Assembly: GCF_008124865.1 (NCBI RefSeq)
Contig: NZ_VNHY01000002.1
Location: 744,001-808,000 of the forward strand
Length of the DNA stretch: 64,000 nt
Direction of reading: 5' to 3'
DNA from: Fodinibius salinus
GTDB lineage: Bacteria > Bacteroidota > Rhodothermia > Balneolales > Balneolaceae
Shown here: positions 1-64,000 of the stretch, piece after piece
Layout: the number at the start of each line of letters is the position of its first letter
How positions within the stretch are numbered: the stretch's first letter is position 1
Notes under the pieces: model-generated
What the model saw: the letters and a program-made list of their open reading frames with translations, nothing else
What the model was told of the DNA's origin: nothing
Database searches by the model: none
Made by a program: the position numbers and the translations under genes

Positions 1-175
1 GGGTTTTTACCTCCACAAAGATAATGTAGGCTTCATTATCATAAGCGACGATATCCACCTCAGCATGTTCAAAATGGTAGTTACGCTCCAGGATAGTGTA
101 TCCTTTGGATTCCAGATAAGCGGCGGCCAGCTCTTCGCCCTCATCGCCAATTTCGCGGTTGGATTTATTACTCAT
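1..175 (-). CDS. YraN/UPF0102 family protein, N-terminal part (cut by window edge)
   Basis: The reverse strand from an ATG at 175 reads about 58 residues and runs off the left edge of the window. The opening (MSNKSNREIGDEGEELAAAY) followed by L-x-x-x-G-Y, then VDIVAYD and IIFVEVKT, is the start of the UPF0102/YraN fold. In that family the Glu/Asp residues of G-x-x-x-E-x-x-A, E-x-D and F-V-E-V-K form an archaeal Holliday-junction-resolvase-like nuclease core. The family's biological role is unsettled. The start overlaps the stop of the upstream regulator gene by 8 bp (168-175), so the two are probably translationally coupled. The C-terminal half is not visible. Confidence 0.85.
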   Translation of the reverse strand, partial: MSNKSNREIGDEGEELAAAYLESKGYTILERNYHFEHAEVDIVAYDNEAYIIFVEVKT

Positions 176-752
176 CCTCAGGAGGTTGGTTGGGTTCGGT
201 GATGTTGTTTTTCATTTCTGCAAGCTTCACCAAATGTTTCAAGAACTTGAGATTACTTTTGCTGATATAGGGCAACAGCGCTTCGGTAAAGCGTTCAAAC
301 ATTTCCAGAAAGGTAGTGAAATTTTCTATCCGTTCTTTGAATGCTTGTTCTTCCCCCGAAAGTGAATCCGGCTCATCAAAAAGAGCAAGGGTCTCATTAA
401 GATTTTCACGGATGGGTGCTACCTCACGTTGTTGTCGCTCGCGTATGATAGTAGATACAATATTCCAGACGTCTTTCTCGGCGGTGAAAAAATCCTTTCG
501 TTTGCCCTTAAAATGTACCTTGTGGATGAGCTGCCACTGCACCAGTTTACGCAGGTTCATATTGGCATTCCCTCGGCTGATATCCAAGTGGTTCATGATT
601 GTGTCAGTATCCAACGGATCAGCCTCGGCATACAGTAGGGCATGAATTTGTGCCATTGTTTTATTGATACCCCAAGCGGAGGCCATTTCGCCCCAAAGCA
701 ATACAAATTGTTCTAATGCTTCTTCATGCGTTTTCGAGTGTTTTGAATCCAC
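168..752 (-). CDS. GbsR/MarR-type winged-helix transcriptional regulator
   Basis: The 194-residue protein has a MarR-like winged helix at about residues 20-95. It includes AQIHALLYAEADPLDTDTI (helix entering the HTH) and SRGNANMNLRKLVQW (recognition helix), followed by a basic wing with KGKRKDFF. A helical C-terminal half (about 100-170) probably dimerises. This arrangement matches COG1510/GbsR regulators, which in Bacillus respond to choline and repress glycine-betaine synthesis. No osmolyte genes are adjacent here, so the ligand and targets are unknown. It lies 3 bp downstream of the FmdB-like gene and overlaps the YraN gene, so the three probably form an operon. Confidence 0.8.
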   Translation of the reverse strand: MDSKHSKTHEEALEQFVLLWGEMASAWGINKTMAQIHALLYAEADPLDTDTIMNHLDISRGNANMNLRKLVQWQLIHKVHFKGKRKDFFTAEKDVWNIVSTIIRERQQREVAPIRENLNETLALFDEPDSLSGEEQAFKERIENFTTFLEMFERFTEALLPYISKSNLKFLKHLVKLAEMKNNITEPNQPPEDE

Positions 753-755
753 AAC

Positions 756-1055
756 TTAATCAGATGTGTTATTGTCAGTAGCGGTCTTGTTATTCGAAGT
801 ACTGTCGTTAGAGTCAGCAGAATCAGTGGTCCCGTTCTTTTTTTCGGCTGCTTCGGCCCGCTTTTCTTTACGGTCACTGTCTTTATAATCAGTGACGTAC
901 CAGCCGTCGCCTTTATAGACTACGCCGCCTCCGCCGCTGATAACCCGCTTAACTTTTTGGCCCGTATCGGGACATTCTTCGAGGGCATCATCATTAATAC
1001 TTTGGCGGGTTTCAAAGGTGGTTCCGTCTTCTCGTTTGTATTTGTATGTAGGCAT
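756..1055 (-). CDS. FmdB-family protein with degenerate zinc ribbon
   Basis: This 99-residue protein has the FmdB hallmark layout. It opens with MPTYKYKREDGTTFE, continues with a spacer containing S-I-N-D-D-A-L-E-E-CPDTG, then KVKRVISGGGGVVYKGDGWY and VTDY, and ends in a low-complexity Lys/Asp/Ser/Asn tail (about residues 62-99). Normal FmdB ribbons use two Cys-x2-Cys knuckles. Here the first knuckle position reads K-R-E-D-G and the second C-P-D-T-G, so only one of four cysteines remains and zinc binding as a ribbon is unlikely. The G-rich loop and the VTDY motif are intact. Function is unknown. It sits immediately upstream of the regulator gene. Confidence 0.8.
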   Translation of the reverse strand: MPTYKYKREDGTTFETRQSINDDALEECPDTGQKVKRVISGGGGVVYKGDGWYVTDYKDSDRKEKRAEAAEKKNGTTDSADSNDSTSNNKTATDNNTSD

Positions 1056-1143
1056 GGGTTGTTTTCGAATGATTCAAAATCGTATTAGCATAAATGTATA
1101 GCATATTTAATGCCAAATGCAGGTATTATTGCAAATTGACATA

Positions 1144-2337
1144 TCAGGATAGTTCTTGCAGTCCTTTTTTCAGCCGGCTTATGGCTTCTTTAAGCTGGTC
1201 CATGCCAGCGGCGTAGCTCAGCCGTATGCCATTGGGTTCGCCAAAAGCATCACCGGGTACTGCAGCAAGTCCATGTTGCTCAATAAGGTACATGCACAGC
1301 TCTGTGCTGGATTCAATAGTGGTTCCGTTATCATCCGAGCGTCCAAAATAATGGCTGATATCAGGGAATACATAAAAAGCACCTGAGGGGGTAAAGCATT
1401 TGACACCTTCGATTTCAGATAATGCACCAACGATGTAGTCGCGACGTTTCTTAAAAGCTTCTCGCATTTTTGTTACTGCATCAAGAGATCCTCTATAGGC
1501 GGCTTCACCGGCCTTTTGAGAAATAGCCGAAGGAGCTGAAGTTTCCTGGCTTTGAATTTTGGCAACGGCATCAGTAAAATCCTGAGGTGCTGCCAGGTAA
1601 CCCAGTCGCCAGCCCGTCATAGCAAACCCTTTGGAAAAACCGTTAATGAGTACCGTGCGTTCTTTAAGTTGGGGAGCTACATTCAAGATCCCGACATGCT
1701 CATCCTCAAAAACGATATATTCATAAATTTCGTCTGAGATAATATTTACTTGGGGATGATCATCCAAAACGTCTGCCAGTGCCTTTAATTCCTCTCTGCT
1801 ATAGCAAGTGCCCGTAGGATTGGAGGGAGAACAGAGCATTACGGCTTTGGTCTGTTCGGTAATGGCGTCTTTTAGCTGCTGGGCCGTTATCCGGTAGTTA
1901 TTATCAAAAGAAGTGCGTACCGTCACGGGCGTCCCGTCGGCTACGTTTACCATTTGTGGATAGGAAACCCAGTAGGGAGCAGGTATAATAACTTCATCAC
2001 CCTCGTCAATCATTGCCAGCATGCTAAAACCGAGTGCTTGTTTAGCGCCGTTGGTACACACAATTTGGGAGGGACTGTAGCTCAGATTATTGTCGCGCTG
2101 TAGTTTGTTGGTGATGCTTTTTCGCAGTCCGGGGGTCCCGGTATTCATGGTGTAACCGTGAAAGCCATTATTAATAGCGTTAATGGCAGCCTGACAAATG
2201 TGTTTGGGAGTATTGAAGTCGGGTTCGCCGGCACTGAGTGATATGATGGATTTTCCCTCTTCCTTAAGTTCTTTTGCTTTGTCAGAAATGGCAAGTGTTG
2301 CAGAGGGAGCTACCGATTGCGCACGGGATGAAATCAT
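1144..2337 (-). CDS. aspC: Pyridoxal-phosphate aspartate aminotransferase (class I)
   Basis: A 397-residue fold-type I aminotransferase of the bacterial aspartate/prephenate aminotransferase subgroup (I-gamma). The N-terminal substrate motif LSAGEPDFNTP lies at about residues 35-45. CSPSNPTGTCYS (about 169-180) carries the Asn that contacts the cofactor, ISDEIYEYIVF supplies the Asp and Tyr, and NGFSKGFAMTGWRLGY contains the Schiff-base Lys. Near the C-terminus, NGIRLSYAAG provides the substrate carboxylate-binding Arg. It interconverts aspartate/2-oxoglutarate and oxaloacetate/glutamate in the cytoplasm. Length is standard. It stands about 90 bp from the FmdB gene and 130 bp from coaD and may have its own promoter. 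Confidence 0.92.
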   Translation of the reverse strand: MISSRAQSVAPSATLAISDKAKELKEEGKSIISLSAGEPDFNTPKHICQAAINAINNGFHGYTMNTGTPGLRKSITNKLQRDNNLSYSPSQIVCTNGAKQALGFSMLAMIDEGDEVIIPAPYWVSYPQMVNVADGTPVTVRTSFDNNYRITAQQLKDAITEQTKAVMLCSPSNPTGTCYSREELKALADVLDDHPQVNIISDEIYEYIVFEDEHVGILNVAPQLKERTVLINGFSKGFAMTGWRLGYLAAPQDFTDAVAKIQSQETSAPSAISQKAGEAAYRGSLDAVTKMREAFKKRRDYIVGALSEIEGVKCFTPSGAFYVFPDISHYFGRSDDNGTTIESSTELCMYLIEQHGLAAVPGDAFGEPNGIRLSYAAGMDQLKEAISRLKKGLQELS

Positions 2338-2406
2338 GTTGTTGATTGTTATGAATTGTTGTTAGCAGTGGGGAAAATAGAAAAAAGTGTGCCGTAATTC
2401 TACATA

Positions 2407-2424
2407 ATCCCTCTTGAGAGGGAT
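2407..2424. repeat. Short perfect hairpin in the coaD-aminotransferase spacer
   Basis: Positions 2407-2414 (ATCCCTCT) and 2417-2424 (AGAGGGAT) are perfect inverse complements around a two-base centre. They are followed by GAACGAAGCGAG at about 2432. This resembles the small intergenic palindromes often found in Bacteroidota genomes. There is no T-run, so it is not an obvious terminator. Confidence 0.45.
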
Positions 2425-2467
2425 GGATATAGAACGAAGCGAGATGTGCGGGCTATAGAGATGGTAC

Positions 2468-2962
2468 TTACGTATGGTCAAATTTTTCTCGTAATGCATT
2501 ACTCACGTGTTCAGGTACAAAAGAGGATAGGTCGCCATCCCAATGGGCAATTTCTTTAACCAGCGAGGCCGAAATGAAGGTGAGCTGCTCGTTGGGCATC
2601 AGAAATACCGTATCTACTTCAGGTGCCAGCCGGCGGTTAGTGAGGGCCATACGGAATTCATATTCAAAATCGGAAACCTGCCGCACGCCGCGCACCAGCG
2701 TTTGGGCATTTTTTTCTTTGGCAAAGTCAACAAGTAGGCCGGTAAACTGTTGAATCTCAACGCGGCTGGCCCAATTTTTATCTTCTAAGCATTCAGCAAT
2801 AAGGGCTTCACGTTCATCTCCGGTAAATACCGTTTCCTTTTGTTTGTTGATGGCAATGGTGATAATGACTTTGTCAAAAAGTTCGGTGGCGCGTTCAAGG
2901 ATGTCAAGGTGTCCATAGGTGACGGGATCAAAAGAACCGGGATAAAGTGCTAATGTTTTCAT
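2468..2962 (-). CDS. coaD: Phosphopantetheine adenylyltransferase
   Basis: The 164-residue product is a complete CoaD. It starts ALYPGSFDPVTYGHLDI with the nucleotidyltransferase T/HxGH-type motif (TYGH). It also has the conserved FTGLLVDFAKE, LVRGVRQVSDFEYEFRMA, and the ISASLVKEIA motif near residue 130 that contacts ATP. It catalyses the fourth step of coenzyme A synthesis, 4'-phosphopantetheine plus ATP giving dephospho-CoA. The gene lies 12 bp downstream of rsmD in the same direction, a very common pairing in bacteria, so the two are probably co-transcribed. Confidence 0.96.
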   Translation of the reverse strand: MKTLALYPGSFDPVTYGHLDILERATELFDKVIITIAINKQKETVFTGDEREALIAECLEDKNWASRVEIQQFTGLLVDFAKEKNAQTLVRGVRQVSDFEYEFRMALTNRRLAPEVDTVFLMPNEQLTFISASLVKEIAHWDGDLSSFVPEHVSNALREKFDHT

Positions 2963-2974
2963 AAAAGCAGTTGA

Positions 2975-3529
2975 TTAAAATTCGATTCCGGGTTCATCAA
3001 GAAAGATGCTTACATGCGTACGACCGTATTCTTTGTAATAGGCACAGTGCGGATGATCAGTAAAATTGTGCCGCTTGTCGTGTTCCAGGATTAGCCATCC
3101 GCCTTCAGCCAGCCATCCGTCAGTAGTGATGGTTGCAATCATTTCATACATGTCAGGGAAGTCATACGGAGGATCACAAAATACAATGTCGTAGGGCAGC
3201 GGTATACCGTCTAGAAATTTTTGAACGGTTGTCGGGGCGGTGCGAATTTGGTCAGCAATGTTAAATTCGTTGCACACATTTTCGATGTGTTGGGTATTGC
3301 GGCGGTCGCTGTCCACAAAAAGGACCTTTTCGGCCCCGCGTGAGATAGCTTCGATGCCAAGACTGCCCGAGCCGGCGAAAAGATCTAGTACCCGTGTATT
3401 TCGGATAAACTTTCGGGCATCCAGAATAGAGAACAACCCCTCTCTGGTTCGTGCTGCAGTAGGTCGAACATTAAGTGTGCTGGGCATATTAATTCGTCGC
3501 CCTTTCAATAAACCGGTAATGATACGCAT
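2975..3529 (-). CDS. rsmD: 16S rRNA (guanine966-N2)-methyltransferase
   Basis: A 184-residue Rossmann-fold methyltransferase. The N-terminus IITGLLKGRRINMP, the motif VRPTAARTREGLFSIL, SAM-binding motif I LDLFAGSGSLGIEAISRGA, and the catalytic VFCDPPYDFPD (NPPY-type motif IV) identify RsmD, which methylates G966 in helix 31 of 16S rRNA. Length matches the family. It is followed 12 bp later by coaD. The upstream neighbour about 110 bp away is the DUF3822-like gene. Confidence 0.95.
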   Translation of the reverse strand: MRIITGLLKGRRINMPSTLNVRPTAARTREGLFSILDARKFIRNTRVLDLFAGSGSLGIEAISRGAEKVLFVDSDRRNTQHIENVCNEFNIADQIRTAPTTVQKFLDGIPLPYDIVFCDPPYDFPDMYEMIATITTDGWLAEGGWLILEHDKRHNFTDHPHCAYYKEYGRTHVSIFLDEPGIEF

Positions 3530-3638
3530 ATAATGTGCTATCTGATATGATAAAGATTTATCCTAATGTAAAAAAAATATGCTGGAAGGGTTAGTTACTT
3601 ACTTTTATTAAAGTATGTATTGTACTGATGACGAACTT

Positions 3639-4502
3639 TTAGTTAAGATCGAGGGCAAGCAGTACAGCGGGGAATGCCTGCTCGAGGTTAAACCCGTAGG
3701 TGGTTTCTTCAGCTTCAATCATCATATCATCAAGCGAATCCATTTTGATGATGGTGCCGGCTTCATCCCAAAAGGGCTGCAGTATTTCTATTACCCGGTA
3801 CGCCCTTGCACCATATAGATAGATATTGTCGTGTAGTCCTTGCATCCATTGCAATTCTTGTGCGTGCTGCAGCCATAGGTAGGGCAGATCTTCAATGTCA
3901 TCGAACGGCAGGTAGGTAGCACCGCGTAGTTTGCCGAGTATAAATGAGCAGACCGAGATGCAGTTGCCAAAACAGCAGATGGTCATAAAAGAGCCGCCGG
4001 GGTTGGCGTGTTGAATCCACCGCATGCCAATCTCAAAATCACTGATCATGTCGGAGGTTGAGGCCTTGGCAGCCAGCTGTTGAAGTCCAGCTGTAGACTC
4101 GCGGTTGCGCAGCAGCAAAAATTTATGTCCCTGATTGCTCAGGTTGTACCAAGTAGGATGGATGTGTTTACGATCGACACCGTTCATTAAAATATTGATA
4201 TGATTCTCTCGCTCATCAGAGTCGTCGTAAACAATCTTGGGAACAGTAGTCCAGCATTCCTGAGAGGGGAAAGAGTGAATGCGCAGTCGCTGAACCGAAT
4301 ATTGTTGTTTAAGTTCATCAACAGTTTTGCTGATACCCCGAAACTGCTGCTCGTTATCACCGAGCAGCGCTTCGGATATATCAACATTAAAGTCGTAAGA
4401 TCCTATTCGGTTAACTCTCCGGGGATTATCAGAATCGTTGACGGCATAAAACAGCCGACTCCCAAAAAAGCTAAGCCCTAAACTAGGATTTGAGTCTTCC
4501 AT
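3639..4502 (-). CDS. DUF3822-like protein
   Basis: A 287-residue soluble protein without signal peptide or membrane segment. I do not recognise catalytic motifs. I assign it to the DUF3822-type family mainly from context: in Bacteroidota a roughly 260-residue protein of this family commonly sits beside rsmD and coaD, as here. Visible pieces are LGLSFFGSRLFYAV at the start and FMTICCFGNCISVCSFILG in the middle, a Cys-rich hydrophobic strand region typical of an RNase-H/actin-like core. That fold suggestion is inference only. It starts 6 bp downstream of the next gene's stop, suggesting an operon. Confidence 0.6.
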   Translation of the reverse strand: MEDSNPSLGLSFFGSRLFYAVNDSDNPRRVNRIGSYDFNVDISEALLGDNEQQFRGISKTVDELKQQYSVQRLRIHSFPSQECWTTVPKIVYDDSDERENHINILMNGVDRKHIHPTWYNLSNQGHKFLLLRNRESTAGLQQLAAKASTSDMISDFEIGMRWIQHANPGGSFMTICCFGNCISVCSFILGKLRGATYLPFDDIEDLPYLWLQHAQELQWMQGLHDNIYLYGARAYRVIEILQPFWDEAGTIIKMDSLDDMMIEAEETTYGFNLEQAFPAVLLALDLN

Positions 4503-4508
4503 GCACCA

Positions 4509-4988
4509 TTATTCCCAACTGCCTGCATTGAGCAAGGTTGTTTTTTCGAGTGACCCGATTTTATCTTCGGTATCGGGATCTTCTAGCAGGTAAATTTCAG
4601 GTCGAAGTGTATCGTTCAGCGTATATTGAAACTTTTTATGCGGAGGCCGAACGGAGTAGATCAACGAATCGGGATTGTAGGTTTTATTTTCTTTGAGCGG
4701 CTGAAACAGTGAATCGCCCTTCATAATCATTGTGGAATCTGTTTTCAGATACTTAACTAACGTATCCAGCCCGCCCTCGGTAGGAGGGAACTCTCCGGTA
4801 TTTCGTTCGTATCGCGTAAGTGCATCACGAATATTACCCATTTGGTGACGTACACGCTCAGTCATTTGTTCACGTTTAATAACCTCTTGATAAGGGGTAA
4901 CAATTGAGTGATATAACCAGTATCCCAACCCAATAATAACAACGAATAATCCTAAACTTATATATCGGTTACGCTTTTGTACATCCAT
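4509..4988 (-). CDS. Single-span membrane protein with pseudopilin-like segment
   Basis: I use the ATG at 4988 (MDVQKRNRYISLG) rather than the longer frame, because it places a short basic N-terminus directly before a transmembrane helix (about residues 9-27, LGLFVVIIGLGYWLYHSIV). A helix follows, then MGNIRDALTRYERNTGEFPP and TEGGLDTLVKYL. The order helix, Y-x2-N-x-G-x-(Y/F)-P-x-T-x-x-G-L-x-x-L is the signature found after the N-terminal helix of type II secretion major pseudopilins (GspG). No prepilin peptidase site is present, so it would be a membrane-anchored relative at best. The C-terminal part (about 85-160) is unrecognised. It is probably co-transcribed with the DUF3822-like gene. 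Confidence 0.6.
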   Translation of the reverse strand: MDVQKRNRYISLGLFVVIIGLGYWLYHSIVTPYQEVIKREQMTERVRHQMGNIRDALTRYERNTGEFPPTEGGLDTLVKYLKTDSTMIMKGDSLFQPLKENKTYNPDSLIYSVRPPHKKFQYTLNDTLRPEIYLLEDPDTEDKIGSLEKTTLLNAGSWE

Positions 4989-5127
4989 GTTGCGAAAAGG
5001 TATAATTAAGATGATTAACGAAAAATAAGACCTAGAAAATACATGCCGGCTTGTTGATATGCAAGGGATCTGCAAAAATGCCGAGCTTGCTTAAGATCAA
5101 ATATTTACTGCTAACAATAAAGTGGAA

Positions 5128-5790
5128 TTATGTTTTTGGTTTTAGTCGAAATACTTTTTCCGTAAGATAGGAAGATAATCCCCTGTGCTGGAACTTTTTG
5201 AGCTCCTCAAATTTTGATTGCTGATGGAGTAAATGGATATCAAACTGCTGTCCGTAATGCCGGTTTATTTCCTGTTTATCCACAGAAAAGGGGGGACCGT
5301 TCATTTCATTTTGATTATAACAAAAAGTCTGAAGCAGTATTTCCGTTTGATTTCCGCAGAGTTGAAGAATTTTATTGGTGTATTCTTTACGCATATCCGG
5401 AGGCAGTGCAACAATGGAGGCTTTATCATAAATAACATTGGGCGTTGGAACAGCCGTTACCGGCAGATTGAGAAAATCTCCCTCCCAAAGTTTAATATTA
5501 TCGGATCGATATATAGTAAACCCATGGCTGGAATCTTCGATGAAGGGTTCGTCCACATCATCCATAACAGCATGCAGTGCCTTGGCCGAGACATCAATGC
5601 CCACGACTTGGTATCCGCGGTTGGCCAGCCATTTCAGGTCAAGTGTTTTCCCGCATAATGGTACCAAAACCGTTGCACCTGCTAGTGCCGACATCTTGGA
5701 CCACAATTTTGGCAGCAGCGGATAAACTTCCTCCATATGCCAGCCAATATTATTCTTTTGCCAACGGCTTTGCCAATAGCTAATTTCCAT
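5128..5790 (-). CDS. Thiopurine S-methyltransferase-like SAM-dependent methyltransferase
   Basis: The 220-residue protein opens MEISYWQSRWQKNNIGWHM, the typical TPMT-family N-terminus (W-x2-RW-x5-GWH). The SAM-binding motif I is VLVPLCGKTLDLKWLANRGY, followed by VVGIDVSAKAL, then FLNLP and YDKASIVALPPDMRKEY. Family members methylate thiopurines, selenium or tellurium compounds and related soft nucleophiles. The natural substrate here is unknown. It is divergent from the mgtC gene, with starts about 55 bp apart, so the 5791-5844 spacer must hold both promoters. Confidence 0.9.
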   Translation of the reverse strand: MEISYWQSRWQKNNIGWHMEEVYPLLPKLWSKMSALAGATVLVPLCGKTLDLKWLANRGYQVVGIDVSAKALHAVMDDVDEPFIEDSSHGFTIYRSDNIKLWEGDFLNLPVTAVPTPNVIYDKASIVALPPDMRKEYTNKILQLCGNQTEILLQTFCYNQNEMNGPPFSVDKQEINRHYGQQFDIHLLHQQSKFEELKKFQHRGLSSYLTEKVFRLKPKT

Positions 5791-5844
5791 AGTGGTGGAT
5801 GATAGGTAAAAAATAGAATATGCACGAAATATAAGGTTACCGTA

Positions 5845-6336
5845 ATGGAATTTAATATTGATTGGATACCAATTTTTAAAGTCTTTTTTGCAATGTTCTT
5901 GGGTGGGCTAATGGGTTTAGAACGAGAGATGGCCCAGAAGCCGGCCGGTCTGCGCACGCACATGCTCGTGGCGGGTGCCTCTTCGTTGCTTGTTGTCCTG
6001 GGGGACCTGATGATTGCTAACTACAGTAGTGGACCTGTCGTTGAGGCTATCCAGTCAGATCCTATCCGTATTATTGAAGCTATTATTACCGGTATTAGCT
6101 TTTTAGGAGCAGGAACGATTATTTTTAGAAATCAGGACGAAACCGTAGAGGGATTGACAACAGCCGCTTCTATTTTATTTGCTGGTGCCATTGGTATTAC
6201 GGTTGCATTACAAGAATTTATATTTGCTACTATTCTTACCCTAATTGCCATCGTAATTCTTTTTGGATTAGGTTATATTGAGAACTTTGTAAAACGGCTG
6301 CGCAGTCGTTTTTATGATGACAATTCCAATCAATAA
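5845..6336 (+). CDS. MgtC/SapB family membrane protein
   Basis: The 163-residue product carries four hydrophobic segments and the MgtC core: FFAMFLGGLMGLEREMAQKP then AGLRTHMLVAGASSLLVVLG, the ITGISFLGAGTIIF motif and GLTTAASILFAGAIGITVAL. MgtC/SapB proteins are inner-membrane factors linked to growth in low magnesium and to regulation of the F-type ATP synthase in Salmonella. The bare membrane domain seen here lacks the C-terminal ACT-like extension of Salmonella MgtC. The stop lies 17 bp before the MATE exporter start, so the two probably share a transcript. Confidence 0.9.
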   Translation: MEFNIDWIPIFKVFFAMFLGGLMGLEREMAQKPAGLRTHMLVAGASSLLVVLGDLMIANYSSGPVVEAIQSDPIRIIEAIITGISFLGAGTIIFRNQDETVEGLTTAASILFAGAIGITVALQEFIFATILTLIAIVILFGLGYIENFVKRLRSRFYDDNSNQ

Positions 6337-6353
6337 AAGTATATCCCAGTCGG

Positions 6354-7658
6354 TTGAACCGAAAAATACTTCGCCTGGCCATCCCCAACATTCTTAGCAA
6401 TCTGTCGGTACCGCTGCTGGGTGCAGTGGATACTGCGCTTATTGGTCACCTTGATGATGCTTATTACCTGGGAGCCATTGCTGTAGGGAGCATGATTTTC
6501 AACTTTATCTTTTGGGGATTTGGTTTCCTGCGGATGGGCACAACAGGTCTTACAGCACAGGCCTTTGGGGAAGAAGAGCAAACCGCAAGTATTATGACGT
6601 TGGCACGCGCACTTACAGTGGCTGCGGTGATTGGTGTACTTATTGTGGTTCTGCAGATCTGGATTGCTGACTTTAGCTTTTGGCTGGTTGAAGCCTCTGC
6701 CGAAGTAGAGCGTTATACACGCATTTATTTCAATATACGCATATTTACCGCCCCGGCAACGCTTTGTTTATATGCCATCAATGGTTGGTTTTTGGGGATG
6801 CAGAATGCTCGCTATCCCATGATTGTGACGATCTTTTTAAACAGCCTGAATATTATTCTGGATGTCTTCTTTGTGTATAGCTTGGGTATGCATGTAGATG
6901 GTGTGGCCTGGGGTACGCTCATTGCTCGCTATGCTGGTCTTTCACTGGCCGTTATCTTACTGGTAGTCAAATACAAGGATTGGCTGCAAAATTACGTGCA
7001 CAAGCTGTTGCTGGAAGTTAAAGCAATCAAGAAATTTTTCTCTGTTAACCGCGATATATTTATTCGTACGCTGTGTCTTATTACTACCTTCTCATTTTTT
7101 ACGGCTAAGTCTGCCGAGTTTGGTAATGTAGTGCTGGCTGCCAATTCTATTTTGCTTCAGCTTTGGATGATCGTTTCCTACGGCATCGATGGGTTTGCAT
7201 ATGCAGCCGAGAGCCTGATTGGTCGATATACAGGTTCCGATCAGCAGAAACGGATAAACTTGGCTGTTAAATACTGCTTTATCTGGGGAATCGGGATTGG
7301 CGTGCTGGCATCGGGAGTATATGCTATTTTCAATGTTCATATTTTGAAAATTTTTACCAACCAGCAGGATGTGATAGATACGGCTATGATCTACTTTTTA
7401 TGGACCATCGCCGGTCCCACAGTAAGCAGTTTTTCTTATATCTGGGACGGGATTTTTATCGGAGCTACGGCTACGGGACCCATGCGTAATTCGATGATTA
7501 TTGCTACGGGACTAGTCTTTTTGCCGACGTATGGTATTGGGGTATTTTATCTGGGGAACCACGCGCTGTGGCTGGCAATGACGCTTTTTATGATTGCCCG
7601 CGGAGCCACGCTGACTTTCTTTGCTCCCAAGCATATTTTGAGATCTAATACCGGTTAG
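6354..7658 (+). CDS. MATE family efflux transporter (DinF type)
   Basis: A 434-residue, 12-helix transporter. The start is a TTG at 6354 giving (M)NRKILRLAIPNILSN, which is where DinF-like MATE proteins normally begin. No in-frame ATG lies between the mgtC stop and this point, and the first internal ATG would delete the first helix. Family features include LSVPLLGAVDTALIGHL in helix 1, GMQNARYPM in the loop before helix 5, and the symmetric second half. MATE proteins export cationic or lipophilic compounds in exchange for Na+ or H+. Substrate cannot be predicted. Confidence 0.9.
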   Translation: MNRKILRLAIPNILSNLSVPLLGAVDTALIGHLDDAYYLGAIAVGSMIFNFIFWGFGFLRMGTTGLTAQAFGEEEQTASIMTLARALTVAAVIGVLIVVLQIWIADFSFWLVEASAEVERYTRIYFNIRIFTAPATLCLYAINGWFLGMQNARYPMIVTIFLNSLNIILDVFFVYSLGMHVDGVAWGTLIARYAGLSLAVILLVVKYKDWLQNYVHKLLLEVKAIKKFFSVNRDIFIRTLCLITTFSFFTAKSAEFGNVVLAANSILLQLWMIVSYGIDGFAYAAESLIGRYTGSDQQKRINLAVKYCFIWGIGIGVLASGVYAIFNVHILKIFTNQQDVIDTAMIYFLWTIAGPTVSSFSYIWDGIFIGATATGPMRNSMIIATGLVFLPTYGIGVFYLGNHALWLAMTLFMIARGATLTFFAPKHILRSNTG

Positions 7659-7823
7659 TTGGTTATTTGCTCACTCCTTGAAGGTGTTAAAGAAATTATT
7701 TCAACAAATTTGACCCCTTCCCATATTCAGTTGCGTATATAATAACAGGCGGCTGATCTACTGACCGTTATTGCTATCTAACTATCTAAAAGAGAATATT
7801 ATATATAATAAACCTTATTCATT

Positions 7824-9428
7824 ATGTCTTATAAACTACTATCATTAGCTGCGCTACTGGGCGGACTCCTGGTGTTTGGCAGCTGCAACTCCAACAATAC
7901 CAAACCACAAGACGATGATACCAAACCGCAATATAAGCTCACCCTGAGTGCCTCTCCCTCCAATGGGGGTAGTGTATCGCCTACTGAACAGCTATACCAA
8001 GAAGGCAGCACGGCCGAAATTGCGGCCACTTCCAGCCAAGAGTGGATCTTCGCGGGCTGGGAAGGAGACCACACCGGCACCAGCAGCACAACCACTATTA
8101 CGGTGGATTCGGATAAAAATATTACGGCGATCTTTGAGAAAAAGCAGTATGCCCTTACGATCAATACCACCGGACAGGGCAACGTGGACCAACAGGTGGT
8201 CTCGAGTAAACCCACCGATTACGATAGCGGCACGGTGGTAGAGCTGACGGCCAACCCCAATGCGGACTGGAAGTTTGTAGAATGGCAGGGGGCGATCACG
8301 GGCTCCGGCAATCCCCAGCAGATAACCATTGACGAGCCTAAAGAGGTAACGGCGGTATTTGAGGCATTTTACCTGGCATCCAACGGAGTGACCATCATCT
8401 GTGAAGCAGCTAGCGTGGGTGATACCGGCACGATCAACGGTACAACTTATACCAAGCGCAGCAAGTCCCAGATCACTCCTTCCAATGCCCCCACCACTTG
8501 TACCTCCGGTATCACCGATATGAGCAATTTATTTGATGGGGCCAGCACCTTTAATGGGGATATTAGCCACTGGGATGTATCCAGCGTGACAAATATGAGT
8601 TCTATGTTTTATATAGCGGATGTTTTTAACGGAGACCTTAGCAGCTGGGATGTGTCCGGGGTAACGAATATGAGTGCCATGTTTCAAGGTGCTAGTTCCT
8701 TCAATCAAAATCTGAGTAGTTGGGATGTTTCGGCAGTAACTGATATGAATTCAATGTTTGCTGGTGCTTCAGCCTTTAATCAGGATCTTACCAACTGGAA
8801 TGTATCTTCGGTGACGGATATGGGCGTTATGTTTGCTGGAGCAGATGCCTTCAACGGAGATATCAGCGGCTGGGATGTCAGTAGTGTGACAGAAATGAGC
8901 CGTATGTTTGAGGATGCCGATGTTTTTGACGGGGGTATTGGCAGCTGGGATGTGGGGAGTGTAGAAAATATGCGTCAAATGTTTAAAGATGCCTCTTCCT
9001 TTGATGGAAATATCAGCAGTTGGGATGTGTCAAATGTGACAAATATGCGTTACATGTTTGCTTTTGCTTTTGTCTTCAACGGAGATATCAGCAACTGGAA
9101 TGTTAGTAGTGTAACGAATATGAGCTTTATGTTTCAGTATGCTAATGCTTTTAATGGAGATCTTAGCAACTGGGATGTATCCTCCGTAACTGACATGTAT
9201 AGTATGTTTAGGTCTGCCAACTCTTTTAATCAAGATATTGGCAGCTGGAATACCTCGGCAGTAACCAATATGGATTTCATGTTTAATGATGCTTCATCCT
9301 TCAACCAGGATATTAGCACTTGGTGTGTATCCAACATTTCGTCAGAGCCCACTGATTTTGATACCAATGCCGGTTTTGACGGGAATAGCAGCATTCAGCC
9401 GCAGTGGGGCACATGTCCCAGCCCGTAG
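7824..9428 (+). CDS. Lipoprotein with two InlB-like B-repeats and a BspA-type 25-residue repeat array
   Basis: A 534-residue surface lipoprotein. A signal peptide ends in a lipobox (VFGSC, about residue 21). Two copies of a divergent InlB B-repeat follow (about 37-110 and 110-182), each with (K/A)LTL or LTI strands, an F-x-G-W or F-V-E-W motif and a closing (I/V)TAIFE or VTAVFE. From about residue 243 ten in-register repeats of 25 residues follow, consensus F-N-G-D-I-S-x-W-D-V-S-S-V-T-N-M-x-x-M-F, of the BspA/DUF285 type, with partial copies at each end. Such proteins are cell-surface adhesins or mucin/host-ligand binders in other genera. Here the ligand is unknown. No sorting domain follows, so anchoring would be by lipid. 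A terminator follows about 75 bp downstream. Confidence 0.88.
   Translation: MSYKLLSLAALLGGLLVFGSCNSNNTKPQDDDTKPQYKLTLSASPSNGGSVSPTEQLYQEGSTAEIAATSSQEWIFAGWEGDHTGTSSTTTITVDSDKNITAIFEKKQYALTINTTGQGNVDQQVVSSKPTDYDSGTVVELTANPNADWKFVEWQGAITGSGNPQQITIDEPKEVTAVFEAFYLASNGVTIICEAASVGDTGTINGTTYTKRSKSQITPSNAPTTCTSGITDMSNLFDGASTFNGDISHWDVSSVTNMSSMFYIADVFNGDLSSWDVSGVTNMSAMFQGASSFNQNLSSWDVSAVTDMNSMFAGASAFNQDLTNWNVSSVTDMGVMFAGADAFNGDISGWDVSSVTEMSRMFEDADVFDGGIGSWDVGSVENMRQMFKDASSFDGNISSWDVSNVTNMRYMFAFAFVFNGDISNWNVSSVTNMSFMFQYANAFNGDLSNWDVSSVTDMYSMFRSANSFNQDIGSWNTSAVTNMDFMFNDASSFNQDISTWCVSNISSEPTDFDTNAGFDGNSSIQPQWGTCPSP
8550..9299 (+). repeat. Ten tandem 75-bp coding repeats
   Basis: Ten consecutive 75-bp units, exactly in register, encode the 25-residue BspA/DUF285 repeats. 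Each unit begins TTT or TTC (Phe) and contains the W-D-V or W-N-V core codons. The units differ at many synonymous and variable positions, so the array is old rather than freshly expanded. A partial unit precedes 8550 and another follows 9299. Confidence 0.9.
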
Positions 9429-9504
9429 GTTTAAAAAGGAAATAAGGATGGCCACCCATTAAAACTGGTGGTGATGCTAAAATACGTAGCATAGCAGTAG
9501 CTGG

Positions 9505-9540
9505 AACCCGGCAGGCCTTCGTTGGTTTGTCGGGTTTTAT
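9505..9540 (+). terminator. Rho-independent terminator after the repeat lipoprotein
   Basis: AACCCGGCA (9505-9513) can pair with TGTCGGGTT (9528-9536) with one G-U wobble, and is followed by TTTTAT. It lies about 75 bp after the stop codon at 9428. Confidence 0.7.
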
Positions 9541-9673
9541 ATGTAAGGGTAGATTGTTGGCATGTGATTTTGGTTTACGTCAGGGGAAACACCTCATTGC
9601 TCCCATCCCCATTTTTAGTTACTCTAAGTGCACAAATATCCAATAAACCGTTTAGATGTCTAACCCTTAATGC

Positions 9674-9838
9674 ATGATGTCTTTTCCCCTTATCACTATT
9701 CTTTCATTCCTGTTTCTTCTTGCTTTAACTTTTTTTCTGCACAAATCTTCTTACCGCAATAGTTACTACTCCTTCGCTATTGGATATACATTTCTCCTGC
9801 TTTTTACTCTTTTTGTGGCTTACATAGAAGAGCTTTGA
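9674..9838 (+). CDS. Possible 54-residue two-helix membrane protein
   Basis: An ATG-ATG start at 9674 opens 54 codons to a TGA at 9838. The product has two strongly hydrophobic stretches (about residues 3-22, FPLITILSFLFLLALTFFL, and about 34-50, FAIGYTFLLLFTLFVAYI) joined by a short polar hairpin with K-S-S-Y-R-N-S. That is a plausible small helical-hairpin membrane protein. No good ribosome binding site is visible, but weak sites are the rule in this window. No family is recognised. It could be chance hydrophobic translation of a T-rich spacer. The rest of 9541-10026 shows no other convincing gene. Confidence 0.35.
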   Translation: MMSFPLITILSFLFLLALTFFLHKSSYRNSYYSFAIGYTFLLLFTLFVAYIEEL

Positions 9839-10026
9839 AAACCGACTTATATAGATCTACCGAACTGTTTCCACAATCTTGTTTTTGCAGAATTCTTGGG
9901 ATTAACAGTCTTATTACCGTCGAAATTTGGCCATCCGCCGCGAAGGGTTATGATAGTTACGAAAGAATGAATACTAATCTTTATGTTCACCTGACAGAAT
10001 AACCAAATTACATTTAACACATTCTC

Positions 10027-10530
10027 ATGAAAACTATTATGATATTGCGTCATGCCGAAGCTCAGCGAGGCGGCAGCGCATCTACAGATAAGAAGCGAAA
10101 GCTAACTGCTAAGGGGCGTGGCGATGCGACCAAAATTGGGCAGTTTCTTGATCAGCAAAGTATTGCAGCTGGTTATATCGAGAGTTCAACGGCTAAGCGT
10201 GCCCGGGAGACTACTACCTTATTAGCAGAAAGTGCTGGCCTGAGCCTGAATATTAATTGGAATGATAATTTTTATTCGGGCGGTCCGGCAGATTATCACC
10301 AGGCTATCCGGCAGGCACCCGATGAGGTGGATAATATATTACTGGTCGGACATAATCCGCTGGTTTCTAGGCTGGTATCAGGGCTGTGCAGCAGCGAAGG
10401 GCAGTATCTTGTTCGCATGCTCCAGGGTACGTTGGTGTGTATGGAGCATCCCGCAATAAGCTGGGATCAGGTTGAGCCGGGAACAGCGCGCCTGCAGTGG
10501 ATGGTGACGCCGGAGATACTGAATAGTTAA
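10027..10530 (+). CDS. sixA: SixA-type histidine phosphatase
   Basis: The 167-residue protein begins TIMILRHAEAQRGG, the RHG-type phosphatase motif in which the His accepts phosphate. It also contains IESSTAKRARETTTLL (second conserved Arg) and ILLVGHNPLVSRLV (second catalytic His), the layout of SixA-like short histidine phosphatases. E. coli SixA removes phosphate from phosphohistidine on the ArcB HPt domain and PtsN-pathway proteins. The target here is unknown. The stop overlaps the stop of the convergent SulP gene by 4 bp. Confidence 0.9.
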   Translation: MKTIMILRHAEAQRGGSASTDKKRKLTAKGRGDATKIGQFLDQQSIAAGYIESSTAKRARETTTLLAESAGLSLNINWNDNFYSGGPADYHQAIRQAPDEVDNILLVGHNPLVSRLVSGLCSSEGQYLVRMLQGTLVCMEHPAISWDQVEPGTARLQWMVTPEILNS

Positions 10531-12251
10531 CCGCTTATATCGTCATAGTTTTCCATTTGTGCTTCGTTGCCTATTTCTTTTAAAATCGCTTTAACGGCTT
10601 CATGCGGTTCTCTGAAAAAATGATCTTCTCCCAGAAATTCCCGTAGTCCGGATTTGTCAACAACATCGCGCACAGGGCCTTTTAAGCCGGCGATATATAG
10701 CTCAATATCCCAGTTTTCGAGCATGGAAATCATTGACTTTATTTTTTCGATGGCGGTAGTATCAAGGGAGTTAATGGCGGTTCCGTCAATTAAGACATAC
10801 TGTGTTGAGTTATTGCGTCGTCGGCTCTTGTCCAGAATATAGTCCCTGAAAAAATCGGCATTAATAAATGAGAACGAAGCATCAACCCGAAGAATGAGTA
10901 TCCTGTCGATGGTTTCCGCCTCGGGATTGCGGTCAAGGTTTTTAAATAGCCTGGTATCGGGGATAATGCCCAGCTCTGCCACACTCGGGCGGCTGTACTT
11001 GTACAGCATGTGAAGCATTGAAGCTACTACGCCGAGCAGAATACCCTCTTGGATACCGATCAGAAGTGTGCATATAGCGGTAAAAGAAGCAATGAGCCCC
11101 TCGCTGTGTTTAGTAGAATACAAAAATACAAACTCTGAAATGTCGATGAGGTTCAGGGCCGAAACGATAATAATGGCTGCAAGAATGGGCATTGGCAAAT
11201 AATAGAAAATAGGCGTCAACAACAGCAGTGTACCAATAATTACCGCAGAGGTGATGAGGTTGGCCAGTGGTGTTTGAACATTGGCTTGCTCGGAGGCCGC
11301 CGACCGTGAAAAGCTGCCCGAAACGGGAATAGACTGGAAGAAACTACCCAAAAAATTAGAGGCTCCAATAGCTACAAGCTCATGATTTGCATCAATGATA
11401 TAGTCGTTACGCTTGGCAAAGGTTTGGCCCAGCGAAGCTACGTTCATAAATTGTACCAATGCAAGAGTAAGAGCCGTGGGCAGTAGCTCCCGCATATTGT
11501 TAAAGTTGATACTGGGTAGTTTAATAGGGGGTAAACCTTCGGGGATGGAGCCTACCAGCTCAATGCCTATCGATTGTGCATCTATACTCCATGCCAGAAA
11601 GATACCACCGCCGAGGATAATAACCGAGGTGGGAACAACTGGGTCGATGTATTTGCCGATCCCCAGTATGGCTATGGCAGCGGTGCCCCAGAGTAGTGTT
11701 TGTAAGTGGATGGCATCCCAGTTGGTAACTACCTCTTCAATGATAGTAATAACATACTGGGTGTTGGGTAGAGAGATCCCCAGAAGATGGTTGAGTTGTG
11801 AAAATGCTATGATAATGGGAGCGGCTAGGGTAAAGCCGGCAATAACAGGACGAGAAAATACATTAAGTACTGCACCCAGCTGTATGGAGCCCATCAGGAG
11901 TTGTAGTCCCCCGGCCATCATTGTTAATAAGATAGCAAGGCTGATATATTGCTCTGTGTTAGGTTCGGCCAGCAGGCTGATACCTGCGGCAATAATGAGC
12001 ATGTCAATAGCAACGGGGCCAATGGATAAATTTTTAGAGGTGCCCAGCAGTGGATAAATAAGCAGGGGAACTACACCCGCATATAACCCATAAATAGGTG
12101 GGACGCCTGCAATTACGGCATAGGCCATTCCTTGGGGAATGAACATAATACCCGTTGTTAACCCCGCGGTAAGGTCCCCCAAAAATTTCTGCCTATTATA
12201 TTCGGGCAGCCAGCCGGTAATGGTAAATGTTTTTTTAAACCATTGCTTCAT
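10527..12251 (-). CDS. SulP family inorganic anion transporter with STAS domain
   Basis: A 574-residue SLC26/SulP transporter. The N-terminal membrane domain includes LGDLTAGLTTGIMFIPQGMA and YAVIAGVPPIYGLYAGVVP, the family signature, and a later QTFAKRNDYIIDANHELVAIGASN loop region. A cytoplasmic STAS domain occupies about residues 435-555 (ILRVDASFSFINADFF, then YVLIDGTAINSLDTTAIEKI). Substrates in the family include sulfate, bicarbonate and dicarboxylates. It ends 4 bp inside the sixA stop on the other strand and starts 3 bp after the SLC13 gene stop, so the two transporters form an operon. Confidence 0.92.
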   Translation of the reverse strand: MKQWFKKTFTITGWLPEYNRQKFLGDLTAGLTTGIMFIPQGMAYAVIAGVPPIYGLYAGVVPLLIYPLLGTSKNLSIGPVAIDMLIIAAGISLLAEPNTEQYISLAILLTMMAGGLQLLMGSIQLGAVLNVFSRPVIAGFTLAAPIIIAFSQLNHLLGISLPNTQYVITIIEEVVTNWDAIHLQTLLWGTAAIAILGIGKYIDPVVPTSVIILGGGIFLAWSIDAQSIGIELVGSIPEGLPPIKLPSINFNNMRELLPTALTLALVQFMNVASLGQTFAKRNDYIIDANHELVAIGASNFLGSFFQSIPVSGSFSRSAASEQANVQTPLANLITSAVIIGTLLLLTPIFYYLPMPILAAIIIVSALNLIDISEFVFLYSTKHSEGLIASFTAICTLLIGIQEGILLGVVASMLHMLYKYSRPSVAELGIIPDTRLFKNLDRNPEAETIDRILILRVDASFSFINADFFRDYILDKSRRRNNSTQYVLIDGTAINSLDTTAIEKIKSMISMLENWDIELYIAGLKGPVRDVVDKSGLREFLGEDHFFREPHEAVKAILKEIGNEAQMENYDDISG

Positions 12252-12254
12252 AAG

Positions 12255-14033
12255 TTAAAAGGGCCAAAAAATTGGGATAAATATGGTAGCCAATATCCAA
12301 AAAAGAATATTTAACGGCAGTCCTATTTTTGTGAAGTCAGTAAATTTATATTGTCCAGCTCCGTAAATCAAGGTATTAGTTTGGTAACCAAAGGGCGTAA
12401 TAAAACTTAATGATGCTGCAAAGGTGACGGCAAATAGCAGCGGATGAGGATCAATGCCCATTGAGTTGGCCGACTCTATGGCGATTGGTGCCAATAGAGC
12501 TGCTGATGCATTGTTTGACATTACAGCAGTAATGCCCGTGGTGAGCAGAAAAAATCCTGACAAGACAGCTCGCGGACCAAAATCAGAAAGCAGGGCAATC
12601 ATTTGGTTTGCCAGTAAATTAGCTGCTCCTGTTTTATCCATAGCTGTTCCTAATGGAATGACACCGGCAAGCAGGATGATAACTTTCCAGTTGACCGCGT
12701 TATATGCTTCTTCTGTAGTCAGGCATTGGGTCATCATTAGCAGGATAACACCAGCGATGGCGCTTACAACAATGGGGACGATATTGAAGGCTGCTGCAGC
12801 GACAACACCTGCAATAATACTAAGCACAATGGGTGTTTTCTCCCTCCGTTTCTTGCTCACATCAGCCTCAGATGCGACAACAAATGATGGAGCATGGTCA
12901 ATTTCTTGTATGCGTTCCTTACTGATACTCAGCAGCAAGGTATCTCCGCCGGATAGGCGAAAACTATCGAGATCTTCTTGTTCAATTTGTCCGTGGTGAC
13001 GTATGGCAAGAGGAACAGCCCCATAGCGTTCGGCGAAACTGATTTCACTCAATGTTTTTCCTTGGAGGGGAGATTCAGGAGCAATAACAGCCTCAACCAA
13101 GGCATCGGTACCGCGTTCTAAATGGACATCCATCCATTCTTTGGTTGGCTTTAGGGTAAAATCATTACGATTCAGCAGCTTATTTATTTCGGATGCACTG
13201 CCTCGAATCCTCAGCGTATCACCTGCTTCAATTTTTGTTTTGGTACGCTGTGCTGAACGGTTACTCTCTGGTTTAAAAATTCGGATGACGTCAAGATCCA
13301 GTTTTTTTGTAAGTTCTTCTTCGTCTAGATACTCATCCAATAAATTACTGGTTGGATTGATAATAATATCAGTCAAGAACTCTTGCATTTCGTAGCCTGT
13401 TGTAAGTTGTTCATTTTCACGCCGATTGGGAATCATTCGGATACCTATCGTAAACATGAACAGAAAACCGCTACCCAGCAGAATAAGACCCATAGGTGAA
13501 AATTCAAACATCGAAAAGGGAGCAAGTCCGCGGTCTTCGGCAATGGAACTTACAAGGATGTTGGTAGAGGTGCCGATGAATGTACAGATACCGCCAAATA
13601 TTCCTGCAAAAGAAAGGGGCATTAGCAGTTTTGAGGGGCTTATTTCAATGCGTGCAGCAATGTCCATCATAACCGGAATAAAGATAACTACCACTGCTGT
13701 ATTATTAATAAAGGCCGACGAAACGCTGACAAATAATAGTAGTTGAAAGAGGCCCAACCCAAAATTCTGTTCAATTTTTTGGGTAAAATAATCACCTACA
13801 GTATTTAATACCCCCGTCTTGCGCAATCCCTCACTAAGGATAAACATAGCTGCGACGGTTATAGTAGCCGGATTACTGAAACCGGCAAGTCCTTCTCTTG
13901 GTGACAAAATACCGCTACTAACAAGGCTTAACAGCAGGATAAGAGCCGTTATATCAAACGATACGTAATCAGTAGCAAACAGGATGAATGCAATTGCTAA
14001 TAATCCGAAGACAAATATAATTTCAAATGACAT
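12255..14033 (-). CDS. SLC13/DASS family permease with two TrkA-C (RCK_C) domains
   Basis: A 592-residue transporter. Five or six helices are followed by a cytoplasmic insert (about residues 205-380) holding two RCK_C/TrkA-C modules. These are recognisable as IRIFKPESNRSAQRTKTKIE then AGDTLRIRG, and VIAPESPLQGKTLSEISFAE then SGGDTLLLSI. A second membrane half follows with TGITAVMSNNASAALLAPIA and FITPFGYQTNTLIYGAG. The first half has FINNTAVVVIFIPVM. The S/N-N-T/A motifs are the sodium and carboxylate sites of the DASS superfamily. Proteins with this insert are commonly annotated as sulfate or anion:sodium symporters. Coupling with the SulP gene 3 bp downstream supports an inorganic-anion role. 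Confidence 0.9.
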   Translation of the reverse strand: MSFEIIFVFGLLAIAFILFATDYVSFDITALILLLSLVSSGILSPREGLAGFSNPATITVAAMFILSEGLRKTGVLNTVGDYFTQKIEQNFGLGLFQLLLFVSVSSAFINNTAVVVIFIPVMMDIAARIEISPSKLLMPLSFAGIFGGICTFIGTSTNILVSSIAEDRGLAPFSMFEFSPMGLILLGSGFLFMFTIGIRMIPNRRENEQLTTGYEMQEFLTDIIINPTSNLLDEYLDEEELTKKLDLDVIRIFKPESNRSAQRTKTKIEAGDTLRIRGSASEINKLLNRNDFTLKPTKEWMDVHLERGTDALVEAVIAPESPLQGKTLSEISFAERYGAVPLAIRHHGQIEQEDLDSFRLSGGDTLLLSISKERIQEIDHAPSFVVASEADVSKKRREKTPIVLSIIAGVVAAAAFNIVPIVVSAIAGVILLMMTQCLTTEEAYNAVNWKVIILLAGVIPLGTAMDKTGAANLLANQMIALLSDFGPRAVLSGFFLLTTGITAVMSNNASAALLAPIAIESANSMGIDPHPLLFAVTFAASLSFITPFGYQTNTLIYGAGQYKFTDFTKIGLPLNILFWILATIFIPIFWPF

Positions 14034-14102
14034 TATTTGTCGTTATGAATATCATGATTTAAGATTACCCTTATAGTTTTCAGCATCCCTCTGTGAAGAC
14101 TA

Positions 14103-16304
14103 TTATTCTTTGAGTTCTTTTAGTAAACGATCTGCGCTAAAATGTTGGTCCAGTAAATATCGAATATATTGGACATTTACATTGATAGTACGATTTAATT
14201 TGGGATCATAAAAGTAATCACCCGCAGCTGCCTGTAGGTTTCTGTCATATGCAAGTCCTATTAATTGTCCGTCGGTATTTAGTATAGGTGCACCTCGGCT
14301 GCCACCTGTTATATCATTAGTTGTCAAAAAATTAGGCCGTGGGATCTTACTGGTGTCTTTTTTGAGTGAGGGGGGAAGTTTGGACAGCGTGCTGTCGGAT
14401 AATGTACGAAAGTTTGAAAATGGAGTGTAATTGGTACTGCTTGTTGTCACTCCCCGTACGGTCCCGCTGCTTAAACGTAGAGTGCCGTTAGCATCTGGAT
14501 AGAGAGTAGAATCTCTAAGAAATGTGAGCATGCCCTGTTGGTATCGTCGTTGAGCAGGACGCAGGTATGCAAAATGTTGCATATAGTTTTTCCGGCTGTA
14601 TCGATAGGTATCAACAATTTCTTGGTACAGTTTTACCATTGCATCAACCGGTTGCTTACGCGCTTCAGCCGCAGGCAGCGAAACAAACTTTTTAGCGTTA
14701 TCAGTGTTAAAGATAATAGATTGCTCTTGTTGTGTTTTTAGGTATTGACGGATTTCCTCTTTGAGTTTGTCGTCGTCAGCCTCCCCAAACTGCTGTAGCA
14801 GGTAAAACATTACTTTACCTTCGGGCAGGGTAGCCAGAACGTGCAGCATGTTGGCAAGCATCCGCCGTTGTGTATCGATATTTATGGACTGCAGGATTTG
14901 TTGCTGTTTAGTAAGCAGACTATCTTTTTTGGCCTGTATCGGCTCGGTATTGGTCGAGTCGCTAATATACTCTCGGTAGGAATCGTACAGCCCGGCAATC
15001 TCCAGCAGCTTACTGTTATTGAGTGGGTAGACGAGTGCATACAGCATGTCGCCGGTTTGGGATCGTATATTGTAGGCCTGCTCCAGCTGACTCAATACCC
15101 GTCGATATTTGATCTCTCGCAGAGAGTCTTGTTCCGTCCAGTTTTTAAATTGTTGTTCAAGCACTCGTTTTTGTTCAGCGGGATGATATTGCTCAAATCC
15201 CTGCTGAATGCCATAGTAGTAGGTTAGATTGTCGGCGGCCGATATTTTGCTGAGGGAGGGTGGTTTGGTTTGTTTCTGGTTACTAAACTGTTGAGCATCT
15301 AAGATAGAGTGGTATAATTTAGTGAGTACAGGATTGCGGATGTTCTGATAAAAGTTGAGACCGTAGCTACTTTTATTTCTGAATGTTTGACCGGGAAAAC
15401 TAAGTGTAAAGGTAAAGTCATCCGTCGAAACCATTTCGTTGCTTATGTTTAGATGCTTAGCTGGTGTAAAGGGAACGTTAGAGGACTGGTAGGTCTGGCT
15501 TTTCCCTTCGGGACTTACATACGCTCGTAAAAATGAAAAACTGGCTGAATATTGTGGCCATTTCCAGTTGGAGCTTATACCGCCGAATCGGGCAATAGCT
15601 TCTGGTGGCATCTGTACAAGCCGTACATCTCTTATCACTTTATACACTGACATATATTGCTGGTTGCCTGCCCAGAGATCGTTGATTTCTACTTTTAGAT
15701 TCTTGTTATCCTGCTTGCGTTTATTAATAAGCTGCTTTTTTATTTGCTGTATTTGTTTCTGTTCTTCGCGGTAGGTCAGGGAGTCGGCCAGTAGCTTGTT
15801 AATTTGATCTGTTACATCCCGCTGTTCAATCGTAATGCGTAAAGTGATACCTGGAAGTGGTATTTCATCTTCTGCGCCGCCGGCATAAAATCCGTTAGAA
15901 CGATAATGGGTAACATTATCTTTAGAGGAAGAAAGTGCTTCTAGGGCTGGATAATAATTGGTGAGGACGAGTCCATCCGGGGAAACAAACGATCCGCTGG
16001 CACTGCTGTTGGGAGCGGTGTTAATCTGCACAACTGCCTGGCTAAGAGAAGGTTGTTCTGGACTGTAAATACTTGGGGAATCAATGTTAAGGCCGTTTTT
16101 TTTCATTTGGTTGTGTACCGTACCGTTTACTTGGGGTAAGAGCCACATACTGCCTTTCTGGGTGGTATCGCGGATCTCATATGTGGGTGGCGGCAATGGT
16201 TTTGAGGAGGACAGTGATGAGGGGGGAGAACAGGCCGAACACAACAGAACAGCTATAAGAAAAGAACAAATCGATAATGCAAATGAGGGTCGAGATTGAT
16301 TCAT
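14103..16304 (-). CDS. S46-family (DPP7/DPP11-like) exported protein lacking the catalytic triad
   Basis: A 733-residue exported protein with an N-terminal hydrophobic signal and a possible lipid-attachment Cys (residue 22 or 25). The S46 dipeptidyl-peptidase framework is clear: GSFVSPDGLVLTNYYPALEA (about 104-123), SNGFYAGGAEDEIPLPG, SNWKWPQYSASFSFLRAYVS (about 245-264) and NDITGGSRGAPILNTDGQLI (near 664-683). Active S46 enzymes have T-N-H-H-C, R-H-T-G-D-(F/W)-S and G-G-N-S-G-S-P. Here the His positions are Tyr117/Tyr118, the Asp position is Ser255 and the Ser position is Arg670. Length is normal and the frame is open, so it is probably a retained pseudoenzyme rather than a decayed gene. About 70 bp separate it from the SLC13 gene. 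Confidence 0.88.
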   Translation of the reverse strand: MNQSRPSFALSICSFLIAVLLCSACSPPSSLSSSKPLPPPTYEIRDTTQKGSMWLLPQVNGTVHNQMKKNGLNIDSPSIYSPEQPSLSQAVVQINTAPNSSASGSFVSPDGLVLTNYYPALEALSSSKDNVTHYRSNGFYAGGAEDEIPLPGITLRITIEQRDVTDQINKLLADSLTYREEQKQIQQIKKQLINKRKQDNKNLKVEINDLWAGNQQYMSVYKVIRDVRLVQMPPEAIARFGGISSNWKWPQYSASFSFLRAYVSPEGKSQTYQSSNVPFTPAKHLNISNEMVSTDDFTFTLSFPGQTFRNKSSYGLNFYQNIRNPVLTKLYHSILDAQQFSNQKQTKPPSLSKISAADNLTYYYGIQQGFEQYHPAEQKRVLEQQFKNWTEQDSLREIKYRRVLSQLEQAYNIRSQTGDMLYALVYPLNNSKLLEIAGLYDSYREYISDSTNTEPIQAKKDSLLTKQQQILQSINIDTQRRMLANMLHVLATLPEGKVMFYLLQQFGEADDDKLKEEIRQYLKTQQEQSIIFNTDNAKKFVSLPAAEARKQPVDAMVKLYQEIVDTYRYSRKNYMQHFAYLRPAQRRYQQGMLTFLRDSTLYPDANGTLRLSSGTVRGVTTSSTNYTPFSNFRTLSDSTLSKLPPSLKKDTSKIPRPNFLTTNDITGGSRGAPILNTDGQLIGLAYDRNLQAAAGDYFYDPKLNRTINVNVQYIRYLLDQHFSADRLLKELKE

Positions 16305-16421
16305 GAATCAGAATTTAATGTGTCCAAAAATTAATGTACAGCATGTTAAGAAGGTGCGAAGATTTTTTCTTACATTAAAGCAGTTGAATTAAAATACGAC
16401 CACTGATTTTATAGTTAGGAT

Positions 16422-16772
16422 ATGAAGTACAAACACAAGTTTTTTTATCTCTGTAAGATACCGCTAAGTGCCGAAGGTCCAAAGGATGTTGAAATTATAG
16501 ATCGTGCCGAAAAGACCGATGAGTTCCCTGAGTTGTTCGATGAATATGAGGAGCTTCGCTCACATGCCTTTAATGATGATAAACTGTATAGTATTATCCG
16601 GGCTGACGATATTCTTGAGCTGCTTCGCACGGGGACTAGAGAAGAAGCTGAGAAAAAGGCATTTGAAAATGCTCAGCAAGAGATTATTACCAACCTGCAG
16701 CATAAAGTGATGCAGGATGAAGACAAAGAAGCGAAAGCTATTCTCAAAGAAGTTCATGATGTAGAAGCATAG
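16422..16772 (+). CDS. Conserved-looking hypothetical protein
   Basis: A 116-residue acidic, mostly helical protein. A short beta-like N-terminus (KHKFFYLCKIPLSAEG) is followed by charged helices (EELFDEYEEL-like and EEAEKKAFENAQQEI regions, about 36-110). There is no signal peptide, membrane segment or known motif. The gene is divergent from the S46-family gene and 34 bp upstream of a pseudouridine synthase in the same direction, so the two are probably co-transcribed. I do not recognise a family. Confidence 0.7.
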   Translation: MKYKHKFFYLCKIPLSAEGPKDVEIIDRAEKTDEFPELFDEYEELRSHAFNDDKLYSIIRADDILELLRTGTREEAEKKAFENAQQEIITNLQHKVMQDEDKEAKAILKEVHDVEA

Positions 16773-16806
16773 TTTTTAGCTTGTCTACTTTAATGCATTT
16801 TTAGAT

Positions 16807-17514
16807 ATGGCCGCAAAAAAGCGCGATTTCTATATCGTGGATCAGGATAAGGACCTTTTTGTGGTGGATAAGCCTGCCGGGTTGCTTGCTGTACCCATCC
16901 CTGATAGCGATGTTAAAAATTTGTTCGACCTTGTAGCTGATCACTTGGGTAAGCATGGCGTTCGGGTAGGTTGTGTGCATCGGATTGACCGTTATACTAG
17001 CGGGCTGATGGTATTTGCCAAAAATGAGCGTGCTTATGATGATCTGTATGAAAAATTTAGGGAACATACGCCCAATCGTACCTACCTAGCTGTAGTTCGT
17101 GGTTTGCTGCAGCAGGATGAAGGAACGCTAAGCCATCATCTTAAACTCATCAAAGAGGGCTTTCGCAATATTGTTGTAGATCCGTCCGAAGAAGGAGCTA
17201 CACCGGCTCGGTTATCCTATAAAGTCAAAGAACGGTTCCTTGAAAATACGCTTGTAGAGGTGCAGCTTGATACTGGACTCAAAAATCAAATTCGAGTACA
17301 GTTTAACGAAATTGGTCACCAACTGGTGGGTGACCAGCACTATGCGCCCGAAGAGAAAGGAGAACCGTTGATCAACCGACAGGCTCTGCATGCTTACCGC
17401 CTTTCTTTTGAGCATCCGCGCCATGGGCGCACGGTAAACTACGAAGCCAAGATACCTGCTGATATGATGCGGCTTATTGAAAAGTTTCGTTGGAAGAAGG
17501 AATCACGTTCGTAA
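16807..17514 (+). CDS. RluA-family pseudouridine synthase (no S4 domain)
   Basis: A 235-residue enzyme consisting only of the catalytic domain. FVVDKPAGLLAVP is motif I. VGCVHRIDRYTSGLMVFAKN contains the catalytic Asp in the HR(I/L)D-R-x-T-S-G motif. LDTGLKNQIRVQFNEIGHQL is motif III, followed by ALHAYRLSFEHP. It isomerises uridine to pseudouridine in rRNA or tRNA. Subgroup assignment (RluC, RluA, TruC-like) cannot be settled from motifs alone. A stem-loop follows directly after the stop. Confidence 0.92.
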   Translation: MAAKKRDFYIVDQDKDLFVVDKPAGLLAVPIPDSDVKNLFDLVADHLGKHGVRVGCVHRIDRYTSGLMVFAKNERAYDDLYEKFREHTPNRTYLAVVRGLLQQDEGTLSHHLKLIKEGFRNIVVDPSEEGATPARLSYKVKERFLENTLVEVQLDTGLKNQIRVQFNEIGHQLVGDQHYAPEEKGEPLINRQALHAYRLSFEHPRHGRTVNYEAKIPADMMRLIEKFRWKKESRS

Positions 17515-17518
17515 GCAG

Positions 17519-17552
17519 CCATCAAAAGTTAATGCTTTTCTATTTTTGATGG
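17519..17552 (+). terminator. Stem-loop after the pseudouridine synthase gene
   Basis: CCATCAAAA (17519-17527) and TTTTGATGG (17544-17552) are perfect 9-bp inverse complements with a 16-base loop. It begins 5 bases after the stop codon. There is no downstream T-run beyond the arm itself, so termination strength is uncertain. Confidence 0.5.
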
Positions 17553-17662
17553 TCTGATAAGGAAGTTTCTATTTGCTCCATAAAAAGACTCTATGAGTAA
17601 ACAGGAACGGTTTTAGAGTACTGAGTGTAATAGTATATCACATTCATAAATGAAGGATTATT

Positions 17663-17770
17663 ATGCTTCTACACGATTTAAAAGAATTTTTTTGTGAGCT
17701 TTTAAAAGAGCTATTCCGATCACGAAACAAAAATTACCAATGTCGATTAAACTGTAACTGTAATAAGTAA
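17663..17770 (+). CDS. Possible 35-residue Cys-containing small protein
   Basis: An ATG at 17663 with an upstream GAAGGA at about 17652-17657 opens 35 codons ending at TAA 17770. The peptide is an amphipathic helix (LHDLKEFFCELLKELF) followed by a basic, Asn/Cys-rich tail ending C-R-L-N-C-N-C-N-K. The ribosome binding site is better than most in this window, which is the main support. No homology is recognised. The rest of 17553-17951 holds no other convincing gene. Confidence 0.3.
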   Translation: MLLHDLKEFFCELLKELFRSRNKNYQCRLNCNCNK

Positions 17771-17951
17771 GAAAAGATTGATTATTGTCAGTTATGGGAA
17801 TAAAAAAGGAGGGAAATATTGAAATTAGTATTGGGATAATGAAGGTGGGACAAAAATTGACTTATTAACTCAGTGGTTGCATATTCATGGTAAGATGGCA
17901 TAGATGCTACAGAGTTCTCTGGAGTAAATACATAACACTTAAAAAAATATT

Positions 17952-18245
17952 ATGGCTACACGAGAAGAATATATCGAAAAATTGGAAGCGCAGCTTAAGG
18001 AATGGAATCAACAGATTGACAAGCTGCAGGAGAAAAGTAAACAAGAATCCGAAGAGCTTAAGGAAAAGTTTGAGCTAAAAAAGGCAGAGCTCAAACAGCG
18101 AAAATCCGCACTAAGTAAAAAGCTCGACAAGATTAAGGACTCTGGTGAAGATACTTTTGATAGGTTGAAGGAGGATACTGAAGTATTATGGAATGACCTA
18201 AAAGATGGATTCACAGAGGTTCAATCTATCTTTCAGGAAGAATAA
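17952..18245 (+). CDS. Coiled-coil stress-response protein (sll1863-like)
   Basis: A 97-residue, almost entirely helical protein beginning MATREEYIEKLEAQLKEWNQ, the characteristic opening of the sll1863 family of small coiled-coil stress proteins. Heptad-like Leu/Lys/Glu patterns run from about residue 6 to 65, followed by FDRLKEDTEVLWNDLKDGF, the conserved C-terminal amphipathic helix. No enzymatic motif is present. It sits 67 bp upstream of an MscS-type channel, compatible with an envelope or osmotic stress role, which is inference. Confidence 0.75.
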   Translation: MATREEYIEKLEAQLKEWNQQIDKLQEKSKQESEELKEKFELKKAELKQRKSALSKKLDKIKDSGEDTFDRLKEDTEVLWNDLKDGFTEVQSIFQEE

Positions 18246-18312
18246 CTTGTTTTCTTGACTGCTGTTACTTTTCATTTGTAGAGTATAATACGATTAACCG
18301 AAGGGGTGGATT

Positions 18313-19128
18313 ATGGAAGAGTTAAATGGGTGGCTTGATGTCGTATGGCCGTATATCATGGATGTTATCTTTGCGATTGTGTTGCTGGTTATCGGCTGGA
18401 TTGTTGCCAACTGGCTAAAAAGGAAGATTAGAAAAAAGGGTGATGTTTCTCCCCATCTGGATGAGACACTTACTCGTTTGTTTGCAAAAATAGCTAAGGC
18501 ACTTGTTATGGCCGTTGTGGTAATGGCCATACTTGGTAGGTTTGGAGTACAAACAGCCAGTCTTGTTGCTATTCTTGGTGCGCTTGGATTAGCAGTAGGC
18601 ATGGCTTGGCAGGGAGTACTAGCAGATTTTGCAGCCGGTATTATGATTTTGGTGATGCGTCCCTTTACCGTAGGCGACTCGGTAGATATTGGCGGTACTT
18701 CAGGGAATGTCGAAGAGGTTGGCCTCGTGCTCACTAAAATTAATACTTTTGATAATGTGGCTATATTCGTGCCCAATTCGAATGTATGGGGTAATAACAT
18801 TAAAAATATGTCCGTCAATGATAAGCGCCGCGTAGATATGGTTATTGGGTTTGGATACGATGATGATATCGATCACGCTAAAGAAACGATTAGGCAAATA
18901 CTATCAGAAGATGATCGCATATTGGAAGACCCCGCACCTCAAATTGCTGTTTCAGAGTTAGGTGGCAGCTCTGTAAATCTGAATGTACGTCCGTGGACAA
19001 CAAAGGAAAACTACTGGTCACTCAAGCATGATCTTATCGAACGCATCAAAAAACGATTTGACGAAGAGGGATTAAACTTTCCGTATCCATCGCAGGATGT
19101 ATACGTTTACAATCAGGATGATGAGTAA
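18313..19128 (+). CDS. mscS: Small-conductance mechanosensitive channel (MscS family)
   Basis: A 271-residue three-helix MscS. The pore helix reads LVAILGALGLAVGMAWQGVL (about residues 81-100), with the Gly/Ala zipper. It is followed by DFAAGIMILVMRPFTVGD, the beta domain with GTSGNVEEVGLVLTKINTFD, and IFVPNSNVWGNNIKN. These are the standard MscS landmarks. It opens under membrane tension during hypo-osmotic shock and releases solutes. A terminator follows immediately, so the unit ends here. The coiled-coil stress gene lies just upstream. Confidence 0.94.
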   Translation: MEELNGWLDVVWPYIMDVIFAIVLLVIGWIVANWLKRKIRKKGDVSPHLDETLTRLFAKIAKALVMAVVVMAILGRFGVQTASLVAILGALGLAVGMAWQGVLADFAAGIMILVMRPFTVGDSVDIGGTSGNVEEVGLVLTKINTFDNVAIFVPNSNVWGNNIKNMSVNDKRRVDMVIGFGYDDDIDHAKETIRQILSEDDRILEDPAPQIAVSELGGSSVNLNVRPWTTKENYWSLKHDLIERIKKRFDEEGLNFPYPSQDVYVYNQDDE

Positions 19129-19156
19129 CATTTATTGATATACAGATGTGTTTTGA

Positions 19157-19187
19157 AAGCCGGCTTCTGATGAAGTCGGCTTTTTTG
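19157..19187 (+). terminator. Rho-independent terminator after mscS
   Basis: AAGCCGGCTTC (from 19157) pairs with GAAGTCGGCTT (from 19172) with one G-U wobble and runs into a T6 tract (19181-19186). Confidence 0.85.
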
Positions 19188-19313
19188 TTATTTTCTTCTT
19201 AACATGGATTGTAATAAGTTCTTTAGAAATATTATCTTAAATGGACTCAAGAAATATTTCGTGTTAAACCAGAATTGCCAAGTGCTACAATAGAGGTCTT
19301 TGTGAATAGAACT

Positions 19314-21539
19314 ATGGAAGACAGTCAACAAACATCCGAATACGTATATGAGGATGAACAGGTATTTTTGACAGATCAAAATAATCTATTTTTAAAAGAA
19401 GGACTCGAAGGAGAGCAAAAGCTTTGCGAGGTGTCTGCCGATGCTGTGGAAGACAAAGTTGCAGAACTGAAAAATGTGTTTGCTGATTTGGAGCAGCGTA
19501 TCCATGAGTCGTTAGAGAAAGAATCACTCACTGGAGATGATATTGCAGGATTAAGAGAAGACGTTAAAACCACAGTAGCCATTGGCAATTTTAATAAACT
19601 TATGGATAAGATTGAAGATTATGAGAGTGATCTCGATGAGTCCGATGCTGCTGAGAAAGAAATAGCAAATTCAGAGGCTGAGCCTGAAGAAAAGCCAGAA
19701 GCAGAACAGGAGGATACAGCAGCTGAAAATACAGATGAAGGATCTAAACCCCCCGAGTCATCAGAGACTGAGAATGATGAAGAACCTCAGGATGATGGGT
19801 CTGGTGAGTCTCCAGATCATCAGGAAGCAACTTCTGAAACTGAAGAGGATTCTTCAGATGATGACTCTCTTGATTACTATCGTGAAATTGTTGACAAAGC
19901 CCAGGATCTTTCAAAGCAGTCGGATTGGTCCTATGTGTCGGCGGAGCTGGATGAGCTGAGCAGAAAATGGTCTGATGGGCCGGATGTAGAGTCTGATGAG
20001 GTAAAAAAGCTGTTTGAAAAATTCAATAAAGCCGTTGATACTTTTGAGGATCGCAGGGAAGAACATTACGAGCAGCAGGAAAAAAAGCGCCAGCAAAATC
20101 TGGAGAAGAAGAAAAAACTACTTAAAGAATTTGAAGGCATCGTCTCCAACGAAACATGGACAGCCACACGGCGTGTTAGCCAAATGAAGAGCCAGTGGAA
20201 TAGTATCGGACAGCTGCCATCAGATAAAGGAGAAGGCCTTGATGAACGGTTTGAAGAGCTTGTCGATACTTTTGACGATCACAAAGTGGATCGGTTGGTA
20301 CAAAAGCGCCAGCAAGAGGAAGACAACCTGATGGGTAAGTTGACGGTGCTGGAAAAGATGGAACGGGTTGCTGAGAATATTAATCATGAGACCACTGAGT
20401 GGGAAGAAATTGCTGAAAAATTTGAGGATCTCACCAAACAGTGGAAAGAAATAGGAAAGGTTCCACGCGAGAAATCCGATGAGGTTTGGGAACGTTATAA
20501 AAAAGCTCAGGATAACTATTACGACCAGAAGTATAAGTATGATCCTGACCACCAAAGCAAGGTAGATCGTTTTTCACATAAGAAAGAAAAAATTTGTGAA
20601 GAAGCAGAGCAGCTTGTAGAAATGGATGATATTGCTACTGCTGCACGGAAGGTTAACAAGCTTCATCACCGATGGAAAAAAGTGGGTAATTTACCACAAC
20701 GGCTTGAGGATAAGCTTTGGAACCGATTTAAGTCTGCGACAGATGCGTTCAACGAGAAAAAAGCGAATAACCAAGACAAAATTGAGGAGCAGGAAGAAGA
20801 GCATTACCAGCAGAAGCTAGAGCTGATTGATAAAGCGAATGCGGTAAAGGATACCGACGACTTTGAAAAAGGGCATTCGAAAATGCAAAGTTTTATGGAC
20901 CGATGGAAGAAGATAGGTCCTGTACCGCGGAAAAAATCAAACAAGATCTGGAAAAAGTTTAAAGGGGCGATGGATGAGTTTTATGATCGCCGCCGTGAAC
21001 ACTTTAAAGAGGTTGAAGAAGAACGGAAAGAAAATTTAGAGCGTAAGAAAGAACTGCTGGAAAAACTTCATGAGCTCGGTCAGCATGAAGATCCCATTGA
21101 AGCTGTTGATATTGCCAAGGAGGTGCAGGAGAAGTTTAAGAATGTGGGATATGTACCCATCGAGAAGAAAAATGAAATGTGGAAGAAATATCGTGAAGCA
21201 TGTGATGTAATTTACGATCGCATGCGTGCAGCAAAATCGGGAGATAAATTTGACCAGGAATTAGCTAAGGCAAATTTAGATCAGGAAGACCGGAACGAAA
21301 TACAAAAACTTCGCAAAAAGTATAAGAAACTAAAGAAAGAAGTTCGGAGTTTAGAAAAAGAAGCGATTCGCTATAAGGAGAAGAAAACATATTTTACTCC
21401 TAGTGGCGATGGTAATAGCCTGCTTGATGAGGTGGACGAAAAAATAGCATCAGCAGAAGAAAAAATTGAGACTAAAGAAGAGAAGATGGATGAACTTACT
21501 AAAAAAATGGATCTCATCCGCAGGGATTCAGGGGATTAG
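19314..21539 (+). CDS. Large coiled-coil protein with six DUF349 repeats
   Basis: I start at the ATG at 19314 (MEDSQQTSEYVYEDEQVFLT), since an upstream TTG at 19275 adds only a poorly structured leader. The 741-residue acidic cytosolic protein has an N-terminal domain (1-130), a low-complexity Glu/Asp/Ser/Pro linker (about 130-200) and six roughly 75-residue DUF349 helical repeats. Each repeat contains a W-K-x-I/V-G-x-(V/L)-P core (for example QWKEIGKVPREKSDEVW, RWKKVGNLPQ, RWKKIGPVPRKKSNKIWKKF, KFKNVGYVPIEKKNEMW). A basic coiled coil ends it. DUF349 proteins are widespread in Bacteroidota with no established biochemical role. Confidence 0.88.
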   Translation: MEDSQQTSEYVYEDEQVFLTDQNNLFLKEGLEGEQKLCEVSADAVEDKVAELKNVFADLEQRIHESLEKESLTGDDIAGLREDVKTTVAIGNFNKLMDKIEDYESDLDESDAAEKEIANSEAEPEEKPEAEQEDTAAENTDEGSKPPESSETENDEEPQDDGSGESPDHQEATSETEEDSSDDDSLDYYREIVDKAQDLSKQSDWSYVSAELDELSRKWSDGPDVESDEVKKLFEKFNKAVDTFEDRREEHYEQQEKKRQQNLEKKKKLLKEFEGIVSNETWTATRRVSQMKSQWNSIGQLPSDKGEGLDERFEELVDTFDDHKVDRLVQKRQQEEDNLMGKLTVLEKMERVAENINHETTEWEEIAEKFEDLTKQWKEIGKVPREKSDEVWERYKKAQDNYYDQKYKYDPDHQSKVDRFSHKKEKICEEAEQLVEMDDIATAARKVNKLHHRWKKVGNLPQRLEDKLWNRFKSATDAFNEKKANNQDKIEEQEEEHYQQKLELIDKANAVKDTDDFEKGHSKMQSFMDRWKKIGPVPRKKSNKIWKKFKGAMDEFYDRRREHFKEVEEERKENLERKKELLEKLHELGQHEDPIEAVDIAKEVQEKFKNVGYVPIEKKNEMWKKYREACDVIYDRMRAAKSGDKFDQELAKANLDQEDRNEIQKLRKKYKKLKKEVRSLEKEAIRYKEKKTYFTPSGDGNSLLDEVDEKIASAEEKIETKEEKMDELTKKMDLIRRDSGD

Positions 21540-21681
21540 GGTAGTAAAAGCGTTGGCTGACAAAATACTTTAAATGAATATACCATATCAAAATTACCGA
21601 AATAATGTATGTCAATAGTGTTCTAAAGAGTGTGCGCTGCTGTCTGAACTGAGACACAATTTTTTAAATGGTTAGCTTCTG

Positions 21682-22533
21682 ATGGGTGAACGAGATGAGC
21701 GAATTGCTTTGACATTTTGGGGGGTTCGCGGTTCTACGCCTTGTGCAAATAGTGAGAATATGGAGTACGGGGGTAATACGACCTGTATTCAGCTTCGAAT
21801 TCCAAAAAGTGATGAAGTTGTTGTTTTAGATAGTGGAACGGGTATTCGTAATCTGGGAAATAAGTTAGTTAAGCATTCGGGAAATATTTCCGGACGTATT
21901 TTTATTACTCATCCCCACTGGGATCATATTCAGGGGTTTCCTTTCTTTAAACCTATATATGATTCGGATAATGACTTTACAATTCATATGCCTAAACAGG
22001 GCGACATGGGTTGCAAAGAAATATTGTCCGGCCATCTGACAAAAACCTTTTTCCCAGTTACGCTCGAAATGATTGACGCCAATTTGGAATATATTACACA
22101 ACTTTCAGCCCCTGAAGAGTATGATGGATATACTGTTGAGTTCATGAAAGCAAAACATACCGTTGATACAGCGGCCTATAAGATCCATGTTGATGGCAGT
22201 ACTATTGTGTTTTGCCCCGACAATGAGCTTAAGGAAGGGACGTCTTTTTTTAACGAATTTAAGTTGTTTTGCCAGGATGCGGATGTGTTAATTCATGATG
22301 GTCAATACAATCGCCAGATGTATAAAAACAGGCACGGATGGGGACATTCAGCTTGGGAAATTGTTGCTGATTTTGCACGCAAGGCTGGTGTTCGTAATCT
22401 TTTTATCACCCATCATGATCCTGATTCAACAGATTATGAATTGGCAACATTAGATAAGAAACTGCATTCTCAATTTGGTCGTGATTTTGAGTCTATCCAG
22501 CTGGCTAAAGAAGGGGCCAAAATTCTTATATAA
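21682..22533 (+). CDS. MBL-fold metallo-hydrolase (PhnP/phosphodiesterase-like)
   Basis: A 283-residue metallo-beta-lactamase fold protein. It opens with FWGVRGSTPC and YGGNTTCI, then VVLDSGTGIRNLG, the metal motif ITHPHWDHIQGFPFF (H-x-H-x-D-H type, first His replaced by the HPHWDH variant common in this subgroup), KHTVDTAAYKI, FCPDNE and LIHDGQYN. Near the C-terminus are GWGHSAW and FITHHDPDSTD. This pattern is shared by PhnP-like and cAMP-phosphodiesterase-like MBL enzymes. Substrate is unknown. The gene appears monocistronic and is followed about 110 bp later by a strong bidirectional hairpin. Confidence 0.88.
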   Translation: MGERDERIALTFWGVRGSTPCANSENMEYGGNTTCIQLRIPKSDEVVVLDSGTGIRNLGNKLVKHSGNISGRIFITHPHWDHIQGFPFFKPIYDSDNDFTIHMPKQGDMGCKEILSGHLTKTFFPVTLEMIDANLEYITQLSAPEEYDGYTVEFMKAKHTVDTAAYKIHVDGSTIVFCPDNELKEGTSFFNEFKLFCQDADVLIHDGQYNRQMYKNRHGWGHSAWEIVADFARKAGVRNLFITHHDPDSTDYELATLDKKLHSQFGRDFESIQLAKEGAKILI

Positions 22534-22640
22534 CGGTCGTAAATATATTCAAGTTCATTTCTACGGTTTTAGTTTGTATATGAAAATGTTACGATGAATA
22601 CATCATAGATTCTCTATTTATTTCCGTTCTTATAAAATAA

Positions 22641-22672
22641 AAAGGTGCACAATCTGGTTCTTGTGCACCTTT
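22641..22672. terminator. Bidirectional terminator between MBL hydrolase and barrel protein genes
   Basis: AAAGGTGCACAA (22641-22652) and TTGTGCACCTTT (22661-22672) are perfect 12-bp inverse complements around an 8-base loop, between convergent genes. Confidence 0.8.
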
Positions 22673-22686
22673 AATTGTAAAGGCCA

Positions 22687-22820
22687 TTTGCAAAACCACA
22701 CAATCTAAAATTGTCATTGCAAACCCCACGATTTTTGGGGCCTGGATCCGGATATAGTGGAGATTGTCACATTTTGCTCATCCCATCCATTCCATTCGCA
22801 ATGACACAACGTTTTGCAAA
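22687..22820. repeat. 134-bp nested palindromic element (REP/MITE-like)
   Basis: Outer arms TTTGCAAAAC (22687-22696) and GTTTTGCAAA (22811-22820) are perfect inverse complements. Inside them TGTCATTGC (22712-22720) and GCAATGACA (22798-22806) are also perfect inverse complements. No open frame of note lies inside. The GTCATTGC core recurs in the element after the acyl-CoA dehydrogenase gene (about 40493-40614), suggesting a dispersed family. It lies immediately downstream of the convergent terminator, which is a neutral site. Confidence 0.65.
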
Positions 22821-22844
22821 GTCCTGTGTAAACAGAGTATGATT

Positions 22845-23318
22845 TTAGAGATAAAATCGAACCCCAATGCCACCGTCAACATCGAAGTCGGTAGCGGGTG
22901 CTATATTAAAGACTGGGGCAACTTCTAGGAAAAGGCCTATGGGCGAATCTTCGAATAAATAGTTAATCCCGACAGGAATACGAGCACCAATTAATGCGTC
23001 ATTGTCGGCCAATATCACACGGCCTCCGATACCAAAATATACAGGTAGTGATCCTGAATTAACGTCACTAAAAATATTGTAATTGTGCCACAAGTAATCG
23101 CCGTGAATGTTTATTGCATCATATCGCCCCAGCGACCAGGCAAGTCCTAGGTCAAAAGCGTTGTTGCCCCCGGTCCATGATTTTAAGCTAAGCCCCGTAG
23201 GTTCTCCGGCAATAAATCCGATGCCTAAATTTTTATCGGCATCTTGGGCATGAGATAGGCTTGTAAATGAAATAGCTAGAAATACAGTTAAAACAGTAGC
23301 TGTTAATAATTTTTTCAT
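22845..23318 (-). CDS. Small exported beta-barrel-like protein
   Basis: A 157-residue protein with a clear signal peptide (MKKLLTATVLTVFLAISFTS, cleavage after SHA-Q at about 24). Alternating hydrophobic strands follow: LGIGFIAGEPTGLSLKSW, FDLGLAWSLG, LPVYFGIGGRVI and IGARIPVGINYLF. The last residues, GGIGVRFYL, look like an outer-membrane barrel end. It resembles DUF3996/small outer-membrane barrel proteins found in spirochaetes and Bacteroidota. No function is known. It is convergent with the MBL hydrolase gene. Confidence 0.72.
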   Translation of the reverse strand: MKKLLTATVLTVFLAISFTSLSHAQDADKNLGIGFIAGEPTGLSLKSWTGGNNAFDLGLAWSLGRYDAINIHGDYLWHNYNIFSDVNSGSLPVYFGIGGRVILADNDALIGARIPVGINYLFEDSPIGLFLEVAPVFNIAPATDFDVDGGIGVRFYL

Positions 23319-23504
23319 AAATGAAAGTAATTTATTGGATTTAAAAGTAATAAATCGAAACCTGTATCATTGCTTTATCTAAAGTGGTATAAGGATAAAA
23401 AGTTCCAACAAATTTTTGTGTTAAAATATTACTATAATCGGAGTTGAAATCTATTAAAGAGTATTCTGCAAAAACTTTTTTAAATCAAAAATAGTGGAAA
23501 ATTA

Positions 23505-24119
23505 ATGAGTGTTACGCAAGATGACCTGCTTCTTATTTTTATTAAGAACCCGGAACCCGGTACAGTAAAAACTCGGTTGGCTCGTACCATTGGCGATGGG
23601 CCGGCTCTCAAGGTTTACCAAAAGTTGTTGACTATGACTCGGGAAGTGGCAGAAAAAATGCCGTGCCGGCGGCAGATTTGGTATTCAAAATATATTGATG
23701 AGAATGACCGCTGGGATTCCAAACAGTTTGAGAAAAAGGTACAACAGGGTGTTAACCTTGGTGAACGCATGCAGTATGCATTCCGGAAAGGTTTTAAATC
23801 CGGTGCAGATCGTATCGTAATTATTGGCAGTGACTGTGCAGATTTGCAAAAACATCACTTGGATAATGCCTTCAGAAAACTGCAGGAGTATGATGTTGTT
23901 ATTGGCCCATCACAAGACGGAGGGTATTATTTGCTGGGGATGCGTGATTATTATCCCATCCTGTTTAAAGATAAGGAATGGAGTACAGGGTCAGTTTATC
24001 AGGATACGGTAGAACAGGCAAAGAAGAAGAAAATTAGTCTTGCAGCATTAGCAGAGCTCAATGATATTGATACCGAAAGTGATATGCGAGAGTCGGATGT
24101 TAGTTTATACCAAAAATGA
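23505..24119 (+). CDS. TIGR04282-type glycosyltransferase (DUF2064)
   Basis: A 204-residue nucleotide-sugar-transferase-like protein: LLIFIKNPEPGTVKTRLART, the KTRLA signature, then MQYAFRKGF, RIVIIGSDCADLQ (metal-binding Asp motif) and YDVVIGPSQDGGYYLLG. These define the DUF2064/TIGR04282 family, often annotated as arsenosugar-biosynthesis glycosyltransferase. The next gene, of family TIGR04283, overlaps by 4 bp (ATGA at 24116-24119), which is the usual pairing. No arsenic methyltransferase or radical SAM partner is in the window, so the arsenosugar label is family inheritance only. Confidence 0.88.
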   Translation: MSVTQDDLLLIFIKNPEPGTVKTRLARTIGDGPALKVYQKLLTMTREVAEKMPCRRQIWYSKYIDENDRWDSKQFEKKVQQGVNLGERMQYAFRKGFKSGADRIVIIGSDCADLQKHHLDNAFRKLQEYDVVIGPSQDGGYYLLGMRDYYPILFKDKEWSTGSVYQDTVEQAKKKKISLAALAELNDIDTESDMRESDVSLYQK

Positions 24120-24802
24120 ATATAAGTGTCATTATCCCTGTCTATAACGAAGAACAAAAGATTGTACAGACGATACAAGCTGTACGTAAGCGGGGCAGAG
24201 AACGGATAGGTGAGATTCTCGTAGTAGATGCTGACAGTACAGACCGAACAGTAGAGAGAGCCCAATCTGTGGGTGCTAGCGTTGTTGATGCTTCCCAGAA
24301 AGGACGTGCTGCACAGATGAATTATGGAGCACAGCAATCGCAATATGAGATACTGTATTTTTTGCATGGTGATACCCTGCCACCGCCCGGCTTTGCAAAA
24401 AAAATTATACATGCATTAAGAAAGGGCATTGATGCAGGTTGTTTCCAGCTGGATTTTGACCGCAACCATTGGTTGCTCAGTTTCTATGGGTGGTGTACAC
24501 AATTTGATATTAATGCTTTTCGATTTGGGGATCAGAGCCTGTTTGTACATAGGGATGTATTCTTTACTATTAATGGATTTCATGAAGACCACTTAGTAAT
24601 GGAAGACAATGAAATCGTCCGTCGCATAAAAAAACGTCATGTATTTGCTATTCTTGATGATACAGTGATAACCTCTGCCCGTTCATACCAAAGAGTAGGT
24701 ATAGTAAAACTACAGCTGGTATTTGTGTTTATCTATCTGTTGTACTTTTTGGGCGTGGAGCAAGAGTATTTGGTTTCGCTCAAACATATTTTTTTAGAAT
24801 AA
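24116..24802 (+). CDS. TIGR04283-type family 2 glycosyltransferase
   Basis: A 228-residue GT-A fold transferase opening ISVIIPVYNEEQKIVQTIQA, with EILVVDADSTDRTVERA (the D-x-D region), GRAAQMNYGAQQS (family signature) and ILYFLHGDTLPPPGF. A C-terminal hydrophobic helix (about 195-215, VKLQLVFVFIYLLYFLG) suggests membrane association. It is translationally coupled to the TIGR04282 gene. Partner enzymes that would set the substrate are absent from the window. Confidence 0.88.
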   Translation: MNISVIIPVYNEEQKIVQTIQAVRKRGRERIGEILVVDADSTDRTVERAQSVGASVVDASQKGRAAQMNYGAQQSQYEILYFLHGDTLPPPGFAKKIIHALRKGIDAGCFQLDFDRNHWLLSFYGWCTQFDINAFRFGDQSLFVHRDVFFTINGFHEDHLVMEDNEIVRRIKKRHVFAILDDTVITSARSYQRVGIVKLQLVFVFIYLLYFLGVEQEYLVSLKHIFLE

Positions 24803-25001
24803 AAGCGTGATATTTACGTAAATTTCGAATGATTCATGGTACGATTTTTAACCAAAATTCATTACCTTCAGGTACTTTAAAGAATGGTTAGCATTGTTTA
24901 ATGTTTTGGTAACATTATGTTAGTTATTTTTACCTTTCTCGAAAATCGTGTTATTCTTTCACGTTATTAAATCACAATTTAAACGAACATATCTATCGAT
25001 T

Positions 25002-28000
25002 ATGAAAAGATACGCATTTTTACTGGCTGCTATTTTATTGCTTCCGGTTATGGTATTTGCACAAGGTACGACTTCAGGTTCTATAAAAGGGACTGTCGTT
25101 GATACTGAGGGTGAACCACTTGCCGGAGCTAATATTGTAGCTGTCCATCAGCCAACTGGTACTCAGTATGGAACGGCAAGTCGTCCCAATGGACGTTATT
25201 CATTTAGTAACGTTCGTGTTGGCGGCCCTTATGAAATTCAAGTAACATTTGTAGGTTTCAATGCCACTAAAAAAGAGGTTTCCGGCATTAATCTCGGTGA
25301 AACCATTACTGTTAACTTTGAATTAGAAGAAGGGGAAACTGAGCTTGGGGAAGTAACGGTTTCTGCTCAAGCTGATCCTATCTTTAACTCAGATCGTACT
25401 GGGGCAAAAACGAATATCTCCAGAGAAGATATTGACCAAACACCAACCCTCTCTCGATCACTTGGAGATTTTACTCGTCTTACCCCGCAGTCTACTGGAG
25501 GTGGTAGTATAGGTGGTGCTAGTGATCGTTATAATAATATTTTGGTTGATGGAGCTACGCTGAATGATGTATTCGGTTTGGGCGAAGGAACCCCTGGTAG
25601 TCAGGCCGGTGTAAGCTCACCGATTAGTATTGATGCCATCCAGGAATTTAACGTTGATATTGCCCCTTTCGATGTAACTAATAACGGATTTACTGGTGGG
25701 CAGGTTAATGCGGTAACTAAAAGTGGAACCAATAAATATACCGGTACGGCTTATTACCAGTTGCGAAATGAAAATTTTGCAGGTGACTATCGACTTCCTG
25801 ATGGGACCACATCAACTGACTTAGATGAGTTTAGAGAGCAATATTTTGGTTTGAGTGTCGGTGGACCTATTATCGAAGATAAACTCTTCTTCTTTGTAAA
25901 TGCAGAATTGAAGCGAGAGGTCGCTCCTCTAAGAAGCGGATTGCTAAATAGTGGAGAGCCTAACAGCTTTGATTTTCCTACTTCGACACTTTCTCAAATT
26001 CAAAGTATTGCACGTAACAATTATAGTTATGATCCTGGAACATTTGGGGGAACGTTGGACCAGCGGCAAGACAACAATAAGGTGTTAGCCAAGCTCGATT
26101 GGAATATTAATCAGGATCATAAGTTAACATTCCGCTATAATTATGTAGATGCCATGGATGAGGAGGGCATAAGCCGAAGTGCTGGCTCATACAGTTTTTC
26201 AAATCGCCAATACAACTTTAACAGTACGCAGCATTCATTTGTAACGGAGCTTAATAGTAGTTTTGGTAATAATATGTCTAATACATTCCGGGCAGTTTAT
26301 ACACGTATTCGGGACTCTCGGGATGTTGATGCGGAACCTTTTCCAGAGGTTAGTGTGAGTTTGCCTTTCCCAAACAAAAGTGGATTTGGAAGCATCGATA
26401 TGGGTATTGACCGATTTTCTCAGGCCAACGCCCTGGATCAAGATCTCATCGAGCTCACAAACACGTTCAAATATATAAAAGGCGATCATGAATTTACGGT
26501 CGGTACATCAAACCAAATTTTCATGTTTAAGAACTTGTTTGTGCAAGATGAGTTTGGAACGTATGAATTTAGAAGTATTTCAGACTTCCAAAATGGTAAT
26601 CCCTTTTCTTATAATTATAGCTATTTATTGCCAAATGGTAATCGCTCGGCCAATTTCACTGGCCTACAGTTAGGCGGGTACGTTCAAGATAAATGGTCGG
26701 TTATGGATAACCTTACGGTAACTTATGGTTTGCGTATCGACGTGCCTATTCTGCCCGATAAGCCTACTGCAAATCCTGATGTGGCCAATGCTTTTCCTAA
26801 CTTCCGCACGGATCGTGTGGCGAGTGGTAATATTCTATGGTCACCGCGCTTAGGCTTTAACTGGCGACCCGACTTGGGCGGCGATGGTACTACGCAAATC
26901 CGTGGTGGAGCAGGTATTTTTTCAGGTACACCGCCCTTTGTATGGATTTCTAACCAGTACAGCAATACGGGTGCTGATTACGGCCGGGTAGCTGTTAATG
27001 ATTATAATTCCAGTGCTTTGACTAATGGGTTCTTTAGTGCTGATCCTAACAATCAGCCTACACCTGGAGGAGGGTCAGGATTATCTCCTGTATCAACAAC
27101 CGAGGTTAACTTAATTACTGAGGATTTTAAATACCCGCAGTCTCTTAAGTTGAATCTTGCTATTGACCAAGATCTGCCATTTGGTATTACTGGTACCCTG
27201 GAAGGTATTTACTCAAAGGCGATTAATGCAGTAACCTATCGAAATATCAACGCTGATCAGGTAGGAACTTCTGCTTATGGTCGTCCTCTTTATGGTAGTA
27301 TTAACTTTAATAGTGGTTTCAATACGGCCAGTGGTTCAATAAGTCGAAAAGATCCTCGATTTACCAATGCCCTTGTTTTGGATAATACCGACAAAGGGTA
27401 TCGATATACCATTACGGGCGAACTGCAAAAACAGTTTGACTGGGGGTTAAATACTAAGGTTTCGTACTCATATAACCGGGCTCGCAGTGTAAATAACGGG
27501 TCTTCAAGTCGGGCAATATCCAACTGGCAATACAATGAAAATTTTGATGTCAATAGTCCGCGCTTAGGTACGGCCGATTATGAGCGTCGTCACAGAATTT
27601 TGGCGAATATTGGATATACACTCTCATGGAGCGAACGTTTTAATACAACAATTTCTGTTATTTACGATGGACGTTCTGGTACTCCTTTCAGCTGGATATA
27701 TGACGGGAACGCAAATGGAGACACTCGTTATGATAATGACTTGATGTATGTTCCAGAATCTTCGGGTGAAGTAGTACTTACCAGTAACAACTGGAGTAAG
27801 CTCGATGAATGGATCTCTAGTGAGTCATCTCTGAATGAGTATCGTGGTGAGGTTGTACCCCGTGGTTCTGCACGAGAGCCTTGGACTAATTTTCTTGATT
27901 TGCGTATAAATCAAGAAATTAAGACTGTCGGAAACCAAAGTCTGGAAATTACAGCAAGCATGTTCAATGTACTTAATTTCCTTAGCGATGATTGGGGAAT

Positions 28001-28223
28001 ACGAAGAGGAGTAAGCTTTAACAATTATCGCGCAGTGGGCTTTCAAGGTTATGTAGATCAAAAATTCATTAGTCAAAACCCTCAGTATAACTTGGGTTCT
28101 GGTGATGTTGGGAAACCAATCATCTCTTTTGATCCACATAACGTAACTAAAGAAGAGATATATAACGTAAGTGACGTATCGTCACGCTGGCAGTTACAGT
28201 TTGGAGTACGTTACAGCTTCTAA
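25002..28223 (+). CDS. TonB-dependent outer-membrane receptor (Oar-like)
   Basis: I start at the ATG at 25002, where MKRYAFLLAAILLLPVMVFA forms a signal peptide. The longer frame would bury it. The 1073-residue protein has a CarboxypepD_reg-like domain (about 22-105, with GTVVDTEGEPLAGANIVAV), a plug domain (about 115-250, containing INLGETITVNFELEEGE and NILVDGATLNDVFGL) and a large beta-barrel ending in QLQFGVRYSF with the terminal Phe needed for BAM insertion. VNAVTKSGTNKYTGTAYYQL is typical of Oar-type receptors, which differ from SusC and are not paired with SusD. The lipoprotein 34 bp downstream is a probable co-transcribed partner. Substrate is unknown. Confidence 0.93.
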   Translation: MKRYAFLLAAILLLPVMVFAQGTTSGSIKGTVVDTEGEPLAGANIVAVHQPTGTQYGTASRPNGRYSFSNVRVGGPYEIQVTFVGFNATKKEVSGINLGETITVNFELEEGETELGEVTVSAQADPIFNSDRTGAKTNISREDIDQTPTLSRSLGDFTRLTPQSTGGGSIGGASDRYNNILVDGATLNDVFGLGEGTPGSQAGVSSPISIDAIQEFNVDIAPFDVTNNGFTGGQVNAVTKSGTNKYTGTAYYQLRNENFAGDYRLPDGTTSTDLDEFREQYFGLSVGGPIIEDKLFFFVNAELKREVAPLRSGLLNSGEPNSFDFPTSTLSQIQSIARNNYSYDPGTFGGTLDQRQDNNKVLAKLDWNINQDHKLTFRYNYVDAMDEEGISRSAGSYSFSNRQYNFNSTQHSFVTELNSSFGNNMSNTFRAVYTRIRDSRDVDAEPFPEVSVSLPFPNKSGFGSIDMGIDRFSQANALDQDLIELTNTFKYIKGDHEFTVGTSNQIFMFKNLFVQDEFGTYEFRSISDFQNGNPFSYNYSYLLPNGNRSANFTGLQLGGYVQDKWSVMDNLTVTYGLRIDVPILPDKPTANPDVANAFPNFRTDRVASGNILWSPRLGFNWRPDLGGDGTTQIRGGAGIFSGTPPFVWISNQYSNTGADYGRVAVNDYNSSALTNGFFSADPNNQPTPGGGSGLSPVSTTEVNLITEDFKYPQSLKLNLAIDQDLPFGITGTLEGIYSKAINAVTYRNINADQVGTSAYGRPLYGSINFNSGFNTASGSISRKDPRFTNALVLDNTDKGYRYTITGELQKQFDWGLNTKVSYSYNRARSVNNGSSSRAISNWQYNENFDVNSPRLGTADYERRHRILANIGYTLSWSERFNTTISVIYDGRSGTPFSWIYDGNANGDTRYDNDLMYVPESSGEVVLTSNNWSKLDEWISSESSLNEYRGEVVPRGSAREPWTNFLDLRINQEIKTVGNQSLEITASMFNVLNFLSDDWGIRRGVSFNNYRAVGFQGYVDQKFISQNPQYNLGSGDVGKPIISFDPHNVTKEEIYNVSDVSSRWQLQFGVRYSF

Positions 28224-28257
28224 CAAAATAAATTTAAAACACTAAAGACATCTAATT

Positions 28258-28665
28258 ATGTTTAATTTTAAAAGAATGACCCTTATTGTTCTGCTTGCTC
28301 TTGTTGGTATAGGATGCGGAGGAACAGATGGACTTGAGATACCCAAGTCTTTTAAGAATGGTTATATATCATTTACTAATGCAGGCGATCTTGCTGAAGC
28401 TGACTATGTGCCGGCTGGTCAGCAATACTCCTTCACTTTAACGATCAATACGAACAGAGGCGCAGCTGATGATGTTAACTTAACTTCCTTTACAGAGGGA
28501 GGAGACTGGTTAAATGCGCAAGTAGTGAATAATGGAGCAGCAATTGAATTGTCTGGTACTCCAACAAGTTCTGATGCTTATACTGAGTACAGCTATGCGG
28601 TTACTGCTGTACAAGGTAATGACAAAAATGTGTCTACATCGTTTTCTGTCTATGTAGATAACTAA
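28258..28665 (+). CDS. Small lipoprotein partner of the TonB receptor
   Basis: A 135-residue lipoprotein with lipobox VGIGC (Cys about residue 20). The mature part is rich in Ser, Thr, Asn, Gly and Ala, with beta-strand character (YSFTLTINTNRG, AIELSGTPTSSDAYTEYSYA) and a closing FSVYVDN. This composition suggests an immunoglobulin-like or cadherin-like fold. No family is recognised. Spacing of 34 bp from the receptor and a shared terminator at 28691 indicate one transcription unit. It may act as a surface accessory for the receptor, which is inference. Confidence 0.72.
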   Translation: MFNFKRMTLIVLLALVGIGCGGTDGLEIPKSFKNGYISFTNAGDLAEADYVPAGQQYSFTLTINTNRGAADDVNLTSFTEGGDWLNAQVVNNGAAIELSGTPTSSDAYTEYSYAVTAVQGNDKNVSTSFSVYVDN

Positions 28666-28690
28666 TTTCTTGCAGTTAAGCGTATCTTAT

Positions 28691-28725
28691 AAGGGGGCAG
28701 TCTTAGAGGGCTGCCCCCTTTTTAT
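28691..28725 (+). terminator. Terminator after the receptor-lipoprotein unit
   Basis: AAGGGGGCAG (28691-28700) pairs with CTGCCCCCTT (28711-28720), followed by TTTTT (to about 28723). Confidence 0.9.
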
Positions 28726-28758
28726 TTATGATTTTCTAACTACAAATTTATTTACCCA

Positions 28759-29985
28759 ATGAGTAGAAATATATATTTGTTTTTAGCGGTAATGTTGATG
28801 GTTAGTGTTGGATGCTCGCAATCCAAACAGCAATCCCATTCCCAAAAAACACTGTTAATTTCCTTCGATGGCTTTAGGTATGATTATTTGCAAAAGGTTA
28901 ATACCCCTAATTTTGATAGCCTAACAAATAATGGTGTACAGGCAGAGGGACTCATTCCGATATTTCCGAGCAAAACATTCCCCAGCCATTATTCTATTGT
29001 TACCGGTTTATACCCTGAAAATACCGGGCTGGTTGGGAATACTATGTACGATCCCAAATGGGAAGAATGGTACCGAATTCGTGACCGGGAGGCCGTAGAG
29101 AATGGCAAATGGTATGGTGGAGAACCGATCTGGAATACTCTCGAAAAGCAAGGTATTACAACCGGAACTATGTTTTGGGTAGGTTCCGAAGCGGATATAC
29201 AGGGTACGCATCCAACATATTGGAAAACCTACAACGGGAACATGCCAAACCGAGCCCGTATTGATACCGTTATTAAATGGATGACGAAACCCGACAGCCA
29301 AGCCGTGAATTTTAGCACGCTCTATTTTAGTCATGTAGATTCCAAAGGACACCGCTACGGTACGGAATCCGACTCATTAGAAAATGCTATACGAAAATCC
29401 GATCAGCTGATAAGTTATTTGAAGCAGCAGATGAGAAAGCAGGAGCTCTGGCAAAATACGAATGTTATACTCGTTTCTGATCATGGGATGATCAATCAGT
29501 CGGCAGATAAGACCATTCGATTGGATAACATTATCAATATGAATAATACCGAGCGCGTGAACTGGGGGCCTGTGACCATGATTTGGCCCAAGCAGGGGCA
29601 AAAGCAAAAGCTGTACCAGTCGTTAAAATCCGCCGAACATAACTACCGGGTATATAAAAAAGAAAACCTGCCCGAACGATATCATCTAAAAAATCACCGG
29701 CGCGTGTCTGATATTGTGATGGTGGCCGATCTGGGCTATACCATTCTGGATGAGCAATATGAGCAGGATTTTTTGCAGTCTCTACCCCGGGCTACGCACG
29801 GTTATGATAATAAGCAAAAATCCATGCAGGGCATTTTTATAGCACGCGGTCCTGCTTTCAAAAAGAGCGCAGATGTTGATGCTTTTCAAAGTATCCATAT
29901 ATATGAGCTGCTCAATCATGTAATGAATATCAATCCAGCGCCTAATGATGGTTCGCTGGATAGTGTGAAGGTATTGCTCAAATAA
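28759..29985 (+). CDS. Nucleotide pyrophosphatase/phosphodiesterase (NPP-type) lipoprotein
   Basis: A 408-residue alkaline-phosphatase-superfamily enzyme with lipobox (VSVGC, about residue 19). LLISFDGFRYDYL gives the first metal Asp. IFPSKTFPSHYSIVTGLYPE carries the nucleophile Thr in the NPP motif F-P-S-K-T-F-P-(N/S)-H. YFSHVDSKGHRYG provides Asp and His for the second metal, VILVSDHGM gives Asp-His, and RATHGYDNK the last His. These residues complete the bimetal site expected for a phosphodiesterase or pyrophosphatase acting on extracellular nucleotides or phospholipids. Probably anchored in the outer membrane. It has its own unit after the preceding terminator. Confidence 0.92.
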   Translation: MSRNIYLFLAVMLMVSVGCSQSKQQSHSQKTLLISFDGFRYDYLQKVNTPNFDSLTNNGVQAEGLIPIFPSKTFPSHYSIVTGLYPENTGLVGNTMYDPKWEEWYRIRDREAVENGKWYGGEPIWNTLEKQGITTGTMFWVGSEADIQGTHPTYWKTYNGNMPNRARIDTVIKWMTKPDSQAVNFSTLYFSHVDSKGHRYGTESDSLENAIRKSDQLISYLKQQMRKQELWQNTNVILVSDHGMINQSADKTIRLDNIINMNNTERVNWGPVTMIWPKQGQKQKLYQSLKSAEHNYRVYKKENLPERYHLKNHRRVSDIVMVADLGYTILDEQYEQDFLQSLPRATHGYDNKQKSMQGIFIARGPAFKKSADVDAFQSIHIYELLNHVMNINPAPNDGSLDSVKVLLK

Positions 29986-30204
29986 AGATGACTCTTTGCT
30001 CCTTTAATTGCCTGCTTCAAAGTTATTAATGTATTTGATGAGTGTGCTTGTTGTTAAAAGAACAGAGGGTATATGGAAGTGGAGAAAGAGCAGATTAATA
30101 AGAGTGTTTCTAAATTAGTAATGATAATATAAAACGTTGCATCTATCCGTTGAAGCCGAGATATTTAGTGCAACTTTGAAAACAGCAACAAGATTTGATT
30201 TCGA

Positions 30205-30540
30205 ATGGCTTACGTAGTAACTGAACCATGCATCAACTGTAAATATACTAATTGTGCGGCTGTTTGCCCGGTTGATGCATTTCGGGAAGGCCCCAACTTT
30301 TTGACTATTGATCCGATTGAATGTATCGACTGTGATGCCTGTGTGGCAGAATGTCCGGTAGAGGCTATTTATCCCGATGATGAAGTGCCTTTGGAGTGGG
30401 AGCAGTATATTGAGTTAAACGAGCGGCTGGCCGAAGAATGGCAAGAACATATTATCAACCAAACCAAAGAAGATTTGGAAGATGCTGATGAGTGGGCCGA
30501 GGTAGAAGACAAGCGCGAACATCTGCAGGAAACGTGGTAG
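30205..30540 (+). CDS. fdxA: Seven-iron ferredoxin (FdxA-like)
   Basis: A 111-residue ferredoxin. The first cluster region has C-I-N-C-K-Y-T-N-C-A-A-V-C-P (C-x2-C-x4-C-x3-CP) and the second CIDCDACVAECPVEAI. This matches 3Fe-4S plus 4Fe-4S ferredoxins of about 107 residues (Azotobacter FdI, FdxA). An acidic C-terminal tail (about 75-111) is typical. It is an electron carrier in the cytoplasm. Partner proteins are not evident nearby. The next gene, folP, follows after 69 bp with an inverted repeat between. Confidence 0.92.
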   Translation: MAYVVTEPCINCKYTNCAAVCPVDAFREGPNFLTIDPIECIDCDACVAECPVEAIYPDDEVPLEWEQYIELNERLAEEWQEHIINQTKEDLEDADEWAEVEDKREHLQETW

Positions 30541-30557
30541 TTTGTTATTGGTTATTA

Positions 30558-30580
30558 GTTATTGGTTTCTCACCAATAAC
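30558..30580 (+). repeat. Inverted repeat between ferredoxin and folP genes
   Basis: GTTATTGGT (30558-30566) and ACCAATAAC (30572-30580) are perfect 9-bp inverse complements. The surrounding sequence (30541-30600) is a patchwork of GTTATT/AATAAC variants. There is no T-run, so it may be a weak terminator or a small palindromic repeat. Confidence 0.5.
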
Positions 30581-30609
30581 CACTAACAAATAACTAGTAA
30601 CCTTTTAGA

Positions 30610-31464
30610 ATGAGCAATATCGCTGTGCCTAGTCCGATTAATATAAGGAATAAGACACTTGACCTATCTTCTCCAAAAATTATGGGCATTCTGAATGCTA
30701 CGCCTGATTCCTTTTCTGACGGTGGAGAGTTTAATCAGGTAGATGATGCTGTAGAGCACATTGGAGAAATGCTTAAGCAGGGAGCGTCAATTATTGATGT
30801 AGGGGGAGAGTCAACGCGCCCCGGTTCTGAGCCGGTAGCTGAATCAGAAGAACTTGACCGAGTAAAGCCCATCCTCGAACAAGCTATTCCAAAATTTTCA
30901 GATACTTTTTTTTCGATTGATACCACAAAATACCAAGTGGCTAAGGAGGCACTGAAGCTTGGCGCACATTTTGTAAATGATGTAAGCGGATTACAGAAAG
31001 AACCACGCCTGGCCGATCTTTGTGTGGAATACGGGGCGGGTTTTATCATGATGCATTCGCAGGGAGATCCCAAAACTATGCAGGATGATCCCAGCTATAG
31101 CGATGTAGTTAAAGAAGTATATCAATTTTTTGAAGAACAGATTAACAAAGCCGAAGAAAAGGGATTGCAGAATATCATTATCGATCCCGGCATTGGGTTT
31201 GGGAAAACAATGCATCATAATCTAAAGCTGTTGGCTAACCTCAATACATTCCGGCAGCTTGGATATCCTGTCATGGTAGGGGCTTCCCGTAAGTCTATGA
31301 TTGGTAAAATATTAGATGGCAGGCCGACAGATGGTCGGATCACAGGTACCGTAGCTGTTCATTATGATGCCATGATGAGAGGAGCTAATATTATCCGCGT
31401 GCATGACGTACAAGAAGCCCATGATTCGTTGCAGGTATTTAATGCTATTTCTGCGGTAAAATAA
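30610..31464 (+). CDS. folP: Dihydropteroate synthase
   Basis: A 284-residue TIM-barrel enzyme. Motifs in order: IMGILNATPDSFSDGGEF, IIDVGGESTRPGSEPV, FSIDTTKYQVAKEAL, FVNDVSGLQKEP, IMMHSQGDPKTMQDDP, IIIDPGIGFGKTMHHNL, VMVGASRKSMIGKIL and a closing IIRVHDVQEAHDSL. They match the pterin-pyrophosphate and p-aminobenzoate sites of DHPS, the target of sulfonamides. In many Bacteroidota folP directly precedes the diadenylate cyclase gene cdaA. Here cdaA follows after an unusually long 342-bp spacer. Confidence 0.97.
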   Translation: MSNIAVPSPINIRNKTLDLSSPKIMGILNATPDSFSDGGEFNQVDDAVEHIGEMLKQGASIIDVGGESTRPGSEPVAESEELDRVKPILEQAIPKFSDTFFSIDTTKYQVAKEALKLGAHFVNDVSGLQKEPRLADLCVEYGAGFIMMHSQGDPKTMQDDPSYSDVVKEVYQFFEEQINKAEEKGLQNIIIDPGIGFGKTMHHNLKLLANLNTFRQLGYPVMVGASRKSMIGKILDGRPTDGRITGTVAVHYDAMMRGANIIRVHDVQEAHDSLQVFNAISAVK

Positions 31465-31806
31465 ATTTTTTGCACGATGCACAATCAAGTGTACACATAG
31501 ATTTTGTGAAGTTCTTTGTGTGACAAAGGTGGGTCCATCAGGTAGCTAATCTTGTTACGTTACTTTAACATCTAACAATTTAGAGTTTCTCGGTAAGGAT
31601 ATGGTACATCATATCCTTATGACTTTCACTTTTTCTGGTTACAGTGCCTTGCGTTGTAATTAATATTTAGTTTCACTCTGCTCTGGACGTATCTCTGAAT
31701 TCTCTTTTAAAGAATAGGGCTAATATTAATTGCACAACCCCTACAAAAGTTCTCAAAATTATAGTTATATTAATTAAAACAATATTTAGTTAAACGAGGT
31801 ACTGCA
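31465..31806. other. 342-bp folP-cdaA spacer
   Basis: No open frame is convincing on either strand. The notable element is the perfect 10-bp inverted repeat at 31594-31619. The last 60 bases before cdaA are very AT-rich and contain GAGG at about 31796-31799, a likely ribosome binding site. Confidence 0.6.
31594..31619. promoter_or_regulatory. Perfect inverted repeat upstream of cdaA
   Basis: TAAGGATATG (31594-31603) and CATATCCTTA (31610-31619) are perfect inverse complements around a 6-base centre that is itself nearly symmetric. It has no T-run. It could be an operator for a dimeric regulator or an RNA stem in a long cdaA leader. Nothing in the sequence distinguishes these. Confidence 0.4.
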
Positions 31807-32625
31807 TTGATACCCATTGGCTTCCTTGAGTTCGGTATTAAGGATTTCATTGAAGTCCTTATCATTACCATGGTACTTTTTTACTTGTACCGATGGATCC
31901 GGGGAACCTTTGCCATCCAGGCCGCACTGGGATTGGTATTTATCATTATTATCAATGCTGCTGTAAGTGCACTTGGGCTTACGACCATCAACTTTATTTT
32001 GCGCGGTATTTTAGACGTGGGGGTGCTGGCCGTGTTCATTATTTTTCAGCCGGAGATCCGAAAGCTGCTCTACAGTCTGGGACAAAATACCAACCTGGAT
32101 CGCTTTTTTGTGCGGTCTAATTCAGATACCATTATTGATGATGTAGTAGATGCTGTTCGGAGTATGTCACACTCAAAAACTGGGGCACTCATTGTTTTTG
32201 CACGTTCTTCTTCACTGCAAGACTTAGTTGATGTAGGAGTAAAGTTGGATGCTAAAGTAAACAGTAAGTTGTTGCAGACGATTTTTAATAAACATACGCC
32301 ACTGCATGATGGGGCAGTGGTCATCCGTAATAATCGCATGGTAGCAGCCAGCTGCTATTTGCCTATTTCTCAGAATCAAAATATATCAGCTGTATTTGGC
32401 ACGCGTCATCGCGCAGCTGTGGGCATTACCGAGACGAATAATGTATTTGTAATTGTTGTCTCCGAAGAAACCGGGCGCATATCTATTGCTCGCAATGGAG
32501 CGTTAACCAGCGGACTTACTATCCAGAAATTACGCAGCGAGATGAAAAAGGCACTTGGGGAACAGGATATTGAAGATGAAGAAGTCGCTTTTTCGTCTTC
32601 ACAATCGGAGTTAAACCTCAGCTGA
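31807..32625 (+). CDS. cdaA: Diadenylate cyclase CdaA
   Basis: A 272-residue membrane-bound cyclase with a TTG start at 31807, preceded by GAGG 8 bases upstream. Translation gives (M)IPIGFLEFGIKDFIEV, the normal CdaA N-terminus, so the TTG is credible. Three transmembrane helices (about 14-85) precede the DAC domain, with LHDGAVVIRNNRMVAA (DGA motif), CYLPIS and GTRHRAAVGITE (RHR motif), then VSEETGRISIARNGAL. It makes c-di-AMP from two ATP, a signal for potassium and cell-wall homeostasis. The usual partner CdaR is not present here. Confidence 0.95.
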   Translation: MIPIGFLEFGIKDFIEVLIITMVLFYLYRWIRGTFAIQAALGLVFIIIINAAVSALGLTTINFILRGILDVGVLAVFIIFQPEIRKLLYSLGQNTNLDRFFVRSNSDTIIDDVVDAVRSMSHSKTGALIVFARSSSLQDLVDVGVKLDAKVNSKLLQTIFNKHTPLHDGAVVIRNNRMVAASCYLPISQNQNISAVFGTRHRAAVGITETNNVFVIVVSEETGRISIARNGALTSGLTIQKLRSEMKKALGEQDIEDEEVAFSSSQSELNLS

Positions 32626-32693
32626 TTTTTTATTAACAATTCTTTCCTTTTTCCGTAAACATTGATTGTAACCGGAACTTAATACCACAGCTT

Positions 32694-33563
32694 ATGAAAA
32701 CGTTAAAACTGATAGTAACAATCACGATTTGTTTATTGTTCTCCATTCAACTTAATGCGCAAGATAGTGAATATACGCTTGATGAGACCTATCAAATATC
32801 GAGTGAGGGAACTGTTCATCTAAACAGCAACGATGCCGAGGTATCTATTAAGGGTACTGATCGTTCGGATGTGCATCTCAAGGTATATCGAAAAGTGGAT
32901 GTGAGCGGACTGGAGATAAAGTCTGGAGGTAAGTTTAATATCGAAGTCGAAAAGCGCGACGGCGATTTGATGATTCGCGAATCGGATACCGAGAATCGCA
33001 CCGTCGTAGGTAAGGTAACTAAGGAATACACCATCACCATAAAAGTTCCGACTACTGTGGGAGTTGACATTAAGGGTGATGACGATACGTACAATATTGC
33101 CAGTGTCAATGGTCGTATAGCTGTTGAAGCTGATGATACGGAAATTGCTCTCAAAAATGTAGGTGGCAACGACTTTTATTTTGATATGGATGATGGCTCT
33201 ATTACAATGGATAAGGCCGAGGGTAATCTAAAGCTTTCGATGGATGACGGAAATTTTGAAGTGGATCAGGCAGCGTTTACTAAAGTTGATGCCCAATATG
33301 ATGATGGCAGTGTGGTGCTAACATCACGACTTGCACAAGACGGTAAGTACCGATTTGATATGGATGACGGTGACTTGAAGTTTAAGATCACCGGAGGGGG
33401 AGGTACGTTTGATATTCGTCATGATAATCCCAGTCTCGACATTGGCAACAGCTTTGAAAATATCAAAATTGAAGATGACAGATCGCAGTTTAAATTACCT
33501 GGCGGCAATGCCAATATTAGGATTATCACCGATGATGGGACAATTGATTTACGCACTATGTAA
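32694..33563 (+). CDS. Exported DUF4097-like beta-strand repeat protein
   Basis: A 289-residue protein with a signal peptide (KTLKLIVTITICLLFSIQLN, cleavage after NA-Q). The rest is a parallel-beta or head-GIN-like solenoid with repeating D-D-G units: YFDMDDGSITMDKAEG, LSMDDGNFEVDQAAF, YDDGSVVLTS, FDMDDGDLKFKI and IITDDGTIDLRTM. This resembles DUF4097/DUF2807-type secreted proteins in Bacteroidota, for which no activity is established. It is 68 bp downstream of cdaA, but any operonic link is uncertain. Confidence 0.72.
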   Translation: MKTLKLIVTITICLLFSIQLNAQDSEYTLDETYQISSEGTVHLNSNDAEVSIKGTDRSDVHLKVYRKVDVSGLEIKSGGKFNIEVEKRDGDLMIRESDTENRTVVGKVTKEYTITIKVPTTVGVDIKGDDDTYNIASVNGRIAVEADDTEIALKNVGGNDFYFDMDDGSITMDKAEGNLKLSMDDGNFEVDQAAFTKVDAQYDDGSVVLTSRLAQDGKYRFDMDDGDLKFKITGGGGTFDIRHDNPSLDIGNSFENIKIEDDRSQFKLPGGNANIRIITDDGTIDLRTM

Positions 33564-33658
33564 AAGAAATCTTTAAAATGCTAGAAGGTCATATAATTCT
33601 GAGGAGGGAGTAGCGAAAAATTGCAAAAATAGTCGCAAGCATCCACGCAGGGGCAGGA

Positions 33659-34753
33659 TTAGAAGGAATTGAAATATGATTCCAGCAATTTCTGCGCCGC
33701 TTTAAATGAACTTAATTTGCCATCAAGCACCTGTTGCTCTATGTGTTCCTGCTGTTCTTTTACGGCAGGGTTGTCATAAAATCGCTCTCTGAGTTGATTG
33801 CTAATCGTATCATACATCCAATGCTTGGCCTGTCGATTACGGTTATTTTGGAAATAGCCGTTTTCTTTTGTCAGGCTGATGTATTCCTGAATCGTATTCC
33901 AAATATCTTCAATACCTTCTTCGGTAATTGCCGAGCAGGTCGTTACTTTAGGTTCCCATCCCGATTTCATTTCGGGATACAGATGCAGGGCATTTTTATA
34001 TTCCCGGACTGCTTGTGTTACTGCTTTTTCCGTAGCTTCATCAATTTTGTTTATAGCAATAGTATCAGCCATCTCCATGATGCCGCGCTTGATACCCTGT
34101 AATTCATCACCGGCACCGGCCAGCATCAGCAGCAGAAAGAAATCCACCATAGAATGAACGGTGGTTTCGGATTGACCTACGCCCACCGTTTCGATAAAGA
34201 TTGTGTTATAACCTGCAGCTTCACAGAGATAGATCGTTTCGCGTGTTTTGCGTGCCACGCCGCCCAGCGATCCTCCGGTAGGCGATGGGCGAATAAAAGC
34301 GTTATCGTTGGTAGCTAGTTTTTCCATGCGTGTTTTGTCCCCCAGAATACTACCCTTAGTCCGGGTGCTGCTGGGATCGATAGCTAGAACTGCCAGTTTT
34401 TTACCCTCTTCAATAATGTGATTGCCCAGCGATTCGATAAACGTACTTTTACCCACGCCGGGTACACCTGTAATGCCGATGCGAATGGAATTACCGGTAT
34501 CGGGCAGGCATTGCTCAATAATATCCTGTGCCAACTCACGATCCGAAGGTTTTGTACTTTCGATAAGTGTAATAGCACGGCTTAAGATAGTACGATCACC
34601 CGTTTTAATTCCCTGTACATATTCATCCACAGATAATGTCTTACGTTCATTGTTAGAACGATTGGTTATCTGGGGATTGATAGCCGATTGCTGATTAACA
34701 CCATCAGTTACAGAAAGTGAAGAGTCGTTATTTGAGTCAGACGGTTTTGTCAT
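33659..34753 (-). CDS. meaB: Methylmalonyl-CoA mutase-associated GTPase MeaB
   Basis: A 364-residue G3E-family GTPase. The Walker A is IGITGVPGVGKSTFIESLG (about residues 94-112), followed by LAVLAIDPSSTRTKGSILGD, FIRPSPTGGSLGGVARKTRE, FIETVGVGQSET (G3), and AINKIDEATE (NKxD). The C-terminal dimerisation helices are present. The first 35 residues are a Ser/Asn-rich extension. MeaB protects and reloads the cobalamin cofactor of methylmalonyl-CoA mutase, and both mutase subunits are encoded just upstream in the same direction. Confidence 0.94.
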   Translation of the reverse strand: MTKPSDSNNDSSLSVTDGVNQQSAINPQITNRSNNERKTLSVDEYVQGIKTGDRTILSRAITLIESTKPSDRELAQDIIEQCLPDTGNSIRIGITGVPGVGKSTFIESLGNHIIEEGKKLAVLAIDPSSTRTKGSILGDKTRMEKLATNDNAFIRPSPTGGSLGGVARKTRETIYLCEAAGYNTIFIETVGVGQSETTVHSMVDFFLLLMLAGAGDELQGIKRGIMEMADTIAINKIDEATEKAVTQAVREYKNALHLYPEMKSGWEPKVTTCSAITEEGIEDIWNTIQEYISLTKENGYFQNNRNRQAKHWMYDTISNQLRERFYDNPAVKEQQEHIEQQVLDGKLSSFKAAQKLLESYFNSF

Positions 34754-34884
34754 AAGTACGTACTTACAAACACGCTGGCTGCTGTATTAAAATTACTGTT
34801 GCAGTGTTTCCATGAGGGAAGATGTCCGCTTCCTAAGGGAGAGCGGTATTTATTTTGGATAGATGTCTTTACTTAGAATCTCAT

Positions 34885-37017
34885 TTAATGATTATGGCTA
34901 TCAATCAAAATCTCCAGAATCTGTTGGGCAGCCAGTGAAATTACCGTACCGGGGCCAAAAATACCCACAACTCCTTTATCATAGAGAAACTCATAATCCT
35001 GCTCCGGAACGACACCACCCACAATTACCATAATGTCATCGCGGCCCAGTCTTTCGAGTTCGTCAAGTACTTGGGGTACCAGCGTTTTGTGCCCGGCTGC
35101 CAAGCTCGAAACACCTAAAATATGCACATCATTTTCTACTGCTTGTTGCGCTGCCTCTTCCGGTGTTTGGAACAGTGGGCCAATATCCACGTCGAAGCCA
35201 AGGTCAGCAAAGCTGGTAGAAATAACTTTTGCTCCGCGGTCGTGACCATCCTGCCCCATTTTAGCCACCATGATACGCGGGCGTCGCCCAGCGAGTTCGG
35301 CAAAATCATCAGCCAGTTGCTGGGCTTTTTTAAAGTTTTCGTCTTTATCGATTTCTGAAGAATACACGCCTGATACCGATCTTACAGTTGCTTTATATCG
35401 TCCAAATTCTTTTTCCATCGCATCGGATATTTCACCGAGTGATGCTCGTTTTCGCGCGGCCTTCACGGCTAAATCCAGCAGGTTGCCATCGCCGGATGCC
35501 GCTGCTTTGGTAATAGCATCGAGTGCTGATTGAACTTCATCTTCATTGCGCTCGGAACGCAGCTTCTTGAGTCGCTGGATCTGTGATTTTCGAACCTTCT
35601 CATTATCTACCTCAAGAATATCAATCGGTTCTTCTTTGTCAAGCTGATATTTATTAACTCCCACAATTGTTTCTTTGCCAGAATCAATTCGCGCTTGTTT
35701 CTTCGCGGCGGCTTCCTCGATGCGCATTTTGGGAACTCCCGTTTCAATAGCTTTGGCCATACCGCCCAGCTCTTCTACTTCTTCAATAAGCTCCCAGGCG
35801 CGATGCGCGATACGATCGGTCAAATATTCCACATAATAGGATCCCGCCCACGGATCTACGGCTTTGGTGATGCCGGTTTCTTCCTGTAGGTATGTTTGAG
35901 TGTTACGAGCAATACGAGACGTAAAATCAGAAGGCAGGGCAATAGCTTCATCGAGTGCATTAGTGTGCATTGACTGGGTGTGCCCCAGCGCCGCAGCCAT
36001 TGCCTCGGATGTAGTTCGTGCTACATTGTTATAAGGATCTTGCTTAGTAAGGCTCCATCCCGATGTTTGGCAGTGGGTACGCAAAGACATCGATTTTGGG
36101 TTTTCGGGATCAAAGCGTTTGACCAGCTTGGCCCACAGCATGCGAGCGGCGCGCATCTTGGCAATTTCCATAAAATGATTCATTCCAACAGCCCAGAAGA
36201 ACGATATGCGAGGAGCAAAATCGTCGATGTCGAGTCCGGCATCAATGCCTTTGCGGAGATATTCGAGTCCGTCGGCCAGCGTATAGGCTAGTTCAATGTC
36301 GCAGGTGGCTCCGGCTTCTTGCATATGATAACCACTTACGCTGATGGAGTTGAATTTTGGCATGTGCTGAGAAGTATACTCAAAAATATCTCCAATAATA
36401 CGCATCGAGGGGCGCGGCGGATAGATATAAGTATTGCGCACCATAAACTCTTTAAGGATGTCGTTCTGAATAGTACCTGCCAGCTTTTCTTTGGATACCC
36501 CCTGTTCTTCAGCTGTTACAATATAAAAGGCCATGATCGGGATGACAGCACCGTTCATGGTCATCGATACCGACATTTGATCCAGTGGAATTTGGTCGAA
36601 GAGTACCTTCATATCCAGGACAGAATCGATAGCTACGCCGGCTTTGCCCACATCACCGGAAACACGCGGATGGTCGGAATCATAGCCGCGGTGGGTGGCC
36701 AGGTCGAAGGCGACTGAAAGTCCTTTTTGTCCCTGTGCCAAGGCTTTGCGATAAAATTTGTTGGACTCCTCAGCGGTAGAAAACCCGGCGTATTGACGAA
36801 TGGTCCAGGGACGAAAGGTGTACATGGTAGAGTAGGGGCCGCGCAGGTAAGGCGGGATGCCGGCTGCATAATTGAGATGCTCCATATTTTCAATATCCGA
36901 AGCATTAAATTTCGGCTTAACGGGAATCTTTTCAGCAGTATTCCACCTTTCACCGTTTGTTGACGTGTCGGAATTGAAATCAGAAGAAAATTCTATATCA
37001 GAAAAGTTAGGTCTCAT
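34885..37017 (-). CDS. mutB: Methylmalonyl-CoA mutase, large (catalytic) subunit
   Basis: A 710-residue protein. The N-terminal TIM barrel has [20 protein letters not shown] and [20 protein letters not shown] with the substrate-binding Tyr and Arg residues, and [20 protein letters not shown] carrying the conserved active-site His. The C-terminal B12 domain shows [16 protein letters not shown], the D-x-H-x-x-G motif whose His ligates cobalt, then [10 protein letters not shown] and [10 protein letters not shown]. It interconverts succinyl-CoA and (R)-methylmalonyl-CoA in propionate and branched-chain metabolism. It is downstream of mutA and upstream of meaB. An epimerase gene is not in this window. 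Confidence 0.97.
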
Positions 37018-37111
37018 AACGTATTTACTAATGGAACACAGATAAGGCGAATGCTATAGGTTGTTGCAAATATAACCAATGTAAATTTGCTGAATCCGCA
37101 TCATCCGTGTT

Positions 37112-39133
37112 CTATTCTATGATTTTTAGCTTCTGTTGAAATTTTTTGAGGGTTTCGAGCACATTGCAGCCGGAATAAATAAACTCATCAATGCCGGCTT
37201 TTTTGAAGGTGTCAGTATCCTTCTTGGGATTTCCCGCCAGTACTGCAATCGGCTGATTATCCAGTTCTTTAAGTCCATCGCAGATAGTGGGAACCAGCTT
37301 TGGATACTCCTTATCGGAACTGCAGATGACAACAATATCAGGTTGTTGCTGTTCCACTGCTTCAAGGGCAGCATCTGCATCCGCAAAGCCAATAGGATCT
37401 TCGATGTCATATCCTGCACAACCAAAGAAGTTAGCACTAAAGGCAGATCGCCCTTTACGCCACTTTTTATTACCCAGCGGAAGATTAAGTACAAGTGGGG
37501 TTGAATCGTGATGTTCTGTTGCCAGTCGCAGTTCCTCAAAAGCCTGTGTCCCTCGGTACGGTTGTACCGTTCTGTATAATGTTTTTCCAACATCAACAAG
37601 CTGCGATGCAACATCGCCCAGCGTTGCTCCCTTAGCAAAGGCTGAGGCTAAGTTCTCGGGGAAATTATTGATATCAATTTTGAATTCCTTCTCTGATGTA
37701 TTCAGGGAAACAATCTTGTACGGCGAATCCATTTGATCAGCCATTGTGTCTTCGTCATTTGAATACTGGTTAGTACCTACAAAAGTACGTTCCCGTGAAG
37801 CAATGGCTTGATCTCGTTTTTGTTGCGACTTTTGGATGGCCGACTGTACGGTACCATTTTCGATAGCCTGGAGCAGTCCCCCCTCGACTTCTACTTGCTG
37901 GAATACCTGCCACGCAGCTTTCCCAATTTGATCGGTGAGTTTTTCGATGTAGTAAGATCCCGCAGCCGGATCAGCTACTTTATTAAGATAGGACTCCTCG
38001 CTTAGAATGAGCTGTTGGTTACGGGCAATGCGCTGTGAAAACTCATTAGGCTGACGGAAGTGTTCGTCAAACGGCATGATGGTCATTGAATCGCACCCTG
38101 CAATAGCTGCGGACATGCCTTCTGTAGATGTCCGCAGCATATTAGTATAGGGATCGTAGAGTGTCTTATTCCACCGGGATGATTGTCCGTGCAGATAAGC
38201 CTCATTATGCTCGGAATCAGCACCGAATGCCTCGATCAGGTTTTTCCAAAGCAAACGAGCCGCACGAAATTTGGCGATTTCAAGAAAATAGTTGGATCCT
38301 ACCGAGAAGCTGAAATGCAGACGATCAGTGACCTCATTAATGTTAAATTTGTTTTCTGTCAGTATGGATAAGTATTCTGCTGCCGCAGCCAGTGCGTAGC
38401 CAAGTTCTTGAACGAGCGTTGAACCAGTATTATGATAAAAGCGCGCATCAATACTCAGGGGACGAGCAGCTGGAAGATTGTCGTTCGTAAATTCAGTAAG
38501 CTGACAAATATCATGGCGAAGTTGTTGTTTGTCTTTGGGAAGATGGCCGTGCTCCAGCAGGTATACGAACGGATCATAAGAAAAGGTGGCCCGAACTTTT
38601 TGGGGATTCAAGTTCTGCTGCTGGGTTGTATTCCAAAGCATGCCCAATAGTGCCGGAGAAGCTAAGCCCGCATCAAAATGAAAGGCGGTGTCTTCGAGCG
38701 AAATATCGGCTACTAAATTTGAAAAGTCTTCTTGGTTCTGAATAGGAATCCCCTTCAGGTCTCCGCCAAGTGCTCCTTCGGTACGTTGCAGGGTTAGGTA
38801 AAATTGTAATGCATTAGCACCGCGACTCAGCGCATGTTTGGCAGAGCTATTAGCTTCTTCAATAGTATTTGCAAAAATGGGTTCGCGGATTTCCCAATCG
38901 TTGGGGTTCTCACCAGCGTATTCTTTGGGAATAGCTGAATGTCGTGGAATCTTATCAAGATCTTCGCGCCTGTAAAAGGGGAGTGGGCTTAGTCCTTCAC
39001 CGGTATCCCAGCGGAGCTCTTGTTTATAGTCCGCACCATTTAAATCTTGTTTAATAACATGTTCCCATTCTTCCGTAGAGGTGGGAGGGAAATCCTCAAA
39101 AAGAGATTTGTTCGTAGTTTCAGAATCACTCAT
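37112..39133 (-). CDS. mutA: Methylmalonyl-CoA mutase, small subunit
   Basis: A 673-residue paralogue of the large subunit. The barrel fold is recognisable from SIDARFYHNTGSTLVQELGY, FSFSVGSNYFLEIAKFRAAR, YDPYTNMLRTSTEGMSAAIA and KVADPAAGSYYIEKLTD. The C-terminal domain lacks D-x-H-x-x-G (the region reads SANFFGCAGYDIEDPIGFAD), as expected for the non-catalytic subunit of heterodimeric mutases. The gap to mutB is 94 bp. Together with meaB it forms a three-gene propionate module. Confidence 0.95.
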   Translation of the reverse strand: MSDSETTNKSLFEDFPPTSTEEWEHVIKQDLNGADYKQELRWDTGEGLSPLPFYRREDLDKIPRHSAIPKEYAGENPNDWEIREPIFANTIEEANSSAKHALSRGANALQFYLTLQRTEGALGGDLKGIPIQNQEDFSNLVADISLEDTAFHFDAGLASPALLGMLWNTTQQQNLNPQKVRATFSYDPFVYLLEHGHLPKDKQQLRHDICQLTEFTNDNLPAARPLSIDARFYHNTGSTLVQELGYALAAAAEYLSILTENKFNINEVTDRLHFSFSVGSNYFLEIAKFRAARLLWKNLIEAFGADSEHNEAYLHGQSSRWNKTLYDPYTNMLRTSTEGMSAAIAGCDSMTIMPFDEHFRQPNEFSQRIARNQQLILSEESYLNKVADPAAGSYYIEKLTDQIGKAAWQVFQQVEVEGGLLQAIENGTVQSAIQKSQQKRDQAIASRERTFVGTNQYSNDEDTMADQMDSPYKIVSLNTSEKEFKIDINNFPENLASAFAKGATLGDVASQLVDVGKTLYRTVQPYRGTQAFEELRLATEHHDSTPLVLNLPLGNKKWRKGRSAFSANFFGCAGYDIEDPIGFADADAALEAVEQQQPDIVVICSSDKEYPKLVPTICDGLKELDNQPIAVLAGNPKKDTDTFKKAGIDEFIYSGCNVLETLKKFQQKLKIIE

Positions 39134-39325
39134 AGTATAATGTTAGTCACAATTGCCGTTTCTCAAAATAATGAGCTTGTGGTTACTTTACTAATAGCCA
39201 GTATGAGAAAAGAATGTTCAAAATGGACAGACATACCATTAAAAATTGCTGCCCGATTTTTTGATAAGCTTTTGCTATATTAATCAACGTATTTTTAACT
39301 GATTAAATTTGAAGAATAGTATTCT

Positions 39326-40489
39326 ATGGAACAGGTAGACCAACAGATGCCCGCACTGACAGAACTGACAGAAGATGAAAAAATGCTTCAGGATGCTGCA
39401 AGTGACTTTGCAGACAATGTAATTAAACCTAAAGTACATGAAATGGATGAGCAGGCCAAGCTCGATCCAGACCTGGTGCAGCAGTTTTTTGATATGGGGC
39501 TGATGGGGATTGAGGTACCTGAAGAGTACGACGGAGGAGGAGGTTCCTTTTTTATGTCAATTCTGGCTATTGAGCAGATTTCGCGCGTGGATGCCTCCAC
39601 CGGCGTCTTCATGGATGTGCAAAATACGCTGGTCAATAATGCCTTTTTGAATTGGGGCAGTGACGATATTAAAGAGCGGTATCTGCCGCAGTTGGCGACT
39701 GAAAAAGTAGGGGCTTATTGTTTGTCGGAAGCCGGTTCAGGCAGTGACGCATTCGCGCTTAAGGCCCGAGCTGATGAAAAGGATGATCACTTCGTATTGA
39801 ATGGGTCCAAAATGTGGATCACTAATGCCAAAGAGGCCGATATCTTTTTAGTATTCGCAACGGTTGACCCCGATGCAGGATACAAAGGTATAACGGCTTT
39901 TATTGTCGAAAAAGATTTTGAAGGGTTTTCGGTATCCAAGAAAGAAAATAAGCTGGGTATTCGCGCCAGCTCTACCTGCGAAATTTTGCTGGAAGATTGC
40001 AAAGTGCCCAAAGAAAATGTGCTGGGTGAAGTAGGTAAAGGCTACAAAGTAGCTATTGAAACCCTTAACGAGGGACGTATTGGCATCGGTGCGCAGATGA
40101 TTGGTATAGCACAAGGTGCCTTGGATGCGGCTGTTGATTATACCAAAGAACGTGAGCAGTTTGGGCAATCTGTTTCCGATTTCCAAGGCGTACAGTTTCA
40201 GCTGGCAAAGATGGCTACTGATATTGAAACGGCGCGGTTACTGGTTTATAATGCTGCGCGGATGAAAGAAAACGGTGATAAATTTTTGAAAGAAGCCGCC
40301 ATGGCAAAGTATCATTCCTCTGAGGTGGCCGAGCGCGTTAGTTCACAAGCGGTAGATTTGTTTGGTGGTTATGGATACGTTAAAGAATATCCCGTTGAAA
40401 AGTTTTATCGTGATGCCAAAATCGGAAAAATTTACGAGGGTACATCTAATATGCAGCTTAATACTATCTCAAAGCTGCTGCTGAAGTAG
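39326..40489 (+). CDS. Acyl-CoA dehydrogenase
   Basis: A 387-residue flavoenzyme. Features: LMGIEVPEEYDGGGGSFFMS, GAYCLSEAGSGSDAFALKA (FAD and substrate contacts), NGSKMWITNAKEADIFLVFA, LGIRASSTCEILLEDCKVP, REQFGQSVSDFQGVQF, DLFGGYGYVKEYPVEKFYRD and KIYEGTSNMQL. In short-chain enzymes the Glu in Y-E-G-T is the catalytic base. Probable role is the first step of fatty acid or branched-chain acyl-CoA oxidation, feeding the adjacent methylmalonyl-CoA genes when the substrate is branched or odd-chain (inference). It is divergent from mutA with a 192-bp spacer. Confidence 0.94.
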   Translation: MEQVDQQMPALTELTEDEKMLQDAASDFADNVIKPKVHEMDEQAKLDPDLVQQFFDMGLMGIEVPEEYDGGGGSFFMSILAIEQISRVDASTGVFMDVQNTLVNNAFLNWGSDDIKERYLPQLATEKVGAYCLSEAGSGSDAFALKARADEKDDHFVLNGSKMWITNAKEADIFLVFATVDPDAGYKGITAFIVEKDFEGFSVSKKENKLGIRASSTCEILLEDCKVPKENVLGEVGKGYKVAIETLNEGRIGIGAQMIGIAQGALDAAVDYTKEREQFGQSVSDFQGVQFQLAKMATDIETARLLVYNAARMKENGDKFLKEAAMAKYHSSEVAERVSSQAVDLFGGYGYVKEYPVEKFYRDAKIGKIYEGTSNMQLNTISKLLLK

Positions 40490-40492
40490 CAA

Positions 40493-40614
40493 CAGGGCTT
40501 TACAAAGCCGCTACATTACGGGTAGTTATTGTGAGTAAAACGAAGCAATAGCAAGATCGAACTACTATAACTGGATGTGCGTCATTGCATTGCGCAATAA
40601 CGCTTGGGTTTTAT
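40493..40614. repeat. Degenerate palindromic repeat with GTCATTGC core
   Basis: The segment starts with a perfect small hairpin GGCTTTACAAAGCC (40496-40509). Inside it GTTATTGTGAG (40525) followed by ACGAAGCAATAGC (40540) matches the layout of the common GTCATTGCGAG...CGAAGCAATC palindromic repeats of Bacteroidota genomes. GTCATTGC recurs at 40581 and is followed by GCGCAATAACGC (40592), which pairs with the GTTATTG arm. It is probably a worn copy of the family seen at 22687-22820. Confidence 0.5.
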
Positions 40615-40646
40615 AAAGCCTCAATGCTTGGACTCTGGCTTTTTAT
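40615..40646 (+). terminator. Terminator between convergent acyl-CoA dehydrogenase and FGE-like genes
   Basis: AAAGCC (40615-40620) can pair with GGCTTT (40637-40642), followed by TTTATTT. The T-rich arm overlaps the last codon of the convergent FGE-like gene. Confidence 0.5.
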
Positions 40647-41401
40647 TTGTTAAGGGGATCTACACAGCGAAACCCTACGTCGTTTGCTTTTGCATCAGCT
40701 AAAACTCCAACCCGCCAATAGGTGGAGGCAATATACTTGCCTTCTTCGAAGCTGCCGCCGCGAATAATTCGGACTCCTTTGTTTTCTAATTTATCCCATG
40801 TGGGTTCTTTGCCATTTTTGGGATAAAATTGGTAATAGTTACCGATCCACTCGAACACATTACCGCTCATATCATAAAGCCCAGCACTGTTAGGTTTTTT
40901 AGTGCCCACTTTAAAGGCAAAAGGGGCACTGTTATTTTGGGTCCGAGCATAGATATTGAGGCTGTCAATATTATTTGTCCCTGCAAAACGCATTTTCTTT
41001 CCTCCGCTTCGAGCCGCATATTCCCATTCTTGCTCGGTAGGTAACCGCCACCCGTAATAATTACAAAAGGCACGGGCATCTTGCCAATCTATATTTACAA
41101 CTGGGCGGTTGCCCTGTTGTAGGGAGTCGGCCTCGGGAAGCTTGCGCGCGGTGCGACGAGCAAAAGCATCATACTGTCTGTAGGTTACTTCATACTTGCC
41201 AATTTTAAAATCACTGAGGGTTACTTGATGAACCGGTTTAGCATCGGGATTCGTATTATCATAGATGTCGCCCATCGTGAATGTGCCGCCTTCAATAAGT
41301 ACCATCTCTGGCTTATGGTTTGATTTCGCGGAAGATCGGAACAGGGCACATCCCGATATCAGAAAAATGAATCCAAATATGAAAATGTGAGATGCTTTCA
41401 T
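40643..41401 (-). CDS. Formylglycine-generating-enzyme-like (SUMF1) lipoprotein
   Basis: A 252-residue lipoprotein with lipobox LISGC (about residue 18). The SUMF1/FGE-sulfatase fold begins MVLIEGGTFTMGD and continues with VTLSDFKIGKYEVTYRQYDA, WQDARAFCNYYGWRLPTEQE, WEYAARSGG, GLYDMSGNVFEWIGN and RIIRGGSFEEGKY, ending DVGFRCVD. True formylglycine-generating enzymes need two active-site cysteines near the C-terminus. Here a single Cys in GFRC is visible, so it is more likely a structural or protein-binding member such as the GldJ/GldK-like lipoproteins of Bacteroidota. No gliding genes are adjacent. Confidence 0.85.
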   Translation of the reverse strand: MKASHIFIFGFIFLISGCALFRSSAKSNHKPEMVLIEGGTFTMGDIYDNTNPDAKPVHQVTLSDFKIGKYEVTYRQYDAFARRTARKLPEADSLQQGNRPVVNIDWQDARAFCNYYGWRLPTEQEWEYAARSGGKKMRFAGTNNIDSLNIYARTQNNSAPFAFKVGTKKPNSAGLYDMSGNVFEWIGNYYQFYPKNGKEPTWDKLENKGVRIIRGGSFEEGKYIASTYWRVGVLADAKANDVGFRCVDPLNK

Positions 41402-41564
41402 AAGAAATTCACTGGTAATATTAATACTATCTAAGTAGTATAATGTATAAACTCCTTAGGGTTCATACAAGAAATATTGTCAGATGCCTTCATTTTTGTG
41501 GATTTATTCATACTTTACAAGGTATATAGATATAAGGGGAAGAGACTAAATCCGCATTGGTACA

Positions 41565-42008
41565 ATGGCTGATATTCACGATATTGAACAGCGAATTATT
41601 AAGGAGTTTAAAGCTCTTGGGGACTGGACCGAGCGGTACAAGCATATTATTGATCAGGGACGGAACCTTGAGCCGCTCGATGAGGAGCACAAAATAGAAG
41701 AGAATTTAGTTCGCGGTTGTCAGTCACAAGTGTGGTTGCATACGCATCTTGATGGAGAGAACGTAATTTTTGAAGCTGACAGCGATGCTGCAATTACTAA
41801 AGGGCTGGTAGCTTTGATGGTTCGGTTTTACTCTGGCCAATCGCCTGAGACTATTATTAATACTGATCCCCGTTTTATTAAGAAAATAGGTATGGAGCAG
41901 CATCTTTCACCTACGCGTTCCAATGGGTTGGCCTCGATGGTTAAGCAGATGAAAATTTATGCTATGGCCTACAAAACGAAGCTGGAAAATAGCAAAGAAG
42001 AGGCGTAG
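41565..42008 (+). CDS. sufE: SufE-family sulfur acceptor protein
   Basis: A 147-residue protein with the SufE core: IIKEFKALGDWTERYKHIID, LEPLDEEHKIEENLVRGCQS (the Cys accepts persulfide from SufS), QVWLHTHLDG, and FYSGQSPETII. It stimulates the cysteine desulfurase SufS in iron-sulfur cluster assembly. No other suf genes are in this window. Start chosen at the ATG at 41565, which gives the family's normal N-terminus. Divergent from the FGE-like gene. Confidence 0.94.
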   Translation: MADIHDIEQRIIKEFKALGDWTERYKHIIDQGRNLEPLDEEHKIEENLVRGCQSQVWLHTHLDGENVIFEADSDAAITKGLVALMVRFYSGQSPETIINTDPRFIKKIGMEQHLSPTRSNGLASMVKQMKIYAMAYKTKLENSKEEA

Positions 42009-42136
42009 GTTACCGCTTGGTATTAATTTCTTTTAATTATCATTCATCTTTACCTTTTTTGATTTTTTTTTAAGTCATTAATCTTTACTATTGTTGCACA
42101 ATAAATATTATTAGCAAATAACAATGCCCATCAGTT

Positions 42137-44017
42137 ATGAATGCAAATGCTAAATCAAAATCTGTGAACGATAATACTGCTGGCTTGCTTGCTTCGCTTC
42201 GTAATGCCGGCTTAGGAATCCTTTACAAAGTAGCATTTTCACTTGCGGCTATTTCACTGGTACTTTCGGTGGTGTTTCAGGTTATTGGGACAATGCCTGT
42301 ACCGTGGTATTTCGCAGGCATGGGATTGTTATTTTTGTTGATTCCCTTTTTGGCGTGGAAGGGTGCTCACAAGTCGTCGAAGTTACTGATGCTCATTGAT
42401 ATCAATGCTTTTATTTTATTGTTGAGCGTACTCTTTACGCAGGGTTTGTTTGTTGAAGCATTTTATATCCCCGCTATTGGTCTGTCGATATTATTTTTCG
42501 GTCGCGAACATTCAAACCTGCGTATCGTAGGAGTATTTTTGTCTGCGGTCGCATTTTTAGTCCATGATTATATCTCTTTCACTGAGGTTACACTTTCATC
42601 TGGCAACGTTGAAATTATTAAATGGAGCATAATTGCCGTTGTTTTTGTAACTACATGGCTTATTTTCAAAAGCTTTTTAAGCTCAAAAGAAGAGGCCGAA
42701 GAAGAGAATAAAATTCTGCGCGAAGAGAAACGTCATCTTAGCCGTAAGCTTTCTGAGAAAAAGAAAGTAAATCAAAAATTAGCGGATAAAAATTCAGAGC
42801 TAGCTGATAAGAATGCTCAGCTATCCGACAAAACTCAAAAGCTTGCCAATAAAAAAGAAGAGGTAGAGCAGAGCGTACAGGAGCTTGAAGAAGCCAAGAA
42901 GCAGGCCGAAGAGGGAGGCAAGGAAAAGTATGAGTTTTTCTCAAATATGAGCCAGGAAGTGCGTATGCCACTGAATGCTATCATTGGCATGACCAACCGG
43001 CTTTCCAAAGATGATCCGCGCGATGATCAGCTGGAACAGCTTGAAATACTGGACTTTTCTTCCAAGACATTGCTAGCCTTGATGAACGACTTGCTGGTGT
43101 TTTCGAAGATTGAATCCGGCCGTATCGAATTTGATGAAATTCCGTTTGATTTGCAGAAGCTATTAGACAGCGTTGTTGATAGTTTTGCCTTTACTACTGA
43201 GAATAAGGATATAGATCTGAGCCTGGAGGTAGATGATGATTTGCCGGAAACAATTGTGGGTGATCCCAACAGGCTTACACAAATTTTGAATAACCTGGTT
43301 ATTAATGCCGTCAAGTTTACCAATGAGGGAGAAGTTGGTGTTTCGGTAGAATCTTTAGATAGTAGTGATGATGAGATAACACTTGGATTGCGGGTTTTAT
43401 ATTCAGCTAACGGTATCACCAAAGATGAGCAGCAAAAGATTTTTAAGACTTTTAATGATGAGGATGAAGACAGCGTTCGTACCTTTGGCGGACTGATGAC
43501 TACCAAGAGGATGATTGAATTACAGGGTGGTAAGGCCCAGGTTGAGTCCGTTGATGAGGGAGATGTTTTTATTGTAGAAATGCCTTTTGCCTTGTTCTCT
43601 GAAGAAGACGCTGAAGCGGCAATGCAGTATGGTAATGTAGAAAGTCTGCAGGAGGCAACTATTCTGGTGGCCGAAGACAATGCCATTAACCAGAATGTTA
43701 TTCAGCGATTTCTTGAAGAGTGGGGCGTAAATGTTATTGTTGCTGAGGATGGCGAACAAGCTCTTAAGGAGTTTAACAATAATAACGTGAATCTCATACT
43801 TATGGATCTTCAAATGCCCAAGATGGACGGTTATGAGGCAGCAAAGGAGATCCGTGCCTTAAATCATAAAGGGAAATCCGGCGTGCCGATCATTGCGCTG
43901 ACGGCGGCCAAGTTCGAAGAAGTGAAAGAAGAGGTGTTTGGTTCCGGCATGAACGACTTTCTGTCCAAATCTTTTGATCCTAATGAGCTGCAGGAAAAAA
44001 TTGAACAGCACATCTAG
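42137..44017 (+). CDS. Hybrid sensor histidine kinase without phospho-acceptor His, with intact receiver
   Basis: A 626-residue membrane protein. Five to six transmembrane helices (about 28-180) are followed by a long coiled coil (about 182-262, with K-L-x-D-K-N-S-E-L repeats) and a HisKA-like helix reading FFSNMSQEVRMPLNAIIGM. The H-box His is Gln at residue 273 (CAG at 42953-42955). The ATPase domain keeps an N-box (LNNLVINAVKFTNEGEV), but the G1 box reads YSANGI instead of D-x-G-x-G and the G2 box reads FGGLMTTKRM. The receiver (about 510-626) is complete: VAEDNAINQNV, LILMDLQMPKMDGYEA, IALTA and FLSKSF. So it is a signalling receiver with a degenerate kinase core, not a standard autokinase. 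It stands alone, with a terminator after it. Confidence 0.9.
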   Translation: MNANAKSKSVNDNTAGLLASLRNAGLGILYKVAFSLAAISLVLSVVFQVIGTMPVPWYFAGMGLLFLLIPFLAWKGAHKSSKLLMLIDINAFILLLSVLFTQGLFVEAFYIPAIGLSILFFGREHSNLRIVGVFLSAVAFLVHDYISFTEVTLSSGNVEIIKWSIIAVVFVTTWLIFKSFLSSKEEAEEENKILREEKRHLSRKLSEKKKVNQKLADKNSELADKNAQLSDKTQKLANKKEEVEQSVQELEEAKKQAEEGGKEKYEFFSNMSQEVRMPLNAIIGMTNRLSKDDPRDDQLEQLEILDFSSKTLLALMNDLLVFSKIESGRIEFDEIPFDLQKLLDSVVDSFAFTTENKDIDLSLEVDDDLPETIVGDPNRLTQILNNLVINAVKFTNEGEVGVSVESLDSSDDEITLGLRVLYSANGITKDEQQKIFKTFNDEDEDSVRTFGGLMTTKRMIELQGGKAQVESVDEGDVFIVEMPFALFSEEDAEAAMQYGNVESLQEATILVAEDNAINQNVIQRFLEEWGVNVIVAEDGEQALKEFNNNNVNLILMDLQMPKMDGYEAAKEIRALNHKGKSGVPIIALTAAKFEEVKEEVFGSGMNDFLSKSFDPNELQEKIEQHI

Positions 44018-44041
44018 TATCAACTCCGAACCAAATAAAAA

Positions 44042-44068
44042 AGGCGTCATTTTATGCAAATGACGCCT
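44042..44068. terminator. Bidirectional terminator between hybrid kinase and cold-shock genes
   Basis: AGGCGTCATTT (44042-44052) and AAATGACGCCT (44058-44068) are perfect 11-bp inverse complements around a 5-base loop, preceded by an A-run for the minus-strand gene. Confidence 0.88.
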
Positions 44069-44093
44069 CGAATTCTCAATATGTAACTGGCCC

Positions 44094-44303
44094 TTAGACG
44101 GGAATTACCTCTTGAGCTTGAAGTCCTTTGTCACCTTCAGCTACTGTAAATTCGACTTCTTGGCCTTCTTCTAGTTTTTTATAGCCTTCCATCTCAATTT
44201 CACTGAAGTGAACGAAAATATCTTCACCTTCTTCTCTAGTGATAAATCCATAACCTTTACCGTTATGAAACCACTTTACTGTTCCAACTTCGCGATCTTC
44301 CAT
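44094..44303 (-). CDS. Cold-shock domain protein
   Basis: A 69-residue single [23 protein letters not shown] contains RNP1 (KGYGFI) and DIFVHFSEI is RNP2. It is an RNA chaperone acting on single-stranded RNA. The start has a good GGAGAA ribosome binding site 5 bases upstream, stronger than most genes here. The upstream region to about 44420 on this strand is A/T-rich with TATACT repeats near 44390, leaving room for a leader of roughly 80-90 bases, as in cold-inducible csp genes. Leader regulation is inference. Confidence 0.95.
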
Positions 44304-44527
44304 GTTAATTCTCCAAACATTTTTACTTCGTGTGCTACTTAAATGTTCAATAACGCCTTGCTAACGCAATAATAAGCGCTTGAACGCATAAGTATAGTAT
44401 ATTTTTTGGGGATTACCTACTGTAAGCGGAATTTCCTCTATTTTTATATGGAGAAGTAGAAACAGAGGCCAATAACTTACCGAGGTATAATTTGAATACC
44501 AGAACGGTTATCTGTGTAATTATTTAA

Positions 44528-44778
44528 AAAGTAAATTCAGTTGTCTCCACGCTATTGTCCTGGATAGACCAGGTTACAGTCTTAATGGAAATTGATGACA
44601 GAGAAAATTTGGCATGGAATGTTTTACATGCTGTAAGAGATCGGCTTGTCCCAGAAGAAATGTTCCAATCGTCAGCACAGTTTCCGGTGCTGATTCGTAG
44701 CCAGTTCCTTGAGGGGTAATCATTATGGCAATAAGCCTGAAAATTCCATGTGGGGAATTTATGACTCGTATCCAATAA
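44528..44778 (+). pseudogene. DUF2267 pseudogene
   Basis: On the plus strand a frame without start codon runs 44528-44719 and reads LLSWIDQVTVLMEIDDRENL then AWNVLHAVRDRL, EEMFQSSAQFPVLIRSQFLE, G and stop. This is the DUF2267 pattern, which normally reads R-x-x-A-y-x-x-L-r-a-V-L-H-a-L-R-D-R-L, then a-A-Q-L-P-x-l-(I/V)-R, ending G-W. The stop replaces the Trp codon region. After a one-base shift the frame ISLKIPCGEFMTRIQ (to 44778) continues the family's C-terminal E-F-L-x-R-V helix. The start region is missing. DUF2267 proteins often travel with universal stress proteins, as here. A minus-strand 83-codon frame over the same bases is a shadow. Confidence 0.65.
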
Positions 44779-44885
44779 TCGAATTGAGAAATACCGTGTC
44801 AGTGTACAAGTATCTTTTGTATTGGAAGGCTGATAACGTTTTGCAATTGGCTTTTTAAGACTAATTGCTATTTAGGGTTCTCTTT

Positions 44886-45656
44886 TTATTCTTCGGGTAA
44901 AACGAGTATGGGCATTTTTGTATATACCGTTTTTTGGATATGCTCTTCTTCCACAAGAGATTGGAAAAATGTTTTTTGGCGTCGTGTCATTACAATAAGT
45001 TCGTTGGCTTCGTCATCTAGAAAAGCAGATATGCCGGTATAAAAATCTTTTTCGATAAGTAGTCTGAAGTTAAGTTGTGAATAGCTAATTTCTTCATTAG
45101 CTATTTCTTTGAATCCCCTAAACTTTGCTTTTGTTTCCAGATTATCTTCAGCAGCAATATGGAGTACCGTAATTTTGGCGTTAAAAAGTTCAGCCCATTT
45201 AGTTAGCTGATGGAGGATTTCCAGATTTCTGTTGTGGAAATCAGTTGCAAAGGTCATATGGCTAAAATCTGAATAAGGCTGATCTGCAGGAACGACAAGG
45301 ACGGGTACTGGTGATTGGAGCATAATATCTGATGAGATACTGCCAAACAGCATTTTTCCTATGTTAGATTTTCCTGTTGATCCCATAATAATCAGATCAC
45401 CAGAAGATTCTAGAATATTGGGAACCGTACTACCCAATTCGATACTGGTAGTGATTGACAAATCACTGTACCTATTTTGACTAATTAACTCTTCCATCAT
45501 TGTTTCTGATCCGTACGTATATGGCTGTTTCACAGAGTGCATAATTGATAAATCAGCATCGCATTTGTCAGCAATTTCTAAGGCATATTGCAAAGCATTT
45601 TGGGCAGGTTTGGAAAAATCAGTAGGAAGAAGTATCTCTTTAATATTATCTAACAT
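44886..45656 (-). CDS. Tandem universal stress protein
   Basis: A 256-residue protein of two USP domains. Domain 1 (about 1-125) has EILLPTDFSKPAQNALQYAL and the ATP-binding G-x2-G-x9-G-S motif as GSTGKSNIGKMLFGSISSDI, ending PVPVLVVP. Domain 2 (about 130-256) lacks a clear G-x2-G motif and ends MPILVLPEE. Tandem USPs are typical stress or energy-status proteins in Bacteroidota. It is followed upstream on the same strand by a decayed paralogue ending 6 bp away. Confidence 0.9.
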   Translation of the reverse strand: MLDNIKEILLPTDFSKPAQNALQYALEIADKCDADLSIMHSVKQPYTYGSETMMEELISQNRYSDLSITTSIELGSTVPNILESSGDLIIMGSTGKSNIGKMLFGSISSDIMLQSPVPVLVVPADQPYSDFSHMTFATDFHNRNLEILHQLTKWAELFNAKITVLHIAAEDNLETKAKFRGFKEIANEEISYSQLNFRLLIEKDFYTGISAFLDDEANELIVMTRRQKTFFQSLVEEEHIQKTVYTKMPILVLPEE

Positions 45657-45662
45657 AAATAA

Positions 45663-46320
45663 TTAGCTTTTTTTCATTATTGATGAGCTTGCCCCCGATA
45701 ATACCAGCAGTGGTACTTCCGTATAATAGTTGATCTCTTTTGATTCTTGTTTGGAAAGTGGTGGAACAGATTCATCGCAGTGTACTAATAGGAGTAGTAT
45801 GATACTATTAGTTTCTTTTTTATTGATGATTGTTTCAAGGAAAAATTTGGGTTGATCTACTTCAAATTGAAGGGTAGTATAATTAACTTTTCCAATAATT
45901 ATTTCTTTGACTCCCCGAAACATGTTTTCGGTTTTAAGATCACTTTCATCAGATAGATGGAAGGTATTTATTTTAGAAATGAACAGTTTTGCCAACCCGG
46001 TTACAAATAGCAGGACTTTTAATCTTGATTCTTGTAGTTAGTGACAAAGAGAGCTTGCTTGATAGCCATTTTAGAGAGCTTCTTTGGGTTCGAGTGTTAT
46101 ACTATTTCAGCAGTAGTACTGCTCCGAAACATCTTTCCCAGTCCTAGTTTAACCTTTGGTCCCCATAACGATCATGGCGATATCCTGACTTGTTGATCTC
46201 TTTCAACATGTGTAGGCTAAATATCGACAAACCGAATATGATTTTGTTGCTTTGCTCTTCGTCAAATATGCTCGGCGTTACATTTTTAATCGTAGTACTG
46301 TCAGGGAAAAATTTGACTAC
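45663..46320 (-). pseudogene. Decayed tandem universal stress protein gene
   Basis: Reading the minus strand from 46320, three frames are needed to follow a USP sequence. The first frame has VKFFPDSTTIKNVTPSIF then FDEEQ, and EINKSGYRH before a stop. A shifted frame gives MIVMGTKG. Another gives LGLGKMFRSSTTAEIV followed by a stop, then KMAIKQALFVTNYKNQD and stop. Finally the intact end frame (45663-45995, 110 codons) has FRGVKEIIIGKVNYTTLQFE and EVPLLVLSG, paralogous to domain 2 of the neighbouring USP (FRGFKEIANEEISYSQLNF). The N-terminal domain start is not visible. The 110-codon ORF alone would look like a hypothetical gene but is the tail of this pseudogene. Confidence 0.75.
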
Positions 46321-46511
46321 TCATTTAGAAATATAATTTAAGTTATTTGCTGTTCGGAATGTAGTTTCTTGTGCTCTAAATTAGGACATTCCCTCACAAA
46401 ACTATTTTGAGAATATTTATAATATTGTAATATGAGTCAGGTTGGAATTAGGTATGAATAATTTTTAATGTGATGAACAAAGAATGAATACTGTTTTGAT
46501 TATGAGAAGAT

Positions 46512-48005
46512 ATGGATGCTAAATTTGAGATATCAACAGATGAACAGATTATAAATCCAGTATGTGATTTTACGTACAGCTGGGGGGTGAACTGTGGATT
46601 GTCAAAAGGGGAAGCACTTCGTTTTTCTGTAGCCGTGAGTGAGCTCATTACAGATGTTATTCTTTTTGCCTTTCCTGGTGATAGTAAAGAGAATTTTGAG
46701 ATAGAGTTTTCTCATACATTCTCCAACGTAGAAATTGTAGTTAGTGAAATGGGCGAACCATTTGATCCGGATCGTCATACGTATGATGTGCAAAAAGTAC
46801 GTGATGAGGATGATTTCGATGGTGCGGGTTTTTTGCTCATGAAATCTTTTAGCGATGAATTTTCTTTCATTAATAAAGGAAAAGAAGGTAAAGAATTCAG
46901 GATAGCTAAAAACATTCAAATCCATGATATAGATGAACTGCTACTGCAATCAGCTGAAGAACGTGAGGCTGAAATACGAGATGAGGAAGATCAAGACCCC
47001 CATATAAAAATTGAAAACTTTACCGTCGATCGCATTAAGCATACTGATGCGGAAGATATCTCAAAACTTTTTTATCGTACATATGGCTATACCTATAATA
47101 AAGAAGATTTGTACCTACCGAAAAAGGTTGAAGAGTCAGTACTTGCCAAAGATAAGCTTGGGGTTATAGCCCGAAAACAAGATAATGAGGCAATTGGATA
47201 TTTTGGCGTAAATCCTAAAGACAACTCCGATATTGCAGAAGTTGCCGAAGCTGTAGTGTCTCCCAAGTATCGAAGAAATGGGGTGATGAGTTCGATGATG
47301 GACCGCCTTATTGAAATCGCGAAATCCAAGCAGTTGACTATGTTGTTAGGTGAGGCTGTTACCATCCATCCCGTAAGCCAAAAAGTAAATAATAAATTCG
47401 GATATAAGACAACAGCTATAGAACTAGCTTCTTCGATAAATGTTAAGTACAAGGGTTTTGATGAGGATTATCCCCAACCTGTATCCATAGCTTTAGATTT
47501 TCTTCCCCTCATCCAGCCTTCAAAAAAAGCAGTATATCTGCCGGAGAAATATAATGAAATTATTCTCGATACATATGATGAGTTGGGGATGGATGTAGAT
47601 CCCAAAGAAACAGAATCTTACCAGTTAGCAGATAAATCTGATATTGATCTGGAAATAGATTATTCCAGCTCCTCTTCACTCATTATTGTCAAGAAATATG
47701 GAAACGATTTTTTGACTGTACTTTCTGATATGGTGGACAGCCTGGAAGAAAAGTCTCCGAAAACGATATTGTTGGATTTACCTCTAGAAAATAGAGCTAC
47801 ACCGCAGCAGTTTTTAGATATAACATCTTTGAATTTTATCTACAGTGGGCTATTGCCACAGTATCATTTTAATACCGATTATCTCCGGCTGCAAAAAGTG
47901 TATGCTGGTATCGATTTTAATATTATTGATATCTATTCCGATTTTGGTAAAAAAATAAAATCACTTATTGCTGATGAATACCATAGCAACTCAAAAGAAA
48001 GGTAA
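46512..48005 (+). CDS. RsbW-like ATPase domain fused to GNAT acetyltransferase
   Basis: A 497-residue protein. Residues 1-140 form an anti-sigma-factor-like HATPase domain. The N-box region reads AVSELITDVILFAFPGD, where family members usually have E-x-x-x-N-A-x-x-H-A, so the Asn is Asp. VSEMGEPFDP stands for the G1 box and FDGAGFLLMKSFSDEF for G2. Residues about 165-300 are a GNAT domain (FTVDRIKHTDAEDISKLFYR, EAVVSPKYRRNGVMSSMMDR with acetyl-CoA loop R-R-N-G-V-M). About 300-497 is a further domain I do not recognise. The next gene, a STAS protein, overlaps by 32 bp. Partner switching between this protein and STAS is a reasonable inference. Confidence 0.8.
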   Translation: MDAKFEISTDEQIINPVCDFTYSWGVNCGLSKGEALRFSVAVSELITDVILFAFPGDSKENFEIEFSHTFSNVEIVVSEMGEPFDPDRHTYDVQKVRDEDDFDGAGFLLMKSFSDEFSFINKGKEGKEFRIAKNIQIHDIDELLLQSAEEREAEIRDEEDQDPHIKIENFTVDRIKHTDAEDISKLFYRTYGYTYNKEDLYLPKKVEESVLAKDKLGVIARKQDNEAIGYFGVNPKDNSDIAEVAEAVVSPKYRRNGVMSSMMDRLIEIAKSKQLTMLLGEAVTIHPVSQKVNNKFGYKTTAIELASSINVKYKGFDEDYPQPVSIALDFLPLIQPSKKAVYLPEKYNEIILDTYDELGMDVDPKETESYQLADKSDIDLEIDYSSSSSLIIVKKYGNDFLTVLSDMVDSLEEKSPKTILLDLPLENRATPQQFLDITSLNFIYSGLLPQYHFNTDYLRLQKVYAGIDFNIIDIYSDFGKKIKSLIADEYHSNSKER

Positions 48006-48270
48006 AAAACTTAACATAACGGTCCACGGTGATTTTAATCTAAGGACTAAAAAGATGATATTAAGTCGTCTTAATCCGGCTATTGACAAGCTGGTTATAA
48101 ACTTAATTAATTGTGAACGTATTGACAGTGAGGGTGTTATTTTTTTGCACCGATGGCTGCAAAAAGGGAATAAGTTACGACTTATTGACCCACCTGTTGT
48201 CTTCTTTGAAATACTTGAAATTTTAAGTCTTGAAAATTTGTGGAACTTTGACAAAATCCTAGCTGACTAA
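47974..48270 (+). CDS. STAS-domain protein
   Basis: I start at the ATG at 47974 (MNTIATQKKGKKLNITVHGD). A TTG two codons earlier is also possible. The 98-residue product has the STAS pattern: strand (LNITVHGDFNLRTKKMIL), strand (DKLVINLINCERIDSEGVIF, with D-S-E-G at the phospho-Ser loop position), helix and strand (LRLIDPPVVFFEILEIL). It overlaps the end of the ATPase-GNAT gene by 32 bp, which favours co-translation. STAS proteins of this size act as anti-sigma antagonists (SpoIIAA/RsbV-like) that bind RsbW-type ATPases. Confidence 0.75.
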   Translation: MNTIATQKKGKKLNITVHGDFNLRTKKMILSRLNPAIDKLVINLINCERIDSEGVIFLHRWLQKGNKLRLIDPPVVFFEILEILSLENLWNFDKILAD

Positions 48271-48281
48271 ATATATAGCAT

Positions 48282-48893
48282 ATGTCTAATGAATCTTCTT
48301 CAATGATTGATATTACAGATGACCCTAATTTATGGAACCGCTTCTTTATGGTTCATGCTCTGCTTGTCATTGGCAGTCAAGAAAAGGATAAGAGTTATAA
48401 TTTGGCCCCCAAACATATGGCCATGCCCCTTGGTTTTGGTCCATATTTCGGTTTTATGGGTACGCCCCGGAAAACAACGTATCGAAATATTAAGCGAGAA
48501 GAAGTTTTTACCGTTAGCTTTCCACAGCCCGACCAGCTGGTACAAACCAGCATGGCAGCTTCTCCCCGTGAAGAGGATGACAGCAAACCAGTTGTTGATG
48601 CCATTCCAACTGTGAAAGCCCAAGAAATAGAGGGCAAATTTATGGAAAATTCCTATTTACAGCTCGAATGTGTTTTGCATGACATTATGGGAAAGTTTGG
48701 CGAATGGGAAATGATTGTTGGCGAAATTGTAGCGGCTTATGTACATGAAGATGCGCTCAGGAAAGAAGGGGAGGATGCTGACGACAATAAACTTGTTGAT
48801 GAATCTCCATTATTAGCCTATCTGCATCCCGATCGATTTAGTACAATTAAAAAAAGTAACAATTTTCCCCTGCCAAAAGATTTTAAAAGGTAA
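48282..48893 (+). CDS. Flavin reductase-like FMN-binding split-barrel protein
   Basis: A 203-residue protein resembling the flavin reductase/FMN-binding split barrel: YNLAPKHMAMPLGFGPYFGF (the S/N-x-A-P-x-S/H-x flavin-contact region) followed by FGFMGTPRKTTYRNIKREEVF and TVSFPQPDQL. The C-terminal half has LECVLHDIMGKFGEWEMIVG and EIVAAYVHEDAL, the family's closing strands. Related proteins bind FMN and act as oxidoreductases or flavin donors. It lies 11 bp after the STAS gene and directly before the M20 peptidase gene, so these four genes may form one unit. Confidence 0.75.
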   Translation: MSNESSSMIDITDDPNLWNRFFMVHALLVIGSQEKDKSYNLAPKHMAMPLGFGPYFGFMGTPRKTTYRNIKREEVFTVSFPQPDQLVQTSMAASPREEDDSKPVVDAIPTVKAQEIEGKFMENSYLQLECVLHDIMGKFGEWEMIVGEIVAAYVHEDALRKEGEDADDNKLVDESPLLAYLHPDRFSTIKKSNNFPLPKDFKR

Positions 48894-48902
48894 TTGAACA
48901 GG

Positions 48903-50063
48903 ATGACAGAATTAGGTCGGGAGCTGCATAATTTTTTTGTGGAAAAGAAAGCGGATTTTATTGATCTGCTTCAATCGCTTGTCGAACAGGAAACGCCGTC
49001 GAATGAGCCTTCTTCTTTCACTGAGATATTAGAAATTGTCAGCCGAAATTTTGAAAACTTGGATTTTGATGTAGAGTATAGAGAAGGAGAGGAAACGGCC
49101 GGGCAGTTACTTTGTAAACCTGGCGATTTTAATTCTCAGGCTCCAACTCAGCTTCTAGTTGGACATATTGATACAGTCTGGGATATTGGGACGCTGGATG
49201 AAATGCCTTTCACCGTTGAAGGCAATGAAGCTGCCGGACCTGGTATATTTGATATGAAAGCCGGCATCTGTATGATGATTTTTGCTATGAAAGCTATCAG
49301 GGAACTTGAGAAACAGCCCCACATACAACCTGTATTTTTAATTACTACCGATGAAGAAATTGGGAGCGGAGAATCTAAAAATCTTATTATAGAACAGGCT
49401 AAACAGGCAGAGCGGACTTTTGTGCTGGAGCCTTCCCTTGGAACAGAAGGTAAGATTAAAACCGAGCGTAAAGGTATTGGTCAGTTTGAAATAACTATAA
49501 AAGGCCAGCCCTCCCATGCGGGTCTCGATCCTGAAAAAGGAGTAAGCGCGATTGTCGGCTTATCAAATGTTGTCCAACAGCTTGTGGACCTTAATGCACC
49601 CGAAAAGGGTATAAGCGTAAATGTAGGGACGATAGAGGGAGGTGAGCGGGCTAATGTTGTGGCAGCTAAAAGTAAAGCTGTAGTTGATGTACGAGTACCG
49701 ACAAAGAAAGACGGTGAAGAAATAAAGAAGAAGATCTACAATATTGAACCCGATTTGGAGGGAGTTGAAATTACGGTGAGCGGTGATATCAGTCGCCCGC
49801 CGCTTGAAAAAGAAGAAGCAAACGCAAAGCTGTGGGAGATAACGAAATCATTAGGTGCAGAGTTAGATCTGGATTTACAGGAAGGTAAGTCAGGCGGTGG
49901 CTCCGATGGTAATTTTACCAACCTCTATTCACCGACTATTGATGGACTCGGTGCCGTTGGTGAAGGAGCTCACGCTTATCATGAAAAAATATTAGTGGAA
50001 GAGACGCTTAAACGTGCTGAGCTTTTAACCCTTTTGCTGTTATATCCTTCACTGGAAGATTGA
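48903..50063 (+). CDS. M20-family metallopeptidase (carboxypeptidase G2-like)
   Basis: A 386-residue M20 peptidase from the ATG at 48903. A TTG at 48894 is an alternative, but it stands only 4 bases after the AAAAGG site. Motifs: LVGHIDTVWDIGTLDEMPF (metal His and Asp), GPGIFDMKAGICMMIFAM (bridging Asp), ITTDEEIGSGES (catalytic Glu-Glu), LEPSLGTEGKIKTERKGIG, GQPSHAGLDPEKGVSAI (dimerisation-domain His), and GGGSDGNFTN with EGAHAYHEKI (last metal His). It hydrolyses C-terminal amino acids, probably glutamate, from peptides or folate-like conjugates. Confidence 0.9.
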   Translation: MTELGRELHNFFVEKKADFIDLLQSLVEQETPSNEPSSFTEILEIVSRNFENLDFDVEYREGEETAGQLLCKPGDFNSQAPTQLLVGHIDTVWDIGTLDEMPFTVEGNEAAGPGIFDMKAGICMMIFAMKAIRELEKQPHIQPVFLITTDEEIGSGESKNLIIEQAKQAERTFVLEPSLGTEGKIKTERKGIGQFEITIKGQPSHAGLDPEKGVSAIVGLSNVVQQLVDLNAPEKGISVNVGTIEGGERANVVAAKSKAVVDVRVPTKKDGEEIKKKIYNIEPDLEGVEITVSGDISRPPLEKEEANAKLWEITKSLGAELDLDLQEGKSGGGSDGNFTNLYSPTIDGLGAVGEGAHAYHEKILVEETLKRAELLTLLLLYPSLED

Positions 50064-50071
50064 GATCCGAT

Positions 50072-50307
50072 TTGTTATTAATTGCCTCACTGTACGGCTT
50101 TAATATAATCAGTAGAAGTATTCTTGGGTTGCACTACTCTGTTGTACAATGATACTACTGTTATGGTTATCCCAAACATTGTTCTTTGCCGAAATGCTGC
50201 AACTGTCTCCGCCAAGCCGAGATGGCTGGCTGGTGGTCATTGTATTAAGTTTTATGTCATTAATAGTTGGACAGATTCAAAAACGATGGACAAAGAACTC
50301 CATGTAA
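50072..50307 (+). pseudogene. C-terminal remnant of a P-type cation ATPase
   Basis: Two plus-strand frames together resemble the end of a calcium-type P-ATPase. The first (50072-50152) reads LLLIASLYGFNIISRSILGL, matching the F-N-x-R-S-x-x-x-S-(I/L) loop before helix M8. The second (50149-50307) reads LLLWLSQTLFFAEMLQLSPP then SRDGWLVVIVLSFMSLIVG and QIQKRWTK, matching helices M9-M10 and the basic tail. They are joined by a frameshift near 50149. About 850 upstream residues are missing. The M20 gene stop is 9 bp before. The spacer 50308-50512 shows no gene. Confidence 0.5.
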
Positions 50308-50512
50308 CATCAGCGTAGCCGTAATTTTGTACTTTTTGATAACACTTGAACGACTATTGCTCACTTACGGAATTATCCAATATTGGTTTATCCGCGGGAT
50401 AAATATAAGATGTCCGCTTCCTGAGGAGCAGGAAACATTCCCGGCGTGAAGACTATATTAGATTCGAAATTGTATTCTTGCTATAGTTTAAGAAAATTAA
50501 AATTTGTCTATA

Positions 50513-50580
50513 TTTTATTGACAAAACTGTTATTTTGTAAACCAATTGTGGTTTAATCATATTTAAATATGTCAATAAAA
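50513..50580 (+). promoter_or_regulatory. Inverted repeat in the abiE promoter region
   Basis: TTTTATTGAC (50513-50522) and GTCAATAAAA (50571-50580) are perfect 10-bp inverse complements spaced by 48 bases. The second arm ends 12 bp before the abiEi start. Two TTGACA hexamers (50518 and 50583) and a palindrome ATATTTAAATAT (50559) lie in the same segment. AbiEi antitoxins in other systems bind inverted repeats in their own promoter and repress it. That this is such a site is inferred from position. Confidence 0.55.
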
Positions 50581-50592
50581 CGTTGACAAATA

Positions 50593-51357
50593 TTGAAAAA
50601 AATAAACCAAATATTACAAAAATGGCCTCAAAAGACTGTTATAACCACTGACTGGTTAAAGAGACAGGGTGTATCTCGGCAATCAGTTGATAACTACAAA
50701 AACAGTGGATGGTTAGAACGGATAGGTCAGGGAGCATATAAAAGGGAAGGTGATGAAATATCGTGGGAAGGAGCCTTATATGCGCTTCAGAAGTTCCAAA
50801 GTCTTTCAATTCATGTGGGAGGTAAAACTGCTTTAGAGCTGCAGGGATATGGCCACTATATTAAAATAGGCACTCATGAAAAGGTAATACTGTGGAAAAC
50901 ACCTGAAGTAAGGTTGCCATCATGGTTCAAGAGTTATGATGGATGGGCAAATGAATTGGAAGTACGGTCTGCTACTCTTTTTTCTAAAGAAGTAGATACT
51001 CTTTCTGATACAACTGTAGGACAGGTGGAAGTCCAGATATCATCGGCTGAACGAGCTGTATTGGAATATATATATGATGTGCCGAAACAGGAAGGTTTTG
51101 ATGAGGCCAATTACATCATGGAAGGGCTTGCTTCACTGCGTCCAAAAGTATTACAGCAATTACTTGAAGCATGTAATTCAGTACGATCCAAGAGGCTTTT
51201 TATGTATTTGGCTGAGCACCATGATCATAGTTGGTTTAAGAGATTAGATCCTTCAAAAATAGATTTTGGAAAAGGTAAACGAGAAATAATAAAAGGCGGT
51301 AAGCTGAATAAAAAATATAAGATAGTAGTACCGGAGTTGTCCAGGGAGGGCCGATGA
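50593..51357 (+). CDS. abiEi: AbiEi-type antitoxin (type IV toxin-antitoxin)
   Basis: A 254-residue protein starting at TTG 50593. The N-terminal winged helix (about 1-60: WPQKTVITTDWLKRQGVSRQ, YKNSGWLERIGQGAYKR) and the following AbiEi domain (SIHVGGKTALELQGYGHYIK, SSAERAVLEYIYDVP) match the antitoxins of AbiE abortive-infection systems. The C-terminal part (about 180-254) carries LAEHHDHSWFKRLD and a basic tail. There is no Shine-Dalgarno sequence before the TTG, so initiation is weak or leaderless, but no other start keeps the HTH. It overlaps the toxin gene by 4 bp. Confidence 0.9.
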   Translation: MKKINQILQKWPQKTVITTDWLKRQGVSRQSVDNYKNSGWLERIGQGAYKREGDEISWEGALYALQKFQSLSIHVGGKTALELQGYGHYIKIGTHEKVILWKTPEVRLPSWFKSYDGWANELEVRSATLFSKEVDTLSDTTVGQVEVQISSAERAVLEYIYDVPKQEGFDEANYIMEGLASLRPKVLQQLLEACNSVRSKRLFMYLAEHHDHSWFKRLDPSKIDFGKGKREIIKGGKLNKKYKIVVPELSREGR

Positions 51358-52262
51358 TTGACCGATATCGGGATCAAGTACGGCTATTGCTAAAGGTACT
51401 GCCTGTTGTGGCAGAAGTAGAGGAATTTGCTCTCAAAGGAGGTACGGCAATTAACTTTTTCTGGCGTAATCTCCCACGACTATCCGTGGATATTGATCTT
51501 ACCTATATACCAATTAAGAATAGGGAAGAATCTTTAAATGAAATCAAAAAAGGAATAAAGCATATAGGCCAAACCGTTTCTTCAAGAATTGGCGATGCAA
51601 ATGTTACTACTCAAAAAAGTGGTGGAATTCTGAGTAAGCTTCTAATAAGAAGTGATGGGGTCCAGGTAAAGTTGGAAGTAAATACGGTTTTAAGAGGATC
51701 GCTATTTGGGTCTGTTGAGAAAGAATTGGTTACTTCGGTTCAGGATGAATTTGAACTATTTGCGGCAGTTCCCACGCTTTCGATGGAAGACCTATACGGC
51801 GGAAAGCTTTGTGCAGCATTAGATCGTCAGCATCCCCGGGATCTGTTTGATGTGAAGCTATTACTTGAGAATGAGGGCTTAACGGATAAAATTATTGTTA
51901 CTTTTATTGGATATCTAATTAGTCATTCCCGTCCCATAAACGAACTGTTAAATCCCAGCCAGCAGGACCTCGAAGGAATCTATGAGAATGAATTTCAGGG
52001 AATGACAAATGAAGCTGTATCCTTAGAAGATTTAACTAAGGTGCAGAAAAAGTTGCCGAAGCTGCTTCTGGATGGTTTATCGGATGAGCAGAAAGAATTT
52101 CTATTAAGTTTCCAGCAAGCCGATCCGAAATGGGGATTAATGCCAGTAGATCATTTGAAAGAATTGCCGGGTGTACAATGGAAGCTCATAAATATTAGAA
52201 AGATGGATGATAAGAAGCATGAAGAAACTCGAGAAAAGCTAGAGAAGGTGTTGGGAAGATAG
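51354..52262 (+). CDS. abiEii: AbiEii/AbiGii-type nucleotidyltransferase toxin
   Basis: A 302-residue DNA-polymerase-beta-like nucleotidyltransferase. FALKGGTAINFFWRNLPRLS carries the GG-T/S motif and SVDIDLTYIPI the D-x-D metal motif. KLEVNTVLRGSL, TLSMEDLYGGKLCAALDRQH and PRDLFDVKLLLENEG are further family motifs. AbiEii toxins transfer nucleotides to tRNA acceptor stems or other RNAs and stop growth when released from the antitoxin. All motifs look intact, so the pair is likely functional. ATGA overlap (51354-51357) with the antitoxin gene couples translation. A stem-loop follows at 52278. Confidence 0.92.
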   Translation: MIDRYRDQVRLLLKVLPVVAEVEEFALKGGTAINFFWRNLPRLSVDIDLTYIPIKNREESLNEIKKGIKHIGQTVSSRIGDANVTTQKSGGILSKLLIRSDGVQVKLEVNTVLRGSLFGSVEKELVTSVQDEFELFAAVPTLSMEDLYGGKLCAALDRQHPRDLFDVKLLLENEGLTDKIIVTFIGYLISHSRPINELLNPSQQDLEGIYENEFQGMTNEAVSLEDLTKVQKKLPKLLLDGLSDEQKEFLLSFQQADPKWGLMPVDHLKELPGVQWKLINIRKMDDKKHEETREKLEKVLGR

Positions 52263-52277
52263 CTCTTAATTAAACCG

Positions 52278-52312
52278 GCAAACGAACCGAAAGAATTAAT
52301 AGGTTCATTTGC
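52278..52312 (+). terminator. Stem-loop after the abiE operon
   Basis: GCAAACGAACC (52278-52288) pairs with GGTTCATTTGC (52302-52312) with one mismatch. No T-run follows, so efficiency is uncertain. Confidence 0.5.
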
Positions 52313-52678
52313 TGATAAAAGCTCGTAGCAGGCAGAAAATGTTATACATTTACGGGATTTCGGCTGAAAGTAAAAGTTCTGATCTATTTAACGAGACCAT
52401 CCAAACAATTTCCCGAGAAATCTTCTGGTTTTATACTTATTAATAGAACAAACACGAAAAGTTCAACAAGAGGTAGTCCTTTACTCGGTCAACGAATACC
52501 ATGTCACTACTACATATTTTGACAATGAGGTAGATGTCTAACTAAACCGCTCCAGCTTGTGCTTACGCTTTTGCCAGTCCGAGAGCACTTTGTTTAACAA
52601 ATAGTAAAATTTCTTGTTGTGGTTAGAATCTTTTCTTTAGACATAAATTGAATATTTCTTGAATGACAAGCGATAGAT
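52313..52678. other. Spacer with short coding-like fragments
   Basis: The plus strand has a 28-codon tail reading KVQQEVVLYSVNEYHVTTTY then FDNEVDV and stop (ending 52541). The minus strand has a facing tail reading NKKFYYLLNKVLSDWQKRKH then KLERFS and stop (ending 52538). Both look like ends of broken genes meeting stop to stop. Neither is long enough to name. No intact gene is seen. Confidence 0.35.
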
Positions 52679-53170
52679 TTAATGGTGTTTCTTTTCCAAA
52701 ATATTTGAAGCTTTGGTTACAGCTTCTTTCGTAGAAAATCCCTTGTTTTTATCTACTTTTACTAAATGTTCTTGTTGTGTTTCTAAGAATGTTGCTTCAT
52801 CATCAATAATAACATAGGAGGCTTTTTTGCTGGAGTTATTTTGCAACCAATATTTGACTTCATGTCCCCTGCAGTAATTCTTTTCATCAGGTTGGGGAGC
52901 ATATGAGCTGGTAACATCTTTGACAAAATTTGGGGATATGTTGTTGGATTCAAAGAATTCTTCAAGTTGTTTAACAGTATATTCATGTCGCCATGTAGAT
53001 GTAATAACTATTCTTGCGTTATAATGCTCACAAAGCATAGAAATATATTTACAGGCAGTAGGGTCCCAATCTTTATTAGTCACTTTGCCAGATTTTATTT
53101 TCTGGCGCTTCAAGTGATTTCTAGTATTAAGTACCCCGTCAATATCAAGAAAAATGATATAGCTGACCAT
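52679..53170 (-). CDS. HAD-superfamily protein of the RNA-repair-associated (HAD_SAK_2) type
   Basis: A 163-residue HAD protein. Motif I is IIFLDIDGVLNTRNHLKR (D-x-D-G-V-L-N), motif II VITSTWR (Ser/Thr plus S-T-W-R), and motif IV YVIIDDEATFL (DD). The motif pattern DIDGVL-N and S-S/T-W-R are typical of the HAD_SAK family, named for its association with Swiss-army-knife RNA repair proteins, and of phage-borne HADs. It probably removes 3' or 5' phosphates from RNA or nucleotides, which is family inference. Neighbouring genes on both sides are accessory. Confidence 0.8.
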   Translation of the reverse strand: MVSYIIFLDIDGVLNTRNHLKRQKIKSGKVTNKDWDPTACKYISMLCEHYNARIVITSTWRHEYTVKQLEEFFESNNISPNFVKDVTSSYAPQPDEKNYCRGHEVKYWLQNNSSKKASYVIIDDEATFLETQQEHLVKVDKNKGFSTKEAVTKASNILEKKHH

Positions 53171-53352
53171 TCATTAGATAAGGTATAAAGGTTTATAGTT
53201 AAATAATGGACAAGAAGTTAAAAAAGCTAGAAAGTTTAGTTCGACTACTACAAGCTATCAAAGTATTCTGTTATCAAATGTTAGCCGAATTTGTTTTATA
53301 GCTCTTTCTTTTCAGGAATGTATAAAAAATTTTATTCGATAGATTGAAAACC

Positions 53353-53602
53353 ATGAATAACGGAGTAAAAAAGATTATTTCCTCTAGTAGCTGGAATATA
53401 TAGGAGTTGGTTCTGGTTTGTTTGTAACGGGGGGATTTTCGGGATAACAGAACCAATTAATATTAGGGATCTACATGAATCAATGATGATAGGTTTAGCT
53501 ATCATAGTAGGCTCAATGATTGGCTACTGGTTAATTAGGAGTATTGTAAGGGCTATTCTTGGGATTTACAACGAATTCCAAGAGAGCAAAACAGATAACT
53601 AA
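53353..53602 (+). pseudogene. Frameshifted small membrane protein gene
   Basis: An ATG at 53353 reads MNNGVKK and soon stops in frame. After removal of one A from the six-A run at 53367-53372 the frame stays open to TAA at 53602. It then encodes about 82 residues: RLFPLVAGIYRSWFWFVCNG, IFGITEPINIRDLHESMM, IGLAIIVGSMIGYWLIRSIV, ILGIYNEFQESKTDN. That is two hydrophobic segments around a polar loop. Total length 250 bp equals 83 codons plus one base, as expected for a single insertion. No family is recognised. The shift needed is +1, so it is not a canonical -1 slippery site. Confidence 0.55.
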
Positions 53603-53718
53603 GTAATAATATGGCAGCTATAAATTTTGAATTATAAGTAAGATATGGCAAGCAGATGATAGTAGAATCAAAACCTCTTTTACCTGACTGATGGATTGGG
53701 AACCATAGGTTAGGGTTT

Positions 53719-53754
53719 AGAAAAAGGGAACACTTAGCGGTGTTCCCTTTTTCT
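53719..53754. terminator. Strong bidirectional terminator
   Basis: AGAAAAAGGGAACAC (53719-53733) and GTGTTCCCTTTTTCT (53740-53754) are perfect 15-bp inverse complements with a 6-base loop. It serves the minus-strand lipoprotein gene and plus-strand transcription from upstream. Confidence 0.9.
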
Positions 53755-53807
53755 AAAATAGTTGAGTTTCCCGAAAGGGAGCGAAGCGGACTGGAGTAAT
53801 AGTATTA

Positions 53808-54239
53808 TTATAGATTATTACTTATTTCAGAAAATAGTTTTTCATAATATTCTTGCGCTTTGCTTTCAGTCATATTTTCACTTTGCCAACCTGTTAACAA
53901 ATCCTTCTTTTGCACACTTACAGTCAAACGAATTTGTGTTTTACCACTTTGTTCAGATAAAATTGCATTTACTTTAGTTCTTTCATCACCTGTCCAGAAT
54001 GCCTCCCATTCAGATGCTTGGGAATAGTCTGTATTTATTAGTCCTGTTTCAGAATCTGCGTTGCTAATAACATACCCTCCATCACTTAATGTTTGGACAG
54101 TAGTTTTAAAAACTTTGTTATAGTCCTCTTGAAATATCTTAGTTCTTACTTCATTAGAGACATCTTGAGTAGTTGCACAACTGGTGATCAAAAAAGTGGA
54201 TATAATTAAGGCGAATGTATAAGAATATTTATTCATCAT
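53808..54239 (-). CDS. Hypothetical lipoprotein
   Basis: A 143-residue lipoprotein with lipobox LITSC (Cys about residue 21) after a hydrophobic signal. The mature part has alternating strands and helices: IFQEDYNKVFKTTVQTLSDG, YVISNADSETGLINTDYS and KTQIRLTVSVQKKD, ending in a helix. The Y-x-V-F-x-x-x-x-x-x-L-x-x-x-G-Y pattern resembles lipoproteins with a DUF4136 or NlpC-like bacterial-lipoprotein alpha/beta fold, but I cannot assign it with confidence. It sits between a terminator and a 290-bp AT-rich spacer with a perfect GGGACTAT/ATAGTCCC inverted repeat (54379-54411). Confidence 0.7.
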   Translation of the reverse strand: MMNKYSYTFALIISTFLITSCATTQDVSNEVRTKIFQEDYNKVFKTTVQTLSDGGYVISNADSETGLINTDYSQASEWEAFWTGDERTKVNAILSEQSGKTQIRLTVSVQKKDLLTGWQSENMTESKAQEYYEKLFSEISNNL

Positions 54240-54505
54240 GATGTATTTGGTTGTAAGTTGGTAATAATCTCTTGTTTAATTGACAACTATATCATAATTA
54301 TAAATTGAAAAATCAATAATAATTTATTGTCAACTATGAGATTGACAAATTTAAATAGAGAGAAAAATAATAGGAGGTGGGACTATTCCCTCTGGGCTTG
54401 TTTATAGTCCCATAACTCATCACATATTTATTTAATTGTAAATCTTACGTTTTTTGAAAATGAAGTGCTTGAAACACTCAATCAGCTAAAGAATTTATAA
54501 GATGA

Positions 54506-55485
54506 AAAATAAAAAAGAAGTCTCGGTCTTTGTATGATCCAAATAAAATTCAGAAAATATCGTATAGACCATTTGATATTAGGTTTAATTATTATGACAA
54601 AACAGTACAAAGAAGGGCAAGCTTTGCTACTTCAAAACATTTATTAAATGAAAATCTTGGATTGGTATTTGAGAGACAATGTGTAATAGGTGAATTCACT
54701 AATATTTTTATAAGTAATAAATTAATTGATGCTCATATTTTAGGTACAGCCCATGCAAGAGGATATTCAGCCCCCTCTACATCTATCCGGAATCTAACGC
54801 CCAGCAAACACTTAAGGGAAAGCCTGAGCGAAAGCCCAACTTGGATTCCGAAATAGTACAGGAGATTGCCAGTAATTTAGGTCTTACTTTTACCCCTGAG
54901 AAAGAAGATACCGAAGGCACCTTTGCCCCCATTGATCTATTGGATTATATCTATACCGTACTGCATTCTCCCACCTACCGAGAAAAGTATAAAGAATTTC
55001 TAAAAATTGATTTTCCACGGGTTCCTTATCCTACTGATTCCGAAACATTCTGGCAGCTGGTTGAGCTTGGAGGGAAACTAAGAAATATTCATCTGCTGGA
55101 GCCCCCAATAGTAGATGACTTTATTACCACCTATCCTGTAGAAGGCGGTAACGAGATTACTAAGCGCCTTACTAAAACCAAGCCGGGCTTTATTCCTTAC
55201 ACCGAAGAAGATGATGGGCCAATGGTAAGTGATAAAGATTCACGTTATCCCGGGGAAGAGTTAGGAAGAATTCAGATTAATAAAGAACAATACTTTGGTA
55301 AGGTTCCCAAGAAAGCTTGGAACTTCTACATAGGCGGTTACCAGCCAGCCGAGAAATGGCTTAAAGATCGGCGTGACAGAGAGCTAAGCTTCGAGGAAAT
55401 TCAGCACTACCAAAAGATTATTGTAGCCCTAATGGAGACCGATCGCATCATGCAAGAGATCGATAAGATAGATATAGAGGGTTGA
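54506..55485 (+). pseudogene. C-terminal remnant of a type ISP restriction-modification enzyme
   Basis: Two adjacent frames give a continuous match to the C-terminal specificity region of type ISP/LlaBIII-type enzymes. Frame one (to 54856) has KIQKISYRPFDIRFNYYD, LLNENLGLVFERQCVIGE and NIFISNKLIDAHI. Frame two has PLYIYPESNAQQTLKGKPER before 54841, then IVQEIASNLGLTFTPEKED, IDLLDYIYTVLHSPTYREKY, KEFLKIDFPRVPYPTDSETF and WQLVELGGKLR to the natural C-terminus at 55485. The frame change falls around 54750-54790. Helicase, nuclease and methyltransferase domains (over 1000 residues) are absent. The upstream 54240-54505 spacer contains only a possible further fragment. Confidence 0.75.
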
Positions 55486-55525
55486 CTTTGTACCTCGAAA
55501 AGCCAAGTTTTTAGTGATATTAGTA

Positions 55526-56347
55526 CTAACTATTTCTCACTTGACTGAAATATTCTCTTAATCCTTTTTTTTGTTCTTTTGTAAGGGACTCACTTTCATA
55601 CTTCTTTATTTGATCATCTCTGACTTCCAGCTCGTTATTTTTGGTAATGATACCTGTAATTAGAGTAGGACCAATTTTATAAAACGTTTTTTCATGGTTG
55701 ATCTGAAAAGGAGAGCGTCGAATAACTTCAAGGAGATTTGGCACCTTCTTTTTAAAGTTATAATTGCTGGAAATTGCAATATCATCTACGTATCGTGTGT
55801 ACAAAAGCCCAATTTGCTCACACTTTGAAATAATTTGTTCGTCATACTTAGAAAAAACTAGGTTGGCTAGATATGGACTAGTGGGCGTTCCTTGTGGGAG
55901 ACTATATTTGTAAGTAGTCAGCCTAGTAAGTAAATGACTCACATCATGAGAAAAATCATAGCGCAAAAAGGCTTCATACACTAAGTCATGATCAACAGAA
56001 GGATAATACTTCTTTAGGTCAGTACATAAGAAATATTTCTTCCCTTTATGTTCTTTTGCATTAGTGATATTGCTTTTTCCCTTTATACCTCCCTGGATAT
56101 TCTCTGGGAAGTCAATCTTCTGCAGCAGTACTGTCTGTATTCTATTTTGAATATGCTTTAATAATCCAGTACTTGGATGTAAAGTCCTGAATACTTTCTC
56201 TCCATTTTTACAACGAGGATTTCCGTCTTCATCCCTTTTTAATTCCTTATCCTCATAGTAGTATTTGTCAATTTGCTTTGAAACTTTTCTTAGTTTCTTG
56301 AGATCTATTCCGAGAAGAAATGCTAATCTCTTAGGACTTTGTACCAT
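55526..56347 (-). CDS. Retron-type reverse transcriptase
   Basis: A 273-residue RT from the ATG at 56347 (a TTG one codon upstream is also open). Landmarks in order: KSNITNAKEHKGKKYFLCTD, with N-A-x-x-H as in retron RTs, then DLKKYYPSV (catalytic Asp of motif A), LPQGTPTSPYLANLVFSKYD (motif B), LLYTRYVDDIAISS (motif C, YVDD, catalytic Asps present), HEKTFYK and LITGIITKNNELEV (position of the retron V-T-G motif, here I-T-G). Length is at the short end of retron RTs (about 300). The 75-codon ORF and a structured segment lie immediately upstream on the same strand, the usual position of msr-msd. No large effector gene is evident. Confidence 0.85.
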   Translation of the reverse strand: MVQSPKRLAFLLGIDLKKLRKVSKQIDKYYYEDKELKRDEDGNPRCKNGEKVFRTLHPSTGLLKHIQNRIQTVLLQKIDFPENIQGGIKGKSNITNAKEHKGKKYFLCTDLKKYYPSVDHDLVYEAFLRYDFSHDVSHLLTRLTTYKYSLPQGTPTSPYLANLVFSKYDEQIISKCEQIGLLYTRYVDDIAISSNYNFKKKVPNLLEVIRRSPFQINHEKTFYKIGPTLITGIITKNNELEVRDDQIKKYESESLTKEQKKGLREYFSQVRNS

Positions 56348-56416
56348 CAAGAAATAACAATGGAAATTAGTTATTATAAAGAAAAGGAAGGGTTCGGTAC
56401 TCCATTGATCAACTGA

Positions 56417-56644
56417 TTAAGCGAATATTTCAAAAAGCTCAAGGTAGACTGGAATTCGGGGAAGTAGCCGCTTTAACGCGGTGAAACTCCGTCTTTTAAA
56501 AGTTCCAGCTTGCTCATCCTCAAGCCTAATTTTCGCTCTTATTAGTATTTCAATTTCTGATACCGTAAGGGTATCACGGTTCCTTTTTATTATTGATTGC
56601 AGCTTATTTACAAGCTTTTTGCGATTAATTAAATCTGAATTCAT
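56417..56644 (-). CDS. Small basic helical protein upstream of the reverse transcriptase
   Basis: A 75-residue ORF 69 bp upstream of the RT on the same strand. The sequence is basic and helical: NRKKLVNKLQSIIKRNRD, LTVSEIEILIRAKIRLED, KRRSFTALKRLLPRIPV, ending YLELFEIFA. It has no Cys, signal or membrane segment. It could be a retron accessory or nucleic-acid-binding protein, or part of a broken larger gene. I do not recognise a family. Support is its codon pattern, orientation and tight spacing to the RT. Confidence 0.5.
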   Translation of the reverse strand: MNSDLINRKKLVNKLQSIIKRNRDTLTVSEIEILIRAKIRLEDEQAGTFKRRSFTALKRLLPRIPVYLELFEIFA

Positions 56645-56654
56645 AAATATTCAG

Positions 56655-56740
56655 GATTTAATTAGGATTGTTAAGACAGCACTTTGCTGCCTGCCCAACC
56701 AGCAAGCGCTATCCTACGTCGTAATACCCTAATTAAACCC
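56655..56740 (-). ncRNA. Structured element upstream of the reverse transcriptase (candidate msr-msd part)
   Basis: TTTAATTAGG (56657-56666) and CCTAATTAAA (56728-56737) are perfect 10-bp inverse complements. Nested inside, AGCACTTTGCTG (56678-56689) pairs with CAGCAAGCGCT (56700-56710) with one bulge and a G-U. Further small hairpins lie at 56761-56780 and 56857-56873. The position upstream of the RT fits a retron non-coding RNA with flanking a1/a2 repeats, but the distance between arms is short for a whole msr-msd and the branching guanosine cannot be assigned. The overlapping long frames on both strands (about 56671-56932) I take as non-coding. Confidence 0.4.
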
Positions 56741-57025
56741 TTCCTATTTGTAGAGAACCTGTCCAGAGTAAAATGTGGACGAAAAGTTCCCGTATTGATA
56801 TGGAAAACGAGGGATACCTCAAAAAGGGCCCCAAGAACTCGTGCCACACCAAAGGGGCGGTATGTGAGACCGCTACCGAACTTAATCGGCTTCATTGAGC
56901 TGATAACGCTTGTTACGCAAATCCATCAATAAGGCAAAGAACAATTTAATATAAAGTAGTATCCTTTTGTTTATCAAATTAAGATCTATTAACTTTAAAG
57001 CCCATAAAGCAATTGGGAAGAATAG
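56741..57025. other. Spacer between the structured element and the HNH remnant
   Basis: The first 190 bases are GC-richer than their surroundings and open on both strands. They contain small hairpins GTCCA/TGGAC (56761-56780) and GCGGT/ACCGC (56857-56873). The remainder is AT-rich without a gene. Confidence 0.4.
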
Positions 57026-57139
57026 CAATATGGAGAGTGTGTAGAATGTGGTTCGACTGGAAATTTACAGTTTGACCATGTGATTCCAGTCTCAAAAGGT
57101 GGTAGAAATTCTTTTAAAAAGTGTTTGCTAGGACTGTAA
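57026..57139 (+). pseudogene. HNH endonuclease fragment
   Basis: A frame bounded by stops reads [20 protein letters not shown] then [12 protein letters not shown] and LLGL. C-V-E-C plus [10 protein letters not shown] is the first half of an HNH nuclease. In another frame of the same bases (about 57123-57145) a stop interrupts V-C-stop-D-C-K-L-K-K, the expected second Cys-x2-Cys, so the gene has shifted and acquired a stop. The N-terminus is missing. Confidence 0.65.
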
Positions 57140-57556
57140 ACTAAAAAAGAGCTGAAAGAAAGATTTGTACACAGGCAAAAATACTGGAAAAGGCTTCTTG
57201 ATTATGCTTCTGAGAAAACTAATCTGCACTCAAATATTTCCCCAGGAAAATATAGTTGGGTAGGAACCTCGTCAGGAGTAGTCAGACTTAGTTATAACTA
57301 CATCATAAAAAAGCATGAAGCCCGAGTTGAACTATACATTGACAAAGGGAAAAAGGCCCATGAGGAGAATGAAAGAATATATAACGAACTACTAGATCAA
57401 AAAGAGAAAATTCAAGAAGCTTTTGGGAGCCAGCTATCTTGGGAGAAATTAGAAAGTGAGAGAGCCTGTAGAATCGCCAAGTATATTAAAACAGGCGGTT
57501 ATTCGGATGAAGAAAAATGGGATAATATTATTGAGGAAACAGTGGATATAGTATGA
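57140..57556 (+). pseudogene. DUF4268-domain protein remnant without a start codon
   Basis: An open frame of 138 codons with no usable start follows directly after a stop at 57139. It reads ELKERFVHRQKYWKRLLDYA, NLHSNISPGKYSWVGTSSG, LSYNYIIKKHEARVELYIDK, NERIYNELLDQKEKIQEAFG and SQLSWEKLESERACRIAKYI, ending DNIIEETVDIV. This is the DUF4268 domain (F-W-x-x-L-L; N-x-S-P-x-x-x-W; (R/A)-V-E-L-Y-I-D; K-E-x-I-E-x-x-F-G; L-x-W-E-x-L), usually found at the C-terminus of nuclease-like defence or DNA-repair proteins. The N-terminal nuclease part is missing, replaced by the HNH fragment. A start-codon based gene caller would miss it. Confidence 0.65.
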
Positions 57557-57633
57557 TCAAACTTGAAAAGCTCTAAGAGATCCAATAGAAAACCTAAAAT
57601 TAACTTAAACGAAACAAGTGACTAAGAAATAAA

Positions 57634-58008
57634 ATGAGGAAAGTAAAAGCTCTTCTATCCGTTGTATTTATATTAGCATTCATAAATATTAGTCATGCTT
57701 ATGAAACTCTATCAGTAATATCTGATCCTTATGAGGAGACACTTTGTGTCAAGTATGAAACAGAAACTGGATGGTCGCAAGGCTATACCGTAGACGTCAC
57801 AGTTATTGAAGGTAGTACTCTAAACGAGAAGACTGGAACTTATGATTACAATGGCTATTCTACTTATGCCGTAATTTTCTGGGACAATGACCAGGCTACT
57901 ATTGTCGAACTTAATTATTTTACCGGTAGTTTTTCTTCAACAGGTACAACTGGGGAAGATCAGAGAGGGAGAGAATGGAAACTGGCCAAAACTTCACTTT
58001 GCTACTAA
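57634..58008 (+). CDS. Small exported hypothetical protein
   Basis: A 124-residue protein with a signal peptide (RKVKALLSVVFILAFINIS, cleavage after SHA-Y at about 22). The mature region (YETETGWSQGYTVDVTVIEG, YNGYSTYAVIFWDNDQATIV) is beta-rich with many Thr, Tyr and Gly. It contains two Cys (one near residue 37, one at the penultimate position) that could form a disulfide. No family is recognised. It is flanked by remnants and appears intact. Confidence 0.65.
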   Translation: MRKVKALLSVVFILAFINISHAYETLSVISDPYEETLCVKYETETGWSQGYTVDVTVIEGSTLNEKTGTYDYNGYSTYAVIFWDNDQATIVELNYFTGSFSSTGTTGEDQRGREWKLAKTSLCY

Positions 58009-58406
58009 CAAAGATAATTCTAGTAGTTTATCTCAGCTTATTATTGCCTATTAGAAAATTAAGTTGCATTGTAGCCCGAAATAAACGGTTTTAATTTTCA
58101 GGCTAGGTAGTTTCTGGCTAATAGGCCAATATTAGGTTTTTATATTTTTTAGAAGGGTACTATTTGGGGAAACCGTTTACATATTTCAGTACCCATCCCT
58201 TATATTAACTTTGTATTATTTAGGATCAATGTTAAGCAATACTATAATAAATACGCGCCGATATGGGACCCATTTATTAATTGTCTCCCCATGGTACACC
58301 CGCCCCGGTATCTACTAGCAAGAGCCATACCATGGCATTGATTCCATAATACAGGTGCTTAGCGGCAAAATATAAAATGAGGTTATACTCTTATAATACT
58401 GTAAAC
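58009..58406. other. 400-bp AT-rich spacer with two inverted repeats
   Basis: No convincing gene is present. GCCTATTAG (58046-58054) and CTAATAGGC (58118-58126) are perfect inverse complements. CCATGGTA (58289-58296) and TACCATGG (58328-58335) are another perfect pair around a 31-base centre. Roles are unknown. Confidence 0.45.
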
Positions 58407-58850
58407 TTATTCTTTGCGATCAATAGCAAAACCTGATATTTCAACTCCCTGGACATTTAATGTGCCATTTCTTCGAGTAGTGGGGGTAACATCAAAACGA
58501 GTAATTGCATCTGCTCCCATATCTTTAGCTACTTGATAAATTTCATTTATAGCTTTTTCAACATTTATCTCTTCAGGGTAGAATTCTTCAACTGTTCTAT
58601 ATCCCTTTCCCTCAGTTCTTCGTACTCTCCTCTCCATCTTTCTAACAGCAGGCCATTGAGTAACTGTAATTAATCCTATAGACTGATAATCTTCGAGATA
58701 TTGTTCTGGAGTAATTAAAAATCCCTTACTGGTATATTTTGAAAAGTCATATCCAGTTACATTTATGACTTCATCTCTTGCTACTGTTTCAGGTCCAGCA
58801 CATGAAGTAACAATAAAACAGATTAATGCTAATAGAATTGCATATCTCAT
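58407..58850 (-). CDS. Hypothetical lipoprotein
   Basis: A 147-residue lipoprotein with lipobox VTSCAGP (Cys about residue 17). The mature protein has FSKYTSKGFLITPEQYLEDY, SIGLITVTQWPAVRKMERRV, and AINEIYQVAKDMGADAITRF, then a short strand-rich end with GTLNVQGVEISGFAIDRK. The A-x-x-M-G-A-D-A-I motif resembles small lipoproteins with a YbjQ/heavy-metal-binding-like or DUF4156-like fold (helix plus G-A-(D/N)-A-(I/V)). Assignment is tentative. Its promoter would lie in the 58851-59090 spacer before the tRNA gene. Confidence 0.7.
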   Translation of the reverse strand: MRYAILLALICFIVTSCAGPETVARDEVINVTGYDFSKYTSKGFLITPEQYLEDYQSIGLITVTQWPAVRKMERRVRRTEGKGYRTVEEFYPEEINVEKAINEIYQVAKDMGADAITRFDVTPTTRRNGTLNVQGVEISGFAIDRKE

Positions 58851-59091
58851 TTGTTTGATGATTTATTTAACTATTCTTAATGATTTTGCAAGGTTGTAAA
58901 ACATAGGGAGATTTAAAAAGTAAATCTTTCCTTTAAGAATAGCTGTTTAATTGAGAGTGAAAGGAGGGCTGATGCTCAAAATAGTGATAGAAATAATGTA
59001 AAAAACTACAGGGGTAAAATGTTTTTTGTTGTCCCTATGTTGTCCCGAGTAATATTTTTTCTCTAAAAGATGGGTATATCTTTAAAACAAA

Positions 59092-59122
59092 AAGCCCGTA
59101 ACTCTTTGTGAGTTAAGGGCTT
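59092..59122 (-). terminator. Terminator downstream of tRNA-Arg
   Basis: AAGCCCGTAACTC (59092-59104) pairs with GAGTTAAGGGCTT (59110-59122) with one mismatch. On the minus strand it runs into a T-rich tract, so it ends transcripts coming from the tRNA gene. Confidence 0.75.
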
Positions 59123-59131
59123 AGTAGAGAG

Positions 59132-59205
59132 TACGCCTGAGAGGATTCGAACCCCTAGCCTCCTGATCCGTAATCAGGTGCTCTATCCAGTTGAGCTACA
59201 GGCGC
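59132..59205 (-). tRNA. tRNA-Arg (anticodon ACG)
   Basis: The minus strand from 59205 folds into a standard cloverleaf. Acceptor arm GCGCCTG pairs with CAGGCGT (one G-U), the D-arm contains AGCTCAACTGGATAGAGC, and the anticodon stem-loop CTGATTACGGATCAG has ACG in the loop. The T-arm is GGGGTTCGAATCCTC. CCA is not encoded. Anticodon ACG reads CGN arginine codons after A34-to-I editing by TadA. The gene marks the right border of the AT-rich accessory region. Confidence 0.96.
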
Positions 59206-59633
59206 AATTCAATAAGAGGCCAAAGATACGACTATTACTAAAATGAGGCAAGCGGGAATTGTGTCCGATTTATACCCTCATATTTCCGCTGTAGAATAAG
59301 AGGACAACTGTTTGAACGAATAGTGTTGATCAATATATCCATTGCGAGCAATAGTTGTGCCGTGTTTATGTCCCATCCTCTGGTTTATGTTGGTAGCGGG
59401 GAGTTCATAGACGGGATGTTGTTTTGTGTTCATAATGTCCGACAGATAGAATTTAGTATCGATATCATTGATGAAACATCCATATTGCAGTCCGTAAAGG
59501 GGCAATTTACAGTTGAAGAATGCTGAAATATTCATCATCATGAGCCCAGAATCATTTCGACTGAACCAAAATTTTTGAGATTCCTTTTTAGGTTAAAAAG
59601 TAGAAGCAAAGTCAACGATAACCAATATACGTG
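59206..59633. other. Spacer between tRNA-Arg and the CoA-transferase gene
   Basis: Both strands carry an open frame (minus 59278-59541, 87 codons; plus about 59250-59529). Neither has recognisable motifs or a good ribosome binding site. The plus-strand frame, with VYVGSGEFIDGMLFCV and EFSIDIIDETSILQSV, has strand-like spacing and could be a gene remnant. I leave both uncalled. Confidence 0.4.
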
Positions 59634-60917
59634 ATGTCATATCAAGATAACTTTACTACGGCTGAAGAAGCTGTTAAACTGATACAATCCGGAGATCGAG
59701 TGTTTATTCATAGTGTTGCCGCCGCTCCACAACCGCTCATTAATGCGATGACCCAGCGGGCACCGGAACTCGAAGATGTGGAGATCGTGCACCTGCATAC
59801 CGAGGGAGAGGCACCTTACGTCAAGCCGGAATACAGCGACACATTTCACACCAATGCACTGTTTGTAGGTGCCAACGTGCGTAAGGCGGTTAATCAGGGC
59901 AGTGCCGATTACCTTCCGATATTTCTTAGTGAGGTGCCCGGTCTTTTTCGGCAGGGCATTATGCCGATTGATATGGCACTTGTTCAGGTTTCCCCGCCAG
60001 ATAAACACGGCTACTGCTCGCTGGGTGTTTCGGTTGACGCCACACGTGCAGCTCTGCAGGAGGCGGAAAAGGCCATTGCGCTGGTGAATCCCAATATGCC
60101 GAGAACCCACGGGGATGGCATCTTCCACGCCAGCCGATTTAATGCGCTCGTTGAGACTGATGAGCCGCTGCATGAGCTCACCATTCCCGAGCCCAATGAC
60201 ATTGAAAAAAAGATCGGCCAGCATTGTGCCGAGCTGGTAGATGACGGGGCCACTCTGCAGATGGGGATTGGAGCGATCCCCAATGCGGTGCTGGATTCCC
60301 TCGACGGTCATAAGGATCTGGGTATCCACACGGAGATGTTTTCTGATGGAGTGATTGACTTGGTGGAAAAAGGCGTCATAACGAACAAAAAGAAAGCCAA
60401 ACATCCCGAAAAAATTGTCGCCGGATTTGTGATGGGCAGTCGCCGCCTCTATGATTTTGTGGATGACAATCCAATGCTTGCCATGCTCGATATCGCTTAT
60501 GTCAACGACACGGCGGTGATTCGTAAAAATCCCAAAGTAACGGCTATTAACAGTGCTGTGGAAGTCGATATCACGGGACAGGTTTGTGCCGACTCAATTG
60601 GAACCTATCATTACTCGGGCGTAGGTGGACAGATGGATTTCATTCGCGGAGCGTCGCTCAGTGAAGGTGGCAAGCCAATTATTGCGCTGCCCTCAACCAC
60701 TGGCAAAGGGGAAAGTAAAATAGTGCCGCATCTGAAGCAGGGTGCAGGAGTTGTCACCACCCGCGCACATGTCCATTATGTGGTCACAGAATATGGCATC
60801 GCAAATCTGTACGGCAAGAATCTCCGTGAGCGAGCGCATGCATTGATTGAGATTGCTCATCCTGACCACAGAGAGGGATTGGAAAAAACCGTTAAAGAAC
60901 GATTCCATCACTTTTAA
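59634..60917 (+). CDS. Acetyl-CoA hydrolase/CoA-transferase family protein
   Basis: A 427-residue enzyme. I prefer the ATG at 59634 to the GTG one codon earlier. Motifs: AVKLIQSGDRVFIHSVAAAP, IVHLHTEGEAPYV, DMALVQVSPPDKHGYCSLGV, LQMGIGAIPNAVLDSL, LGIHTEMFSDGVIDLVEKGV (Glu nucleophile region), GVGGQMDFIRGASLS, and VVTEYGIANLYGKNLRERAH. These are diagnostic of the acetyl-CoA hydrolase/4-hydroxybutyrate CoA-transferase family. It moves CoA between acyl-CoAs and carboxylates via a glutamyl-CoA thioester. The actual substrate (acetate, propionate, succinate, 4-hydroxybutyrate) cannot be fixed from sequence. A CoA-transfer step would suit the organism's methylmalonyl-CoA pathway. Confidence 0.92.
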   Translation: MSYQDNFTTAEEAVKLIQSGDRVFIHSVAAAPQPLINAMTQRAPELEDVEIVHLHTEGEAPYVKPEYSDTFHTNALFVGANVRKAVNQGSADYLPIFLSEVPGLFRQGIMPIDMALVQVSPPDKHGYCSLGVSVDATRAALQEAEKAIALVNPNMPRTHGDGIFHASRFNALVETDEPLHELTIPEPNDIEKKIGQHCAELVDDGATLQMGIGAIPNAVLDSLDGHKDLGIHTEMFSDGVIDLVEKGVITNKKKAKHPEKIVAGFVMGSRRLYDFVDDNPMLAMLDIAYVNDTAVIRKNPKVTAINSAVEVDITGQVCADSIGTYHYSGVGGQMDFIRGASLSEGGKPIIALPSTTGKGESKIVPHLKQGAGVVTTRAHVHYVVTEYGIANLYGKNLRERAHALIEIAHPDHREGLEKTVKERFHHF

Positions 60918-61036
60918 TTGTGTGTCACAAAAAAATCAGTGATTTGATGTTTATACCCATTCGGATGAATCAAACATGCTGTGTGCAAAGATTTAATGCA
61001 ATAACGTAGCGTTGTTACTTTTTGTGGTCGGTGCCG

Positions 61037-62053
61037 TCAGTAGATATGTTCGGGTTGGCAGTTCTGTCTCAGCATCTGCAGTACCTGCTTGAAATCGTCG
61101 GGCAGGGCAGAGTCAAACTCCATCATTTTTCCCGTTGTAGGGTGTTCAAATCCCAGCGTTTTGGCGTGCAGGCACTGCCGCTGCAGTAACTTGAACAAGT
61201 TGTTAAACATTTGTCGCCGGCTGCCGGTATTGGTACCATAGCGTACGGAATCCCCACCGTATTTCGGGTCCCCGAAGACCCAGAGGTTGTTATCCGCAAG
61301 GTGTACACGAATTTGGTGTGTTCGCCCCGTTTCAAGAGTAAGTTCCAGCAGTGTCAGATGATCAAAATATTCAAGTACCTTATAATGTGTAGTTGCTGAT
61401 TTACCGTTGCCGTCTGGGAGTACTGCCATCTTTTTTCGGTTGTTGGGGCTGCGCCCGATATTGCCGGTGATGGTACCCTCTTTTTCATCAGGTGTTCCCC
61501 ATACAATGGCCCAATACGTGCGTTCAATATCCTTGGTTTGAAAATAGCTGCTGAGCGTGCGATGGGTCGCATCATTTTTAGCAACCACCAGCAATCCGCT
61601 AGTATCCTTATCAAGTCGGTGCACAATACCGGGACGAATCATATCCGAATCAGGATCCGAAAGCTTATCGGTATGCCACATCAGTGCGTTGACGAGCGTG
61701 CCCGACCAGTTGCCCGGCGCGGGATGGACGACCATATCGACACTTTTGTTGATGACAAGCAGATCCTCGTCTTCATATACAATATCTAGCGGAATGTCCT
61801 CGGCCTTTGCTTCCGGCGGCTTGGGGATCGGCAAATTAACGTCAATAACATCGCCGACTTCAATATTGTAAGATGATTTTCGGGATTCACCGTTAACGGT
61901 AATAAGTTCTTTTTCGATAGCTTTTTGAATCTTGGTACGTGAGGTATCGTCAATAGCGGCGGCCAGGTATTTATCGAGCCGGGTGCCGGAGTTTTCATCC
62001 TCAGGAACTTCCAGATGGTATTCTTTGAACTTCTCGGCTTGTTGGGATCCCAT
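61037..62053 (-). CDS. rluD: RluD-type pseudouridine synthase with S4 domain
   Basis: I start at the ATG at 62053 (MGSQQAEKFKEYHLEV). The longer frame to 62137 adds an unconserved leader. The 338-residue enzyme has an S4 RNA-binding domain (about 20-85, with GTRLDKYLAAAIDDTSRTKI, then KSSYNIEVGDVIDV), and a catalytic domain with LLVINKSVDMVVHPAPGNWS, GIVHRLDKDTSGLLVVAKND (catalytic Asp), and LETGRTHQIRVHLADNNLWV. The S4 plus RluA-domain layout and length match RluD, which modifies helix 69 of 23S rRNA. The annotation as RluD rather than RluC rests on gene layout and is likely but not certain. Confidence 0.9.
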   Translation of the reverse strand: MGSQQAEKFKEYHLEVPEDENSGTRLDKYLAAAIDDTSRTKIQKAIEKELITVNGESRKSSYNIEVGDVIDVNLPIPKPPEAKAEDIPLDIVYEDEDLLVINKSVDMVVHPAPGNWSGTLVNALMWHTDKLSDPDSDMIRPGIVHRLDKDTSGLLVVAKNDATHRTLSSYFQTKDIERTYWAIVWGTPDEKEGTITGNIGRSPNNRKKMAVLPDGNGKSATTHYKVLEYFDHLTLLELTLETGRTHQIRVHLADNNLWVFGDPKYGGDSVRYGTNTGSRRQMFNNLFKLLQRQCLHAKTLGFEHPTTGKMMEFDSALPDDFKQVLQMLRQNCQPEHIY

Positions 62054-62194
62054 GGGTGAGCTTAAAATGAAAGATTTATGTAATGAAATGTTAAAGTACA
62101 AAATTTCTGGATTTTTTTTGTAAGGATTGCCTTCCACAATGGTCTTACTAGTGACTGATCATTAAGATAGACACCTTGAGGACATAACGAATTA

Positions 62195-62226
62195 AGCTCC
62201 CGCGACAGCGGGGGCTTTTTTCTTTT
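62195..62226 (+). terminator. Orphan plus-strand terminator upstream of recN
   Basis: AGCTCCCGC (62195-62203) pairs with GCGGGGGCT (62208-62216), one mismatch or G-U, and is followed by T7CT4. It lies between the rluD and recN starts, 170 bp before recN, with no plus-strand gene upstream to terminate. The remainder of 62054-62398 holds no gene. Confidence 0.7.
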
Positions 62227-62398
62227 AAGAGGTATTTTAATATCGGGGAATCGAGAACATTGTTGAGCTGGTCTTGTAAATCTTATTTAAAAAAAGCCGA
62301 ATCGTACTTCTTCTTTCTATATTCTTGTAATACATTCGATTGGTGTTATTCCGTGTTCTATTTTTTGTATTTTAGGATCCAATTAAAGTTCGGCGGTT

Positions 62399-64000
62399 AT
62401 GATACAATCCCTTTACATAAAAGATTTTGCACTGATCGATGAACTGGAGGTCTCTTTTCAGGAGGGGCTCAACATCCTGACAGGTCAGACTGGCGCGGGG
62501 AAATCCATTATTATCGGCGCCCTAAATATGATTTTAGGCGAACGGGCCGATACCAATGTGATTCGTCAAGGTGCAGATAAAGCGATCGCTGAGGCCATTA
62601 TCGAAACCGGTGAAAATGAGGAGATCCGGCAGATCCTGGAAGAAAATGCGGTAACGATGCGATCGGAAATGATTTTACGGCGCGAAATTCGCTCATCCGG
62701 AAGCCGTGGATTTATCAATGATACGCCGGTGACCATTTCGGTGCTCCGGCAAGTAGGCAATTACTTGGTGGACCTGCACGGTCAGCATGATCACCAGATG
62801 TTGCTGAAGGAGGAGAACCATCGGTCGGTGATTGATGGTTTTGCGGATGTTCAGCCGGCTTTGGAAGCCTACAAAAAGTCATATCATCAGATGGTAGAGC
62901 TTCGCAAAGAGCTGCGATCACTGCGAGAGCGGGAAGAAGAGCTAGAGGAAAAGGTAGAGCTGTATCGTTTTCAGGTGAAAGAGCTTGAAGACGCTGACCT
63001 GGATCCCAATGAAGAAGAGGAGCTCGAAGAAGAAATGCATCTGCTGGATAATGCCGAAGAGCTGGATCAAAAAGCAGCAGCGATAGCAGAGATAGGAGCG
63101 GCTGATGATGTAAATGTGATGGAACTGCTGAATCAAATTAAGCTACACCTGGAGGATCTTGCCCGCATTGAGCCTGATTTTGAGGGATATCGCGAAGAAA
63201 TTTCATCAGCACGTATTAGTATCCAGGAAACGATACAATTTGCGGAACGGTATCGGAGTAAGATTGAGTTTAATCCCAATCGGTTAGAGGAGCTTCGACA
63301 GCGTCAAAATAAGTTGAACAGCCTCCAAAAAAAGTATCACCGTAGCATCCCCGAGCTGATAGATTATCTGCATGAAATTAAGAAAGAACTGAGCCTGGCT
63401 GAGAATTTTGATCTGGAAATCGAGCAGCAGGAAGAAAAAATTAAGGATCAGGCCGATGAGCTTTCAAAGAAGGCAAAAGATTTGCACCAGGCCAGGGAAA
63501 AAGTGGGGCAGGCATTGTCTAAACAAATTGAGAATGAGCTCAACAATTTAGGTATTGCGCACGCTGATTTTGAGGTGCGTGTGGACTGGATGATTGCATC
63601 CGAAGAGCAGGGGTGGGTAACCGTTGACGGTCAGCCAGTGAGTTGTACCGAGCACGGTTGCGATGAAATTCGACTTTATATTTCTACGAATAAAGGTGAA
63701 GAGCCCAAACCATTGGCCAAGATTGCTTCCGGCGGAGAAATCAGTCGCGTGATGTTGGCCCTAAAATCTATTATTGCCCGCGAGCAGAGTTTGCCAGTGA
63801 TGGTTTTCGATGAGATTGATACCGGCATCAGCGGTGAGGTATCAGAAAAGGTGGGCCGCACGATGCGACGGTTGTCTGATCGGTGCCAGATTGTGGCTAT
63901 TACGCATCAGCCGCAGATTGCCAGCCAGGCCCATAAGCATTATAAAGTGAAGAAAGTGGAACGGGATAATCGAACGGTCTCACAAATTATTCCATTAAGT
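62399..64000 (+). CDS. recN: DNA repair protein RecN (3' end beyond the window)
   Basis: The frame from ATG 62399 is open to the last base, giving 534 residues. MIQSLYIKDFALIDELEVSF and LTGQTGAGKSIIIGALNMIL contain the Walker A. INDTPVTISVLRQVG and LVDLHGQHDHQMLL follow. A long coiled coil spans about 175-400. LAKIASGGEISRVMLALKSI is the ABC signature, LPVMVFDEIDTGISGEVSEK is Walker B with D-loop, and VAITHQPQIASQAHKHY is the H-loop. RecN is an SMC-like ATPase that tethers broken DNA ends during double-strand break repair. The last 20-30 residues are missing from the window. Confidence 0.97.
   Translation, partial: MIQSLYIKDFALIDELEVSFQEGLNILTGQTGAGKSIIIGALNMILGERADTNVIRQGADKAIAEAIIETGENEEIRQILEENAVTMRSEMILRREIRSSGSRGFINDTPVTISVLRQVGNYLVDLHGQHDHQMLLKEENHRSVIDGFADVQPALEAYKKSYHQMVELRKELRSLREREEELEEKVELYRFQVKELEDADLDPNEEEELEEEMHLLDNAEELDQKAAAIAEIGAADDVNVMELLNQIKLHLEDLARIEPDFEGYREEISSARISIQETIQFAERYRSKIEFNPNRLEELRQRQNKLNSLQKKYHRSIPELIDYLHEIKKELSLAENFDLEIEQQEEKIKDQADELSKKAKDLHQAREKVGQALSKQIENELNNLGIAHADFEVRVDWMIASEEQGWVTVDGQPVSCTEHGCDEIRLYISTNKGEEPKPLAKIASGGEISRVMLALKSIIAREQSLPVMVFDEIDTGISGEVSEKVGRTMRRLSDRCQIVAITHQPQIASQAHKHYKVKKVERDNRTVSQIIPLS

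Follow-up and report, generated by a model that had tools for sequence, protein, structure and literature searches.

Is a protein that matches the S46 dipeptidyl-peptidase family over its whole length, but carries none of the three catalytic residues, a gene on its way out or a protein that its host still uses? The question is raised by an open reading frame at 14103..16304 (minus strand) of the window, by which we mean the whole 64,000-nucleotide stretch of the Fodinibius salinus genome analysed here. The frame translates without a stop into 733 amino acids. The Pfam profile PF10459 (Peptidase_S46) matches residues 49-732 with 443.8 bits (E=1.8e-132, cut-off 22 bits), and 2-697 of its 698 positions are covered, which makes the protein a full-length S46 homologue; strand, length, scaffold and motif positions are as an earlier note on this DNA had described them. 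Its score against the NCBIfam DPP7 equivalog NF053519 is 317 bits, below the curated cut-off of 1200. All parts of the fold (half-barrel, inserted helical domain, half-barrel) are spanned by sequence alignment, the alpha-helical cap lying at about residues 284-590 (14535..15455, borders by homology with SmDPP7); a structure predicted from a five-row alignment only reached a mean pLDDT of 34.8 and was not used. At 98.5% completeness, the assembly contains no other S46 gene.

The triad columns were set by phmmer alignment to the PDB chains of solved S46 structures (DPP11 5jxf and relatives). The alignments are gapless in the motifs, LTNYYP being paired with LTNHHC, WPQYSASFS with WPRHTGDFS and GGSRGAP with GGNSGSP. 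On the minus strand, the former His motif TNYYP (residues 115-119, 15948..15962) bears Tyr118 at the catalytic His column (codon TAT, 15951-15953), the former Asp motif QYSASFS (251-257, 15534..15554) bears Ser255 at the Asp column (AGT, 15540-15542), and the former Ser motif GGSRGAP (667-673, 14286..14306) bears Arg670 at the Ser column (CGA, 14295-14297). The SmDPP7 triad consists of His84, Asp222 and Ser655 (PMC8041751). The earlier note had read a replacement of the whole triad from the codons and proposed an alignment as a check; the replacement is confirmed at all three columns. A shifted triad is ruled out by the gapless motifs, near which no conserved His or Asp lies.

An S46 match is present in 31 of the 92 genomes of the window's family, and the sequences fall into four groups in a multiple alignment. 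Group A comprises canonical S46 genes at other loci. Group B (genera g11 and g17) has an intact triad wherever the sequence covers it, group C holds seven species of the window's own genus g1 (Fodinibius/Aliifodinibius, with Aliifodinibius salipaludis WN023 and Fodinibius halophilus 2W32 among the strains on record with an S46 orthologue), and group D seven genomes of genera g5, g7 and g10. The catalytic His is replaced in 7/7 proteins of clade C (Y, Q, R, N, S, S, R), the Ser in 5/7 and the Asp in 2/7; in clade D all three residues are lost. Over C and D together (n=14), His is absent from every protein and Ser from 12, and all 14 are full-length likely lipoproteins. The 13 further syntenic orthologues without an intact triad rule out chance or an assembly error as the source of the substitutions. 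By comparison, 52 of the 62 other S46 sequences collected (a set in which a few genes appear more than once) have the full HDS triad, nine are fragments that fit it and one reads SDC. The earlier note had suggested a search for orthologues with the same substitutions. It is the positions lost that they have in common; the replacements differ, with 12 different triplets among the 14 proteins, none of them HDS.

Three species of clade C (the window's own, G013 and G018) share a change from Asn to Ser one position before the lost nucleophile (GGSxG, 14298-14300 in the window gene), perhaps as a structural compensation. In another family of the class, a degenerate 429-residue S46-like frame (L164, G279:C169:8220-9137) has S, D and C at the triad columns, lacks most of the helical-domain part and directly precedes an intact S46 gene; it could be an independent S46 pseudoenzyme derived from a duplicate.

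How the triad was lost can be read in part from the trees. With three families of the order as outgroup, an rpoB tree places group B outside the C and D hosts, which form one group (support 86), and in the rooted S46 tree (LG+F+G4) C and D group together (SH-aLRT 100, UFBoot 95) with B as their sister. Thirteen of the 14 C and D proteins have Tyr at position 117, where the HH pair has its first His; one C species keeps His there, as do B and the canonical sequences. Because the rooted trees group C with D and because Tyr117 is so widely shared, we favour one loss of the catalytic His in the ancestor of both clades, with Asp and Ser probably lost repeatedly afterwards. Two losses are nevertheless possible, since neither of the alternative groupings that imply them is rejected by the AU test (p=0.16 and 0.20). 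The S46 gene tree nests D within C, but with a bootstrap of 47 and a long branch.

The locus itself points to descent in place. Wherever enough flanking sequence is available in groups B, C and D, the S46 gene lies between a SixA-like histidine phosphatase gene (10027..10530, plus strand, in the window) and a divergently transcribed frame of 116 amino acids (16422..16772, plus strand). The latter has no Pfam or NCBIfam family match but is found in 88 of the 92 family genomes at 56-82% identity, and is a conserved uncharacterised protein. An active orthologue from another family of the order (G346) is flanked by the same 116-residue frame and an MBL gene. This shared position is best explained by vertical inheritance of the gene from an active ancestor at the locus. 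Among the matches listed for the S46-less genomes checked, none lies at the anchor locus except one in G021, where a 420-residue frame near the syntenic anchor (L096:2458-3717) gives a weak S46 profile match (E=7e-9).

In genus g1 the same interval also holds genes for a SulP transporter with a STAS domain (10527..12251, minus strand) and a DASS/CitMHS-type anion transporter (12255..14033, minus strand), the latter directly downstream of the S46 gene. A functional link with these transporters is unsupported, as they persist in the genus whether or not the S46 gene is present, and are missing beside the S46 genes of B and D. The DASS protein of the window shares only about 30% identity with the one next to the S46 gene in G013 (L037:8621-10435), but 62-65% with those in the same place in the other S46-bearing species of the genus; at this fixed locus, a distant homologue has probably replaced the gene in G013. 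Elsewhere in the window, between the MatE and SixA-like genes, 7824-9428 encodes a 534-residue protein with DUF285 and InlB-type B-repeats, of which no homologue was found between these two genes in the syntenic relatives listed.

The predicted signal peptide (16230..16304, minus strand) includes a lipobox-position Cys25 (16230-16232) that is invariant across 19 syntenic orthologues, active and inactive alike. Several relatives show a lipobox-like context around it (L-x-G/A-C); the CSAC of the window protein is non-canonical at -3. From this pattern, the S46 proteins of clades C and D are probably lipid-anchored and would face the periplasm or the cell surface.

Could such a protein still hold peptides without cutting them? 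SmDPP7 binds the amine of its substrate through Asn213, Trp214, Asp672 and Asn328, and its Arg218 positions Asp672, the R218A exchange abolishing activity (PMC8041751). Three of these four recognition residues are kept in the window protein, namely Asn246 and Trp247 (15564..15569, minus strand) and Asp687, which together with Arg688 occupies 14241..14246 (minus strand). Arg688 lies at the S1 determinant and is DPP11-like, whereas the active orthologues of clade B, 36-38% identical to the window protein, have Gly there, in a DPP7-like Asp-Gly pair. A peptide-binding protein or sensor that catches peptides by their free amino end, in the space between the barrel and the cap, would fit these residues. 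Yet the N-anchor Asn has become Asp358 (15231..15233, minus strand), the Arg that positions the amine-binding Asp has become Gln251, and the SmDPP7 Phe671 column holds Tyr686, so that the earlier note's statement that the rest of the motifs is conserved is overstated. The relatives have gone further: the Asn-Trp segment is deleted in G013 and G018, and the amine-binding Asp is lost in 5/7 C species and 6/7 D species. Since the relatives have lost the amine site, dipeptide capture is unlikely to be the shared role of the lineage, and the peptide binding that had been proposed is not supported as such a role. We regard a peptide-binding role as unlikely overall; capture by the window protein alone would be possible from the residues that it retains.

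The gene might instead be dying, its catalysis useless and its frame drifting towards loss. In favour of such a fate, the gene is cleanly absent from 5 of the 12 genomes of the window's genus and from many other genera, the triad has eroded in differing ways, and sequence change is faster here than in most neighbouring genes. This rate and these absences show that the gene is dispensable. The selection data argue against decay. The window species' own comparisons have saturated dS; among the pairs tried, one inactive pair, L037/L038 (from G013 and G018, neither being the window species), has a dS near 1 and is usable by both methods. For this pair NG86 gives a dN of 0.187 and a dS of 1.182, a ratio of 0.158 (bootstrap 0.115-0.188) that is not near 1, and YN00 gives a dN/dS of 0.22. 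No stop has arisen between these genes over about one synonymous change per site, where neutral simulation from L037 produces some 23 stops with 0.5 changes per site and some 29 with 1.0. The frame is full-length in 14 species, none of the seven genomes sampled from g5, g7 and g10 lacks the gene, and scaffold residues are conserved, those invariant in the 19 aligned syntenic orthologues including Asp226, Arg228, Arg260, Tyr262, Asp554, Asp604 and Glu730 besides Cys25. We therefore reject a decaying pseudogene on the ratio of this one pair and the open frames, and consider drift towards loss improbable. A retained non-catalytic protein, which the earlier note had preferred to a decaying gene, is in our judgement the probable state of this gene.

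By part of the protein, the dN/dS in L037/L038 is 0.77 for the leader and linker, 0.157 for the N-terminal part of the barrel, 0.099 for the helical domain and 0.153 for the C-terminal part of the barrel; the cap thus has the lowest value of the domains, in a ranking that is indicative only since dS varies between the parts. Terminal branches set against a concatenated neighbour tree suggest that the S46 genes of C and D evolve faster than those of B relative to their neighbours, and far from unconstrained. The active site has eroded preferentially, faster than the rest of the protein. Of the sites invariant in B, the ten functional ones have a retention of 0.40 in C, compared with 0.66 for the remainder (p=0.023); the corresponding values in D are 0.043 and 0.43 (p=0.0004). 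The C-terminal half-barrel, which bears the Ser, ranks first among the parts of the protein for conservation in B, with a mean identity of 0.67, and last in C, with 0.45.

Continued enzymatic activity, through a catalytic site that is rearranged or assisted by the substrate, appears very improbable. G010 and G014, which have lost His alone and keep Asp and Ser, would be compatible with residual catalysis, as would the Ser that precedes the lost nucleophile in the window genome (G000), G013 and G018. Against this, the His has not been replaced by any conserved candidate base or acid, and 12 triplets at the triad positions are unlike a new conserved active site. An inactive heterodimer partner of an active S46 peptidase, on the pattern of known protease-pseudoprotease pairs, is hardly credible: S46 enzymes are dimers (PMC8041751) and active paralogues are often regulated by pseudoproteases, but neither the window's genome nor any other C or D genome has a second S46 gene, and we reject regulation of an active S46 paralogue on this single-copy state. 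A partner from a non-S46 family is possible.

What then would a retained, non-catalytic S46 protein do, and how would it have arisen? We propose that the window gene is the direct descendant, at the ancestral locus, of an active and probably lipid-anchored S46 dipeptidyl peptidase. The catalytic His would have been lost in the common ancestor of part of the Balneolaceae, Asp and Ser would have drifted away several times later, and purifying selection would have kept the protein as a two-domain envelope lipoprotein made of a beta-barrel and a helical cap. Such a protein would be catalytically dead and lipid-anchored, acting in a binding or scaffold role through the surfaces of its fold. The helical cap would be the most likely contact surface, and the free amino end of a substrate would not be what is held. 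A binding or scaffold mechanism as such is plausible rather than probable. The fuller account, in which an extracytoplasmic dipeptidyl peptidase encoded by a single-copy gene turned, at its own locus and with no duplicate, into a new envelope lipoprotein that now uses cap and barrel to bind a partner unrelated to peptide ends, is somewhat more tentative.

If the conversion took place in this manner, living genera would preserve its steps, from an intact triad through loss of His only and loss of Asp or Ser to loss of all three residues together with the amine site. Such a natural series would trace a single locus from a working enzyme to complete loss, in genomes where no S46 paralogue serves as a back-up. 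With this series, the order of events in the death of an enzyme, and what selects for its scaffold, become directly testable. In practice, an S46 annotation in the Balneolaceae need not mean dipeptide-producing activity. Pseudoproteases are a known kind of protein, and non-peptidase homologues are listed in MEROPS for many families. A lineage of S46 proteins lacking the triad was not reported in the literature searched, most subscription journals being outside its coverage.

Comparison with known systems places the window protein more precisely. It resembles the members of peptidase family S46 (DPP7, DPP11, DAP BII) by sequence in its whole length, domain order, motif positions and part of the amine set, and differs from them in the replaced His, Asp and Ser, the invariant lipobox-position Cys and the erosion of substrate-site residues in its clade. 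Its sequence and ancestry make it an S46 member, one that lacks the triad of an active S46 dipeptidyl peptidase. The syntenic S46 proteins of g11, g17 and G346 are its direct active orthologues, with the same locus and lipobox-position Cys; unlike the window protein, they have an intact HDS triad and, at the S1 determinant, a DPP7-like Asp-Gly. The window protein probably belongs among the pseudoproteases, catalytic residues being replaced across a lineage of orthologues and purifying selection persisting after the loss in the one pair that could be used. MamO, a repurposed trypsin-like pseudoprotease of magnetotactic bacteria, is likewise a bacterial protease (of the chymotrypsin fold) that lost catalysis and was retained for another function (PMC4794232). 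However, MamO has its His and Asp intact, the nucleophile being Thr, and it arose beside a redundant active protease (PMC4794232), whereas the window's sole S46 gene would have been converted in place. The subtilisin-like CspC of Clostridioides difficile is also a bacterial serine pseudoprotease, with a role in sensing, but has an unrelated fold and works with an active family member (PMC6636752). The pseudo-orthocaspases, finally, form a bacterial pseudopeptidase lineage in which the catalytic His has likewise become Tyr, though in a cysteine-peptidase fold and with Tyr and Ser as typical replacements (PMC6426788), where those of S46 clades C and D are variable.

Follow-up and report, generated by a model that had tools for sequence, protein, structure and literature searches.

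The window, i.e. the whole stretch of 64,000 nucleotides analysed here, is part of the Fodinibius salinus genome (2.86 Mb in nine contigs). At 42137..44017 it carries on the plus strand, as do all domains and codons given below, an intact open reading frame of 626 amino acids without stop or frameshift. The product, a putative hybrid pseudo-histidine kinase, is orthologous by position and sequence to the hybrid kinases of 16 relatives. Its domain order is membrane sensor, coiled linker, HisKA, HATPase_c and receiver. The N-terminal sensor (residues 22-183; 42200..42685) has six predicted helices which were read from a structure model of low confidence (m0bc7b651b63a; mean pLDDT 65.6, pTM 0.37; too weak for any claim about the ATP site). 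In the orthologues the sensor is MASE7-like: the MASE7 profile matched with E ≤ 0.01 in 15 of the 16 aligned members, and only the Fodinibius salinus protein stayed at 0.099. The long coiled linker (residues 184-262; 42686..42922), assigned from the alignment and the low-confidence model, is 31 alignment columns longer than in the eight orthologues compared. The HisKA/DHp domain (residues 263-330; 42923..43126), a degenerate HATPase_c domain (residues 331-490; 43127..43606) and the C-terminal receiver (residues 506-626; 43652..44014) were assigned by Pfam and alignment. All three Pfam scores were over the cut-off (HisKA 51.3 bits, residues 264-328; HATPase_c 53.5, residues 375-484; Response_reg 100.8, residues 509-623).

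Kinase and phosphatase motifs and the receiver

A preliminary description of this DNA had reported Gln in place of the phospho-acceptor His, degenerate G1 and G2 boxes and an intact receiver. The alignment confirmed this. Codon 273 is CAG (42953..42955), within FFSNMSQEVRMPLN. The His is kept in all 14 other HisKA proteins over the cut-off in the Fodinibius salinus genome, and the H-box reads MSHEIRTP in 16/16 orthologues, i.e. the 15 aligned ones and that of genome G020 which has a stop in frame. Four residues after the position of the His, the Thr of the ExxT phosphatase motif, as defined in the available part of PMC11502775, is replaced by Met (T277M; ATG, 42965..42967). The G1 box DTGxGI of the orthologues aligns to Y422-S-A-N-G-I427 (D422Y, T423S, G424A; 43400..43417). 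The G2 box (FGG-LM; 43484..43498) has an in-frame deletion of four residues, so that GGTGLGL aligns to G451-G452 followed by L453-M454. Each of these four sites (H273Q, T277M, G1 and G2) is normal in the 15 aligned orthologues. The N-box is kept (N386, N390, K393). In the 626-residue sequence the interval between residues 201 and 576 is free of His, the whole DHp domain included; thus a nearby substitute acceptor is absent from the DHp helix. The exchange of the G1 Asp for Tyr, together with the deletion in G2, argues against ATP binding. As judged from these motifs the protein is probably catalytically inactive. Loss of autophosphorylation, as had been proposed, is the natural reading since the His, the G1 Asp and the G2 glycines are gone.

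The receiver retains the acid pair E513/D514, the phosphorylation site D557, T589 and K611. At position 612 a Pro shared by all 15 aligned orthologues is replaced by Ser (P612S); beside the catalytic Lys611 this exchange might impair the receiver. Because 40 of the 48 invariant receiver columns are kept, retention of the five residues is not significant by itself. Phosphorylation of the receiver, which the preliminary description had considered possible, is chemically plausible from the kept residues.

The genome has 25 receiver matches. Of its 15 HisKA proteins only two combine this domain with a receiver in one frame, the protein described here and a hybrid kinase at C2:251 kb with intact motifs. 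The latter was also the next best match in the same genome among the matches listed (40% identity, residues 230-624). Among these matches there was no further intact copy of the gene in the genome.

Orthologues and the PAS-SufE-kinase locus

Full-length orthologues were found in at least 16 other genomes, all of the same family (58 genomes searched, own included). They occur in at least 7/11 other members of the genus and in at least 9/23 family members outside the genus, among the matches listed; up to 21 candidates per genome were scored, and absence was verified at the locus in four genus members. In nearly full-length blastp alignments identity to the Fodinibius salinus protein was 36.6-48.3% (n = 15). 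The locus order is MUTA, ACAD, (FGE), PAS, SufE and kinase; at some loci MUTA or FGE was absent, unmatched or beyond the stretch fetched. In 16/16 orthologue loci the kinase is directly downstream of SufE, as it is in the window (SufE at 41565..42008, plus strand). The orthologues thus share position and domain order with the Fodinibius salinus protein. However, they possess the phospho-acceptor His, a G1 of the DTGxGI type, GGTGLGL, ExxT and a PAS neighbour, all of which are missing here.

The alignment with orthologues, which had been suggested as a check, showed that the motif substitutions are unique to Fodinibius salinus. As 16/16 orthologues have a normal H-box, the loss is specific to this species; the intact motifs indicate that the ancestor was normal and that the loss occurred on the Fodinibius salinus branch. 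The preliminary description had held that orthologues with an intact H-box, suggesting a recent mutation, would speak against its reading. This applies by half: the H-box is indeed intact in all of them, but the change is not a recent single mutation. Of 191 columns which do not vary among the 15 orthologues, 48 are altered in Fodinibius salinus, and no stop has appeared. A recent point mutation or a sequencing error was ruled out by the divergence along the entire protein and by the loss of four separate motifs.

Four genus members lack the kinase at the locus and retain PAS and SufE. They form one clade (support 89) which excludes Fodinibius salinus, whose own placement in the species tree is weak (support 66); its membership of the kinase-less clade was not supported. 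In genome G020, from another genus, the orthologue (L142, G020:C33, about 4917-6752, minus strand) has a single TGA exactly in the G1 box and otherwise reads through. This is either a fresh pseudogene or a sequencing error.

A PAS-only protein of 293-437 amino acids is encoded next upstream of SufE in 20/20 relatives, 16 with and four without the kinase; the Pfam PAS domain was confirmed in the three such proteins tested. Among the 21 loci compared the gene is absent solely in Fodinibius salinus, where 163 bp are left between FGE and SufE (41402..41564). No matching open reading frame was present in 38001-52000, and tblastn did not find a remnant in 41301-41700. Elsewhere in the genome the best match to the PAS-only protein was 38% over 133 residues. 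The length of the PAS-only protein differs within the genus: it is 307-309 amino acids in the kinase-less members (L137-L140: G001, G006, G011, G007) and 421-422 in seven members with an intact kinase.

Two features downstream of the kinase were observed in passing. A short open reading frame at 45663-45995 (minus strand) resembles the second half of the universal stress protein next to it (44886-45656), with 30% identity over 99 residues; it has neither the first half of this protein nor a Pfam match, and may be the remnant of a tandem copy of that gene. At 46512-48270 (plus strand) an anti-sigma-like HATPase_c_2 domain is fused to a GNAT acetyltransferase domain (497 amino acids), and the gene overlaps a small one whose STAS match stayed below the cut-off. 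Relative to the kinase this set is in opposite orientation in G003, G005 and G008.

Divergence and selection on the Fodinibius salinus branch

The changed invariant columns are distributed over all domains (sensor 14/44, coil 2/7, HisKA 9/42, HATPase 15/50, receiver 8/48). When every other sequence was left out in turn and counted in the same way, 14 had 0-4 changed columns and G027 had 15/158. With the species tree held fixed, the kinase had a terminal branch of 1.21 changes per site compared to 0.05-0.16 in seven genus members and 0.07-0.80 in eight others. The corresponding branch for ACAD and SufE was 0.093 (genus 0.012-0.074, others 0.047-0.141). All five domains were accelerated (sensor 1.22, coil 1.21, HisKA 0.44, HATPase 1.05, receiver 0.86). 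For the other hybrid kinase (C2:251 kb), too, whose motifs are intact, the share of the tree length is elevated, 0.143 vs 0.078. Therefore, part of the acceleration of the kinase may be non-specific.

Codon models were calculated with nine of the 17 genomes which have the kinase gene; G020 was excluded from the kinase alignment and from the rate and codon tests because of its stop. With branch lengths set proportional to those of ACAD and SufE, w (dN/dS) was 0.279 on the Fodinibius salinus branch and 0.069 in the background (2dlnL 298 against equal w, 313 against w = 1). By domain it was highest in the sensor (0.39), followed by the coil (0.34), HATPase (0.21), receiver (0.19) and HisKA (0.14), in each case below 1 (2dlnL 15 to 108). 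HisKA had the lowest w of the five domains, yet the largest rise over its own background (0.010 to 0.141). Constraint was relaxed on this branch, the sensor included, and w stayed below 1. The claim of a relaxed w depends on fixing the branch lengths to ACAD and SufE. When all branch lengths were left free w was 0.065 vs 0.059 and not separated, since the Fodinibius salinus branch reached saturation with 15 neutral changes per codon; this model, too, disfavoured w = 1 (lnL -11998.6 vs -12028.6).

Is the gene on its way out? In this case constraint would have been relaxed after deletion of the PAS partner, the protein would be drifting and stops would not yet be fixed. We take this, the main alternative to the reading proposed below, as a possibility of some weight. 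The acceleration in all domains is as expected, and among the loci compared only Fodinibius salinus has lost the PAS-only gene. The absence of the kinase in the four-member clade which keeps PAS and SufE and the TGA in G020 indicate that the kinase gene is dispensable in the family. Fodinibius salinus has the smallest of 12 genomes in the genus, and the MASE7 match is lost; the relaxed sensor and P612S lend further credibility. On the other hand, the open frame speaks against neutral drift. Random changes in these codons give about one stop per 16 amino-acid changes. Thus, 5.5 stops were expected from a strict count of 89 replacements, 12.7 from a looser one of 204, and 17 when the neutral share was derived from the average w; extending the relaxation of the sensor to all codons gave 26. 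There are none in 626 codons (Poisson P(0) 0.004 to 3e-8 for 5.5 to 17 expected stops, depending on the assumption), and frameshifts are absent as well. This makes unconstrained drift unlikely for the whole of the change. Similarly, w is below 1 in each of the five domains with fixed branch lengths, and HisKA and receiver are still well over their Pfam cut-offs. Recent relaxation may be mixed with earlier constraint. Taken with the codon models, on which this depends, the gene may be under continuing selection as a protein. Instead of being simply dead, it has probably changed from a kinase into a regulator.

The stand-alone Hpt and the proposed role of the receiver

A single Hpt match is present in the Fodinibius salinus genome, a stand-alone protein of 119 amino acids (G000:C4:286525-286881) which keeps its His (LAHKIKPN). 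It belongs to type 1, a group defined in the Hpt tree. In the family a stand-alone type-1 Hpt was found in 16/17 genomes with the kinase and in 1/18 without it (Fisher p = 7e-8, ignoring kinship, although the genomes are related and not independent; the split kinase of G020 was counted as present). Several of the 18 kinase-less genomes are incomplete, and the kinase locus was inspected in four. Within the genus the count was 7/8 with and 0/4 without the kinase (p = 0.01). The exceptions are G009 with a kinase and no clear type-1 Hpt, and G016 with an Hpt and no kinase. A weak Hpt match of 41 residues in G009 (C5, L165) was left out of the tree, in which this genome is represented by its other Hpt. 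Fusions of a related Hpt occur in three genomes, to a receiver in G019 and G022 and to a hybrid kinase frame in G012; these three were scored as without a stand-alone Hpt. The co-occurrence points to a link between kinase and Hpt. Coordinated acceleration of the Hpt was hardly seen: in 15 genomes (G009, G016 and G020 excluded) the share of Fodinibius salinus in the tree length was 0.077 for the Hpt, 0.059 for control genes and 0.218 for the kinase. On one side of the Hpt three neighbour genes are conserved in 6/6 genus members compared. A SIS-domain gene (glmS-like) on the other side, considered as a further conserved neighbour, had no counterpart in the stretches of six relatives and was dismissed.

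The fusion in G012 (L187:849-2423, minus strand, on G012:C41) deserves a separate remark. The Hpt match lies in a hybrid kinase frame of 524 amino acids with an H-box; by eye, the HATPase domain is nearly completely missing between HisKA and receiver. This frame represents either a further hybrid kinase that has degenerated or an error of the assembly.

How might such a protein operate? The ancestor was a membrane hybrid histidine kinase with a six-helix, MASE7-like sensor, a coiled linker, HisKA, HATPase and a receiver, and this receiver very probably relayed phosphate to the stand-alone Hpt encoded elsewhere in the genome. In Fodinibius salinus the kinase and ExxT phosphatase motifs were lost and the PAS-only gene is gone, while the protein and the Hpt were retained. 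By its motifs neither kinase nor ExxT phosphatase should work, yet the Hpt, the receiver residues and the open frame have been kept. In functional terms the protein is most economically read as a receiver-bearing regulator of the Hpt relay. We therefore propose, with a probability of about one half, that it is a hybrid pseudokinase which through its receiver continues to serve the ancestral Hpt relay as a sink, an acceptor or a scaffold. As a sink the receiver would take phosphate back from Hpt~P; as an acceptor it would be phosphorylated by another kinase; as a scaffold the protein would bind the Hpt or another kinase. A specific version, in which the phosphorelay is reversed, the sensor-controlled receiver drains or gates Hpt phosphate and a former activator has become a phosphate sink, is rather unlikely. 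Against the proposal as a whole stands that all domains were accelerated, the receiver among them and the sensor strongly, unlike in a clean pattern of a dead kinase with preserved sensor and receiver. P612S, the codon model with free branch lengths, the elevated rate of the other hybrid kinase and the two exceptions to the Hpt co-occurrence also count against it.

The preliminary description had called a membrane sensor acting through such a receiver an unusual signalling element. This was somewhat overstated. In Caulobacter crescentus the hybrid kinase CCNA_03265 (CC3162) lacks the conserved His and has the receiver Asp; in the available excerpts of that paper phosphorylation of the receiver by an Hpt, or a heterodimer, was proposed (PMC11481889). 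Absence of the His and a kept receiver Asp are common to both proteins. Likened by description, they differ in that CCNA_03265 has a nearby candidate His (H151) and that the excerpts give no comparison of it with orthologues; among the matches listed, which are partial texts, it is the nearest published case. LadS is a hybrid kinase whose receiver hands phosphate on to an Hpt domain in another protein, GacS; according to the extract at hand signalling requires its transmitter (PMC4866733), whereas the transmitter motifs are lost in the Fodinibius salinus protein. PMC6791715, in the portion available, deals with Ser/Thr pseudokinases. In a profile search the RcsD model gave a match far below its own cut-off.

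Subfamily II ethylene receptors of plants and RcsD are histidine kinase-like scaffolds without a phospho-acceptor His. They belong to other lineages, have other partners, and are likened here from description only. In DivL Tyr is in place of the His, and DivL does not have a receiver of its own; it resembles the Fodinibius salinus protein as a pseudo-histidine kinase and differs in these two points. Possibly the receiver is secondary and the remodelled transmitter does the work. DivL is a precedent: this pseudo-histidine kinase acts through binding DivK~P and, according to a section heading, is without kinase and phosphatase activities (PMC4211667). The HisKA domain is over its Pfam cut-off, and its w on this branch, 0.14, is lower than that of any other domain. 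However, compared to the respective background this w also increased more than the others, and a partner was not identified; we regard a secondary role of the receiver as doubtful. Very improbable is a still active kinase, either via another residue, as the alternative His discussed for CCNA_03265 in the excerpts of PMC11481889 might suggest, or in trans by heterodimerisation with the other hybrid kinase (C2:251 kb), whose motifs are intact: N390 and K393 of the N-box are kept, but the 201-576 stretch is devoid of His, and the Tyr in G1 and the shortened G2 oppose ATP binding.

We return to a receiver-bearing regulator of the Hpt relay. As far as the excerpts of the cited literature go, pseudo-histidine kinases are single cases. 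New here are a clear polarity of the change, a locus at which the orthologues keep their motifs and the retention of a candidate partner. Because the relatives are intact, the direction is clear and the probable partner is still encoded, the conversion of a histidine kinase to a non-catalytic regulator, or its decay, can be tested side by side with the orthologues.

Follow-up and report, generated by a model that had tools for sequence, protein, structure and literature searches.

Organization of the Locus

The window analysed here is a stretch of 64,000 nucleotides from Fodinibius salinus, corresponding to positions 744001-808000 of contig C2 in a genome of 2.86 Mb. On its forward strand (46512..48005), it carries an open reading frame for a 497-residue fusion protein in which an ATPase domain is followed by a GNAT acetyltransferase domain and a further C-terminal domain. 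An ATPase-GNAT fusion had been proposed in a preliminary description made from the nucleotide sequence, and this was borne out by the Pfam matches and by comparison of the predicted model (mean pLDDT 88.6, pTM 0.65) with PDB structures. The RsbW and SpoIIAB models of NCBIfam matched the protein only with scores far under their cut-offs. The same architecture is probably widespread in databases under automatic names.

A STAS protein of 98 residues is encoded immediately downstream on the same strand (47974..48270). Its ATG at 47974, read directly from the sequence, gives a 32-bp overlap with the end of the fusion gene, the length that had first been described. The STAS gene is followed by a flavin reductase-like (split-barrel) gene (48282..48893, forward strand; PF01613, 51.7 bits against a cut-off of 27) and by a gene for an M20-family hydrolase (48894..50063, forward strand; PF01546 and PF07687), for which the nearest NCBIfam models scored below their cut-offs. 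A role of the pair as a defence system was set aside, as PADLOC gave no match for the fusion or the STAS protein.

Two further features were observed in the surroundings. An AbiEi/AbiEii type toxin-antitoxin pair lies downstream of the M20 gene at 50593-52262 of the window (PADLOC E-values of 5.4e-92 and 1.9e-117). The minus strand at 44886-45995 carries a universal stress protein gene with an upstream partial open reading frame of 110 residues in the same direction, which resembles a universal stress protein and is possibly a broken copy.

The ATPase Domain and Its Altered N-Box

Residues 1-140 of the fusion (46512..46931, forward strand) form an RsbW/SpoIIAB-like GHKL ATPase domain. The preliminary description had made its reading depend on an ATPase fold in the N-terminus, and such a fold was found both by profile and by structure. 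HATPase_c_2 of Pfam matched residues 15-132 with 44.3 bits (cut-off 27.4), while the model of residues 1-136 aligned with SpoIIAB (1th8_A; Z 17.5, rmsd 2.2, 128 aligned residues) and with RsbW (6m37_C; Z 17.1, rmsd 1.7, 115 aligned residues). A profile of the domain matched RsbW 6m36_A with an E-value of 2.3e-18.

The nucleotide-binding boxes were located at E44 and D48 (N-box), E79-x-G81 (G1 box) and G104-A-G106 (G2 box), and the residues at these positions were counted in 51 aligned fusions, comprising 43 rows linked to a STAS gene and 8 distant rows. The N-box Glu44 was invariant (51/51). The second N-box position, which completes the Glu-x-x-x-Asn pattern of RsbW/RsbV-type modules, is Asp48 in the window, in agreement with the substitution initially noted; among the STAS-linked rows it was Asp in 39 of 43 and Asn in the other four, with no other residue seen. 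Seven of the eight distant rows have Asn here and one has Ser, and the N-box Asn is likewise retained, on inspection by eye, in the canonical RsbW-like proteins encoded elsewhere in this genome. Because Asp prevails within the clade and Asn in both of these comparison groups, the N-box Asp is, as judged from the alignment, a kept and constrained trait of the STAS-linked clade and not a product of decay.

The other two boxes also vary within this clade. Position 79, where RsbW has its G1-box Asp, was Glu in 41 of 43 STAS-linked rows and Asp in two. The second glycine of the G2 box (position 106) was kept in 33/43 and replaced by Ser, Ala or Cys in the remaining 10/43. Kinase activity of the fusion is therefore doubtful, given that the N-box Asn is mostly Asp and that the second G2 glycine is lost in 10 of the 43 rows.

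The Acetyltransferase and C-Terminal Domains

The GNAT domain spans approximately residues 168-342 (47013..47537, forward strand). Acetyltransf_1 of Pfam matched residues 182-279 with 43.6 bits against a cut-off of 20.7, and the model over about 168-342 aligned with the GNAT enzyme 5isv_B (Z 14.3, rmsd 3.8, 155 aligned residues) and with further GNAT enzymes at Z 13-14. The acetyl-CoA loop of GNAT enzymes follows the rule R/Q-x-x-G-x-G/A, many of them having Gly or Ala at the last position. The R-R-N-G-V-M loop that had been pointed out at the start was recovered within the domain as R254-R-N-G257-V-M259. Across the 51 aligned fusions, R254 is found in 50 and G257 in 48, and all 51 end the loop with Met, Phe or Leu. 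The domain also contains a Tyr-rich motif (Y188, Y191, Y193, Y195, Y201 and P203), of which Tyr188, Tyr191, Tyr201 and Pro203 are invariant in the alignment; this invariance suggests that the fusions have a substrate site in common.

The conservation of the individual parts was compared over the 42 genomes with both fusion and STAS genes. The GNAT domain was the best conserved part, with a mean pairwise identity of 57%, followed by the ATPase domain (46%), the C-terminal domain (37%) and the STAS protein (35%). Pairwise identities of the STAS protein correlated with those of the ATPase, GNAT and C-terminal domains at Spearman coefficients of 0.46, 0.37 and 0.35, values that carry little weight as shared ancestry was not controlled.

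The C-terminal domain (about residues 336-497; 47517..48002, forward strand) had been described as unrecognised, and it stayed so: a profile search of the PDB returned no credible relative, and the whole-model fold search barely covered this part. Its order of helices and strands, assigned by DSSP, is like that of a second GNAT domain, as would suit an internal duplication, but without the R/Q-x-x-G-x-G/A loop. A direct profile comparison between the C-terminal and GNAT domains gave no significant similarity (E 0.065, with a probability of about 1%).

A search of plasmids with the fusion gave one partial match, confined to residues 165-303, in a GNAT gene of a Salmonella plasmid (L103:3998-4882). 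This gene has the Tyr-rich GNAT domain in common with the fusion and is without the ATPase part; it adjoins acyl-activating genes, and the profile similarity is limited to the GNAT part.

The STAS Protein and Its Candidate Phosphosite

The small open reading frame, tested from 47983, scored 20.4 with STAS_2, which is below the Pfam cut-off of 29.2. Its predicted model (pLDDT 94.1) had RsbV and SpoIIAA as the best PDB matches, with a TM of about 0.7, and chains of the MlaB type were also among the profile and model matches. The candidate phospho-acceptor is S52, within I-D-S-E-G. In profile alignments this position coincides with the phosphosite of SpoIIAA and RsbV. Among the 45 aligned STAS proteins, 30 have Ser and 15 have Thr here, and a Ser/Thr was also found in one further locus (L065), giving 46/46; the preceding residue was Asp or Asn in 45/45. 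A Ser or Thr at this position could instead be structural, as a helix cap.

The preliminary description had offered two mechanisms. In one of them, the switch would work by acetylation of the STAS protein, carried out by the GNAT domain, in place of phosphorylation. The consistent encoding of both proteins together in close relatives would agree with such a relationship. However, no column of invariant lysine was found among the 45 aligned STAS proteins, set against a Ser/Thr phosphosite in all of them and in L065, which disfavours this proposal; acetylation of the N-terminus would still be compatible with the data, but as a whole we consider the proposal very improbable. The evidence is best matched by the other mechanism, control of acetylation through binding of the STAS protein.

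The features of the two proteins also bear on the main rival to a switch. The ATPase domain may be a non-phosphorylating scaffold, with the STAS protein as a constant structural component of the acetylating enzyme, in the way that MlaB belongs to the Mla transporter. The replacement of the N-box Asn by Asp, of the G1 Asp by Glu and of the second G2 glycine in part of the clade all fit a scaffold, as do the MlaB-type chains among the STAS matches and a neighbourhood with neither a phosphatase gene nor a second RsbW-like gene. Yet position 48 alternates only between Asp and Asn and position 79 only between Glu and Asp in all 43 rows, with Glu44 invariant, as in a working but altered site, and the STAS phosphosite keeps its Ser/Thr throughout. 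On balance, we regard a constant, unswitched subunit as rather unlikely, at perhaps one chance in several.

Conservation of the Gene Pair

Within the family, 27 long matches to the fusion were found in 26 of 92 genomes, and all other matches were limited to the ATPase part. Of the 12 genomes of the genus that were searched, four (G009, G012, G015 and G016) were without the fusion. As it is present in only part of the genomes, the fusion is an accessory trait. A scan of genome contigs revealed more copies in Rhodothermales and Aquificota (Hydrogenothermaceae, Persephonella, Desulfurobacteriaceae and Thermovibrio), and one in a record titled Candidatus Dependentiae. The scan used peptide patterns from the ATPase and GNAT parts and is therefore biased towards close relatives, but copies were selected without regard to the STAS gene.

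In all 46 close relatives whose contig extends far enough, a STAS gene was located directly downstream of the fusion, and most of these loci had overlapping reading frames. The loci comprised 26 from Balneolaceae, three from Rhodothermia and 17 from Aquificota, with each contig counted once; two loci that reach a contig edge (L027 and L071) were left out, and three of the 17 Aquificota fusions are partial or broken in their contig. The retention of the STAS neighbour by orthologues, on which the preliminary description had also relied, thus held for every close relative counted, and the count of 46/46 rules out a chance juxtaposition of the two genes. One genome (G043) carries two copies of the fusion (L013 and L088), each with its own STAS gene.

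In the tree of fusion rows, all 43 STAS-linked rows grouped together (100/100), and those of Balneolaceae and Rhodothermia were split from the Aquificota rows (99/97); the midpoint root served for drawing only. The tree gave no sign of recent exchange between the phyla.

The other two genes of the operon were less constant. The flavin reductase-like gene was present in 26/26 Balneolaceae and 1/3 Rhodothermia loci, and the M20 hydrolase gene in 26/26 and 3/3, respectively. The 17 Aquificota loci yielded neither gene; their pairs sit in different gene surroundings, and the flanks of several are short. Both genes were rejected as core partners on this ground, which leaves the STAS protein as the constant partner of the fusion.

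More distant HATPase-GNAT proteins of the same phylum (L091, L093 and L097) have the same three-part layout at 21-28% identity. Nine distant loci were inspected (L077, L091 to L097 and L099), and none had a STAS gene of the window type downstream (0/9), with L093 offering only 236 bases there. In six of the nine, no STAS gene of any kind was seen in the stretch examined, which for five of them included only about 1.5 kb of flank; the fusion may therefore exist without a STAS gene in some relatives. The remaining three (L091, L093 and L097) carry a canonical-looking STAS gene directly upstream of the fusion, and in two of these (L091 and L097) a separate small RsbW-like gene accompanies it upstream in the same direction. 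The neighbours were assigned with Pfam for L091 and by eye for L093 and L097. The wider family thus shows the association with STAS again, with the genes in a different order, and this makes the functional link stronger.

Genomic Context of the Proposed Switch

Whole-genome searches confirmed that neither a sigma factor nor a PP2C phosphatase is encoded nearby, as had been noted at first. SpoIIE-type PP2C genes were found only at C2:122167, C4:270233 and C1:384859, none of them in the window. The genome contains 13 sigma-70 region-2 genes over the cut-off, none in the window, and the nearest on the same contig are at C2:722501 and C2:890664. No second RsbW-like gene was found near the fusion. 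A canonical cluster of STAS, RsbW-like and SpoIIE phosphatase genes is present in the same genome at 120273-122745 of contig C2. The phosphosite of the STAS protein in that cluster reads A-S-A-G.

This cluster, together with sigma genes that all lie elsewhere, would fit a reversed direction of control. The GNAT domain might sense acetyl-CoA or an acetylated metabolite and set the hold of the ATPase domain on the STAS protein, which would then act in trans on a target encoded far away, for instance a sigma factor or a further RsbW-like protein. Against this reversal, conservation within the fusion is highest in the GNAT domain, including the Tyr-rich motif and the acetyl-CoA loop, as in a working enzyme, and the pair has other gene surroundings in Aquificota. 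We consider such an arrangement improbable.

Proposed Mechanism

Partner switching is represented by RsbW/RsbV and SpoIIAB/SpoIIAA, with which the present pair shares the ATPase and STAS folds, adjacent genes, the N-box Glu and the phospho-acceptor Ser/Thr. It differs from them in that the ATPase is fused to a GNAT and a further domain, that the N-box Asn is mostly Asp, and that neither a sigma factor nor a SpoIIE-type PP2C is encoded nearby. We propose that the two genes form a partner-switching module in which an acetyltransferase takes the place of the sigma factor as output and the STAS protein gates it through the ATPase domain, and we assign this reading a probability of roughly 55%. In its favour, the likeness of the ATPase domain to SpoIIAB/RsbW and of the STAS protein to RsbV/SpoIIAA provides both sides of a known complex. 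The constant STAS neighbour, the invariant Glu44, the Ser/Thr at the STAS phosphosite, the retained R254 and G257 of the acetyl-CoA loop and the high conservation of the GNAT domain also speak for it. It is weakened because no SpoIIE-type phosphatase gene lies nearby and because the STAS protein scores under the Pfam cut-off, and further by the altered N- and G2 boxes and by the six distant loci in which no STAS gene was seen.

The analysis establishes the domains, the pairing of the genes and its persistence in at least two phyla, and the retention of catalytic positions; from these we infer binding, phosphorylation, a direction of control, acetyl transfer and a substrate as follows. The STAS protein would dock onto the RsbW-like domain at the N-terminus of the fusion, and its docking would turn the attached GNAT domain on or off. 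Phosphorylation of S52 by the ATPase domain of the fusion, or by another kinase in the cell, would release the STAS protein, which a phosphatase encoded elsewhere would reset. The C-terminal domain may complete the enzyme or hold the substrate. In the clade of the window, STAS phosphorylation would depend either on the fusion, through its altered ATPase site, or on a kinase acting in trans. Where the distant loci encode an RsbW-like kinase of their own, this may set the phosphorylation state of the STAS protein, as SiaB is described to do for SiaC (PMC8457831).

Control of enzymes by STAS proteins is already known. According to the excerpts consulted, the STAS protein HsbA and the phosphorylatable partner SiaC of Pseudomonas aeruginosa bind and control diguanylate cyclases in a phosphorylation-dependent manner (PMC5085249, PMC8457831). 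The likeness of HsbA/HsbD and SiaC/SiaD to the present pair lies in a STAS-type partner that controls an enzyme, but there the enzyme is a diguanylate cyclase, and those excerpts make no mention of an RsbW-like receiving domain fused to it (PMC5085249, PMC8457831). In Vibrio fischeri, the small STAS protein SypA works with the RsbW-like kinase SypE, and the output is not a sigma factor; as far as the excerpt goes, SypE is a kinase/phosphatase with no acetyltransferase, unlike the fusion (PMC10120452). Closer in layout are the distant L091, L093 and L097 proteins, with the same three parts; they differ in that their canonical-looking STAS gene lies upstream and that Asn is kept at the N-box in 7/8 distant rows. 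In the part of the open-licence PubMed Central literature covered, we found no report of an RsbW-GNAT fusion or of a STAS-controlled acetyltransferase.

More tentatively, and with distinctly less confidence than in the module itself, it is conceivable that the STAS protein gates the acetyltransferase in a phosphorylation-dependent way, that domains using ATP and acetyl-CoA in one chain let the cell weigh ATP against acetyl-CoA, and that the fixed change from Asn to Asp marks an ATPase site modified for this task.

Partner switching is known mainly for the release of sigma factors, with a few cases in the control of cyclic-di-GMP synthesis. If the proposed module is correct, this pair of small proteins, conserved across two or more phyla, would extend the outputs of partner switching by a new class, the acetyltransferases, and would connect protein phosphorylation directly and physically with acetyl transfer.
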